DNA of 45,554 bases from positions 1 through 45,554 of the forward strand of contig DRHF01000335.1 of NCBI GenBank assembly GCA_011049715.1, read 5' to 3'. The position numbers and the translations under genes are program-made. Origin of the DNA: Desulfobacterales bacterium (GTDB taxonomy: Bacteria > Desulfobacterota > Desulfobacteria > Desulfobacterales > UBA2156). The stretch's first letter is position 1. Each line of letters begins with the position of its first letter. The notes below the pieces were generated by a model that searched no databases, had not been told where the DNA came from, and worked only from the letters and a program-made list of their open reading frames with translations. Of the stretch, positions 1-45,554 are shown one piece after another.

Positions 1-204
1 AAACAACTTGAACAAGTTTTTGCGCTATCCGGAAAGATGCGGCTGGCAATCGCAACTTCTGTTTTCTGGCCGCTGTTGATGGCGGCTGTGATTCAACCAT
101 GGCAGAAAAATATGCCCCTGTTTCTTTATATCGGTTTTGGCCCGGTCGCATTCGGGTGGATCATAAACTGGGTTTCACACGGGTTTCGAAATTTTAAACG
201 TTGA
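1..204 (+). CDS. C-terminal fragment of a small membrane protein (runs off the window start)
   Basis: Open frame 1 from base 1 to TGA at 202-204: KQLEQVFALSGKMRLAIATSVFWPLLMAAVIQPWQKNMPLFLYIGFGPVAFGWIINWVSHGFRNFKR*; hydrophobic segments. Confidence 0.4.
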   Translation, partial: KQLEQVFALSGKMRLAIATSVFWPLLMAAVIQPWQKNMPLFLYIGFGPVAFGWIINWVSHGFRNFKR

Positions 205-275
205 TTACTTCTTCCATCCTTGCCTTTTCAAACAGATCGATTTCAACTTCTGTCATTTTATCCCCGGTTTTTTAA
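194..275 (-). pseudogene. 3' remnant of a gene homologous to the membrane protein at 14616-15164
   Basis: Minus-strand translation KTGDKMTEVEIDLFEKARMEEVINV* matches the C-terminus KTGDKMAEVEIDLFEKARMGAEKILSNP of the 14616-15164 product; truncated where the repeat begins. Confidence 0.6.
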
Positions 276-281
276 AAGGAT

Positions 282-577
282 AAAAGGATAAGAATTCGCT
301 TTTTGAAAACAGATCAACAGAAAAACAGAGTTGTGTGGCCACTGGAGATAAGTCACAGCATATTGTATTGCAACGATGCGACAGCAAGTCACAAACGACT
401 TCAGACAACCAAAATTCAAATACCGGATGAAGATCGTATTGTCAAGAAGCCATTTTGCTGCAAATTGTCTAAAAATACGTGATTTGGGCACAGGAAGCCT
501 GGGCTGCCCGAGTGTGTTTTTAAAAATAGGCCTCGACGGGGTAATGCGCCATAGGCGCACAAGTCCGGATAGGTGAT
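282..577 (+). repeat. ~296-bp dispersed direct repeat, copy A
   Basis: aaaaggataagaattcgctttttgaaaacagatc...aagtccggataggtgat; near-identical to 14146-14440. Confidence 0.92.
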
Positions 578-818
578 CCTCCAAGGCGGACAAGTGTAAT
601 CATCAATACTGGGTCCCGGCTGCTCGTCGTATGCGGGGAACACACCGATGGGCGGGGTCCTCCAGAGGCGGATAAACGTTGTCTATCGGGAGCGGCTTGC
701 GCTTGATCTCCCATCCGCTTCAGGCGGATCTGAAACCAAAATATGAAAGTGGGGATGAAATCCCTGTGGAAAATCCCCGAATGTCTGAATGGCGACAACC
801 GCACCCGGCACCGCCTTT

Positions 819-890
819 GTTGGATAGATTAAATGCTATGGTGGTTTTACCGACACCGCCTTTTTGATTAGCGACCGCTATTGTGATCAT
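819..890 (-). pseudogene. N-terminal fragment of a ParA/MinD-type ATPase
   Basis: Minus-strand ATG at 890: MITIAVANQKGGVGKTTIAFNLSN contains the deviant Walker A KGGVGKTT typical of ParA; no ParA-like continuation follows. Confidence 0.65.
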
Positions 891-1066
891 TTTTGTAGAT
901 AATGGATCGTGTGGGGTATTATCTCCTTGTTATATATAAATTTTGCGTACTTACACACGAGTGCGGAGATGGTTTTGTGCAAACAATCCAAGTCCATATT
1001 TTTAATGTATATAGGATCTTATTTCATTCATTATAATTCATAATAAGCTTGGCAATAAAAAAAGAT

Positions 1067-1095
1067 TTGACAATGAATTCAAGGTGGTGATAGTG
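1067..1095 (+). promoter_or_regulatory. Predicted sigma-70-type promoter upstream of the GntR regulator
   Basis: TTGACA (1067-1072), 17-nt spacer, GATAGT (1090-1095). Confidence 0.4.
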
Positions 1096-1114
1096 TGAAT
1101 TCAACTTGAATTCA
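1096..1114. promoter_or_regulatory. Predicted operator palindrome TGAATTCAA-C-TTGAATTCA
   Basis: Perfect 9-bp arms around one central base; a third TGAATTCAA half-site at 1074-1082; located just upstream of the GntR gene. Confidence 0.5.
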
Positions 1115-1220
1115 TGTGGCAATAGCAATTAAAACGCTTGTATTGAGATGAAAATCTACACTTCTCTCATTTAAAGCTATTGGGTTATTTTGAGTTTCAG
1201 GTACAAATTGAAAAAAATAG

Positions 1221-1850
1221 GTGAATAAAAGAATGGAACAAGAAAGAATTTATCACGCATTAAAAGAAAAAATAATTTGGTTGGATTTATCACCGACAAG
1301 CTTAATCAATGTCAGCGAATTAGCAAAATCCTTCAACATCAGTCGGTCTCCAGCCAAAGAAGCGCTAATCTACCTTGAATCCGAAGGATGGGTTTTACGA
1401 GATGGCGGACGATTTTTGGTAAGCCCACTGAGCATTGAAAGAATTAAAGAGATATCTGAAATTCGTTCAATAATGGAAGTCCAGGCTAATATTTGGGCTA
1501 TGTATCGCATCGATAAAGAAGAATTAAGTACCCTTAAGAAAATCAGTACAGAAATTGGAAATCTTTCTGAAATCCCAACAAATAGGCAACTTGTTGAATT
1601 GGATCTAAAATTTCACCGGACACTTTTTAAGGCATCAAAAAATTACGAACTTGCTCAAATACTTGAACGCATGCTCCAACATTTTATACGATTTTGGCTA
1701 TCTATACCGCTTAAAACCGGGGTCAAATTGGTATTCAAGGATACTATTGAAATGATCCAAGCCATCCAAATGAAGGATGAAGCTGGGCTTAAGCTAGCAA
1801 CTTTGGAACATATAAGGAAATCCGTAGATGAAATTATGGGTATGCATTAA
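1221..1850 (+). CDS. GntR family transcriptional regulator (FCD-type)
   Basis: N-terminal wHTH (INVSELAKSFNISRSPAKEALIYLESEGWV) and helical FCD-like effector domain. Confidence 0.88.
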   Translation: MNKRMEQERIYHALKEKIIWLDLSPTSLINVSELAKSFNISRSPAKEALIYLESEGWVLRDGGRFLVSPLSIERIKEISEIRSIMEVQANIWAMYRIDKEELSTLKKISTEIGNLSEIPTNRQLVELDLKFHRTLFKASKNYELAQILERMLQHFIRFWLSIPLKTGVKLVFKDTIEMIQAIQMKDEAGLKLATLEHIRKSVDEIMGMH

Positions 1851-1891
1851 GAAAACCTCAACCAGCTAATCACGTCAATATAGGAAGAAAA

Positions 1892-4336
1892 ATGGTAGAA
1901 CAATTACCTAAACACGCGCAAGTAGTGGTCATTGGAGGGGGTGTTGTCGGATGTAGTGTAGCCTATCACTTAACAAAACATGGATGGCGGGATGTAGTAT
2001 TATTGGAAAGAAAACAGCTTACATCCGGTACGACATGGGCTGCAGCGGGTCTTATAGCACAGATGAGGACAACGGAAGCTTTAACAAAACTAGCAAAATA
2101 CAGTATCGAGCTTTATTCAAAACTGGAGGCAGAAACTGGACAGTCAACAGGGTTCATCAGCAGTGGTTCCATACTTTTAGCTAGAACAGAAGAGCGAGTG
2201 CATGAATACGCACGAGGGGCAGCTTTGGCTCGGTCTTTTGGTATAGAAATGGAGAAGATCAGTTTTGAAGAAGCTAGAAAAATTTGGCCAATAATGAGCA
2301 CTGAAGGACTAACAGTTGCCTACTATGTGCCGAAAGATGCCATTGTGAATCCTGTTGATACGACTCAGGCTCTGGCCAGAGGGGCACGTATGGGGAGGGC
2401 CAAAATTCTCGAAAATGTTAAAGTGACTGACATTGAGACAAAAAACGGGGAAGTTTGTGGAGTGGGCACAGACAAAGGTAATATTGTTTGTGAATATGTT
2501 GTTAACTGCGCCGGCATGTGGGCTCGTGAATTGGGAAAGAAGGTCGGTGTGAACCTTCCCTTGTATGCAGCTGAGCACATGCATATCGTGACAAAGCCGA
2601 TTGAAGGTCTCTATAAAGGAATGCCGTTTCTACGCGATTATGATGCCCAAATTTACTTTCGTGAGGAAGTAGGTGGCCTGTTGATGGGAGGCTTTGAGCC
2701 AAAAGCCAAACCTTGGGGAATGAATGGAATTCCGGAAGACTTCGAGTTCACTGAACTCAATGAGGACTGGGATCAGTTTGGAGTATTTATCGAAAAAGCC
2801 GTAGAACGCTGTCCTGCGCTTGGAGAAGCAGAAGTACGGCACTTAACAGTTGTGCCAGAGAGTTTCACTCCGGATAACGCATATATGCTTGGAGAAGCTC
2901 CAGGGATCAAGAATTATTTTGTTGCGGCAGGTATGAATTCTATTGGTGTTGCTAGCGCTGGAGGAGTGGGGAAGGCATTAGCCGAATGGATAGTTGAAGG
3001 TTCCCCCACCGAAGACTTATGGACGGTTGATGTCAGGCGCTGTCACAGCTGGGAGATAAATAAAAGCTTTTTGCATGATCGCACAGTAGAGACTGTTGGA
3101 AATCTCCTGGCTGCTCACTGGCCTTTCAAGCAGCCTTGGACGGCCAGACCTGTCCGCTGCTCACCGTTTCATGACCGATTAGCCAAACTGGGGGCGTGTT
3201 TTGGAGTCGGCAACGGTTGGGAAAGGCCTAACTGGTATGCTCAGGATGGTGTGGAACCGAAATACGAATATAGCTGGGGCAGGCAAAACTGGTTTCATTA
3301 TTCCGCGCAGGAGCACATGGCCGTCCGCAGGGGAGTTGGGGTATACGAACTGACCTGTGAGGCTAAGTTTCTGCTTCAGGGAAATGACGCTGAGCAAGTT
3401 CTGCAGCATATGTGCGCAAATAACGTTGCTGTGCCGATTGGCAAGATAGTCTACACTCAACTTTTAAATCATAGGGGGGGTATTGAGGCCGATCTCACCG
3501 CCACACGCCTTGCTGAGAAGACCTATTTAATAATCACTGGCGCTACCACCAAAACTCGTGATTTTGACTGGATCAGCCGGCACATCCCAGAGAGCGCGCA
3601 TGCTTTCATTACGAATATAACCTCCGGTTACGCTATGTTAGCTATCATGGGACCAAAATCTCGAGATTTGCTCTCAAGATTGAGTGATGCAGATCTTTCC
3701 AATGAAGCATTTCCTTTTGCCACCGCGCAAAGAATTGATGTGGCCTATGCCAGGCCCCTTGCACTCAGAATCTCATATGTGGGCGAATTAGGCTGGGAAC
3801 TTTATATACCGGTTGATTTTGCTACAGGAGTTTTTGATGCGCTCGTAAAAGAAGGAAAAAACTTCGACCTGAAATGGGTCGGTTTGCATGCATTGGATTC
3901 GCTTAGAATGGAAAAGGGGTTCCGAGAGTGGGGTTCTGATCTCAGACCGGATTTCACTCCTTATGAATCGGCTCTTACCCATACAGTCAAGCTGGAGAAA
4001 GAAAATTTCCTCGGTCGCAAAGCTTTAGTCCGGCAGTTGGAAGTTGGATTGACCCGCAAACTGGTGACCTTTGCGCTGGAGGATCCCAAGCCTTTACTCT
4101 ATAAGGGTGAGCCGATATACCGCAATGAGAAAATCATCGGATACCTTACCCACGGGGCCTATGGGCATTTCTTCGGCACAGCGGTGGGGATGGGGTATGT
4201 GGAGAACCCCGATGGAATAGATGATGAATGGATTGCGTCAGGAAATTATGAAATCGATGTAGAAGGCACGCGAATACCGGCCATAGTGCACCTCAAGGCA
4301 CCTTATGATCCGCAGGGCCAAAGAGTTCGAATGTGA
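1892..4336 (+). CDS. FAD-dependent dimethylglycine/sarcosine dehydrogenase-like protein with C-terminal GcvT domain
   Basis: N-terminal GGGVVGCSVAYHLTKHG dinucleotide motif, TSGTTWAAAGLI, and C-terminal aminomethyltransferase-like domain (GYAMLAIMGPKSRDLL, VGELGWELY). Confidence 0.88.
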   Translation: MVEQLPKHAQVVVIGGGVVGCSVAYHLTKHGWRDVVLLERKQLTSGTTWAAAGLIAQMRTTEALTKLAKYSIELYSKLEAETGQSTGFISSGSILLARTEERVHEYARGAALARSFGIEMEKISFEEARKIWPIMSTEGLTVAYYVPKDAIVNPVDTTQALARGARMGRAKILENVKVTDIETKNGEVCGVGTDKGNIVCEYVVNCAGMWARELGKKVGVNLPLYAAEHMHIVTKPIEGLYKGMPFLRDYDAQIYFREEVGGLLMGGFEPKAKPWGMNGIPEDFEFTELNEDWDQFGVFIEKAVERCPALGEAEVRHLTVVPESFTPDNAYMLGEAPGIKNYFVAAGMNSIGVASAGGVGKALAEWIVEGSPTEDLWTVDVRRCHSWEINKSFLHDRTVETVGNLLAAHWPFKQPWTARPVRCSPFHDRLAKLGACFGVGNGWERPNWYAQDGVEPKYEYSWGRQNWFHYSAQEHMAVRRGVGVYELTCEAKFLLQGNDAEQVLQHMCANNVAVPIGKIVYTQLLNHRGGIEADLTATRLAEKTYLIITGATTKTRDFDWISRHIPESAHAFITNITSGYAMLAIMGPKSRDLLSRLSDADLSNEAFPFATAQRIDVAYARPLALRISYVGELGWELYIPVDFATGVFDALVKEGKNFDLKWVGLHALDSLRMEKGFREWGSDLRPDFTPYESALTHTVKLEKENFLGRKALVRQLEVGLTRKLVTFALEDPKPLLYKGEPIYRNEKIIGYLTHGAYGHFFGTAVGMGYVENPDGIDDEWIASGNYEIDVEGTRIPAIVHLKAPYDPQGQRVRM

Positions 4337-4418
4337 ATAAATGACTGCTGAAGGAGTCATTCGAGAATGTTAAAAATGGCATAATATACGATTCCTAACA
4401 AAGAAAGGAGTTATTGGG

Positions 4419-5735
4419 ATGCCTTATACAAAGTCAAAGCTCTTATATGAGAGGGCATTAAAAGTATATGTTGAAGGTGTAAATTCGCCCTCCAGAGGAG
4501 GTGCGTTTTATACCCCCCATCCGATATTTGTGGACTATGGAAAAGGTGGAAGGATCTATGACCTTGATGGAAATGAGTATGTTGATTTGATGTTAGGCTT
4601 TAGTGTATTGATTCTCGGTCATGCACACCCTGAAATTGTCAGAGCATACTGCCGCGCTGCAGAACAAGGGACACACTATGCAACGGGATCAGAGTTGGAA
4701 GTAAAAGTTGGGGAGAAACTGTGTCAGCAAATACCATGCGCTGAAAAAATCCGTTTCACAAATTCCGGAACAGAGGCAACTATGGCGGCTATCAGGCTGG
4801 CAAGAGGATACACAGGACGAAATAAATTTATAAAATTCGAGGGGCACTACCATGGCTGGTATGACGACTTTCTTGTTAACACCCATGCCAAACCGTTAGA
4901 TGCATGGGGCACTCGAAGAGGTCCGGTTTATATACCTGATTCCGCGGGTATTCCTCCGGAATCTTTATCAAATACGATTGTTTGTCCATGGAACGATATA
5001 GATTTAGTATCAGATAATATAAAAAGATATCAGGGTCAAATTGCAGCAATAATAACGGAGCCAATCGCAAGTAACATTGGTTGCATCCTGCCCAAACCAG
5101 GATTTCTTGAGGACTTGCGACAAATCTCAAAAGATAATGATATTCTTTTGATATTCGATGAAATTGTGACAGGTTTTAGATACGCACCGGGGGGCTGCCA
5201 GGAATATTATGGAGTTATTCCAGATATCGCAACTTTTGGTAAAGCCATGGGGGCGGGTATGCCGATTGGTTTGGTGGCCGGCAAGAATGACATTATGGAA
5301 GCATTCACATGGGGCGGAGTATTGCACTTCGGAACTTTTAACGCAACACGTTTGGCTATGGAAGTGGTAAATGCCAACGTTGATGTCCTAACTCGAAATG
5401 GCAACTCAGCCATTAAGCATCTATATGAGACTGGAGATAAGATAATTGCAGGTTACAAAGAAATATTCAAACACCGAAAGATTCCCGCTATAGTGCAAGG
5501 CTTTGGGCCGATGTTTCAAATTTATTTCACTGAAAAAGAAGAGATTATGGATTTTAGAGACTATTGCGGTCATGCTAACCAAGAGAAATACAACAGATTT
5601 GCCAACAAACTGCGTAATCAAGGTGTTTATATACCTGTTAGCAACGGGCTACACCAAATAACATGTATTGCTCATAATGAGGATGATATTGAAAAAATCC
5701 TCGTTGGTGTTGATGAGGTGCTGAAAAATTTTTAA
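4419..5735 (+). CDS. Class III PLP aminotransferase / glutamate-1-semialdehyde aminomutase-like
   Basis: VNSPSRGG, RFTNSGTEATMAAIRLARGYTGR, LIFDEIVTGFR, TFGKAMGAGMPIG motifs. Confidence 0.88.
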   Translation: MPYTKSKLLYERALKVYVEGVNSPSRGGAFYTPHPIFVDYGKGGRIYDLDGNEYVDLMLGFSVLILGHAHPEIVRAYCRAAEQGTHYATGSELEVKVGEKLCQQIPCAEKIRFTNSGTEATMAAIRLARGYTGRNKFIKFEGHYHGWYDDFLVNTHAKPLDAWGTRRGPVYIPDSAGIPPESLSNTIVCPWNDIDLVSDNIKRYQGQIAAIITEPIASNIGCILPKPGFLEDLRQISKDNDILLIFDEIVTGFRYAPGGCQEYYGVIPDIATFGKAMGAGMPIGLVAGKNDIMEAFTWGGVLHFGTFNATRLAMEVVNANVDVLTRNGNSAIKHLYETGDKIIAGYKEIFKHRKIPAIVQGFGPMFQIYFTEKEEIMDFRDYCGHANQEKYNRFANKLRNQGVYIPVSNGLHQITCIAHNEDDIEKILVGVDEVLKNF

Positions 5736-5901
5736 GTCTCAAAGCATGGCTTAAGTGTTTTGCTGCTGTTAGTTTATTCGGTAGACATAAAAGTTCCGTT
5801 TGTAAGGCATTGAATAATTATTTTGCCAGAATGATCTTACTTGTGAATATTCAGGCTAACTGGACCTTTACTATGATGTCAGAGTATGGAGGATTAATCT
5901 T

Positions 5902-7386
5902 ATGAAGAAAATGGTAGATCGACCTGCATCAATCCAACCGATGAAATCCAAAATCAGGCTAAGCATACTAGACGATAGCGATATTAGAATGATTGACCAA
6001 GCAGCTTTAACCATCCTTAATGAGGTTGGAGTTTACATGCCATCTGAAAAGGCACTCAAAGTAATGCACGAGACAGGATCTAAGGTTGATTTTGAGAATA
6101 AAAAAGTAAAAATTCCTTCAGATATAGTTAAAAAATTTACAGCCCAGGCACCAAGACACTTTACTTTACCTGCAAGAGAACGCTCTGAGCTTGATGTTAA
6201 ACTCGATGGGAAAAGTGGAACCTACTGTAATAATGGTGGAACTGCTGCCCTTGCAATTGATTTTGAAACAAATGCCGTTCGACCCTCCAGAAAGGAGGAC
6301 GTGATTAATGCTGCCAAAATCGTGGATTATATGCCCATCATTTCAATTTGTTGGCCAAATGTAGCAGCAGTTGCTCCTAAAAAGAATCCAATGCTACATG
6401 AGCTGGATGCTTGCTTCAATAACACTGAAAAACATGTCATGTCAGCCAGCATTCTGGGAGATGCAGGGGTCAAGTATGCCCTGGAAATGGCCTCAATCGT
6501 CGCGGGAGGCATGGAGAATCTCAAAGCGCGCCCCCTTCTTTCCGCTTTAACCTGTGATATCTCCCCTTTAGCCCATGATGAAGGAGGGTTGGAGGCGATT
6601 ATGGGTTTTGCCAATGCCGGTATGCCCACCGGCCACATGGCCATGCCGATCATGGGAACTACGGCACCTGCTTCACAGGCCGGAACCCTTGCACAAGGGT
6701 TGGCCGAAGTCCTCAGCACGATGGTGTTGGCGCAGATTATCAATCCAGGCTGTCCGTGCTTCATGTCCATTATTCCGGCTATCATCGATCCCCGCAGCGG
6801 TGACTACGTCTACAGTTCCACTTCTGCTCAGATTGCAAATGTTGCAGCTGTTCAGCTGGCACACTATTATGGAGTTCCAGCCTATCAAGGGGCATCATAT
6901 GGTGGGAGTTGTTATGAGCTGAACCGCTGGCAGGTCGGCAAAGAAAATGTTTATCTTCCATTGCTAGCAACGCTTGCAGGAGCCGATATGTGTTTCAGCA
7001 TCAGTCTAATAGGAGATGATAATATATGGCATCCTGCCAGAATCTGCTTTGATAGAGAAATTAATGAGGCCATTAATATTATTGGCCAAGGCGTTGAGGT
7101 GAATGGTGACACTCTTGCTTTTGACACAATCCGTAATGTTGGTCCTCGAGGTCACTATTTGGATAAAGAACACACAGCAAATAATCTACCTAAACTTTGG
7201 GACTTTTCCTTTCTTTTCCAAAAATCTGAAAATTCGGAGACAAAGTGGAAAGATCTTGAAGAGTTGGCCTGGGAAGAGATTAGATGGATCATTAATAATC
7301 ATCACGTTCCAGAATTAGAGCCAAAAGTTCAATCTGAATTGAAGCAAATTATCCAAGCCGGAGAAAAAGAGCTTCCCCTCAGTTAG
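5902..7386 (+). CDS. Trimethylamine methyltransferase (MttB) superfamily protein, non-pyrrolysine
   Basis: 494-aa uninterrupted ORF with MttB-type signatures (LNEVGVYMPSEKAL, GGTAALAIDFETN, PASQAGTLAQGLAEVLSTMVLAQIINPG); no internal stop. Confidence 0.88.
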   Translation: MKKMVDRPASIQPMKSKIRLSILDDSDIRMIDQAALTILNEVGVYMPSEKALKVMHETGSKVDFENKKVKIPSDIVKKFTAQAPRHFTLPARERSELDVKLDGKSGTYCNNGGTAALAIDFETNAVRPSRKEDVINAAKIVDYMPIISICWPNVAAVAPKKNPMLHELDACFNNTEKHVMSASILGDAGVKYALEMASIVAGGMENLKARPLLSALTCDISPLAHDEGGLEAIMGFANAGMPTGHMAMPIMGTTAPASQAGTLAQGLAEVLSTMVLAQIINPGCPCFMSIIPAIIDPRSGDYVYSSTSAQIANVAAVQLAHYYGVPAYQGASYGGSCYELNRWQVGKENVYLPLLATLAGADMCFSISLIGDDNIWHPARICFDREINEAINIIGQGVEVNGDTLAFDTIRNVGPRGHYLDKEHTANNLPKLWDFSFLFQKSENSETKWKDLEELAWEEIRWIINNHHVPELEPKVQSELKQIIQAGEKELPLS

Positions 7387-7621
7387 GCGCTGAATTGAGA
7401 GTCTCCCCATTAAAAGGACTGTTGCACAACTTAAATTATTTAGGAGAGCGAGTGGCTAATGATAGTAATTGGGCTACTAAAAAATGCACCAAGACATTCT
7501 CCCCTGAGCGAGGAAGGCGGAGACACTGACGAAGCCTTACATGGAAATTGGAATTTCTCACCTCCAAGCCTTGATGACCGATTCATCCTTGGAATTATGA
7601 GACATAAGAAAGGATTACCCA

Positions 7622-8767
7622 ATGTTTGATTATGCGGATGTGATGGTGATTGGTATTGGAGATTTGGGTGGATGGGTTGTTGAGTTGTTAGCCCGTGCAC
7701 CTGGTATTGATCATAAAAAGATCCTGGTCGCGAGCAGAAGTGATGATCCCGGACGTAAGAGAGCCTATTCTGCGTGGGCGGGATCTTCCTTTATTGGTCG
7801 AGGACCAAAAGTTGTGTTCATTCAACTCGATTTATTTGACATCGACAAGACGGGTGAACTTCTAAGAAAGTATAAACCTAAGGTAATATGCAATTGCGCC
7901 ACCCTCCAGCCTTGGTGGATAGTCAGCGAAATTTCACCAGAAATTTGGACCAAAATAGAAAGCGCTGGATTCGGACCTTGGGGACCAATTCACTTGACTT
8001 TGATTTACAAGCTAATGCAAGCAATTGCCAAATATGAGATCGAAACTTTAGTAGTTAACTGTTGTTATCCAGATTTTACAAATGCGGTGCTGTGGAGAGC
8101 CGGTTTTACCCCCACCTGCGGCATAGGCAATGGTGAGTTATTGTTACCCGGTATAAAGAGAGGAATAGCAGAGAATCTCCTTATCCCCGCAAGTAATGTT
8201 GCAACCTACCTGGTGATGCATCATAGTCACGTTGCACAGTTTATGACGTATGGAAGGAGCGGGACGCCTTATTTTGTAAAAATGATGGTTGGGGATAGGG
8301 ATGTGACTAAACAATTTGATGCTGACAAATTGATTATGGATGGAATTAAAGATTGGTTACCTGGCCGGCACACACACCCTATTACAGCTTCCTCAGCGGT
8401 AAAAACCATTTATCATCTTCTTTTCGACACTGGAGAACTCTCTTTCGCTCCTGGTCCCAATGGAGAAGTGGGAGGGTATCCTGTAAGAATGTCCGGGAAA
8501 GGAGTGGAGATTGTTTTTCCTGATGGAATTACGATGGAGCGTGCTAAAAAGATCAACGAGAATGCTCAAAAGAAGGATGGTATTGAAAGAATTGAAGCTG
8601 ACGGTACGGTAGTATTTACGGATTCAGCGCGCGATATAATGAAAGAATTCTTGGATTATGATTGCAAACCTTTCAAAATTGAGGAAAGCGAGGAAAGATC
8701 TGTGGAACTTTTGTCGTGTTATGATCAATTGAAAAAGAAATATGGGCAGAAGAAAGCAAATTTCTAA
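7622..8767 (+). CDS. Saccharopine dehydrogenase-like NAD(P)-binding protein
   Basis: Rossmann start VMVIGIGDLGGWVVELLARAPG; overall saccharopine reductase-like organisation. Confidence 0.6.
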   Translation: MFDYADVMVIGIGDLGGWVVELLARAPGIDHKKILVASRSDDPGRKRAYSAWAGSSFIGRGPKVVFIQLDLFDIDKTGELLRKYKPKVICNCATLQPWWIVSEISPEIWTKIESAGFGPWGPIHLTLIYKLMQAIAKYEIETLVVNCCYPDFTNAVLWRAGFTPTCGIGNGELLLPGIKRGIAENLLIPASNVATYLVMHHSHVAQFMTYGRSGTPYFVKMMVGDRDVTKQFDADKLIMDGIKDWLPGRHTHPITASSAVKTIYHLLFDTGELSFAPGPNGEVGGYPVRMSGKGVEIVFPDGITMERAKKINENAQKKDGIERIEADGTVVFTDSARDIMKEFLDYDCKPFKIEESEERSVELLSCYDQLKKKYGQKKANF

Positions 8768-8788
8768 ACTCATTTTTTATTAACTGGT

Positions 8789-10027
8789 TCAAGCTAATTC
8801 TCCCAAGGCCTCAACCAGCCTGCTGACGTCCTGTTCGGTGTTGTAATGCACGAGACTTATCCTGACGACCCCATCTTCCGGGTCCTGGATGCCCAGAGCC
8901 TCCAGGCAGCGAAGTGCATAAAAGTCCCCGTTGCGGACCGCAATATCCCTTTCCACAAGCTTTTTGACGGCATCACCCGAAGACATGCCGTCTATGGTAA
9001 TGGAAATGGTTGCCGCGCGGGATCCAGTCAGGGCTTGATCCTGGCCGATGATTCTCGAACCGGGGATGGCCTTGACGGCCTCTAAAATCCGATTGGCCTG
9101 AGTGGTTTCGTGTTCGGCAAAAAGCTCGAATACCCTTACGGCTCTGGCGTGAAAGCCGGGTTGCGCTTCATCGAAATGGTGCCCGTACACGGCCTCGATG
9201 TACTCCCGGAGACCGTCCAGAGCGCCGATTTGAGCATGCAGGGGGCCGGCGGGGTTGAAATTGTAGTTGGGGATATCCCTGTTGAAATAGTGCCCCTGAG
9301 GCTCAACGGTGTCCAGAATCGCTGGTCTGCCCCACATGACCCCCAAATGAGTCCCGAAGGTCTTGTAAGTGCTGAACAGGTAAAAATCCAGGCCGCTGGC
9401 ATTTACGTCCAGCACGCGGTGAGGGGCAAACGACACCCCGTCGCCAATGGCTATAGCGCCCGCATCATGGGCCATGCTGCAGATGGTTTCAAAATCGTTC
9501 ATGGTTCCCACGATGTTAGAGCAGAGGGAAAAACAGACCAGGCGGGTGTTGCCGCTGATCAGACGCTCGAGATCTTCCAGGGAAAGCTCACCGGTTTGCG
9601 GATCGATACGCCACTCTTTCAGGACCGCCCCGAACTCCTCCATTCGGCGCCAGCACCCGATATTGGCCTCGTGGTCCTGGTTGGTGACGATGATCTCGTC
9701 CCCCGGCTTTAATGTTGGCCGAATAGCCTGGGCCAGCACATAAGTATTCATGGAAGTTGAAGGGCCCAGGGTCAGCTCGTCCGGATGACAGTTAAGTAGA
9801 CCGGCTATGGCCTGGTAGCCGGCATCCATGCTCTCGCCGGCGGCAATAGAAGGCTGGAAGAGACCGTAAGGCTGGACCTTGGTGAACTGGAAAAACTCGT
9901 GTAGGCGGTCGATGACCTGGTGCGGGACATAAGAGCCGCCTGCGTTTTCGAACATGGCCCAACGTGCGGTTTCGGGGTTGCTGAAAACAGGGTACTGGGC
10001 GCGGATAAATTCCAAATCTAATGCCAT
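8789..10027 (-). CDS. Class V aminotransferase / cysteine desulfurase-like protein
   Basis: FENAGGSYVPHQVIDRLHEF, TSMNTYVLAQAIRP, FYLFSTYKTFGTHLGVMWG (PLP-lysine region). Confidence 0.85.
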   Translation of the reverse strand: MALDLEFIRAQYPVFSNPETARWAMFENAGGSYVPHQVIDRLHEFFQFTKVQPYGLFQPSIAAGESMDAGYQAIAGLLNCHPDELTLGPSTSMNTYVLAQAIRPTLKPGDEIIVTNQDHEANIGCWRRMEEFGAVLKEWRIDPQTGELSLEDLERLISGNTRLVCFSLCSNIVGTMNDFETICSMAHDAGAIAIGDGVSFAPHRVLDVNASGLDFYLFSTYKTFGTHLGVMWGRPAILDTVEPQGHYFNRDIPNYNFNPAGPLHAQIGALDGLREYIEAVYGHHFDEAQPGFHARAVRVFELFAEHETTQANRILEAVKAIPGSRIIGQDQALTGSRAATISITIDGMSSGDAVKKLVERDIAVRNGDFYALRCLEALGIQDPEDGVVRISLVHYNTEQDVSRLVEALGELA

Positions 10028-10110
10028 ATTCTTTTTTCTTTCTGTGAAAGTTTTATCAAATTTTCTACAAGCCGTTTTCTATAAATACGTCAACAACCAT
10101 CCCTTCTGTT

Positions 10111-10872
10111 TTAAAGAATATGAGCCAAAAATTGCCTGCTGCGCTCCTCCTTGGGGTTAGTGAACATCTCTTCTGGCGTCCCCTCTTCCACCCAGTTACC
10201 GCCATCCATTATAAACACCCGACTGGAAACATCGCGGGCAAAATGCATCTCGTGGGTCACGGCAATAATGGTCATGCCCTCATTGGCTAGGCGCTCCATT
10301 ACATCCACAACCTCTCCGATCAGTTCAGGATCAAGGGCCGAGGTCGGTTCATCGAAAAGCATGATCTTGGGCTTCATGGCCAGGCTTCGGGCAATGGCCA
10401 CACGCTGTTGCTGACCGCCCGAGAGGCGTGCCGGGTATTCATCGCGTTTATCGGAAAGACCCACCCAATCGAGGAGTTCCTCGGCATAGGGGGTCGCCTC
10501 TTTCCTGGTCTGGCCCAATACCGTCACGGGCCCCTCCATGATATTTCCGATGGCGGTCATGTGGGGAAAGAGGTTAAACGACTGAAAACACATCCCGGTC
10601 TTTTTGCGGATATCAAGAATCTTGGCAACATGATCGCTGGATTTTTCGCCGGCTTTGATGACCACGCCATCCACTTCAATGGTCCCTGCGGTGGGCTCTT
10701 CCAAAAAATTGATACACCGCAGCAGGGTGCTTTTCCCCGATCCTGAAGGACCTAAGATTGATACAACCTCACCCACGTGCACATCCAGATCAATACCGTC
10801 CAGCACGTGAAGATCCTTGCCAAAAACCTTGTGAAGATTTCGAATTTTGACCATTGCTGTGCTGTTGTTCAT
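10111..10872 (-). CDS. Polar amino acid ABC transporter ATP-binding protein
   Basis: Walker A GPSGSGKSTLLRCINFLEEPT, LSGGQQQRVAIARSLAMKPKIMLFDEPTSALDPE; start moved to the internal ATG at 10872 (MNNSTAMVKIRN). Confidence 0.92.
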   Translation of the reverse strand: MNNSTAMVKIRNLHKVFGKDLHVLDGIDLDVHVGEVVSILGPSGSGKSTLLRCINFLEEPTAGTIEVDGVVIKAGEKSSDHVAKILDIRKKTGMCFQSFNLFPHMTAIGNIMEGPVTVLGQTRKEATPYAEELLDWVGLSDKRDEYPARLSGGQQQRVAIARSLAMKPKIMLFDEPTSALDPELIGEVVDVMERLANEGMTIIAVTHEMHFARDVSSRVFIMDGGNWVEEGTPEEMFTNPKEERSRQFLAHIL

Positions 10873-11735
10873 CCGTGTTCCCCTCTTTCTCCCCGGGCCA
10901 TATGTTTTTCGATTTTCTCCTGTATGGTCTGCAGGATAATGCACATCACCCAGTAGATCAACGCCACCACGATCAGCATCTCCAGGGACTGAAAATATCG
11001 TCTTCCGATTTTTATGGCCCGGAAGCTGAGCTCCCAGACTCCCATAAGAGATACCAGGGACGAATCCTTGACCATGGCGATAAATTCATTTGAGACCGGA
11101 GGAATAATGACCCGCAGGGCCTGGGGGAAGATGACCCTGCGCATGGTCTGTGTGGTGGTCATGCCCAGGGATCTGGCAGCTTCACTCTGGCCGATCTTTA
11201 TGGATTGAATTCCGGCTCTGACCGTTTCGGTCATGTAGGCACCGTAGCACACGGCAAGGGCCATGATACCGGCCGGTATGGCGGGCAGGGTCAAATATTT
11301 CTGGATCCCCACAAGGCCAAGCTTCTCAAGTGAGCCACCGATCTGGGGAAGGGCCAGGTACCACATGTAAATCTGCACCAGCAGCGGTGTGCCCCGAATC
11401 AACGACACGTAAAGGGTAGCCATGCCGTTAAAGATCGGGTTGCGCGAAAGTCTGCCCAGGGCGCCGATGACGGAAAAGACACATGCCAGGCTTATTGCCA
11501 GAGTGGAGACCAGCAGCGTAAACCCGATCCCCATAAGGATAAATCCAAGATACTTGCCCATGAATTTAAAATCGAGTCCCAGCACCACGAGTCCCAGAGC
11601 AAGCAACACCACCATACCTGCAAGGGAAATTTTTAAATTTCGACTGAAATGCCTCCGCCTGGCATCTATCCCCTTCATCACCTCAAGCGCTTCCGGGGGA
11701 ATTCCTCGCTTCGCAACACTGTTGGGTTGGTTCAT
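10869..11735 (-). CDS. Polar amino acid ABC transporter permease
   Basis: HisMQ-type motif YGAYMTETVRAGIQSIKIGQSEAARSLGMTTTQTMRRVIFPQALRVIIPP; start chosen at 11735 because it has a GGAGG ribosome-binding site. Confidence 0.9.
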   Translation of the reverse strand: MNQPNSVAKRGIPPEALEVMKGIDARRRHFSRNLKISLAGMVVLLALGLVVLGLDFKFMGKYLGFILMGIGFTLLVSTLAISLACVFSVIGALGRLSRNPIFNGMATLYVSLIRGTPLLVQIYMWYLALPQIGGSLEKLGLVGIQKYLTLPAIPAGIMALAVCYGAYMTETVRAGIQSIKIGQSEAARSLGMTTTQTMRRVIFPQALRVIIPPVSNEFIAMVKDSSLVSLMGVWELSFRAIKIGRRYFQSLEMLIVVALIYWVMCIILQTIQEKIEKHMARGERGEHG

Positions 11736-11888
11736 TTCGCCTCCAAACTGCATCCCGTTTACAGAATCACGTTTTGCATATTGCCACGCCGGCCAAGGTT
11801 CTGTCCTGTGCTTAACTCTAAGCTTCGCCGGATAAACAACTAAAAGACAAATTCGCACCAGCCGGTCGAAATATTTTCCAAGTGAAAA

Positions 11889-11930
11889 TCCGGTTTCCCG
11901 CTAGGCAAAAAGCGGCAGAGGGAAACCGGA
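11889..11930 (-). promoter_or_regulatory. Intercistronic stem-loop between substrate-binding protein and permease genes
   Basis: Perfect 11-bp arms TCCGGTTTCCC / GGGAAACCGGA with a 20-nt loop region. Confidence 0.7.
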
Positions 11931-11953
11931 GATACAACAAATGCAACTATATG

Positions 11954-12802
11954 CTATAGCTTAGGAATGAGGTTCTGGCCGTAAAACTGCATGGAAAGAT
12001 CCACCAGTGTGCCGTCTTTGTACATGGAAGAGAGAATCTCGTTCAATTTTTTCAGTAGAGACTCACTATTTGGTCGGCTCCTGTCAAGGGCAAAACTCAG
12101 GTGCTCATAAAAGACAGGATCGCCCAGCATCTTCAAGGGGCAGTTGCCGCCGCAACCTGCATTTATGGCTTCAAAAAGGGTCGGCTTGGCGGTGATCAAA
12201 GCGTCAATCCGGACACCATCGCCCAGGGCCAGATTTTCTATAGCGTTGGCATCTGTCGGATAGGTCTCGATTTTACCCGCACTCCAATCCTGATACTCAA
12301 TCTTGACGCCCACAAGCACAAGGTCTCTATTAAGATATCGGTCATAGGTGGTTTCGGCTGCTAAACCGATGCGCTTGCCGGCCAGATCCTTGAGGCTTTT
12401 GATAGTGGTGTTGTCCTTGTGAATAGCAAACTGGGCGGGTGTGCTGTAGTAAGCCATGGTGAAATGAAGTGCCTTCAGGCGCTCCATGGTGGGGGTCATG
12501 GAGCCGATGGAAATATCCCAACGTTTACCCCACTTGCCGGCAGTGATAAGATCCCAGTCAGGCGTTACGAATTTAACCTTGACACCCAGGCGTTTGGCAA
12601 CTTCCTTGGCCACACTGATATCAAAACCCTCCAGTTCACCCTTGTCGTTGATAGAGCTCTGGGGCGCGTAGTTGGCATCTGTGGAGACCTTTATTACCCC
12701 GGCCGCCATGATCTCATCCAGAACCGAGCCTGCAAAAGCGCTACCGGCACCAACGAATACAAAACTGACGATCAACAATCCCACAAACAATAGTTTTTTC
12801 AT
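11954..12802 (-). CDS. Polar amino acid ABC transporter substrate-binding protein
   Basis: Signal peptide and SBP family 3 features (VIKVSTDANYAPQSSINDKGELEGFDISVAKEVAKRLG). Confidence 0.92.
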   Translation of the reverse strand: MKKLLFVGLLIVSFVFVGAGSAFAGSVLDEIMAAGVIKVSTDANYAPQSSINDKGELEGFDISVAKEVAKRLGVKVKFVTPDWDLITAGKWGKRWDISIGSMTPTMERLKALHFTMAYYSTPAQFAIHKDNTTIKSLKDLAGKRIGLAAETTYDRYLNRDLVLVGVKIEYQDWSAGKIETYPTDANAIENLALGDGVRIDALITAKPTLFEAINAGCGGNCPLKMLGDPVFYEHLSFALDRSRPNSESLLKKLNEILSSMYKDGTLVDLSMQFYGQNLIPKL

Positions 12803-12890
12803 TTAACACCTCCTTTTGAAAAATTAATAATAATAACTCCCCCAGGCCGGAGCTAGTGTGGTTAATCGAGCCGCTGCCACGCTCGGCAAG

Positions 12891-13655
12891 CTACTCGTGG
12901 ACCCACTGGCTGCAGAGACCCCCGGTGGTTTCTGCGCCGTCCATGACATAGACGTGGCCAGTGGCAAACGCGGCGTCCTCGGAGGCCAGGAACGCGAACA
13001 GCGCGGCGATCTCCTCGGGTTTCGCGTGCCGCCCCAACGGGATCTTGCGGTTCACCGCGTCCAGCATCGGGTCCGTATACTCGGCGCGCTGCATCGGGGT
13101 GAGCACATACCCGGGAGAGATCGCGTTCACGCGGACAACGGGGGCCAGCTCCAGCGCCATGGACTGGGTCAACGCGATCACGCCTCCCTTGCTGGCGTTG
13201 TAGTCGGCGTAGTGTGGGTACCCGGTGGAACCGCCCGTGGAGGCGGTGTTAAGAATCACGCCGGAGCCCTTGTCCATCATGTGCCGCGCGGCGGTCTGTG
13301 CCGCGTAAAAGACCCCCTTGAGGTTGACGCCCAGCACCTCGTCCCACTCATCTGGCGTGATATCGAGGAAGTCGTGGCGGATGCTGATGCCGGCGTTGTT
13401 GATCAGCACGTCGACCGACCCCATGCGATCAATCGCCTCGGCGAATGCCGCCTGTACCTGTTCCAGGCTCGATACGTCGGCGTCGATCACCCCGGTCAAC
13501 CCCGGCAGCTCCTGGGCAACCCGAGCTTGCGCCTCGGCGCTGTGATCGAGGATGCAAACGGCGCAGCCCTCCTCCAGAAAGCGCGTCGCGGTGGCCTGGC
13601 CTATGCCACTGGCTCCACCGGTCACCAGCACGTTCTTGCCGTTCAAGCCGCGCAT
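12891..13655 (-). CDS. SDR family oxidoreductase
   Basis: VTGGASGIGQATA, LINNAGIS, YNASKGGVIALTQSMALEL; start at 13655 with RBS gggagg. Confidence 0.92.
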   Translation of the reverse strand: MRGLNGKNVLVTGGASGIGQATATRFLEEGCAVCILDHSAEAQARVAQELPGLTGVIDADVSSLEQVQAAFAEAIDRMGSVDVLINNAGISIRHDFLDITPDEWDEVLGVNLKGVFYAAQTAARHMMDKGSGVILNTASTGGSTGYPHYADYNASKGGVIALTQSMALELAPVVRVNAISPGYVLTPMQRAEYTDPMLDAVNRKIPLGRHAKPEEIAALFAFLASEDAAFATGHVYVMDGAETTGGLCSQWVHE

Positions 13656-13743
13656 TGTTCGCCTCCCTTCACTCGCTTTCTTCTTGTCCTCATTTCGCAC
13701 CTCCCAGTGCAAATCCTATGAAAAGCAGATTACAAAATGAGTT

Positions 13744-14115
13744 AAAACCGGCTTTCAGGGCACGACCATCCACCGTGCGCTGGTGGAGCAGTTCGGTTTT
13801 ACCGGCAGTTATTCGTCAGTTCGTCGGCTCTTACAAAAAATCGAAAAAGCCAAACCTGACGCATCGTGCATGCTGGATTTTGCACCCGCAGAAGCCGCCC
13901 AGGTGAACTTTGGCAAGGGGCCTGACATTATCGACGCATTCAGCAGTGGCCATGAGATCAAAACTTGGGTTTTCGTCATGGCTCTGTGCTTCAGCCGGCA
14001 CATGTACGCCGAGATCATTATCGACCAGAAGGTACCCACCTGGTTGGCCTGTCATCGAAAAGCGTTCGAATTCTTCAACGGCATCCCCCAAATCCTAATA
14101 TCGTTCCCCCTTTTA
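13744..14115 (+). pseudogene. IS21-family transposase IstA internal fragment
   Basis: TGFQGTTIHRALVEQFGFTGSYSSVRRLLQKIEKAKPDASCMLDFAPAEAAQVNFGKGPDI...AFEFFNGIPQ resembles IstA; lacks the N-terminal HTH and the C-terminal part. Confidence 0.75.
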
Positions 14116-14145
14116 AAATATAATATTATTTTTTCAGTAGCACAC

Positions 14146-14440
14146 AAAAGGATAAGAATTCGCTTTTTGAAAACAGATCAACAGAAAAACAGAGTTGTGT
14201 GGCCACTTGAGATGAGTCACAACATATTGTATTGCAACGATGCGGCCGCAAGTCCCAAGCGGCTTCAGACTACCAAAATTCAAATACCGGATGAAGATCG
14301 TATTGTCAAGAAGGCATTTTGCTGCAAATTGTCTAATAATACGTGAATTTGGGCACAGGAAGCCTGGGCTGCCGAGTGTGGTTTTAAAAATAGGCCTCTG
14401 CAGGGTATGCGCCAGAGGCGCACAAGTCCGGATCGGTGAT
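14146..14440 (+). repeat. ~295-bp dispersed direct repeat, copy B
   Basis: Aligns with 282-577 over its full length with about 20 differences by eye. Confidence 0.92.
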
Positions 14441-14474
14441 GGTGTGGTCAATACTGTGAATCATATTTTTTTCA

Positions 14475-14536
14475 ATGCGGTGCAAAAAAGAGCCATTATT
14501 TCGATTGTGAGCGAAGCGAACTCACTTGCACCGCAT
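14475..14536. repeat. Inverted repeat ATGCGGTGCAA / TTGCACCGCAT with nested GTGAG / CTCAC
   Basis: Perfect 11-bp arms 14475-14485 and 14526-14536; inner arms 14507-14511 and 14521-14525. Confidence 0.7.
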
Positions 14537-14544
14537 GAAAAAAG

Positions 14545-14582
14545 AAGGGGATGTCGTAGTCTCTTTGAACCCACATCCCCTT
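14545..14582 (-). terminator. Rho-independent terminator for the minus-strand VWA/PspA operon, possibly bidirectional
   Basis: Perfect 10-bp stem AAGGGGATGT / ACATCCCCTT; T-rich on the minus strand after the stem (cttttttc). Confidence 0.65.
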
Positions 14583-14615
14583 TTATAGGCGAAATCTGAT
14601 TTGACGATGAGCCTG

Positions 14616-15164
14616 TCACGGGTTTGATAAAATCTTTTCCGCTCCCATCCTTGCCTTTTCAAACAGATCGATTTCAACTTCCGCCATTTTATCCCCGGTT
14701 TTTTCAAACCACACAAAATAGAGCGCTTGTACCAGAAAGAACAACCAGATACCCAATGCCCACGTAACCGCCGAAACAGGTGTTAGACCGGCTACAAGGG
14801 CGCCGCCACCAAGACTTAAAATGATTTCAGGAAAAAATCTTTTCGCTTGCATGGTTTGAAAACAGATGCCGCTGCGGATCCAGCTGAAAATTCCGAGTGC
14901 TATGAGTAAAAATATTGCAGTGGAGCTGGTTAAAAAGACAGCCGGAAAAAGAAACAGAAGGGACGGACAAATTCGCAATGGCGATTTTTTGCTTAAGCGG
15001 GTCAGAAAAAATCCGTAGGCCGCAACGTATAGGCAGAGGATCATCCAATACGCTTTGGGCCATGGGATAAAATAGCCCGAATAAAGACTCAAAGGGATGA
15101 AGGAAAGCCCACAGATAAGTCCAAAAAACATCGTCGTTCGCACGGGGTTTTGTGTGGTTTTCAT
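14616..15164 (-). CDS. Hypothetical multi-pass membrane protein (2TM-like)
   Basis: Several hydrophobic segments; overlaps the stop of the upstream PspA-like gene by 4 nt. Confidence 0.7.
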   Translation of the reverse strand: MKTTQNPVRTTMFFGLICGLSFIPLSLYSGYFIPWPKAYWMILCLYVAAYGFFLTRLSKKSPLRICPSLLFLFPAVFLTSSTAIFLLIALGIFSWIRSGICFQTMQAKRFFPEIILSLGGGALVAGLTPVSAVTWALGIWLFFLVQALYFVWFEKTGDKMAEVEIDLFEKARMGAEKILSNP

Positions 15165-15733
15165 GACACGGCACCTCCTTTAAGCATTTCCTTTCTCTGG
15201 AGGAGTTCCAGTTCCACTTCTTCTTCGCTAAGTTCCTGACAGATTCTATTTGGCCCCATGGTGGTAAACGTCTGTTCCAATCCGTCCTGCTCCTTCCTGT
15301 GGAAATAGGTATGGGCCTTCTGTTGAAGTTGTTCATATTGAAGATGCTGCTGTTCCAGAGCATGGTTGAAATGTGAAATCTCCTGATTCAGGATGTCGAT
15401 GTGATGTCGACGTTCCTCCTGGATTTTGGCAAGCGGTTTGAGTTTTTTTATGAGCACCCGCGCAATATCATCCCTTTCCTTTTTAATCGCCACTTCCAGA
15501 TTCTGCTCCAGGTTTTCGGTTTCTTTTTTTGATTTATCATGGTCTTGCTGTGCCAGATCGCGGGAAAGCAACATCTTTTTGAGCCTTGCTTCTTTCTGAC
15601 CCAGCGATTCCTCCATATCCCTGAGGTGTTGTTTGAGCAGAAGACCTTGGTCTTCTAGTTGATCCATAACACCATGGATATCCGCCTTAAATAATTTTAT
15701 CAATCTTGTTAAAATTGCCATGGTTGCCTCCAT
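15161..15733 (-). CDS. PspA/IM30-like coiled-coil protein
   Basis: LTRLIKLFKADIHGVMDQLEDQGLLLKQHLRDMEESLGQKEARL, long coiled coil typical of the PspA family. Confidence 0.7.
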   Translation of the reverse strand: MEATMAILTRLIKLFKADIHGVMDQLEDQGLLLKQHLRDMEESLGQKEARLKKMLLSRDLAQQDHDKSKKETENLEQNLEVAIKKERDDIARVLIKKLKPLAKIQEERRHHIDILNQEISHFNHALEQQHLQYEQLQQKAHTYFHRKEQDGLEQTFTTMGPNRICQELSEEEVELELLQRKEMLKGGAVS

Positions 15734-15754
15734 GTTGAATGATATAAGTGTTCA

Positions 15755-17191
15755 TCACTTTTGCCGCCGACCGCTGTATCCTTCGTATTGAAGGGCCTTG
15801 GAATTTGATTTTTGCTTCTGCAACACAATTGAAGGAGCACCCTGGAAAGTATCTTTTACGACCTGTCTTAATTCTTTAAGATCTCGATCCAGGTTTTTGT
15901 TGACTTCTTCCGAAGCGACCGTTTTATTTATCGAGGCTTTTTCCTTGTAGTAGTTTGTTATCCGGCGGAGCGCGTTACCTTTCTTTCCGGCTTTGATGTC
16001 ACCGGCTACTTCCTGTTTTAGTCTGTTGTAGTCTTCCTGGATAACTTTTTGCGTCCAGGCTGATTTATCGATGGAAGATAAAACTTTCCTTTGATCTTTT
16101 ACACAGGCGATCTTGAATGCTTCTTCAAGGCTTGCTTCAAAGGGCGTACCGTTATAGAGATACCGAACCTTGATCTTTCCGATTGTAAATTCTCCAACCC
16201 TTTCACTTGGCACTTTCAGCGTGAGAAACAGCTTGCGGGTTTGATTGGACCGAAGATCACCCGGGTGAAAAACTGCGTGATTGTTTTGAACTGTAATCGG
16301 ATAACCGGCGGCGTGAATCAGGGATATGCCGCTCGACAAAGATAAATGAACCGAAATGCCGTTGACTGCGGTGGTTTGGGTGTAGAAGAACTCTTTTTGA
16401 AATACCTCTGCAAAAGCTTCGGGATTTTCCAAATAGTAATAATTCCCGGCACCCTTATCGGCGATTTTGGTCATCAATAGCTCATTAAAATCGATTCCTA
16501 CGCCTACGGTGCTCACAGCGAATTCCTTTTCCACCGCAATACCAGCAATATTGCCCAGGACTTGGGGGCTGGTAATGCCTTTGTTGGCAAGACCGTCGGA
16601 AATGAGGATGACTTTTCCGCTGTTTCCATTTTGATTGGCGGATAAAAGCACGTTGATGCCTGTCTGGAGTCCGGCGCCAAGATTGGTCCCGCCACTCGCC
16701 CTCACGCCATGGATGAGCGCCTCCAATTGTTTGCGGTTGACATCTGATACATTGCGCAAGTTAGAGACCTGGCTTACACCATCTGAATAGGTGATCAGCG
16801 CAAAACGGTCTTTTGAAGATAAGGCTGATAGAAGGTTTAATACCGCCTGTTGGGCATTTTTGATCTTGCGACCCTTCATTGAACCGCTGCGATCCAATAC
16901 GATCACCATATCGACATTGCGGAAGTTTGCTTCGTTGGAATCGATGATGTCATCGGCTTTCAGGGTAAGTGCAAGGTTTACCGTACCCGCTGATCCCTGA
17001 AGGATTTTGTCTTGGATCAGTTGTCCGGAAATCTTCATAGGCCCGGATATGAGGCTGGGCGGATTGCTTGGCGTTGACATCCAACCCGGTAGAAATGCTT
17101 TCCCTCTATTGGATGAGTAAGCCATGGCTGCACTGGTGACAGCGATTAAAGAGACGAGAAAAATAAATAGGTTAAAACGTTTTTTCTTCAT
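15755..17191 (-). CDS. Secreted or membrane-anchored von Willebrand factor type A domain protein
   Basis: MIDAS motif VIVLDRSGSMKG, RASGGTNLGAGLQTGI, VILISDGLANKG; N-terminal signal/TM. Confidence 0.88.
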   Translation of the reverse strand: MKKKRFNLFIFLVSLIAVTSAAMAYSSNRGKAFLPGWMSTPSNPPSLISGPMKISGQLIQDKILQGSAGTVNLALTLKADDIIDSNEANFRNVDMVIVLDRSGSMKGRKIKNAQQAVLNLLSALSSKDRFALITYSDGVSQVSNLRNVSDVNRKQLEALIHGVRASGGTNLGAGLQTGINVLLSANQNGNSGKVILISDGLANKGITSPQVLGNIAGIAVEKEFAVSTVGVGIDFNELLMTKIADKGAGNYYYLENPEAFAEVFQKEFFYTQTTAVNGISVHLSLSSGISLIHAAGYPITVQNNHAVFHPGDLRSNQTRKLFLTLKVPSERVGEFTIGKIKVRYLYNGTPFEASLEEAFKIACVKDQRKVLSSIDKSAWTQKVIQEDYNRLKQEVAGDIKAGKKGNALRRITNYYKEKASINKTVASEEVNKNLDRDLKELRQVVKDTFQGAPSIVLQKQKSNSKALQYEGYSGRRQK

Positions 17192-17347
17192 GATGCACTC
17201 CTTTCTGTTGATCGGTTAAAAGAATGATAGGGTTTTCTCTTCGTGCCTTCATACTAATTCAAGCCTGCTGAAACGCAATTCAAAGAATTGTAAAAAATTG
17301 ACGAAAATATTTTACATAAGTTTTACTTTGAAAATTAAAATATCTGT

Positions 17348-17353
17348 TATAAT
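17348..17353 (+). promoter_or_regulatory. Consensus -10 element upstream of the response regulator
   Basis: TATAAT at 17348-17353, about 54 nt before the likely start ATG at 17407; no strong -35. Confidence 0.4.
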
Positions 17354-17406
17354 GTCATGTGGGACGACTCTTCATTGAATTAATGGAACCGAAGGAGAAG
17401 AAGGTA

Positions 17407-18105
17407 ATGAAGCAAACCAAGGCACGTATTCTTGTAGTTGAAGATGACGCGGCCCTGTTGAGAGGCCTGCTCGATGTGCTGGTGTTCAACGGTTACGAGG
17501 TTAAAGGCTTGGAAGACGGCGGCCAGGGCCTGAAAGCCGGCCTTGAAGAACAATACGATTTGATCCTCTTGGACGTCATGCTTCCAACCCTCGATGGTTT
17601 TTCGATATGTAAGGCAATTCGCAACAAAAAGCCCAACCAGGGGATTATCCTGGTTACTGCCAAGGGTTCTGAAGATAATATAATAACAGGCTTTAAGGCC
17701 GGGGCGGATGATTATATCAGCAAGCCATTTTCACTTAGGGAAGTTATGGTGCGTATAGAAGCGGTATTGCGGCGAACGGGAAAAAGTTTAAATGATATTG
17801 AGATTCGCCTTCGCGATATTTTATTTGATGGGAAAAACCTGAAAGCGGCTTTTCAGGATCGAGTCATCGAACTAACCCGTAGAGAAATGGATATAATCGA
17901 TTATCTTTTTCGCCACCAGGATCGGATTGTTTCGAAAAAAGAGCTGCTCATCAGGGTGTGGCATTATGCAGATGCTAAAATTGAAACGCGAACGGTGGAT
18001 ATTCACATGCTTAAACTCCGAAAAAAAATCTCCCTGCTAATAGGAGATACCCCTTTTATCACCACAATTCGGGGCGAAGGTTATCGGTTGGAACTCGAGG
18101 AATGA
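17407..18105 (+). CDS. OmpR/PhoB-family response regulator
   Basis: Receiver (ILVVEDDAALLRG, LILLDVMLPTLDGF, LVTAKGSEDN, DDYISKPF) and winged-helix C-terminal domain; start at 17407 preferred (RBS ggagaagaagg). Confidence 0.93.
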   Translation: MKQTKARILVVEDDAALLRGLLDVLVFNGYEVKGLEDGGQGLKAGLEEQYDLILLDVMLPTLDGFSICKAIRNKKPNQGIILVTAKGSEDNIITGFKAGADDYISKPFSLREVMVRIEAVLRRTGKSLNDIEIRLRDILFDGKNLKAAFQDRVIELTRREMDIIDYLFRHQDRIVSKKELLIRVWHYADAKIETRTVDIHMLKLRKKISLLIGDTPFITTIRGEGYRLELEE

Positions 18106-20051
18106 AAAGACTAAAAATCCTGATTCTCATATTTTGGGTGACACTCTCCATTCCGCTTGCTTATTTTGTTTTGCGGACCTATCGGGGTCTGGAACAGGAA
18201 GAGGTGGCGACAATGAGCTATTTCGCCGATACCTTTTTTGACGAAATTGAACAGGCGCTTACGTCGATTGTCAAACTAGAGGAAGGGCGAGCGATTGACG
18301 AATACAATTATCATATTTTTCCGTCTAATCAATTTCAAGACTCAACCGGTAAAAGCCGTTCGCCCCTGTCCCGGTTACCGCGTGATGAGTATATCCTTGG
18401 ATATTTTCAGAACAATCCTGACGGATCTTTCCAAACGCCTATAGTGGTAGGTGATAAACCGATCCCGCTGGAGCACAAAAGCCTAGTCGCCAAATTAAAA
18501 CACGCAAACAACATATTTAACCGCAAACGCGTTACCAGGAATGACAGAATAATGACTCAGCCGGCAAAGGTTGTCGCTGACACCGATGAAAAACGGCAAA
18601 CCGGGTTTGCGGAAAAATATCTCGATCTATCTCGCTCCCGGCAGCCCAAAACCTATCTCGGTCAGAAAGAAAAAAGAGTCGAAAAAATAACACCGACGCA
18701 GGCTTTAAATATAGCGAAACGAGAACTACGAGAAACGACAAAAAGTTCCGAACCGGCAGCCGTGGCAAAAACCCGGAGCAGCGGTGGGTTGATTGGCGGA
18801 GATCGGGCGGTTATCGAATCAAAAGCGGGTAAACGATCCGGGTTAAGGAAGTCATATCCGGCGGAATCTGAAGGCTATCTGCAGCCTGCGCCCGCTTCAA
18901 ATGGGAGGGAGACCGAGGGCTTTCAAGTGGAAGTCGCTCCGTTGCAATCGGTTTTCATCAGTGCCGACCAAATTTTTATTTTTCGCAGGATCATGATCAA
19001 CCAGAAAATTTACCGGCAGGGTTTTATCCTGCGGGTTAGGGCTTTTCTCAGCCATTTGACTCAACAATATTTTGTAACTCAACCGATGGCAGGTTTTGCC
19101 AATCTTCGGCTCAGGGTAATCGATCAGGGAAATGAAATTGACAGGATAGAAGCCGGCGTTAGCACCAGGAATTCAAAATTTGTACTTAGCCGGATCTTTC
19201 CTTCGCCATTTGAATTTCTGAACGCGACACTGACTTCCGATCAGATTCCTCCAGCAGCCGGTCGCAACACCCTGAATATCATGGTGATTGTTCTGGCCGT
19301 AGTTCTCTTGATCGGGCTTTTCGTGATATATCAAAGCGCACGCACGATTGTGGATCTTTCCGAAAGGCGTTCGCAATTTGTTTCATCTGTAACTCATGAA
19401 TTGAAAACGCCATTGACCAATATCCGGATGTATATCGAAATGTTGGAACAGGGCATCGCTCGAGACCACGAAAAGGAACAGGAATATTTCCGCATAATAG
19501 ATTCCGAGAGCGCCCGTCTTTCCCGTCTGATTAATAATGTTTTGGATCTTTCAAAATTGGAAAAAAAACAGCGACAGATTGATTTGAAAACAGGGACATT
19601 TGAAGATGTCATCCATGAAGTTGAGGAGGTGATGCAAGAAAAATTCAGACAGGAAGGCTTTACACTAAAGGTGGGACAAAAAAAAATTCGGCCTTTCCAA
19701 TACGATCGTGAGGTGATGATTCAGGTTTTAATCAATCTGATCGAAAATAGTATGAAATTCGGCAAGACATCCACAAAAAAAGAGATCACTATTCGGCTTG
19801 GGCGAGACGGTGATTGGATGAAAATTTATGTCTCCGACCTCGGACCGGGCATTCCACACCAGGCGCTAAAAAAGGTTTTTGATGAATTTTATCGTGTGGA
19901 TAGTCGTCTTACCCGGACCACCCGGGGAACCGGCATCGGCCTTGCACTCGTAAAAAAATTTGTCAACCTAATGGGGGGAACCGTTACGGCAGCCAACAAC
20001 GATGGGGCCGGTTGCACCATCACCATTTCCCTCCCTTTATCAGCAGGTTGA
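18102..20051 (+). CDS. Membrane sensor histidine kinase
   Basis: ATGA overlap with the response regulator; SVTHELKTPLTNIRMYIEML H-box, NLIENSMKFG N-box, GTGIGLALVKKFV G-box; large extracytoplasmic region between two TMs. Confidence 0.93.
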   Translation: MKRLKILILIFWVTLSIPLAYFVLRTYRGLEQEEVATMSYFADTFFDEIEQALTSIVKLEEGRAIDEYNYHIFPSNQFQDSTGKSRSPLSRLPRDEYILGYFQNNPDGSFQTPIVVGDKPIPLEHKSLVAKLKHANNIFNRKRVTRNDRIMTQPAKVVADTDEKRQTGFAEKYLDLSRSRQPKTYLGQKEKRVEKITPTQALNIAKRELRETTKSSEPAAVAKTRSSGGLIGGDRAVIESKAGKRSGLRKSYPAESEGYLQPAPASNGRETEGFQVEVAPLQSVFISADQIFIFRRIMINQKIYRQGFILRVRAFLSHLTQQYFVTQPMAGFANLRLRVIDQGNEIDRIEAGVSTRNSKFVLSRIFPSPFEFLNATLTSDQIPPAAGRNTLNIMVIVLAVVLLIGLFVIYQSARTIVDLSERRSQFVSSVTHELKTPLTNIRMYIEMLEQGIARDHEKEQEYFRIIDSESARLSRLINNVLDLSKLEKKQRQIDLKTGTFEDVIHEVEEVMQEKFRQEGFTLKVGQKKIRPFQYDREVMIQVLINLIENSMKFGKTSTKKEITIRLGRDGDWMKIYVSDLGPGIPHQALKKVFDEFYRVDSRLTRTTRGTGIGLALVKKFVNLMGGTVTAANNDGAGCTITISLPLSAG

Positions 20052-20080
20052 AGATCCGCTATATCCCCGACTTTAACGGT

Positions 20081-21097
20081 ATGGTTAATATTGTAAAACC
20101 TGGCTATAGAATTTGGGCGGTCGCATTGTTTGTTATTATGACCGTGTTCTTTTTGACGGTTTTTAAAATTCATCCTGTATATTCCGAAAATCCGGAGGAA
20201 TTAATGAAGGATATTCAGATGACCACAGAACGGTTGCAAGCACATCTCAGAGAGCTCACGGTAACCATCGGCGATCGTAGTGTTCATGTGCCAAAAAACC
20301 TAAAACGGGCCGCTGAATACATCGAGGCGTTTTATCAAAAGATCGGTCTGCGGGTCCATCGTGAAACCTATCAATTTCATAATTTAACGGTGGCCAATGT
20401 TGTAGCCGAGATTTCTTTTAGTGACAATCCCGGAAAGCGATTCATTCTGGGCGCCCATTATGACTCGGTAGCCGGTACAGTCGGCGCTGACGATAATGCC
20501 AGTGCCATTGCCGTTCAGCTAGAGACCGCCCGTCAGTTAAAGGCGATAGAAGGGCGTGAACAATTGGATTTGACAGTGAGATTTGTTTCCTTTGCCCTTG
20601 AGGAGCCGCCGGTTTACGGCACGCAGCACATGGGGAGCAGGGTTTATGCATTAAAGGCCTGGCAGACAAAAGAACAAATAGACGGTATGATTTGCCTGGA
20701 AATGGTGGGATATACGTGTCATGAACCGGGTTGCCAGCGGTATCCTTTTCCTTTGATGTTTTTCGGATATCCCAAGGAAGGTAACTTTATCGGTATTGTG
20801 GGGAATTTCAAATCCAGACCCTTTATGCGTTCGCTGTTTGAGGCTTTCAAGCAGAACCGGAATTTACCGGTGATTAAACAAACCGTTCCCTTGGGTGGAT
20901 ATATTTTGCCTTCGGTGAGGCTCAGCGACCATGCACCGTTTTGGGATAGGGGATATTCGGCCGTCATGGTCACGGATACGGCCTTTTACCGCAATCCCAA
21001 CTATCATTTGAGATCGGATACCATGGAAAAGCTGGATTATAGTTTTATGTCCGAGCTGGTAAAAAGCTTGCTGTTGTTCTTCCGCTCTCACCGATGA
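20081..21097 (+). CDS. M28-family zinc metallopeptidase, secreted or membrane-anchored
   Basis: ILGAHYDSVAGTVGADDNASAIAV, FALEEPP motifs; N-terminal TM; start ATG at 20081. Confidence 0.88.
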   Translation: MVNIVKPGYRIWAVALFVIMTVFFLTVFKIHPVYSENPEELMKDIQMTTERLQAHLRELTVTIGDRSVHVPKNLKRAAEYIEAFYQKIGLRVHRETYQFHNLTVANVVAEISFSDNPGKRFILGAHYDSVAGTVGADDNASAIAVQLETARQLKAIEGREQLDLTVRFVSFALEEPPVYGTQHMGSRVYALKAWQTKEQIDGMICLEMVGYTCHEPGCQRYPFPLMFFGYPKEGNFIGIVGNFKSRPFMRSLFEAFKQNRNLPVIKQTVPLGGYILPSVRLSDHAPFWDRGYSAVMVTDTAFYRNPNYHLRSDTMEKLDYSFMSELVKSLLLFFRSHR

Positions 21098-21235
21098 TGG
21101 TTTTGTAAGCACACCTCTTTGTGCGGTATTGACCCATGCCGGGCGCGGTATTATTTTAACCGAAGAAATGGATATTTTTTAAACCTCGTAAATATACGGA
21201 TTAAGGGTGGTTCGATTGGAGCAAAGGAACGTGAG

Positions 21236-21475
21236 ATGATACGAATGTCAAAAAAAACCAAGCTGGCACCGGCTGAAATTATAAAACGGGCATCGAATTA
21301 TTTTGGAACAGATATCGGCTTATCTGAAAAAAAGCGAAATCCATGCTGCATTTTTTTTGAAGGTACAGGTGGGTACGTATCTGTCAACCTTGTCGAAGAA
21401 GATATGCACCGGATTGTCGAGATCGAAGGCAGGGAGTGGGAGTATCAGGTGAAAGAGTTTATGGGTCGCCTCTGA
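21236..21475 (+). CDS. Small conserved hypothetical protein
   Basis: MIRMSKKTKLAPAEIIKRASNYFGTDIGLSEKKRNPCCIFFEGTGGYVSVNL...; RBS-like ggaacgtgag upstream. Confidence 0.55.
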   Translation: MIRMSKKTKLAPAEIIKRASNYFGTDIGLSEKKRNPCCIFFEGTGGYVSVNLVEEDMHRIVEIEGREWEYQVKEFMGRL

Positions 21476-21576
21476 TCTGCCTGCCCGGTGGAATTTAAAG
21501 CTGGCTCACCGGGACAACATCCTCGGCCTTTGAACATCAGAACCGTGATATCATCATTGTTAAAAGGATTTTTGCA

Positions 21577-22113
21577 ATGAGGATCTATTGGAATACTTGT
21601 TTGGTTTTGTTTGCAACGCTGCTGACCTTTTCCTGTTCGGTTATCTCCAAGCAGACGCGAAAGGAAAGGTCGGTTTCTTTGCCGTTTGAAATACTGTTAA
21701 AAGAACCGGCCAAATATAAGGGTAATACTGTAATTCTGGGCGGTTATATCCTTGAAATTCGGAATCTTTCGGACAAAACGATGATAATTGTCTTGCAGTC
21801 ACCGCTTCAATTCGGAGACGAACCCGGCTCCAGAGATGACTCGAAGGGGAGATTCATAGTTACCCACAAAGGATTTCTTGATCCCGAAATCTACAGAAAA
21901 GATCGTAAAATTACCGTTGCAGGGATAATTGTCGGCTTGACATCGGAGCCGGTTGATCAGGGTACTTACACCTATATCACCCTTCAAAGCCGTGAAATAT
22001 ATCTTTGGACGGTTTACGACAACAATCGATACTGGCCTTACGATTACGATCCTTTTTATCCGTACTATTATTATCGGCGTCCCTATTACCATCGACATCC
22101 GTATTACTGGTGA
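21577..22113 (+). CDS. Slp-family outer-membrane lipoprotein 1
   Basis: Lipobox LLTFSCSV, Slp-like IL..P..YKGNTVILGGYI; Tyr/His-rich C-terminus. Confidence 0.8.
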   Translation: MRIYWNTCLVLFATLLTFSCSVISKQTRKERSVSLPFEILLKEPAKYKGNTVILGGYILEIRNLSDKTMIIVLQSPLQFGDEPGSRDDSKGRFIVTHKGFLDPEIYRKDRKITVAGIIVGLTSEPVDQGTYTYITLQSREIYLWTVYDNNRYWPYDYDPFYPYYYYRRPYYHRHPYYW

Positions 22114-22225
22114 CCATGCGTGCTAAATTTTCCTAAAGTTGTCTAATGGCAAACTATCACTCAAAGCAAGTTTTGAAACGAGTTGTTAGAAACAACCCGA
22201 CAAATAAAGGGTAGGGGAGGGAGCC

Positions 22226-22720
22226 GTGAAAACAGCCGTCCAGTCGATAGTCATCTTTGTTGTTTTTTTCGTTCTGGGTTGTGCGAGCGGAATTTCTAAA
22301 CAAACACGCTCACAGGTGACCTTTTCCGATTCTTTTAAAGTCCTCCAGGCGGATCCCGACAAATACGCGGGGGAGACGGTTTTACTCGGCGGTAAAATCC
22401 TTGAAACCCTTGCCACGTCAGATTCATCCGAAATAACGGTTTTGGAATTGAGTCTTTCACAACAGGATCGGCCGGTTGATGGGGCGAAGTCCGAAGGACG
22501 ATATCTGGTGAGGTCCAATCAATTTTTGGACCCTGCGATCTACAAAAAAGATACCCTGCTGACGGTTGTCGGAAAAATAAGCGGCAAAGAGGATCGAAAG
22601 ATCGGGGACTTTGATTATATATATCCCATTGTGGAAGAAATCGAAATCAAACTTTGGCCACCCGAGTACCGGGCCGCTCCAAGGTTCCATTTTGGCTTCG
22701 GGATCGGCAAAACGTTTTAG
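22226..22720 (+). CDS. Slp-family outer-membrane lipoprotein 2
   Basis: Lipobox FFVLGCAS; paralogous to 21577-22113 (SKQTR, LGG.IL, GRY/F.V....FLDP.IY.KD). Confidence 0.8.
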   Translation: MKTAVQSIVIFVVFFVLGCASGISKQTRSQVTFSDSFKVLQADPDKYAGETVLLGGKILETLATSDSSEITVLELSLSQQDRPVDGAKSEGRYLVRSNQFLDPAIYKKDTLLTVVGKISGKEDRKIGDFDYIYPIVEEIEIKLWPPEYRAAPRFHFGFGIGKTF

Positions 22721-22777
22721 AATTTCATTTTAAGCCTGCCCTGCACATTCCATTATGAGGGATATAAGGGATAAAAC

Positions 22778-23956
22778 TCATAGGAGTTTCACCATCAACG
22801 GTAGGGCTACCATGGTTCCCAGAGAACTTCCTATATTGGTGAAAATTACGACTAGAAGAATTCGCGTGACTTTATTTTTCCAAAATCCTTTTATGGAGAG
22901 GATATCTTCTGGTAGGTTTTCAAAGTCTTTGACCTTTGGTTTTCGGGTAATCGCCTCCACCAAACCAGAAACCCATCCGGCAGCGATCATCGGATTGATG
23001 GAGGTTAACGGCGCGGCTATGATCGATGACAAGATGGTTAACGGATGAGCAAAAGCGATAAGAGCACCAAGGCCGGCCAAAACGCCGTTTGCAATTATCC
23101 ACCATTTAATCATGTGGACACCGACACCAGCTCCGCCATAAAAGAATCCGAAAATCAAAAGCAGGAGTACCATCGTTGGAAAAATCCATTTTAACAGATC
23201 GGCCCCCTTTTTTTTTAGGGGAAGGGTTTCAAGGGCTTTTATGTCCGTATCCGTTTCCCAGTATATTTTGATACCCCGAATGTGACCCGCTCCCACAACC
23301 GCAACAATTTTTTCTCCGGGGGCAGACCGGATTTTGTGGGCAAGGTAACGGTCGCGCTCATCGATGAGAATTTTTTTCAGAATTGGCATCGATTTCCCAA
23401 CCTCCGATAGGAGGGACTCCAGCACATCCTGTTCTTTCATTTTTTCGATGTCATTCTCACTGATTTCATCTATCTCTCCTAGCGATAGAACAAGTTGAAA
23501 AAGAAGTTTAACCTTTTCCCACAAACCCATGACGCGCCACACTCTCCCAAGGGTGATCCGTATATCCCTGTCGACAAGATGAATTTTCGCCCCGATTGCT
23601 TCACCGGTTTCAATCGCCTTTATCATTTCTTCACCGGGCTTTATATCCAGTTTTTTCGCAATTTTTTTCTGAAACGAAGCAAGAAGGAGATTTGAAAGAA
23701 GGAGAAAAGCTTTTTTCTCCTTAACCACCTTAATAATATCCGTATCCTGCCATTTATTTTTTTGCCGGATCGCTTGATATCTGGAATCACACAGTTCAAC
23801 ACAAACCGTATCTGGTTTTTCCTCCCTGATAACGGAAACGACAAGATCGGCACTCTCCCTTGATACGTGGGCCGTACCGATAAGAAGTATCGTTTTATCT
23901 CCAAAACTGAGGCGGTGTAACGGATTATTGGTGCTTTTGTTATTCATCGGTTGCAT
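22778..23956 (-). CDS. TraB/PrgY-family membrane protein
   Basis: TILLIGTAHVSRESADLV, DTVCVELCDSRYQA, GEAIGAKIHLVDRDIRITLGRVWR, C-terminal TMs. Confidence 0.85.
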   Translation of the reverse strand: MQPMNNKSTNNPLHRLSFGDKTILLIGTAHVSRESADLVVSVIREEKPDTVCVELCDSRYQAIRQKNKWQDTDIIKVVKEKKAFLLLSNLLLASFQKKIAKKLDIKPGEEMIKAIETGEAIGAKIHLVDRDIRITLGRVWRVMGLWEKVKLLFQLVLSLGEIDEISENDIEKMKEQDVLESLLSEVGKSMPILKKILIDERDRYLAHKIRSAPGEKIVAVVGAGHIRGIKIYWETDTDIKALETLPLKKKGADLLKWIFPTMVLLLLIFGFFYGGAGVGVHMIKWWIIANGVLAGLGALIAFAHPLTILSSIIAAPLTSINPMIAAGWVSGLVEAITRKPKVKDFENLPEDILSIKGFWKNKVTRILLVVIFTNIGSSLGTMVALPLMVKLL

Positions 23957-24037
23957 TTAAATTGACCCTTTTTTGTTTTACAAACCCGCGCGAAAATATT
24001 ACATTCATGGAGGGAACGCAAGGTATATTCTACTCCG

Positions 24038-24526
24038 GTGGGTTCAATTGAGACGCGAATCGGCAGTAATCGAGATGTGCTGGGAATGATCATTCAGGTG
24101 TCGGGTATGCGCATACACGACGATATATTCTTCTGGGAAGGATGGGGTGGACGGCTTCGGTTGGGAAACGGCAAGTGCTGGCTTCGTATATATGATCTAA
24201 AAAAAGAAAACAAAAATGACCTGACACATCTTAGGCCGACCATTGTGGTGGTTTCGGATGTACCGGAGAGCAAAATGTCTTTAAGGAGTTGTGCCGGACA
24301 TATCGCGACAAAGATCGTCGAAACATTCCGCATCGATCCTTATCGTACGCTATTTATTGAATTTTACCCTTCCTCAACATACGGAAGACATGATCAACAT
24401 GTAATTGCGGAACGGTATGATATCGTTGAATTTACATGGCACGAAAACCAGGCAATAAAGCCGAAATGGAGGTCATTGTTACCACCAATGTTAGATATTG
24501 TGAAGCGAATAATAGACGATGAATAA
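24038..24526 (+). CDS. Hypothetical protein
   Basis: 162-aa ORF with GTG start; no family recognised. Confidence 0.5.
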   Translation: MGSIETRIGSNRDVLGMIIQVSGMRIHDDIFFWEGWGGRLRLGNGKCWLRIYDLKKENKNDLTHLRPTIVVVSDVPESKMSLRSCAGHIATKIVETFRIDPYRTLFIEFYPSSTYGRHDQHVIAERYDIVEFTWHENQAIKPKWRSLLPPMLDIVKRIIDDE

Positions 24527-24545
24527 TTTGAGGAGGGATTTTTTT

Positions 24546-24926
24546 ATGAAAGGAAAGGCAATCCAAACAGACAAAGCACCTGCTGCCATAGGGCCATATT
24601 CACAGGGGATCAAATTGGGTTCATTGCTCTTTGTAAGCGGACAGATTGGCATGCACCCTGAAACCGGCGAACTGGTCAGTCCGGATTTTTCGCCTCAAGT
24701 CCGTCAGACACTGGAAAACCTGCTGCATGTTGTTAAAGCCGGTGGGGGTGATCTGGATCAGGTGGTGGCTGTCGATGTGTACTTAACTGACATGGGAAAA
24801 TTTGTCGAATTCAATGGAATCTACCAGGAATACTTTGCCGAGCACCGACCGGCCCGTGCGGTGATAGAAGTGAGCGCACTCCCAAAAGGCGCGAGCGTGG
24901 AGATCAAGTGCATCGTAGGAATATGA
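24546..24926 (+). CDS. RidA-family (YjgF/YER057c/UK114) enamine/imine deaminase-like protein
   Basis: TDKAPAAIGPYSQGIKLGSLLFVSGQIG, RPARAVIEVSALPKGASVEIKCIVGI; start at 24546 with RBS gaggaggga. Confidence 0.93.
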   Translation: MKGKAIQTDKAPAAIGPYSQGIKLGSLLFVSGQIGMHPETGELVSPDFSPQVRQTLENLLHVVKAGGGDLDQVVAVDVYLTDMGKFVEFNGIYQEYFAEHRPARAVIEVSALPKGASVEIKCIVGI

Positions 24927-24946
24927 GCCTGTTTCTCTGACCGGAT

Positions 24947-25525
24947 TTATCTTAGGCCGTCCTCCATTTTGGCTTCCTCCTTCTTGAGCCCGCCAATACG
25001 GGGATGGGGCCTTCCACAAACGGTGACGACCAGAGCGACCACAATTTCGTCTGCCATCGGAGCATCGTCGATTCTGATCGCCATTGCATCAAAATGAGAC
25101 CGGACAAATGCCGCGTCCTTAAAATTGATCGGCACATCAATCTCGGTTCCCATTCCGCCTATTTTCTTTGCTGAAGGAATCAGGGACTTTCCGCCACCGA
25201 CGGCGTCCCGAAAGGGTTTTCCCAGCTTTGGGTGGAGAATGGCTGCTGCATGTTCCCGCTCTCCGTTTTCCCCGACAATCGCCGCCTTTCCGTAACTTTC
25301 GGCCTTTTCAGGCAAAATACCCAATGCATCCACCGCTCTTTTACCGAGGATGCCCCCCAATACATCTCCGATATCGATCAACGGTGTCAAATCCTCAACA
25401 AATTTTCCTGCACATGGATTTTTTACCACGGCGATGGCGGCTGCTCTTTTGCCTGGGGGCTTCATTTGACGGCCCCCATCCGAGTGGATCTCCTCCAATA
25501 TGGTCACATATTTTCTGATTTCCAT
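24947..25525 (-). CDS. DUF1185 / 'amino acid synthesis' (AA_synth) family protein
   Basis: EIRKYVTILEEIHSDGGR, AAIAVVKNPCAGKFVEDLTPLIDIGDVLGGILGKRA, SVGG-like DAVGGGKSLIPSAKK; RBS aaggagag; start at 25525. Confidence 0.8.
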   Translation of the reverse strand: MEIRKYVTILEEIHSDGGRQMKPPGKRAAAIAVVKNPCAGKFVEDLTPLIDIGDVLGGILGKRAVDALGILPEKAESYGKAAIVGENGEREHAAAILHPKLGKPFRDAVGGGKSLIPSAKKIGGMGTEIDVPINFKDAAFVRSHFDAMAIRIDDAPMADEIVVALVVTVCGRPHPRIGGLKKEEAKMEDGLR

Positions 25526-25551
25526 CAATTATCTCTCCTTTCCGAAATTGG

Positions 25552-26412
25552 TTATTCCACGAGACATTTATGAAAAAAGTCAGTCATGGCGACTTTTCCT
25601 TGAACAGCGACCAATGCCCCGAGAATAATGCCTTTGTTTGTCAACTCTTCTGCCCTTTTGATTGCCCTGGAAATAGACAAAGATTTTTTATCTTCATTTA
25701 AAGGCCCTACTTTTATCGTTACATTGAGTCCGGGAATGTCTGTGTTGGGATCGATCTCCTCTGATGGAACCTGGATTACATGGGGATCCTCTATATAGCT
25801 TGCATTAGCAACGTCTGTGGCCGCCGCATCCGCTAAAGAGGCGTTTCGGGCAATAACAGTGGCTGCCGAAGCGATACCCCTGGTAAGACTCCGGCCCCCC
25901 AAACCGCTCGTGGTCACCCCCCAGGAGGAGGAACGAGAATCGAGGGATAGGACATTGGATATCTCTTGTTTGTCGATTTCCTGTCGTATCCCGACTGTTA
26001 CGGATGCCTCTCTTTCAAGCCTCACAGCCACATCACCGCCATTGTCGACTACCACTTTGGTCATCCCGCGGTTGTAAAGAAAATCAGCAACCGCATCTGC
26101 AATCGTTCCGGCAACCGCAGCCATGGGCGTGAGATTCTGATTTCCAACAGCCTGTACGCTCCGGATCATTTTAATGGCGATCGGATCTTTCAAATCAGCC
26201 GGCATCCTTGGAAACCTTTTACCTAAAAACCGTTTCAGCCGGGCGAGCCGTTCCAGATACGTAAAGGATTCCTCGGCAGCACGGACACTCATCTGTTGCT
26301 GCGGAACCTTCCCCACAAAGGCGGAGATAACCAGCCTCATGGGGCCAAACTCAGCTACAACATCGCCGCCCTCAAGTCGGCTGATCGATTGTTGGTATGG
26401 CATCTTTTTCAA
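25552..26412 (-). CDS. UPF0280 (ApbE-like) family protein
   Basis: NLTPMAAVAGTIADAVADFLYNRGMTKVVVDNGGDVAVRLE; start either TTG 26412 or ATG 26403. Confidence 0.8.
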   Translation of the reverse strand: MKKMPYQQSISRLEGGDVVAEFGPMRLVISAFVGKVPQQQMSVRAAEESFTYLERLARLKRFLGKRFPRMPADLKDPIAIKMIRSVQAVGNQNLTPMAAVAGTIADAVADFLYNRGMTKVVVDNGGDVAVRLEREASVTVGIRQEIDKQEISNVLSLDSRSSSWGVTTSGLGGRSLTRGIASAATVIARNASLADAAATDVANASYIEDPHVIQVPSEEIDPNTDIPGLNVTIKVGPLNEDKKSLSISRAIKRAEELTNKGIILGALVAVQGKVAMTDFFHKCLVE

Positions 26413-27933
26413 TCAGTCAACCGCTGCGAGCGGCTCTTTTGCAGTAAACGGCCTCATGGCATGGAGGTGTCCCCCCATTTGCTTGTAATCCTTCAGCTTC
26501 ATGGTGTATTCGATCGGACAAATGGTCGCCGGAGTCGGTGTCCAGTAAAACGCATTAGCCTTGACCCGGCCAACATCGACCATAAAATTGATTCCACCGC
26601 CGGGCAGCACAAAGGTCGGCGCACCACCTACGCTTAGATGGGCGGTCCCCCGATGAACGGCATGGGTCAGTTTTAACGGATAACGTACCACACCGGCCCG
26701 GGCGCTTCCGCCCGTACCTCCGGTATATATACCTGAAACAAGAGAGGGCTCACAGCTGGCGGAGATGGTACTCAACGCCTTTTTGGCCTGATTCGAAAGC
26801 GGTATTTTGCGGAGACTGAAATCCTCGACAATTTCAAACAGGCCGGCGTTTTGACCTGTTGTCTCGGTGATCAGGATGCGCATACCGATTCGGGCGGTAT
26901 TTCGGTCGATTTCAGATATCACATCTAAGGGTTGGATGATGGATGTTCCCCCCCAACCTTCCCCATGGTCGCCAAAGTAGCGGCCCGGGGTGCTCTGCCG
27001 GAATTTCAATTTGATTCCCGAGGGTTTTGCGCCGACAAATCGGCCGGTCGCATGCTCGCTCATCAAACCTGTAAAGTGAGAATCCAGGATAATGACCTCA
27101 TCCGCCGACTCCTGCAAAAGAGGTGCAAAGAGGCCCAAGGTGGCGCTCCCACAGCCCACCCTCATGTTATCCGGTGTTTGACCGTTGATGATCGGCGCCT
27201 GGCCCACTTTCACCTCAATCATACCGCCTTGATCTATTTTCAATCTAACCTCTTTTTTATTGGCGATATCGGTGATAGTTCTGGCCACCAGTAGACCGTC
27301 TTTCCCGGTTAAAAGGTTCACACCGCCGATGGAGATCATCTTGGAGCCGTATTGCTCGGTCACCAGCATTCCAACCTTTCTTTTGCCTACCCGTACAGGC
27401 GCCCCCTCATCTCCAATTCGGATATCTGTATCGATCTTCACCGTAATGCCGCTGTAACTCAGCGGAGCCTCCGTCACCACTGTAACCACATCCACATCCA
27501 TCTGTTTCCCCTTGACGATGACGGGGGCAGGTTTGGCGTCCGGATAAGTCGTTCCGGCGCCTATGGCTGTGATCAGAGGCCGTCGGATTGCTTCCGAAGG
27601 ATCATCCGGCCCCACCACATCCGCCACATCGGTATAGGTGTGAAGCGGGGTGATCCTTTCGAGGCTTTCATTGACATTTTTGTACCGATGGCATGATCCG
27701 ATAAACCCAGGTTTAATCCGGCATCCGATGGGACACGCCTCGCACTGGATTGCCCCGGCGGTGGGTGTTGTTTCACATACCAGAGCTTCCGCTTCGCACA
27801 CCATGATGCATGCACCGCAGTCCGTACATTTTTCATCGATAACCGCTTTTTTCTTGACCAGGCGAACGGCTGCAACCGGACAATCCCTGACGCAAAAGGC
27901 GCAACCGGTACATTTTTTCAGATCAACTTTCAT
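26413..27933 (-). CDS. 6-hydroxynicotinate reductase-like ferredoxin-domain protein
   Basis: N-terminal 2x[4Fe-4S] (CTGCAFCVRDCP, CTDCGACIMVCE) fused to a long domain recalled from Eubacterium barkeri Hnr-type proteins; adjacent to enamidase. Confidence 0.75.
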   Translation of the reverse strand: MKVDLKKCTGCAFCVRDCPVAAVRLVKKKAVIDEKCTDCGACIMVCEAEALVCETTPTAGAIQCEACPIGCRIKPGFIGSCHRYKNVNESLERITPLHTYTDVADVVGPDDPSEAIRRPLITAIGAGTTYPDAKPAPVIVKGKQMDVDVVTVVTEAPLSYSGITVKIDTDIRIGDEGAPVRVGKRKVGMLVTEQYGSKMISIGGVNLLTGKDGLLVARTITDIANKKEVRLKIDQGGMIEVKVGQAPIINGQTPDNMRVGCGSATLGLFAPLLQESADEVIILDSHFTGLMSEHATGRFVGAKPSGIKLKFRQSTPGRYFGDHGEGWGGTSIIQPLDVISEIDRNTARIGMRILITETTGQNAGLFEIVEDFSLRKIPLSNQAKKALSTISASCEPSLVSGIYTGGTGGSARAGVVRYPLKLTHAVHRGTAHLSVGGAPTFVLPGGGINFMVDVGRVKANAFYWTPTPATICPIEYTMKLKDYKQMGGHLHAMRPFTAKEPLAAVD

Positions 27934-27986
27934 TTAAAGCTTTCTCAAAAAAAAATCGGTTCGTATAACAATCACTAGCACGTTCA

Positions 27987-29156
27987 CTAATTTTTATACA
28001 CAACTGGTGCGGTCTTGGGTGGCGGCGTATTTCTGCTTTTGGAAACCACGATTTCTCCATCCACCAGGACCACGGCAACCGCAGGGACATCTCCTGCTTC
28101 AATTGCCGCCAGCGCGTCTCTTCCCACAGACCCCATGGGCGTATCCATGATCACCACATCCGCTTCGGATCCTGTCCGGATAAAACCCCGATTGAGTTTA
28201 TACACTCGTGCGGTGTTGCCTGTGGCCATGCAGACGGCCTGTTCCGGTTTGATCGGTGTCAGACCGGCAAGAAGATTCATCACCCGAAGCACCCCCAAAG
28301 GTACAACTCCGGTACCTGAAGGGGCGTCATTTCCAATGATAACCCGATATAATGCCCCATGCTCAGCAATAAGTCGAGCAGCTTCAACCATTATCTTGGG
28401 ATTCCCGCAGTGAACCATTTCAAGAACGATATTCGTTTCAGTGACCAGTTTATTTACTTCTTCAATGGAGACCGCTGTGGGGCCGCCATTGATATGAGAT
28501 GCAATGTCCGGGGCCATTTTGATGACTTCTACCGCCGTGACCGTGCTGGATCCGGGAATTGAAGTTCCCCCGGTGTGCATCATGACCGTCATGCCATATT
28601 TTTTTGCCCATCTAACCATAGGTCCGGCTTCCTCGACCGTCTTGGCGGATCCCAGTCCAATTTCACCCACAATTCTGACACCTTCGGCTGCCATTTCCTG
28701 AAAATCTTCCTCCACCAACCCCTTTTCGAGGATCACAGCGCCCCCTTCCACCTTGGCACCCCCCGGTCTGAAGTTGGCATAAGATTTTGATGCTAAAATG
28801 GCAAGGGCCTTTGTGCCGGCAGGATCTTTGGGTCTTCCCTGAAGGTGAACCTCCCCAGCGGATATGAAGGTCGTGACACCGCCATGAAGTTCGCTTTCGA
28901 GAAATCCGGTTTGATTCTGCCTGGGGGTAAAGTCTCCCAATAATGGATGACAATGGGAATCGATCAGTCCGGGCGTTACAGTTGTTCCCTTGCAATCGAT
29001 GATTACCTGGGCCTTTTTTTCATCCATTTCAACCAAATGTCCCACTTTTTGGATCATACCTTCCTCAATCCATAGCGCATCTGCCTGAAGGATGGGTTCT
29101 TCAATGTTGCCACTCACCAGTCTACCGATGTTTTTGAGTAGCACTTTTGGCATCAC
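27987..29156 (-). CDS. Enamidase-like amidohydrolase (nicotinate fermentation type)
   Basis: KNIGRLVSGNIEEPILQADALW, TVTPGLIDSHCHPLLGDFTPRQ, ELHGGVTTFISAGEVH, MMHTGGTSIPGSSTVTA, SHINGGPTAVSI, GNDAPSGTGVVPLG; closely resembles E. barkeri enamidase from memory. Confidence 0.85.
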   Translation of the reverse strand: MMPKVLLKNIGRLVSGNIEEPILQADALWIEEGMIQKVGHLVEMDEKKAQVIIDCKGTTVTPGLIDSHCHPLLGDFTPRQNQTGFLESELHGGVTTFISAGEVHLQGRPKDPAGTKALAILASKSYANFRPGGAKVEGGAVILEKGLVEEDFQEMAAEGVRIVGEIGLGSAKTVEEAGPMVRWAKKYGMTVMMHTGGTSIPGSSTVTAVEVIKMAPDIASHINGGPTAVSIEEVNKLVTETNIVLEMVHCGNPKIMVEAARLIAEHGALYRVIIGNDAPSGTGVVPLGVLRVMNLLAGLTPIKPEQAVCMATGNTARVYKLNRGFIRTGSEADVVIMDTPMGSVGRDALAAIEAGDVPAVAVVLVDGEIVVSKSRNTPPPKTAPVVYKN

Positions 29157-29171
29157 TATACCTCCTTATTC

Positions 29172-29816
29172 TTATCCTTTCGAGATTGTAACGCCCTTTG
29201 ACTCCATTTCCCGGATGGCACTATCGGATGTCTCAGGACTTAAGCCACGACAAAGATCCGCAAGAAGCTCAACCTGATACCCATGCTCTACAGCATGAAA
29301 AACAGTGGCTTTCACGCAGTAATCAGTTGCCAGACCGTAAATGATTAACTTCCTAATTCCATCCCGCCGCAAGAGGCGATCAAGGTCGGTTTTGTTGCCG
29401 CCATCATCAAGAAAACCGGAGTATGAATCAAATTTTGGATTTGTTCCTGTCTCAACTGTCTCAACGGGTCCTTTGATGTTAATCAGAATCTCAGCGCCAG
29501 GGGTGTTCTGGACACAGTGCGGAGGCCACATGACTTGGGTTCGTCCCTCTTCTATCTCAATTTCCTGAAAGGGTTTTGTGCCCGGATTGTTGGTGAAAAA
29601 GCTAACATGGTCCGCTGGATGCCAATCCTTAGTAAAATAAATCGGGAGTCCCTGCTCTTGAAACCGCCGGGTTGCCTTTCCGACCTCGTCAATATATTGA
29701 GCGTCCGCCCCGGGAACAGCCAAAGCGCCGGACTTCAATTCCGTGAAATCCGCCTGAACATCAACGACAATAACGCCGGTATTTTCAATTGAAAACGATT
29801 GTTCTGCCATGGGCAT
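29172..29816 (-). CDS. pncA: Nicotinamidase / isochorismatase-family hydrolase (PncA-like)
   Basis: VIVVDVQADFTE, FTKDWHPADHVSFFTNNPGTKPF, MWPPHCVQNTPGAE, IYGLATDYCVKATV catalytic-Cys region. Confidence 0.88.
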   Translation of the reverse strand: MPMAEQSFSIENTGVIVVDVQADFTELKSGALAVPGADAQYIDEVGKATRRFQEQGLPIYFTKDWHPADHVSFFTNNPGTKPFQEIEIEEGRTQVMWPPHCVQNTPGAEILINIKGPVETVETGTNPKFDSYSGFLDDGGNKTDLDRLLRRDGIRKLIIYGLATDYCVKATVFHAVEHGYQVELLADLCRGLSPETSDSAIREMESKGVTISKG

Positions 29817-29844
29817 CCTCCGTTGTTTTATTACTAAAGTAACG

Positions 29845-29901
29845 TGATAAAAATTCCCTTTGTCGGCTGGAAAGTATAGGGTAACGTGCCTTTTGTGTCA
29901 A
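29845..29901 (-). promoter_or_regulatory. Predicted sigma-70 promoter plus downstream box for the pncA-enamidase-hnr operon
   Basis: Minus strand: TTGACA (29901-29896), 17-nt spacer, TATACT (29878-29873), then AAAGGGAATTTTTATCA (29861-29845). Confidence 0.7.
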
Positions 29902-29926
29902 GCGAGAATAGCGTCGCCTCGTGTGG

Positions 29927-29955
29927 TTGACAAACGAGACAAAGAAATTTAAAGT
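29927..29955 (+). promoter_or_regulatory. Predicted sigma-70 promoter for the polyferredoxin operon
   Basis: TTGACA (29927-29932), 17-nt spacer, TAAAGT (29950-29955). Confidence 0.5.
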
Positions 29956-29974
29956 CATTGTTAAAAAAGAAGGG

Positions 29975-30009
29975 ATAACAGAAACGATAGGTTCGATATC
30001 GTTTGTTAT
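29975..30009. promoter_or_regulatory. Inverted repeat in leader/operator region upstream of the polyferredoxin gene
   Basis: ATAAC[AG]AAACGATA ggttcga TATCGTTTGTTAT: 13 paired bases with one 2-nt bulge. Confidence 0.5.
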
Positions 30010-30065
30010 TTGAGATAGATTGTTCCAATATTTAATACTGCGACTGTTAAGGAAGGGGAAGATAG

Positions 30066-31586
30066 GTGATGAGTACTCTAATGATTCCGGGTGTACCGAC
30101 CTATCTCTATTATATTTCCGTATTTTTTGTAATGATCATCTCCTTTTTCCTGTTTGTAAAATTTCCTTCGAGTAAAAGAAACCCTTCGCATTATAGAACC
30201 CTCGATTTGTTACAATGGCGATGGATTGAACGATGGGCTAAATCAGGGATATTTCAGGCTATTGTGAGGCTTCTGGTCGCTTTCTTGTTTGTGATGGTAA
30301 TTCTCACCGGCCTATTCGGTATTCAGGATTCAGGAAAAAATCTCTCCACTATTTTGACCTGGGTTATATGGTGGATAGTTCTTGTATTGTTCATCCTTTT
30401 CGCCGGCAAACTATGGTGTTATCTCTGTCCCTGGGATGCGATAGCCACCTGGATTGATAAACTGCATTTATGGAAAGTAAAGAAGAGTATATTTTCGCTG
30501 GAGAAGAGGTGGCCTAGGAAATTGCGGAATATCTACTTGGCCACGTTTTTGTTTTTGGTGTTAACCTGGCTGGAATTGGGGTGGGGCGTGACCACAAAAC
30601 CGGCCATCACCGCATATTTGGCTTTGCTCATGTTGTTTTTGACTATCTTTTCCATTGTGGTATTTGACCGGAAATCTTTTTGCCGTTACGGCTGTCTGAT
30701 TGGGAGAATAAGTGGTCTGTATGCACTTATTGCCCCCATAGAGGTTCGCTCTCGAGCAAAGAGCGTTTGTGCCTCATGCAAAACAAAAGATTGTTTTAAG
30801 GGTAATGCAAAGGGCTATGGTTGCCCCACTTATGAATATTTGGGGAAGATGGAGAAAAACACTTACTGCATCATGTGTATGGAATGTATAAGGTCTTGCG
30901 AAAAAGAGAATGTAGCCATTAATATTCGCCCCTTTGGCGTCGACCTCTTAAAAGTACACCAGGCTCAAGAAGATGAAGCTGCGCTTTTGCTTGTTATGCT
31001 GGCGATGACCTCTTTTCACGGATTGACTATGACACCGCTCTGGTTTGCTTGGACAGGGTGGTTGGAAGAATGGTTTGGTGTCGGGTATATGGCTGCTTTT
31101 ACTATTGGGATGATTGCTTCTCTAATTGTTGTGCCGCTTTTTTATTTTCTAGTGATGGTGGTCACATGGATAGTCCTGGAGAAAACGATTTCTTTTATGG
31201 AACTGATTCTAAAAACCGCCTATGTTTTCCTTCCGATTGCGCTCTTTTACCACTTGGCACACAATGTTATGCACTTTGCTATGGAAGGGGAAAAAATTGT
31301 TTCAGTCGTTTCTGATCCCTTTAATTGGGGGTGGAATCTGTTCGGCACTGCTCTCAGACCTGTTGGACCATTGATGTCCATTTATACTGTATGGTATCTA
31401 CAAGTGTTCTTCATAATCATCGGACATGTTTGGTCGTTATATATCGGTCATCGTGTCGCCATACACCTTTATGAATCCAAAAAATCTTTAAAGGCTGAAT
31501 TCCCCATGGTGGTGGCCGTGATTGTATATTCTCTAATCAGCCTTTATCTTGTTGCTCAACCAATGGAAATGAGATCGAGCATGTAA
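30066..31586 (+). CDS. NapH/CcoG-like membrane polyferredoxin
   Basis: Multiple TMs; cysteine motifs WCYLCPWD, FCRYGCLIG, CASCKTKDCFKGNAKGYGCP, CIMCMECIRSCEKEN. Confidence 0.85.
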   Translation: MMSTLMIPGVPTYLYYISVFFVMIISFFLFVKFPSSKRNPSHYRTLDLLQWRWIERWAKSGIFQAIVRLLVAFLFVMVILTGLFGIQDSGKNLSTILTWVIWWIVLVLFILFAGKLWCYLCPWDAIATWIDKLHLWKVKKSIFSLEKRWPRKLRNIYLATFLFLVLTWLELGWGVTTKPAITAYLALLMLFLTIFSIVVFDRKSFCRYGCLIGRISGLYALIAPIEVRSRAKSVCASCKTKDCFKGNAKGYGCPTYEYLGKMEKNTYCIMCMECIRSCEKENVAINIRPFGVDLLKVHQAQEDEAALLLVMLAMTSFHGLTMTPLWFAWTGWLEEWFGVGYMAAFTIGMIASLIVVPLFYFLVMVVTWIVLEKTISFMELILKTAYVFLPIALFYHLAHNVMHFAMEGEKIVSVVSDPFNWGWNLFGTALRPVGPLMSIYTVWYLQVFFIIIGHVWSLYIGHRVAIHLYESKKSLKAEFPMVVAVIVYSLISLYLVAQPMEMRSSM

Positions 31587-31595
31587 GAGGATGGA

Positions 31596-32147
31596 ATGAA
31601 AGGATTGAAAGAGATATGGGGCCTTGTGCTCCCCTATTTTTTGGTAATATCTGTCCCTTGGGTTTTTTCTCATACCGACCCACCGGTGATGACACTTAAG
31701 ATCTATCCTGGCATGCCGACGGTAAGTGAAGAGGCAAAAATAAAGATAAATTTAAGAGGCTCCAATGCCGGCGTTCCTGTCCTAGGTGCTAAAATAAAAA
31801 TCGTTCTAACCGATCGTGATGGCAATCGACTCTATTTTAAGGTAAAACCTGGAGATAATGGGGGAGACTATTTGAGTACAATGGATTTGCCCAGGCCGGG
31901 TATGTGGAAGATGAGGATAGAAGTGAAACATCAAAATGAGTTGGATTTCCGCCACTACATGATACGTGTCATATCGTCTGATTCCGGACCTCAAAAGGTC
32001 ATGAAAGATGAAACCTTTCTCGCAATGGACAAAAAAGATGCGCATCAGCCAATTCCACCTCTATTGGTGGTAGAGGGATATGTCTTCCTCATACTTTTAC
32101 TTCTAGCGACGGTTAGCATTATAAAAAGAATTCAAGTTGGAAAGTAG
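31596..32147 (+). CDS. FixH/YtkA-like single-pass periplasmic protein
   Basis: Signal-like N-terminus, beta-rich middle (KIYPGMPTVSEEAKIKINLRG...PRPGMWKMRIEV), C-terminal TM. Confidence 0.55.
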   Translation: MKGLKEIWGLVLPYFLVISVPWVFSHTDPPVMTLKIYPGMPTVSEEAKIKINLRGSNAGVPVLGAKIKIVLTDRDGNRLYFKVKPGDNGGDYLSTMDLPRPGMWKMRIEVKHQNELDFRHYMIRVISSDSGPQKVMKDETFLAMDKKDAHQPIPPLLVVEGYVFLILLLLATVSIIKRIQVGK

Positions 32148-32167
32148 GTGAAATGGAGGTTTTGTCA

Positions 32168-32542
32168 ATGGCTTCGCGAAAGTTAGGTATGTACACACTG
32201 GTCCTTTCTGTGTTGTTAATGAGCTATCATGGGTGCCGCTTCAAAGAAAAGACCTTTAACATAGAAATCGAAAACCGCAAAGCCAAAGGCGGAATGGAAG
32301 TTATCCAAGTAAAGCAGGGAGAAATGGTAACTCTCTGGTGCACCACCGATGAGACAGCTATAATTCATCTCCATGGTTATAATATTGAGCACGTTGTCAA
32401 ACCGGGGAAATCCACGGTGTTCACTTTTAAAGCTTACGCCACCGGACGGTATCCCATTACCGCGCATAGTTTTGGCGAACCCATCCCCGGGAAACCACAG
32501 GAAGAAACGCCGCTTGTGTATTTGGAAGTGCTGCCACAGTGA
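32168..32542 (+). CDS. Cupredoxin-like lipoprotein
   Basis: Lipobox LMSYHGC; cupredoxin-like fold signatures (EVIQVKQGEMVTLWCTTDETAIIHLHGYNIEHVVKPGKSTVFTFKAYATGRYPITAHSFGEP); start 32168 has RBS GGAGG. Confidence 0.65.
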   Translation: MASRKLGMYTLVLSVLLMSYHGCRFKEKTFNIEIENRKAKGGMEVIQVKQGEMVTLWCTTDETAIIHLHGYNIEHVVKPGKSTVFTFKAYATGRYPITAHSFGEPIPGKPQEETPLVYLEVLPQ

Positions 32543-32593
32543 GGAAGGTCACATGTAGGGGATCAACAAAGGGACGAAGGGAGGAATTACGAC

Positions 32594-34126
32594 CTATCCC
32601 ACGGCAGGGGCGGATAGAAGCCAAAGGCCGAACAGTGTGTATCCTACCATGAGTGCGGTCAGCGGGGCCTGACCGATAATTGTGCTCTTGGTACGCGGTG
32701 CCAGTCGGAGGGCCAAGGAATGGGCGATGTAGATTCCCGCTACATGGGCGCCGACGATGATGGTCATCTGAGCATACCAGATCGCTATGACCTGGGATCG
32801 AGCCGAGAGGAAGGAAGTGATGATCGGAATGTCGGCAGTGCCAAACAAATCCCAGCCACGGGCCAGAGGGTCGGAGACCGCTTTCAGGGCATACTGGATG
32901 TCAACAAGGAAGATCGGCAGATAGTGTGCGAAGTGGTAGCCAAAGGCGATGGGCACGACGGAGAGCGCAAACACGCCGAAAACCCGGGCTCCGGCGCCGC
33001 CGATGTCGGAAAGAATTTTTGCTACAGACAGGACCGCCATATACGCAACTGCCAAGGCGGCGAAGACACCGAGCAGTCCTGCTGTATTCGCGATCATCAG
33101 CGTGGTCCTCCCTGGATACTCCAGTGGATTCTCTCCGATCAGCGCCATCCAAAAGAATGTCTTGGACAACCCATCGAACGAGACCGATGATAGAACCAGC
33201 AGGATGAAGACGACACTGCTCAGGGAGCGGGGGCGGACCGACAGGAGGTTCAACCCAGGGAGGGTAATTTCGACCACCCATGAATTCTTATCGCTTGGAG
33301 ATGGGCTGCATTCCGGCTCGCAATGTTTGCGAAGACACCTCGGATTCCGCACCGAAAATGGCGAGAGCCACGAGATAACCCGGAAGAATACAGAAAAAGC
33401 TTCCGCGTATTTAAGCCAGGACCGTTCTCCGAAGAAGAGGATTCCACAGAAGTTGAATACGAGGTAGGAGGAGACCAGATTGGCCAGCACTGCAGGGTCA
33501 GCGGGCGAAGGGTAGATCAGCTCGATCCAGACGAAGACGAGGAAGGCAATCACGGCCGGCCAGTAGGCGGCCCGGCGAGGATATCGGAATGGTGGCTGTT
33601 CCACCCATCGTTTCACACCTGGGAAACGGGCGGCCGCACGGCAGAGACCGCTCCAGGGATTGAGGTACGCCCAGAGATTCCCAAAGAGCAGGTGCAGGTA
33701 GGTAAAACCGATCCACCACACAGTCCAGACGAAGAGGGGGAGGGGGTTGGATAATGGATCGCGGCTTCCCCATTTGCCCGCGAAAATCAGAAACAGGCAC
33801 ACGAAAAGAGAAAGAAAGCTCGGACAGCTCAAGGCCAGCCGACCCTTCCTTCCGAAAGCGCCCAACACGATCAGACGTCGTTGAAGCTGCTCTATCTTAA
33901 CGAACATCGTAGAAGGGATTAGAGATATCAATAGGAACGAGGCCGCCACCACAACGGCCCCTGCGGCCATGTAGAGTTCGGAAGGAAGAAGGAGGATAAA
34001 CCCCTGTCCGCCGGTGTGGGCGCCGGCGGGAGCCGCCATACCGACCAGAAACCCGAGAAGAAGTGGTAACCCCACCGTTGTGCGGGTACGGCCGGACCCA
34101 ATTGGTGAGGGCGTCCTTGCGCTCAC
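32594..34126 (-). CDS. Multi-TM membrane protein homologous to 30066-31586 but lacking its Fe-S cysteine motifs
   Basis: GTG start overlaps the stop of the upstream ATPase (GTGA); shares WxxWWI..(F/Y)..LLFG.LW.YL.PW, YHFAH and HV..IYIAH with the polyferredoxin; CPWD is NPWS here. Confidence 0.75.
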   Translation of the reverse strand: MSARTPSPIGSGRTRTTVGLPLLLGFLVGMAAPAGAHTGGQGFILLLPSELYMAAGAVVVAASFLLISLIPSTMFVKIEQLQRRLIVLGAFGRKGRLALSCPSFLSLFVCLFLIFAGKWGSRDPLSNPLPLFVWTVWWIGFTYLHLLFGNLWAYLNPWSGLCRAAARFPGVKRWVEQPPFRYPRRAAYWPAVIAFLVFVWIELIYPSPADPAVLANLVSSYLVFNFCGILFFGERSWLKYAEAFSVFFRVISWLSPFSVRNPRCLRKHCEPECSPSPSDKNSWVVEITLPGLNLLSVRPRSLSSVVFILLVLSSVSFDGLSKTFFWMALIGENPLEYPGRTTLMIANTAGLLGVFAALAVAYMAVLSVAKILSDIGGAGARVFGVFALSVVPIAFGYHFAHYLPIFLVDIQYALKAVSDPLARGWDLFGTADIPIITSFLSARSQVIAIWYAQMTIIVGAHVAGIYIAHSLALRLAPRTKSTIIGQAPLTALMVGYTLFGLWLLSAPAVG

Positions 34127-34827
34127 CGCCTGACTCCGACGTATTTGAACAGAATTTCGGGGGTCGAAGCGAGTTCTGCCGGGGTGGCTTGATGCCGTAT
34201 AGATCCGTTTTCCATCAACGCAACTCTGTCCGCGACTTTTAGGGCCGCATCGATTTTCTGTTCTACGAGAAGAACCCCAACATGACGGGCCTTCAGCGTG
34301 CTGATGGTTTCCAGGAGTTGTTTGACCAATGTCGGCATGAGGCCCTCGCCCGGCTCGTCCATCAACAGCAACCGCGGGGCCGAACAAAGCGCCCTGGCGA
34401 AGGCCAGCATCTGCTGCTCCCCTCCACTCAACGTCCCTGCCTGTTGCCGAAGTCGTTCTTTAAGCACCGGGAAGAGGTCGAGTACCCAGTCTAGGGTTTC
34501 ATTTCCGCTCCTCCTCAATAAGAGCCCAATCCGAAGATTTTCCTCAACGGTGCAGAAGGTGAACAGTCCCCGACCCTGGGGCACGTAGCCGATTCCAAGC
34601 TTGGGGATGTCGTGGGGTCGAAGGGTGGTCAACTCCTGTCCATCAAACTTGATGCTTCCCGATGTCGGTTTAACAAAGCCCATTAGTGTCCTGAGGGTGG
34701 TGGTCTTGCCCGCTCCGTTTCGGCCGAAGAGGCCGAGGATCTCGCCCGGCCTAAGGCTCAATGACACGTCCTTTAGAATGTGAACCTCACCATAGTAACA
34801 GTTGACTCGCTCCATCTCAAGCATCAC
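34123..34827 (-). CDS. Branched-chain amino acid-type ABC transporter ATP-binding protein (LivF-like)
   Basis: Walker A GRNGAGKTTTLRTLMGF, LSGGEQQMLAFARALCSAPRLLLMDEPGEGLMP. Confidence 0.93.
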   Translation of the reverse strand: MMLEMERVNCYYGEVHILKDVSLSLRPGEILGLFGRNGAGKTTTLRTLMGFVKPTSGSIKFDGQELTTLRPHDIPKLGIGYVPQGRGLFTFCTVEENLRIGLLLRRSGNETLDWVLDLFPVLKERLRQQAGTLSGGEQQMLAFARALCSAPRLLLMDEPGEGLMPTLVKQLLETISTLKARHVGVLLVEQKIDAALKVADRVALMENGSIRHQATPAELASTPEILFKYVGVRR

Positions 34828-35561
34828 AGACCCAAATATGCCTCCTGGACCCGGGCGTCGGCCTCGATTTCATCCGGCGTCCCTACCGCTATAATCGCAC
34901 CCTTGTCCATCACCGTGATCCCGGTTGCGAGTTCTAGCACCACGGGCATGTTGTGTTCGATAAGCAAAATGGTGACCTCCCTGGAGATCTTTCTGATGAG
35001 ATCACAAAAATTGATGATCTCCTCGGGTGCAAGCCCCTGTGTGGGCTCATCGAGGATCAACACCTCCGGTTTGAGGGCCAGTGCCATTGCAACTTCCAAA
35101 AGCCTCTGATGGCCGTATGGCAGCAGCCCCGCTAGCTGATTGCCGACCTGCCCCAGCCCAACCTCTGCCAGCGCCGCCTCGACACCGTCGGAAAGGATCG
35201 CCTCGCGAAGCGTAAGCCGGTCCAAGGCTCGCCGCATCAGCCTCCTTTGTACGGCCAGTGCCACATTTTCATAGACGGTCAGTTTTCGGAAAATGCTGGT
35301 AACCTGGAAGGTGTACACGATCCCGAGAGCCACCCGGTCCCAGGCACGCAGCCTGGTGATGTCCCGGTCTTTGAAGTGCACCTGCCCGGAAGTCGGACTG
35401 ACCCGGCCGCTGATCATACAGACCAGGGTGGTCTTTCCGGCGCCATTGGGTCCGATGATCGCCCTGATTTCCCCCTGATCGAGACGAAATTCCACCGGTT
35501 GAACCGCCTCTAAACCCCCGAACCTCTTGGACAGAGCCGTGGTCTGCAGCAATCGAGTCAT
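34824..35561 (-). CDS. Branched-chain amino acid-type ABC transporter ATP-binding protein (LivG-like)
   Basis: GPNGAGKTTLVCMISG, LPYGHQRLLEVAMALALKPEVLILDEPTQGLAPEE; ATGA overlap with the upstream permease defines start 35561. Confidence 0.93.
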   Translation of the reverse strand: MTRLLQTTALSKRFGGLEAVQPVEFRLDQGEIRAIIGPNGAGKTTLVCMISGRVSPTSGQVHFKDRDITRLRAWDRVALGIVYTFQVTSIFRKLTVYENVALAVQRRLMRRALDRLTLREAILSDGVEAALAEVGLGQVGNQLAGLLPYGHQRLLEVAMALALKPEVLILDEPTQGLAPEEIINFCDLIRKISREVTILLIEHNMPVVLELATGITVMDKGAIIAVGTPDEIEADARVQEAYLGL

Positions 35562-36520
35562 GGAAGCCATCTCACCCATCTGGACCGGATCCCTCCAATT
35601 ACCCCGCTTGGGAACCACAGGATCAGAATGATCAGCACGGCCCCCACCGCAAACAGATAACTCGAAGTTAGTCCGCTGGCAATATCGACCACGAAGGCCA
35701 TCACTGCGGTTCCCACGAAAGGGCCGATGGTGGTTCCTGCGCCCCCCAGAAGAGTCCACAAAAGCGGATAGATAGAATAGATGATCGAGGCGAAAGATGA
35801 CCCTACGTATGAAAACGTTAGGGCATACACAGAACCGGCGACGCCCGATAGGCTGCCCGAGATGATCAGGGAGAGCAGCTTGTAATTGAAAGTGTTGTAA
35901 CCGAGCAGGCGGGTACGCTCCTCATTCTCCCTCACCCCCACCAGAATCCTTCCGATCGGGGAGCCGATCAACCAGACGCTCATCATCAGGAATAGCGCGA
36001 ACAACACCAGGGCCAGGTTATACTTGAATACCGGATCGGAAAAGGCTAGCTCCACGGTTCCCAGCCGCAGCGGGCGCAGGCGCCCGGACAGAATGAACCC
36101 CTGATCGCCCATGGTGAATTTGTTGAAATAGAGGGTTGCCAGGTGGAATGCCTGTGAAAACATCATGGTGATGACAAGAAACGAGGCCCCGGTGGTCCGG
36201 AGTGTGATCAGGCCGGTCAGGGTCGACATGAGCACGCTGGCCAGGAGGCCCGCCACGAGGGCTGCCGGAGCGCCGAATCCCAGGTAAAACACGGTCAGCC
36301 CTGTTGTATACATTCCGGATGCGAAAAACATGGCGTGACCTAAGCTCATCAATCCGGTGTAACCTAGGAGCAGGTTGTATCCCATGGTGTAGGTGGTGAG
36401 GATCATGATGCGTGTTACCATGGTCCGATGGAATGGAGGTACGACAAACTGGGCGCCCAGCAGAAGGAGGATAAGCGCGAGATGAACCCCGACAATGGAG
36501 CGCCTGTGGTCGCGCCTCAT
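35558..36520 (-). CDS. Branched-chain amino acid-type ABC transporter permease (LivM-like)
   Basis: YNLLLGYTGLMSLGHAMFFASGMY, VGVRENEERTRLLGYNTFNYKLL; ATGA overlap with LivH. Confidence 0.92.
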   Translation of the reverse strand: MRRDHRRSIVGVHLALILLLLGAQFVVPPFHRTMVTRIMILTTYTMGYNLLLGYTGLMSLGHAMFFASGMYTTGLTVFYLGFGAPAALVAGLLASVLMSTLTGLITLRTTGASFLVITMMFSQAFHLATLYFNKFTMGDQGFILSGRLRPLRLGTVELAFSDPVFKYNLALVLFALFLMMSVWLIGSPIGRILVGVRENEERTRLLGYNTFNYKLLSLIISGSLSGVAGSVYALTFSYVGSSFASIIYSIYPLLWTLLGGAGTTIGPFVGTAVMAFVVDIASGLTSSYLFAVGAVLIILILWFPSGVIGGIRSRWVRWLP

Positions 36521-37383
36521 GTCTCTTCCACCCCGAAGAGTCCGCCGGTCCTGAAGGATAGAACCAAGGCCACGAGGACCGTGGCAATAATCTTGGCAAG
36601 CGTAGGCGAAAAGAAGACGGACACCACCCCATCACTGATGCCCACCAAAAAGGCGGCGACCATCGTTCCCTTCAAGCTCCCGAGACCGCCGAGAACGACC
36701 ACGATGAAAGACATCAGGAGCGCGTCGAGGCCCATCAAGTAGTGGGCTTGCTGCACCGGGACCACCAAAGCCCCGGCAAGGGCGGTCAGTCCAGCGCCCA
36801 GTGCAAATACCAGCGGGTAGACTCGGTGCACCGGCACACCGAAGGCCTGGGCCATCTCTTGATTTTGCTGGGTGACACGCATGTAAAGGCCCGCTGTGGT
36901 TTTGGTCACCACGAGCCAAGTGGCTAGGAGGAGCATTGCCGAGATTCCGGCGACCACCAGTTTGTAGCCGGAATACCCGAACCAGGGGAAATCAACGCGG
37001 AAATAAAAGGGCGTGGTCACCGACCTCGCGTACGGGCCGTAGACGGTCAGCACCAGCTGCTGAATGATATACAAAAGACCGATTGTGGCGACAATGGTGC
37101 TCTCCGGACTATAATCGATTCGCCGGAGGACCAGGCGATCCGCGAGGTAAGCGATGCCTCCCACAATCAATGGTGCCGCAAGCAAGGCCACAAAATAGCC
37201 GCCGAACATCGTGGAGAAATACCATGCGATCACCGCACCCAGCATAAAGAACTCTCCATGGGCCACGTTTACAATACGCATCACCCCGAAGACCAGGGAG
37301 AGACCCAGGGCTGTGAGGGCCAGCACGAAGCTCGTGACGGTTCCTTCCAGCAGGGCAAGAAATAGATGTCCACCGAAACTCAT
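36517..37383 (-). CDS. Branched-chain amino acid-type ABC transporter permease (LivH-like)
   Basis: ALTALGLSLVFGVMRIVNVAHGEFFMLGA, VVLGGLGSLKGTMVAAFLVG. Confidence 0.92.
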   Translation of the reverse strand: MSFGGHLFLALLEGTVTSFVLALTALGLSLVFGVMRIVNVAHGEFFMLGAVIAWYFSTMFGGYFVALLAAPLIVGGIAYLADRLVLRRIDYSPESTIVATIGLLYIIQQLVLTVYGPYARSVTTPFYFRVDFPWFGYSGYKLVVAGISAMLLLATWLVVTKTTAGLYMRVTQQNQEMAQAFGVPVHRVYPLVFALGAGLTALAGALVVPVQQAHYLMGLDALLMSFIVVVLGGLGSLKGTMVAAFLVGISDGVVSVFFSPTLAKIIATVLVALVLSFRTGGLFGVEET

Positions 37384-37567
37384 TTGAGTACCCGATCGCC
37401 CGCTGATAGCAATGGAGCCAAAGATCCGGTCACCAAGTTGATCCTTCCACCGCTTGCGGGCGGGGAAGAGAAGCGGTTGGACGCGGGCACCGCCGTAGTG
37501 AAAGGCCGCGCGGCACGGTTCCGAACGGCCTGTAAGGGCCTGGTCATGGAAAAATCCAAATCAGTTC

Positions 37568-38905
37568 TTAGAAAGGCTGCGACCTGTAGTCCGCCTCGGG
37601 CTCGTATAGCGAATCCTCTATCTTGGTTCTGTGAATTACCTTTAGCCGCCGGTTTTCGACCTTCGATATGAACTGCTGGCCAAAGCTTTGATGGATCTGC
37701 CCGACGAATTTCTTGGGGCCCTGCGGATGCTGAATTCCCTCGTTGAATCCTTGAAAGTTTTCCAGGGTCTCGATGAGAGAACGGTAGTCCTTTGGGGTGG
37801 GATCCTTGTAACCGCTTTGTTCTACGGCCTCCTTGATGATAAACAAGGTTTCCCAGCATCCAAACATGTGCGAGTAAGTCGAGACGTCCTTTGGGTCCCC
37901 GAGACTCGCGCCGGCGTCGTTGACGCCCACCCGCTTTCGGTAAAACCGCTCATAGGGTGTGGGATAGCCATCGGCGTATCGCGGCAACGCCTCCCACAAA
38001 TAGGTACCTTCCAGGAACTCGAGCCCCGGGCTGGCGATATCCACCCCTTCCAAGGAGTCAATAAAACCGAAGATCTGGGGCTTCCTCGCGCCGAAGTATT
38101 CGCCCATCTCCTTGACGAAGGTGAGTACCCCAGGCCCTACCATCACATGGTACAACACATCCGTGTCAGCGGGCACCCGTGCGAAATATTTGGTGAAAGA
38201 AGTTTCAGTCGGCGGAATGGCGAGCCGGGCCCGGATGGTGCCGCCAAGCCTGGGAACCGCCTGCCCAAGGAAGTCCCGGTGGTCGTACCCGAAGGCATAG
38301 TCTGGAAAAATCATGGAGACCTTCTTTCCGAGGTTATTGACCATCCAGGATGAGATACCGGTGACTTGTGCGCGGACGTCTGTAATACCGGGCTGGAAAA
38401 CGTAGCGGTTTAGTTTGCCTGAGGCCACATGGTATCCCTCACTCACCACGAAATAGGGGATCTTCAACTCTCCCGCCCTAGGGGCCGACGCCATCACCAC
38501 ATGGGAGAAAAGCGTCCCATAGACAAAATCCACCTTGTGGTGAACGGCGAGTTTCTCCACGACCTCCGCTCCTCTCATCGGATCCGTGCCATCGTCCTCG
38601 GCAATGAGTTGGACGGGTCTTCCGGCGATTCCACCCGTCTCATTGATCAGCTTCACTGCAGCCGTCGTGGTTCGTTCATACCATCGCCCGTAGGCGGCTC
38701 CAATGCCTGTCCTGTGGACCTGGAACCCGATCTTTATCGGTCTCTTTCCCGATGCTGCCCAGGCCGAATTGGCGAGTCCACGGGAAGACTTTCCTAAAGG
38801 CAAAGAAAGGCCGGCAACACCGGCACCCAATAGCGCCCCTGCGGTCTTGAGGGCGCTCCTTCTGGTGATGTTTCGTGATCCCTTGGATTTTTTTCCGTTC
38901 TCCAT
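37568..38905 (-). CDS. Branched-chain amino acid-type ABC transporter substrate-binding protein with Tat-like signal
   Basis: N-terminus NITRRSALKTAGALLGAGVAGLSL; periplasmic type-1 binding fold (IKIGFQVHRTGIGAAYGRWYERTTTAAVKLINETGGIAGRPVQLIAEDDGTDP). Confidence 0.9.
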   Translation of the reverse strand: MENGKKSKGSRNITRRSALKTAGALLGAGVAGLSLPLGKSSRGLANSAWAASGKRPIKIGFQVHRTGIGAAYGRWYERTTTAAVKLINETGGIAGRPVQLIAEDDGTDPMRGAEVVEKLAVHHKVDFVYGTLFSHVVMASAPRAGELKIPYFVVSEGYHVASGKLNRYVFQPGITDVRAQVTGISSWMVNNLGKKVSMIFPDYAFGYDHRDFLGQAVPRLGGTIRARLAIPPTETSFTKYFARVPADTDVLYHVMVGPGVLTFVKEMGEYFGARKPQIFGFIDSLEGVDIASPGLEFLEGTYLWEALPRYADGYPTPYERFYRKRVGVNDAGASLGDPKDVSTYSHMFGCWETLFIIKEAVEQSGYKDPTPKDYRSLIETLENFQGFNEGIQHPQGPKKFVGQIHQSFGQQFISKVENRRLKVIHRTKIEDSLYEPEADYRSQPF

Positions 38906-39084
38906 GGCTGACCTCCTTTATGTGGGTGTGATAGGTTCCCGTCTTCGGCCCAGCCCTCGACGATACCTCTGTGGTGCGCCTATTATGGTTTCCATTGGGG
39001 GGCAGTGCGCCAGATCAAACGGACCTGAACAAGGCGCCGCCGGCATGACGTCGCGCAGCGAAGACGAATGATAATAACAGCAAA

Positions 39085-39139
39085 TGATAAGAATTCCCTT
39101 TTTTAAAGAAAGCATAGGGAAACCCGCTTTGTGTGTCAA
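39085..39139 (-). promoter_or_regulatory. Predicted sigma-70 promoter plus downstream box for the LIV-type operon, matching 29845-29901
   Basis: Minus strand: TTGACA (39139-39134), 17-nt spacer, TATGCT (39116-39111), then AAAGGGAATTCTTATCA (39101-39085). Confidence 0.7.
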
Positions 39140-39181
39140 TACCAAAAAAAAGCCGTAAGCGCAGAAAGAATTGCTTAAAAA

Positions 39182-40666
39182 CTACACCCAACGTGCCGTG
39201 ATGGTCTTTTCGTCCATGAACATCCTCATGGAGGCCATCCTTGATTTCGCGGTTCCAACAAACGATTCTCTTCTCGACCCCAGGGGAAAGAAAGCGTAGG
39301 GTTGTGCAACGCCCACATTGACTCCCACGTTTCCCACATTCACTTCCCTGATGAATCGGCGTGCATTTTTTCCATTACCGGTCATGATACACGCCGAGTG
39401 TCCCACATTGGTTTTGGTGTTGATCCAGTCGATGGCCTGTTTTAGGCTTTCGCCCCTGATCAACGCTGCCACCGGTCCAAATGCCTCCTCCTTGGCCATC
39501 GGCATGTCAACATTTACATCTTCAATAATGGTCGGCCCAAGGAAGTAGCCGTTCGGGTAGCCCTCCACCTTTACCGATCTGCCATCAAGCACCATCTTCG
39601 CGCCTTCCGACAGGGACCTGTCGATCCATTGTATCACCTTTTCCTTACCGGCCAAGGTGGCCATCGGACCGTTCTCCACGGTATCATCGAGACCATAACC
39701 AAGTTTCATTTTTGCGGAAGCTTCCTTAAATGAGGTTTTTATTTCTTCGTACCTGTCTCCAATAATGACCACATTATCCACGCCCAAACATCGCTGTCCG
39801 GCTAATCCAAAACACGATCTCATCAGCCATTCGGTTCCCATTTCCATATCTGCATCAGGCATAATGACGAGATGATTTTTTCCATTTCCATTGATCGAGG
39901 ATGTCTTCCCCAGTTTTCCGCACATTTCGAAAAGATCCTTGCCTGCTACATTGGACCCGATAAACCCAACTCCTTTGATGTCGGGGTGAGATAAAATTTC
40001 CCTGTTAATCTGTCTGCCCCCGTGGACCAGATTGATTACACCCGGCGGGAAGCCCACTTCCAATGCGACCTTGCAAATGGCTTCTGCAGCCACCGGGTCC
40101 TGCCGGCTTGGGCTGACGACAACCGTACACCCGGCAGCCAGAGCATAGGGAACAAAGGATGACCAGGCATGCATCGGAATGTTCCCGGGTGTGACAATGA
40201 GAAAAGCGCCCAACGGTTCCCAGATGAGATATTGATCGATGCCGCCGGCGAGTTGATCCATATGTTCGTTCTGTTTTGCCAGCCCATACAAAGCCGTGCA
40301 TGCGGATTCAATGTTCTCGATGACCCGCCTGACCGAACCGATGGCTTCTCCGATGGTCCTGCCATGGTCCTGGGATAGAATGCGGGTAAGTTCATCAAAG
40401 TTGTTTTCGAACACGGCGCGCATGTCAAAAAGCATCCGGGCCCTTTCCCGCATCGGCACATTCCGCCATTCCTGAAAGGCCCGGTGTGCTGCTTCGGCTG
40501 CTGCAAGAGCCTCTTTTTTTGTGGCAGAGGGAAATTCTGCGATCACCTCATCTGTCGCCGGATTCGTATCCTGTTGGATGTCGGTCGATTGCGAAACAAT
40601 CCACTCCCCGTCAATAAGGATTTTCAGCTTTCCGTAATGCTTTTTCACTTCAGGTAACAACGGCAT
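39182..40666 (-). CDS. Aldehyde dehydrogenase family protein (methylmalonate-semialdehyde dehydrogenase/MmsA-like)
   Basis: NPATDEVIAEFPSATKKEALAAAEAAHRAFQEW, FIGSNVAGKDLFE, GLAGQRCLGVDNVVIIG catalytic Cys. Confidence 0.9.
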   Translation of the reverse strand: MPLLPEVKKHYGKLKILIDGEWIVSQSTDIQQDTNPATDEVIAEFPSATKKEALAAAEAAHRAFQEWRNVPMRERARMLFDMRAVFENNFDELTRILSQDHGRTIGEAIGSVRRVIENIESACTALYGLAKQNEHMDQLAGGIDQYLIWEPLGAFLIVTPGNIPMHAWSSFVPYALAAGCTVVVSPSRQDPVAAEAICKVALEVGFPPGVINLVHGGRQINREILSHPDIKGVGFIGSNVAGKDLFEMCGKLGKTSSINGNGKNHLVIMPDADMEMGTEWLMRSCFGLAGQRCLGVDNVVIIGDRYEEIKTSFKEASAKMKLGYGLDDTVENGPMATLAGKEKVIQWIDRSLSEGAKMVLDGRSVKVEGYPNGYFLGPTIIEDVNVDMPMAKEEAFGPVAALIRGESLKQAIDWINTKTNVGHSACIMTGNGKNARRFIREVNVGNVGVNVGVAQPYAFFPLGSRRESFVGTAKSRMASMRMFMDEKTITARWV

Positions 40667-40973
40667 GATATTCTCCTTTGTTCATTCTTTATTTTCAATT
40701 GAATATGGCTTTCGGCGATCTGTCCTGCACAGAAATCCGGCTTGTTCAGGCGTTAAAAAGAGAAAAAGACCTGGCATTTATATTCTGTTCCATGCATTTA
40801 ATGATTTTGGTCTGCAATAAACCATTCATCTTGTCAAGGGAAGAATAAAGCGGGGAAAAAGATATTTTTCAGGATACTTTTTGCTTGGACTTCAACCACA
40901 TCACCTTTATGGTCTCTATTTTAACAAAATTAGGTTCAAAATTGGTGATTTCAGGAATGCGCACATATTTTTC

Positions 40974-41002
40974 TTGACCTTGAAAACGGATCAAATTATA
41001 TC
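40974..41002 (+). promoter_or_regulatory. Predicted sigma-70 promoter for the second substrate-binding protein
   Basis: TTGACC (40974-40979), 17-nt spacer, TATATC (40997-41002). Confidence 0.5.
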
Positions 41003-41048
41003 TTTCTATCCAGATCTTAAGTTTTAACCATAAAATGAAGGAGGAGTT

Positions 41049-42242
41049 ATGAAGAAACGACTTGTTTTAGCCAGTATTTTGGTGTTCTCATTCGCCTTTA
41101 TTTCCGGCGCATTAGCTGCGGAGATCAAAATAGGGATCATCCTCGGCTTCACGGGGCCGATTGAATCGCTGACGCCGGACATGGCCACTTCCGCGGAACT
41201 GGCCATAAAAGAAGCCTCCGATTCCGGTCAGCTTCTAGGCGGGCGGAAGATCGTGGCAATTCGTGCCGACTCGACCTGCGTCGATGCAGGGGCCGCAACG
41301 ACAGCGGCCGAAAGGCTGATAACCTCGGACAAGGTGGCAGCCATCGTGGGCGCTGACTGTTCCGGTGTGACCACCGCCATCGTCAACAACGTCGCGGTTC
41401 CGAACGGCGTGCCGATTATTTCCCCCTCGGCCACCTCGCCGGCGCTGACGACGATTGCCGACAACGGCTACTTTTTCCGCACTGCCCCTTCGGACGCGCG
41501 CCAAGGTCAGGTGATCGCCCAGATCACTATCGATAAAGGGATCAAGGAAGTCGCGGTGACCTTCACCAAAAACGATTACGGCCAGGGTCTGGCAGATTCT
41601 TTTGTCGGCGCCTTCAAGGCTCTTGGCGGCAAGGTTACTGCCGTGGTGCCCCATGAAGACGGCAAGGCGGACTATTCCGCTGAAGTTGGCACTCTGAATG
41701 CTGCAGGAGCCGATGTTCTCGCCGTTTTCGGGTATGTGGACCAGGGTGGTCGGCACATGATCCAGACTTCCCTGGACAGTGGTGCTTTCGACAAGTTCAT
41801 CCTGGCAGACGGCATGTATGGCGATTCCCTGATGAAGAACATCGACGGGGATATCACCGGTACTTTCGGTACGGTTCCAGGTACCGATTCGAAAGGTTCG
41901 CAAAGCTTTGGGGTGATGTCAAAATCTGCCGGGATCAAGGTCGGCGGACCCTTCACCGCGGAATCCTATGACGCGGCGGCTCTGCTGATCCTGGCCATAC
42001 AGTCCGCGGGTTCCACCGACGGTGCGGCGATTGCCTCGAATGTCATGGCGGTGGCCAATGCTCCCGGCGAGAAGATCATGCCCGGCGAACTGGCCAAGGG
42101 GCTCAAAATCCTAGCCAAGGGCGGCGCCGTGGACTACGTCGGCGCCTCCAACGTGGAATTCACCGGGGTCGGTGAAGCTTCCGGTTCCTACAAGGAATAC
42201 GAAATCCGGAACAAGACGTTCCAGACAGTCAAGTTCCATTAA
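41049..42242 (+). CDS. Branched-chain amino acid-type ABC transporter substrate-binding protein (second system)
   Basis: Sec signal peptide; IKIGIILGFTGPIESLTPDMATSAELAIKEA, VAAIVGADCSGVTTAIVNNVAVPNGVPIISPSATSPALT. Confidence 0.93.
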   Translation: MKKRLVLASILVFSFAFISGALAAEIKIGIILGFTGPIESLTPDMATSAELAIKEASDSGQLLGGRKIVAIRADSTCVDAGAATTAAERLITSDKVAAIVGADCSGVTTAIVNNVAVPNGVPIISPSATSPALTTIADNGYFFRTAPSDARQGQVIAQITIDKGIKEVAVTFTKNDYGQGLADSFVGAFKALGGKVTAVVPHEDGKADYSAEVGTLNAAGADVLAVFGYVDQGGRHMIQTSLDSGAFDKFILADGMYGDSLMKNIDGDITGTFGTVPGTDSKGSQSFGVMSKSAGIKVGGPFTAESYDAAALLILAIQSAGSTDGAAIASNVMAVANAPGEKIMPGELAKGLKILAKGGAVDYVGASNVEFTGVGEASGSYKEYEIRNKTFQTVKFH

Positions 42243-42257
42243 ATTCTTTCCTCTATA

Positions 42258-42292
42258 AACCCTGGCCCGGTTCCCCGAACCGGACCAGGGTT
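42258..42292. terminator. Rho-independent terminator between convergent genes
   Basis: AACCCTGGcCCGGTTc-ccc-gAACCGGaCCAGGGTT hairpin followed by ctttctgt. Confidence 0.75.
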
Positions 42293-42306
42293 CTTTCTGT
42301 CACTTT

Positions 42307-43671
42307 TCAGCTTCTCTTTGGAGCCTGTTCCGGCAACACTCCCCTGGGGCTGAATCTCAGCACCAGCACCAGGATCAGTCCCATCAACACCATTCTCATG
42401 TGCGGAGCGACCTCCAGCAGGTGCTGACGCAGCGGGTTGGTTTCGGCAAGCATGGAGTTGACGAGCCCCACCAGCCAGAGGGCGGCGGGTTCCGCTTCGA
42501 TCCAGAGAAACCAGGTGATGAACGCTCCGATCACGGAGCCCAGATTGTTGCCGCTGCCACCAATGACGACCATGACCCAGATCAGAAAAGTGAAGCGCAG
42601 CGGAATGTAGGATCCTGGAGTAAACTGTCCATCCAGGGTGGTCAGCATCGCACCGGCGATACCGATTACCGCCGAACCGATGATGAACACCTGGCGGTGG
42701 CGGTTTGTCACGTCTTTGCCAAGCGCGGCGGCGGCCACCTCATTGTCGCGGATCGCGCGCAACATCCTGCCCCAGGGAGAGTTCAGCGCGAGCATCGCCA
42801 AAGCCAGAATCATCAGAAGCACGGCAAGAAAAAGGGCTGAGTAACAGAGTTTGACAAAAATTCCCGAGCTTAGACGAATTACCTCGCGGAGGGCATCCGA
42901 GCCCGCACCGCTTTCCACGAGGCTGCTTTCGTGAAACCACTTGACCAGGGAGACGAACCATTCGGTCTGCTGCAGTTCGACCTCGTAGGGAACCGGGCGC
43001 TCGAGTCCCGTCACGTTTTTCACCCCGCGGGTCAGCCAGTCCTCGTTCTTGAGGACGGAAATCATGATTTCGGAAATACCGAGGGTGGCGATGGCAAAAT
43101 AATCGGAACGCAACCCGAGGGCGATCCGACCCACCAGCCAGGCCAATCCGGCAGCCGCCAATCCACCGGCTGCCCAGGAGAATAGCACCGGCAGACCAAG
43201 ACCTCCGAGAAACCCGGTTTTGGCGGTTTCCACGGCTTCGATGCTCGATGAGGCTTCTTCGTAAAAAAAACGTATAAAACCGTATCCCACCAGTACCACG
43301 GCCGTCAGGCTCAGTGAGCGGGCGCGTCCAGGGCGCATCCGTTTCCAGACCAGCAGCCCCAGGACGATGGTCATGACGAGGGCGGCGAATGCGATGCCAA
43401 GTTCCGTGCCTCCCGCGTCCCAGGCTTTCCTGACCGGAGAATAAGAGATCAGCACCGCTGCCAGTCCTCCCACCGCAGTGGAGGCCATCACCCCGGCATT
43501 GAACAGCCCGGCATAACCCCACTGCATGTTGAGCCCCATCGACATGATCGCCGAGATCAGGCAGAGATTGAAGATCGCCAGCATCACGTTCCAGGACTGG
43601 CCGAACCCCACCGCCAACAGCAGCACGGCCATGATTGAAAAGCAGATGGTTGCCCTAACAGTCTGGTTCAC
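42307..43671 (-). CDS. Branched-chain amino acid-type ABC transporter permease (LivM-like, extended)
   Basis: MGLNMQWGYAGLFNAGVMASTAVGGL, MLRAIRDNEVAAAALGKDVTNRHRQVFIIG. Confidence 0.92.
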   Translation of the reverse strand: MNQTVRATICFSIMAVLLLAVGFGQSWNVMLAIFNLCLISAIMSMGLNMQWGYAGLFNAGVMASTAVGGLAAVLISYSPVRKAWDAGGTELGIAFAALVMTIVLGLLVWKRMRPGRARSLSLTAVVLVGYGFIRFFYEEASSSIEAVETAKTGFLGGLGLPVLFSWAAGGLAAAGLAWLVGRIALGLRSDYFAIATLGISEIMISVLKNEDWLTRGVKNVTGLERPVPYEVELQQTEWFVSLVKWFHESSLVESGAGSDALREVIRLSSGIFVKLCYSALFLAVLLMILALAMLALNSPWGRMLRAIRDNEVAAAALGKDVTNRHRQVFIIGSAVIGIAGAMLTTLDGQFTPGSYIPLRFTFLIWVMVVIGGSGNNLGSVIGAFITWFLWIEAEPAALWLVGLVNSMLAETNPLRQHLLEVAPHMRMVLMGLILVLVLRFSPRGVLPEQAPKRS

Positions 43672-44690
43672 AGCACTCTCCCGCGCAGAATCCCGGTCGG
43701 TCTTACTAAAAGGACCAGGACGAGGATCAGAAAGGACACCGCGAATTTGTAGTCCGTGCCCAGAAACTGTATCAGTCCGTCCGGCGCCATGTCGGAGGGC
43801 AGGAGGTATTTCAGAAATTTCTTGAACGCATAGGTCGCGGTCACCTCCGAGAAGGCGATGATGTACCCGCCAATAATCGCTCCGACGGGCTGACCGATGC
43901 CGCCAACGATGGCGGCGGCAAATATTGGCAGAAGCAGGTGAAAGTAGACCATCGGTTTGAAACTCTTGTCCAGCCCGTAGAGCACCCCGGCCAAAGTCGC
44001 CAAGGTTGCCGTGATGACCCAGGTCACCATCACAATGCGTTCCGGATTGATGCCCGAAAGAAGGGCCAGATCTTCATTGTCGGAAAAAGCGCGCATCGCC
44101 TTGCCCGTTCGGGTGCGCTGGAGAAACCAGAACAGCAGCAGCACTGCCAGAACCGCCAGAATGACGGTCAGCACCTGGGTCTGTTTCAGCGCCAGGCCCT
44201 CGCTCAAGCCCGTCATTTTTTTGAAAGCCCCGGCCTTGATCAGGAATTTCTGTCCGTCCCTGAATAGAATTTCATCGGGGCCGATGATCATCCGGATGAT
44301 GCCGTTCAGCATGAACATCACCCCCACCGATGCGATGACGAAGATCACCGGGCGGCTCTTGCGCAGGCGGTAAAAACGGAAGACGGAACGCTCGGTGGCA
44401 AGGGCCAGCAACATGGTTATCAGAATCGCCAGGGGCAGAGCCAGCAGTGCCGTGGGGAAGAAACCGGCGGTGAAGCCCATGGACTGGAACCACCAGGTGA
44501 TGAAAATGGTGCACATGGTCCCGAAGGCCATCATCTCCCCATGGTAAAAGTTGGCGAAGCGCAGGATGCCGAAAATCAGCGTAACCCCCACCGCGCCGAG
44601 AGCCAGCTGGGATCCATAAGATAAGGAGGGGATCAGCACATAGTTCGAGAGTAAAACCAGGGCATTCAGCAGATCTGTCGTGTATTCCAA
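43668..44690 (-). CDS. Branched-chain amino acid-type ABC transporter permease (LivH-like)
   Basis: LALGAVGVTLIFGILRFANFYHGEMMAFG, AIVGGIGQPVGAIIGGYIIAFSE. Confidence 0.92.
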   Translation of the reverse strand: MEYTTDLLNALVLLSNYVLIPSLSYGSQLALGAVGVTLIFGILRFANFYHGEMMAFGTMCTIFITWWFQSMGFTAGFFPTALLALPLAILITMLLALATERSVFRFYRLRKSRPVIFVIASVGVMFMLNGIIRMIIGPDEILFRDGQKFLIKAGAFKKMTGLSEGLALKQTQVLTVILAVLAVLLLFWFLQRTRTGKAMRAFSDNEDLALLSGINPERIVMVTWVITATLATLAGVLYGLDKSFKPMVYFHLLLPIFAAAIVGGIGQPVGAIIGGYIIAFSEVTATYAFKKFLKYLLPSDMAPDGLIQFLGTDYKFAVSFLILVLVLLVRPTGILRGRVL

Positions 44691-44716
44691 ATCCTTGTCC
44701 TCAACTATATCGGGGG

Positions 44717-45421
44717 TCAGCCCCCCAGAAAGGAGCGGCGCACTTCGGCATTGGCCAGCAGTGCCTCGCCGGTGTCGGTGAAGCGGTTTTCTCCGGTGAC
44801 CAGCACGAACCCGTGATCGGCAATACTCAGTGCCTGACGGGCATTCTGTTCGACCATCAGCACGGCAATGCCGGTGCGTTTCACTTCAAGGATGCGTTCA
44901 AACAGTTCATCCATCACAATCGGTGAAACTCCCGCAGTCGGTTCGTCAAGCATCAGCACACTCGGCAGGGTCATCAGCGCGCGTCCGACCGCCACCTGCT
45001 GACGCTGGCCTCCGGAAAGTTCTCCGGCCGCCTGCCTGCGCCTGTCCTTGAGCACAGGAAATAGCTCGAAGACCCTCTCCATGGTCCCTGAGATGTCGTC
45101 CCGGCGCAGGTAGGCGCCCATCTCCAGGTTTTCCTCGACGGTGAGGGTGACGAAGACGTTGTGAGTCTGGGGCACGAAGGCCATCCCGCGTTGCACCCGC
45201 TGCTGGGGTGAAAGTCCGGTGATGTCTTCGCCTTTGAGAAGCACTTTCCCCTCCCGTGGCTTGAGCAGTCCGAGCATGGCCCTCATGGCGGTGGATTTCC
45301 CCGCGCCGTTGGGACCCACCACCACCGCGATTTCACCACGGTCCACGGAAATTGTGCAGTCCTTGAGAATGTCCGCACCTCCGTAACCGCCGGTCATGCG
45401 TTCGCCGATCAGGTAGCTCAT
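44717..45421 (-). CDS. Branched-chain amino acid-type ABC transporter ATP-binding protein (LivF-like)
   Basis: GPNGAGKSTAMRAMLGLLKP, LSGGQRQQVAVGRALMTLPSVLMLDEPTAGVSP. Confidence 0.93.
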   Translation of the reverse strand: MSYLIGERMTGGYGGADILKDCTISVDRGEIAVVVGPNGAGKSTAMRAMLGLLKPREGKVLLKGEDITGLSPQQRVQRGMAFVPQTHNVFVTLTVEENLEMGAYLRRDDISGTMERVFELFPVLKDRRRQAAGELSGGQRQQVAVGRALMTLPSVLMLDEPTAGVSPIVMDELFERILEVKRTGIAVLMVEQNARQALSIADHGFVLVTGENRFTDTGEALLANAEVRRSFLGG

Positions 45422-45482
45422 GAAACCTCCCCCCCCTTTTCCAAAGAGGCGTTAGGGGGTGGTTGTTTCCGCACTCCGTGGC

Positions 45483-45554
45483 CCGTGGTGAAATCGCGGT
45501 GGTGGTGGGTCCCAACGGCGCGGGGAAATCCACCGCCATGAGGGCCATGCTCGG
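45483..45554 (-). repeat. Perfect 72-bp inverted copy of 45270-45341
   Basis: 45483-45554 is the exact reverse complement of 45270-45341 (part of the LivF Walker A region). Confidence 0.95.

Follow-up and report, generated by a model that had tools for sequence, protein, structure and literature searches.

Candidate nicotinate degradation genes with an MMSDH-family dehydrogenase in an anaerobic Desulfobacterota bacterium

Gene content of the locus

The whole stretch of DNA analysed here (the window) spans 45,554 nucleotides and belongs to a Desulfobacterales genome assembly of 461 contigs that is 95% complete, with an estimated contamination of 5.35%. Five genes form a contiguous block on the minus strand, confirming the arrangement given in the preliminary description: a pncA-like nicotinamidase gene (29172-29816), the enamidase gene ena (27987-29156), the 6-hydroxynicotinate reductase gene hnr (26413-27933) and genes for a UPF0280 protein (25552-26412) and an AA_synth/DUF1185 protein (24947-25528). 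At its left edge, the region first described begins with a plus-strand RidA gene (24546-24926). A role for RidA as enamine deaminase partner was dismissed: the gene is on the opposite strand, and its absence from all 40 related loci places it outside the gene unit.

Also on the minus strand, 9.4 kb from ena, lies a gene for an MMSDH-family CoA-acylating aldehyde dehydrogenase (39182-40666). Between the two, and beside the MMSDH gene, are minus-strand liv genes of foreign composition that encode a nicotinate-type ABC transporter: the solute-binding protein LivK1 (37568-38905), the permeases LivH1 (36517-37383) and LivM1 (35558-36520), and the ATPases LivG1 (34824-35570, start approximate) and LivF1 (34123-34827). 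LivK1 is 60-66% identical to proteins encoded near hnr on alphaproteobacterial plasmids, and in 10 of the 10 plasmid records listed a relative is encoded 3-8 kb away from hnr, whilst LivH1, LivM1, LivG1 and LivF1 match the Neorhizobium nicotinate cluster at 64%, 47%, 55% and 53%, respectively. By these matches the transporter, which would import nicotinate, corresponds to those of alphaproteobacterial nicotinate clusters and is of the same subfamily as in the related Rhizobium/Sulfitobacter clusters. Judged by homology, the locus holds genuine nicotinate/nicotinamide (vitamin B3) degradation genes of an anaerobic Desulfobacterota bacterium.

Proposed steps from nicotinamide to 2-formylglutarate

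The Eubacterium barkeri cluster (Alhapel et al. 2006; NZ_FNOU01000012) encodes orthologous Ndh, Hnr, UPF0280, Ena and DUF1185 proteins; the present genome differs in possessing PncA and the liv transporter, in having NdhL and NdhM as one 764-aa protein and in splitting the pathway genes over two contigs. The nicotinamidase scores 173.8 bits against the bifunctional nicotinamidase/pyrazinamidase family NF008623, just under the cut-off of 174, and matches the solved nicotinamidase structures 1ILW and 2WT9 in a search of the PDB. Its gene also adjoins ena in 7/40 related loci, and the enzyme would convert nicotinamide to nicotinate and NH3. The next step, from nicotinate to 6-hydroxynicotinate, would fall to a nicotinate dehydrogenase set, NdhS-F-M. 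The preliminary description had seen neither ndh nor propionate genes, which is correct for the 45.5-kb contig; a search of the genome for Ndh subunits, however, recovered ndhSFM on a second contig, C324, so that the suggestion that the rest lay elsewhere holds for the first step. This contig resembles the window in GC content (0.485 versus 0.494) and tetranucleotide usage (r 0.94), and its NdhM shares 68% identity across 753 aa with the ena-hnr-linked NdhM of a relative and 46% with both NdhL and NdhM of E. barkeri.

Full-length alignment of Hnr with its counterpart in the E. barkeri cluster gives 48% identity. The protein contains two [4Fe-4S] motifs, the eight ferredoxin cysteines of which, together with the further cluster cysteines C64, C67, C71 and C81, are invariant (12 cluster cysteines in 49 sequences). 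As an Fe-S flavoenzyme, it would reduce 6-hydroxynicotinate to 1,4,5,6-tetrahydro-6-oxonicotinate, whose ring would then be opened by Ena to yield 2-formylglutarate and NH3. Ena matches the enamidase structure PDB 2VUN over its full length (E=4.4e-150) and is 61% identical to the E. barkeri enzyme. Residues H68, H70, E165, H194, H221 and D277, which correspond to the metal and active-site ligands of 2VUN, are invariant in an alignment of 16 sequences. Phylogenetic analysis, proposed beforehand as a means of refuting the two assignments, places both proteins inside their orthologue clades; on full-length homology and residue conservation, Ena is a true enamidase orthologue and Hnr a true 6-hydroxynicotinate reductase orthologue.

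The E. barkeri Hnr reportedly carries a covalently bound flavin; in the present genome, the UPF0280 protein is a candidate for attaching the flavin of Hnr. This protein is 39% identical to its E. barkeri cluster counterpart and scores 26.7 bits against the ApbE family of Pfam (cut-off 25.6). Its AlphaFold model (pLDDT 95.7) matches ApbE structures with an E-value of ~2e-6 and a probability of 1.00, and the NGGD and ADA-AT (ADAxAT-like) columns are conserved. The protein thus shares with ApbE flavin transferases the predicted fold and the FAD/Mg segments, although the structural alignments show an identity of only 11-15%. In addition, the target motif of ApbE is D-x-x-[S/T]-G-A-[S/T] (PMC12052999), whereas Hnr carries GCGSA[T/S], in which GCGSA is invariant and followed by T or S in 47/49 sequences; UPF0280 is still present with both exceptions. 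The Foldseek search with the Hnr model matched the ferredoxin part only and gave no match with E<0.001. A search of the literature found no paper on the UPF0280 family, for which this comparison offers a testable role.

The AA_synth/DUF1185 protein (PF06684, 243.8 bits) is 59% identical to its E. barkeri cluster homologue and also occurs in alpha- and betaproteobacterial hnr clusters. It is a conserved member of nicotinate clusters and, like UPF0280, is encoded in the E. barkeri reference cluster, so that neither is an oddity of the present locus.

A candidate dehydrogenase for the step after ring opening

In E. barkeri the later steps fall to Hgd, Mgm, Mii, Dml, Hmd and DmdAB; here and in related genomes, one MMSDH-type enzyme appears to take their place. 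A search of the 95% complete genome for the 2-methyleneglutarate mutase (Mgm) and methylitaconate isomerase (Mii) returned no Mii and only B12-domain matches to Mgm, none of them full-length. The possibility that the last steps, too, merely lie elsewhere was therefore not borne out, and the label 'fermentation-type' is probably wrong, given this absence and the MMSDH-type dehydrogenase in place; the pathway is probably oxidative rather than a propionate fermentation.

The MMSDH-family protein scores 385.8 bits against TIGR01722, under the curated cut-off of 448.5, and is ~40% identical to MmsA, IolA, ALDH6A1 and DddC. With these it shares full-length homology, the nucleophile C293 with its preceding arginine R292, the second arginine R114 (all three invariant) and the lack of a glutamate at the position of the hydrolytic base, which is N or Q in the operon clades. 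It differs in that its proposed substrate is larger and in that the operon-linked enzymes, which form two separate clades in the MMSDH tree, have C285 and H423 in both clades, at positions occupied by A/F and N in canonical members. One sequence (L207) forms a long branch in this tree, is probably in the wrong frame and was excluded from the residue counts.

Association with ena is marked: close homologues occur in 37/60 Ena-positive versus 1/335 Ena-negative genomes (Fisher p ~6e-35, uncorrected for phylogeny), and an MMSDH-family gene lies within 15 kb of ena in 37 genomes. In 14 of the 60 Ena-positive genomes no close or linked MMSDH was detected, some of these loci being on short contigs. 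Locus gene counts were made by tblastn, as longest-ORF calling is unreliable in GC-rich loci. Among 80 named loci, MMSDH is found in 42, Mgm/Mii in five and both in none. The five Mgm/Mii genomes lack a close MMSDH when searched (best match 37%), and Mgm is absent from eight searched genomes of the MMSDH or unassigned type. On this comparative evidence, the MMSDH-family gene belongs to the nicotinate pathway, and its variant of that pathway recurs across the phylum. We infer that the enzyme is a decarboxylating 2-formylglutarate dehydrogenase (2-formylglutarate + CoA + NAD+ -> glutaryl-CoA + CO2 + NADH), in which the aldehyde would be oxidised, the beta-carboxylate lost as CO2 and the acyl group transferred to CoA, giving glutaryl-CoA directly.

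Glutaryl-CoA could be carried onward to central metabolism by a glutaryl-CoA-dehydrogenase-like enzyme encoded downstream of ndh on C324. Its best family is glutaryl-CoA dehydrogenase NF045552 (406.1 bits, below the cut-off of 470) and its best PDB match is 3MPI. A phylum-wide search revealed no clear link with Ena, which is present in 4/11 other genomes with close homologues.

Alternative routes and implications

We consider it quite probable that a nicotinamide/nicotinate pathway is distributed over the two contigs of this one Desulfobacterota genome, with the MMSDH enzyme giving glutaryl-CoA directly. A different ending is suggested by Azorhizobium caulinodans, whose aerobic nicotinate pathway passes via THON and glutarate (PMC3511419). 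The pathway of Azorhizobium and the Bradyrhizobiaceae shares with the present one Hnr, conserved unknown proteins, the liv-type transporter and a predicted glutaryl-level product, yet in Azorhizobium free glutarate is reported whereas glutaryl-CoA is proposed here. Moreover, on alphaproteobacterial plasmids the Hnr matches begin at query residue 44-62, inside or beyond the ferredoxin domain, and MMSDH was not found near the hnr loci of these plasmids. On an Azorhizobium-like route, 2-formylglutarate would lose CO2 to form glutarate semialdehyde, the MMSDH enzyme would serve solely to oxidise this to free glutarate, and the C324 CoA transferase and acyl-CoA dehydrogenase would follow. Free glutarate would suit the C324 gene that immediately follows ndh and the acyl-CoA dehydrogenase gene, its product having succinate-glutarate CoA-transferase and PDB 9BR6 as best matches. 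However, the operon enzyme comes from a CoA-acylating family, has retained the two active-site arginines and has no hydrolytic glutamate base, and neither C324 gene is near ena in the 40 related loci, making this route unlikely.

That the operon acts on a different N-heterocycle or amide, as also suggested initially, is highly improbable. The module can diverge, since distant ena, hnr and ndhM sets exist (37-46% identity, L226), but Ena and Hnr of the window group with operon-linked orthologues rather than with diverged sets, and the nicotinate-cluster transporter, PncA and Ndh that accompany them make another substrate unnecessary. Least probable of all is a fermentation of the E. barkeri type, yielding propionate and pyruvate, whose remaining genes would lie elsewhere in the genome: the ndh-hnr-UPF0280-ena-DUF1185 core is shared and Mgm/Mii is present at three loci from outside Eubacterium (L151, L159 and L185), but the genome lacks Mii and full-length Mgm, and at the loci compared MMSDH and Mgm/Mii exclude each other.

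More tentatively, Desulfobacterota and some Bacillota and Chloroflexota may possess a dedicated MMSDH, recruited at least twice, for the one-step conversion of 2-formylglutarate, together with a cytoplasmic, Hnr-dedicated flavin transferase in UPF0280 and an Hnr catalytic domain whose fold is unmatched in the PDB. The literature searched yielded no description of the genetics of nicotinate breakdown in strict anaerobes outside Eubacterium. The present comparison puts forward a specific gene for the step after ring opening and predicts its reaction, with two clades to assay. If true, the one-step route to glutaryl-CoA would spare the ATP or CoA-transfer cost of a route through free glutarate.

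Core operon and its accessory proteins

The genes for a nicotinamidase-like protein (pncA), an enamidase (ena), a 6-hydroxynicotinate reductase (hnr, 26413-27933), UPF0280 (25552-26412) and DUF1185 (24947-25528) follow one another in this order on the minus strand of the window. The preliminary description had drawn this unit at 24546-29816; its five contiguous genes stand, but the left edge, 24546, is where a convergent RidA gene begins, and comparison with 40 related loci rules out that this gene belongs to the operon. Ena aligns along its entire length to the solved Eubacterium barkeri enamidase, and the expected metal-site positions are all invariant in a 16-sequence alignment. Hnr shares 48% identity over its full length with that of the E. 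barkeri cluster, and its N-terminal part contains twelve invariant cysteines, of which eight belong to a ferredoxin domain of the two-[4Fe-4S] type and the other four lie outside it. The E. barkeri cluster (NZ_FNOU01000012), its genes named by position, sequence and published cluster content, runs hnr, UPF0280, hgd, ndhF, ndhS, ndhL, ndhM, transporter, ena, DUF1185, mgm, mii, a reactivase-like gene, dml, hmd, dmdA and dmdB; this reference cluster thus includes both UPF0280 and DUF1185 as regular components.

The predicted model of UPF0280 (pLDDT 95.7) matches ApbE flavin transferases (E near 2e-6, probability 1.00). Because E. barkeri Hnr reportedly carries a covalent flavin, UPF0280 is, on the basis of its modelled fold, a natural candidate for attaching the flavin of Hnr. 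An invariant GCGSA in the Hnr alignment, with T or S as the next residue in 47 of 49 sequences, is near, not identical to, the ApbE target motif D-x-x-[S/T]-G-A-[S/T] (PMC12052999). This imperfect likeness, together with the retention of UPF0280 in both cases where Hnr lacks the T or S, makes the candidate flavin site uncertain. The Hnr model (pLDDT 92.4) has no match among PDB folds outside the ferredoxin domain; its catalytic domain, although predicted with high confidence, thus resembles no fold in the PDB.

Two alphaproteobacterial hnr clusters (L018, L020) contain hyuA/hyuB genes of the hydantoinase/oxoprolinase type, and within the stretch read they show no match to ena; the hyuA/hyuB products may open the lactam in place of Ena.

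The first step on a second contig

The suggestion that the rest of the pathway lies elsewhere holds for its first step, but not for the propionate branch of E. barkeri: a genome-wide search for molybdenum nicotinate dehydrogenase subunits yielded a candidate set on C324, another contig of the same genome, and only B12-domain matches to 2-methyleneglutarate mutase (Mgm) and no methylitaconate isomerase (Mii) were found in that genome. It encodes nine molybdenum-hydroxylase large subunits; that on C324 is 68% identical across 753 residues to the ena-hnr-linked subunit of a relative (L052), to which the seven others compared show 30-43% identity. On C324, 2Fe-2S and FAD subunits are followed by the large subunit, an acyl-CoA dehydrogenase (best match glutaryl-CoA dehydrogenase) and a class III CoA transferase (best match succinate:glutarate CoA-transferase), both matches under the curated cut-offs. 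GC and tetranucleotide use of C324 agree with the window. All three ndh subunits lie near ena in 35 of 40 related loci, mostly directly upstream, so the split looks like a rearrangement.

Genes named from sequence alone as glutamate-dehydrogenase-like and glutamate-synthase-like adjoin ndh (C324, 3721-6710) and possibly serve assimilation of released ammonia. Another genome (G023, contig C240, 5330-9227) holds, beside a standard operon, a second, diverged ena, hnr and ndhM set, 37-46% identical to the window and C324 proteins, which may act on another heterocycle.

An aldehyde dehydrogenase and the propionate branch

A methylmalonate-semialdehyde dehydrogenase (MMSDH)-family gene (39182-40666, minus strand) belongs to a family that is an operon member in relatives. 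Of 60 Ena-bearing genomes, 37 have a close homologue of the window copy (57% identity or more), versus 1 of 335 without Ena, uncorrected for genome kinship; an MMSDH-family gene lies within 15 kb of ena in 37 genomes, and one or both conditions apply in 46 of the 60. Among 80 named loci, likewise uncorrected for kinship, 42 carry an MMSDH-family gene, five carry Mgm/Mii (a Desulfobulbaceae MAG, Desulforhopalus singaporensis, strain Smac51, E. barkeri and E. aggregans) and none carries both. Genome-level searches found no close MMSDH in these five and no Mgm in eight other genomes; L134 and L177 lack a linked MMSDH, yet each genome has one elsewhere. Both locus types occur within Desulfobacterota.

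2-Formylglutarate is, like methylmalonate semialdehyde, a beta-aldehyde acid, with a carboxyethyl group instead of methyl, and the MMSDH reaction would convert it in one step to glutaryl-CoA, CO2 and NADH. The tree separates two operon-linked clades from each other, from paralogues and from canonical enzymes (support for the first is moderate, 0.74). In both, there is no variation at the nucleophilic cysteine, the arginine preceding it or a second arginine, and the hydrolytic glutamate-base position is Asn or Gln. Both also have Cys285 and His423, where canonical MMSDH has Ala/Phe and Asn; this agreement between separate clades suggests, without proving it, that they act on the same new substrate.

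Transport and the pathway as a whole

The liv genes at 34123-38905 are of foreign composition (GC 0.57): their tetranucleotide correlation to the genome's other contigs is 0.42, whereas the first 34 kb gives values of 0.81-0.96 and the MMSDH gene 0.85. The solute-binding protein they encode shares 60-66% identity with proteins from Rhizobium, Sulfitobacter and related plasmids, and hnr lies 3-8 kb from the homologue in 10 of 10 plasmid records among the matches listed. Within the loci examined, all five subunits match a Neorhizobium nicotinate cluster best. The simplest reading is that a nicotinate transporter was acquired horizontally and integrated between ena and the MMSDH gene.

A second liv set (41049-45421; GC 0.58), also of foreign composition, is unrelated to nicotinate-cluster transporters. 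Between the ena operon and the first set (30066-34387) lie genes for a NapH-like ferredoxin membrane protein, two small proteins and a second membrane protein; the three tested were not found in 40 related loci. FAD/GcvT-type demethylase-like, aminotransferase-like and trimethylamine-methyltransferase-like (MttB-family) genes at 1892-7386, the last open without in-frame stop, suggest quaternary-amine demethylation.

The gene-level statements are well supported, and from them we infer the substrates and products. The nicotinate/nicotinamide pathway is genuine and split over two contigs, and we propose that its propionate branch is replaced by a one-step conversion to glutaryl-CoA.
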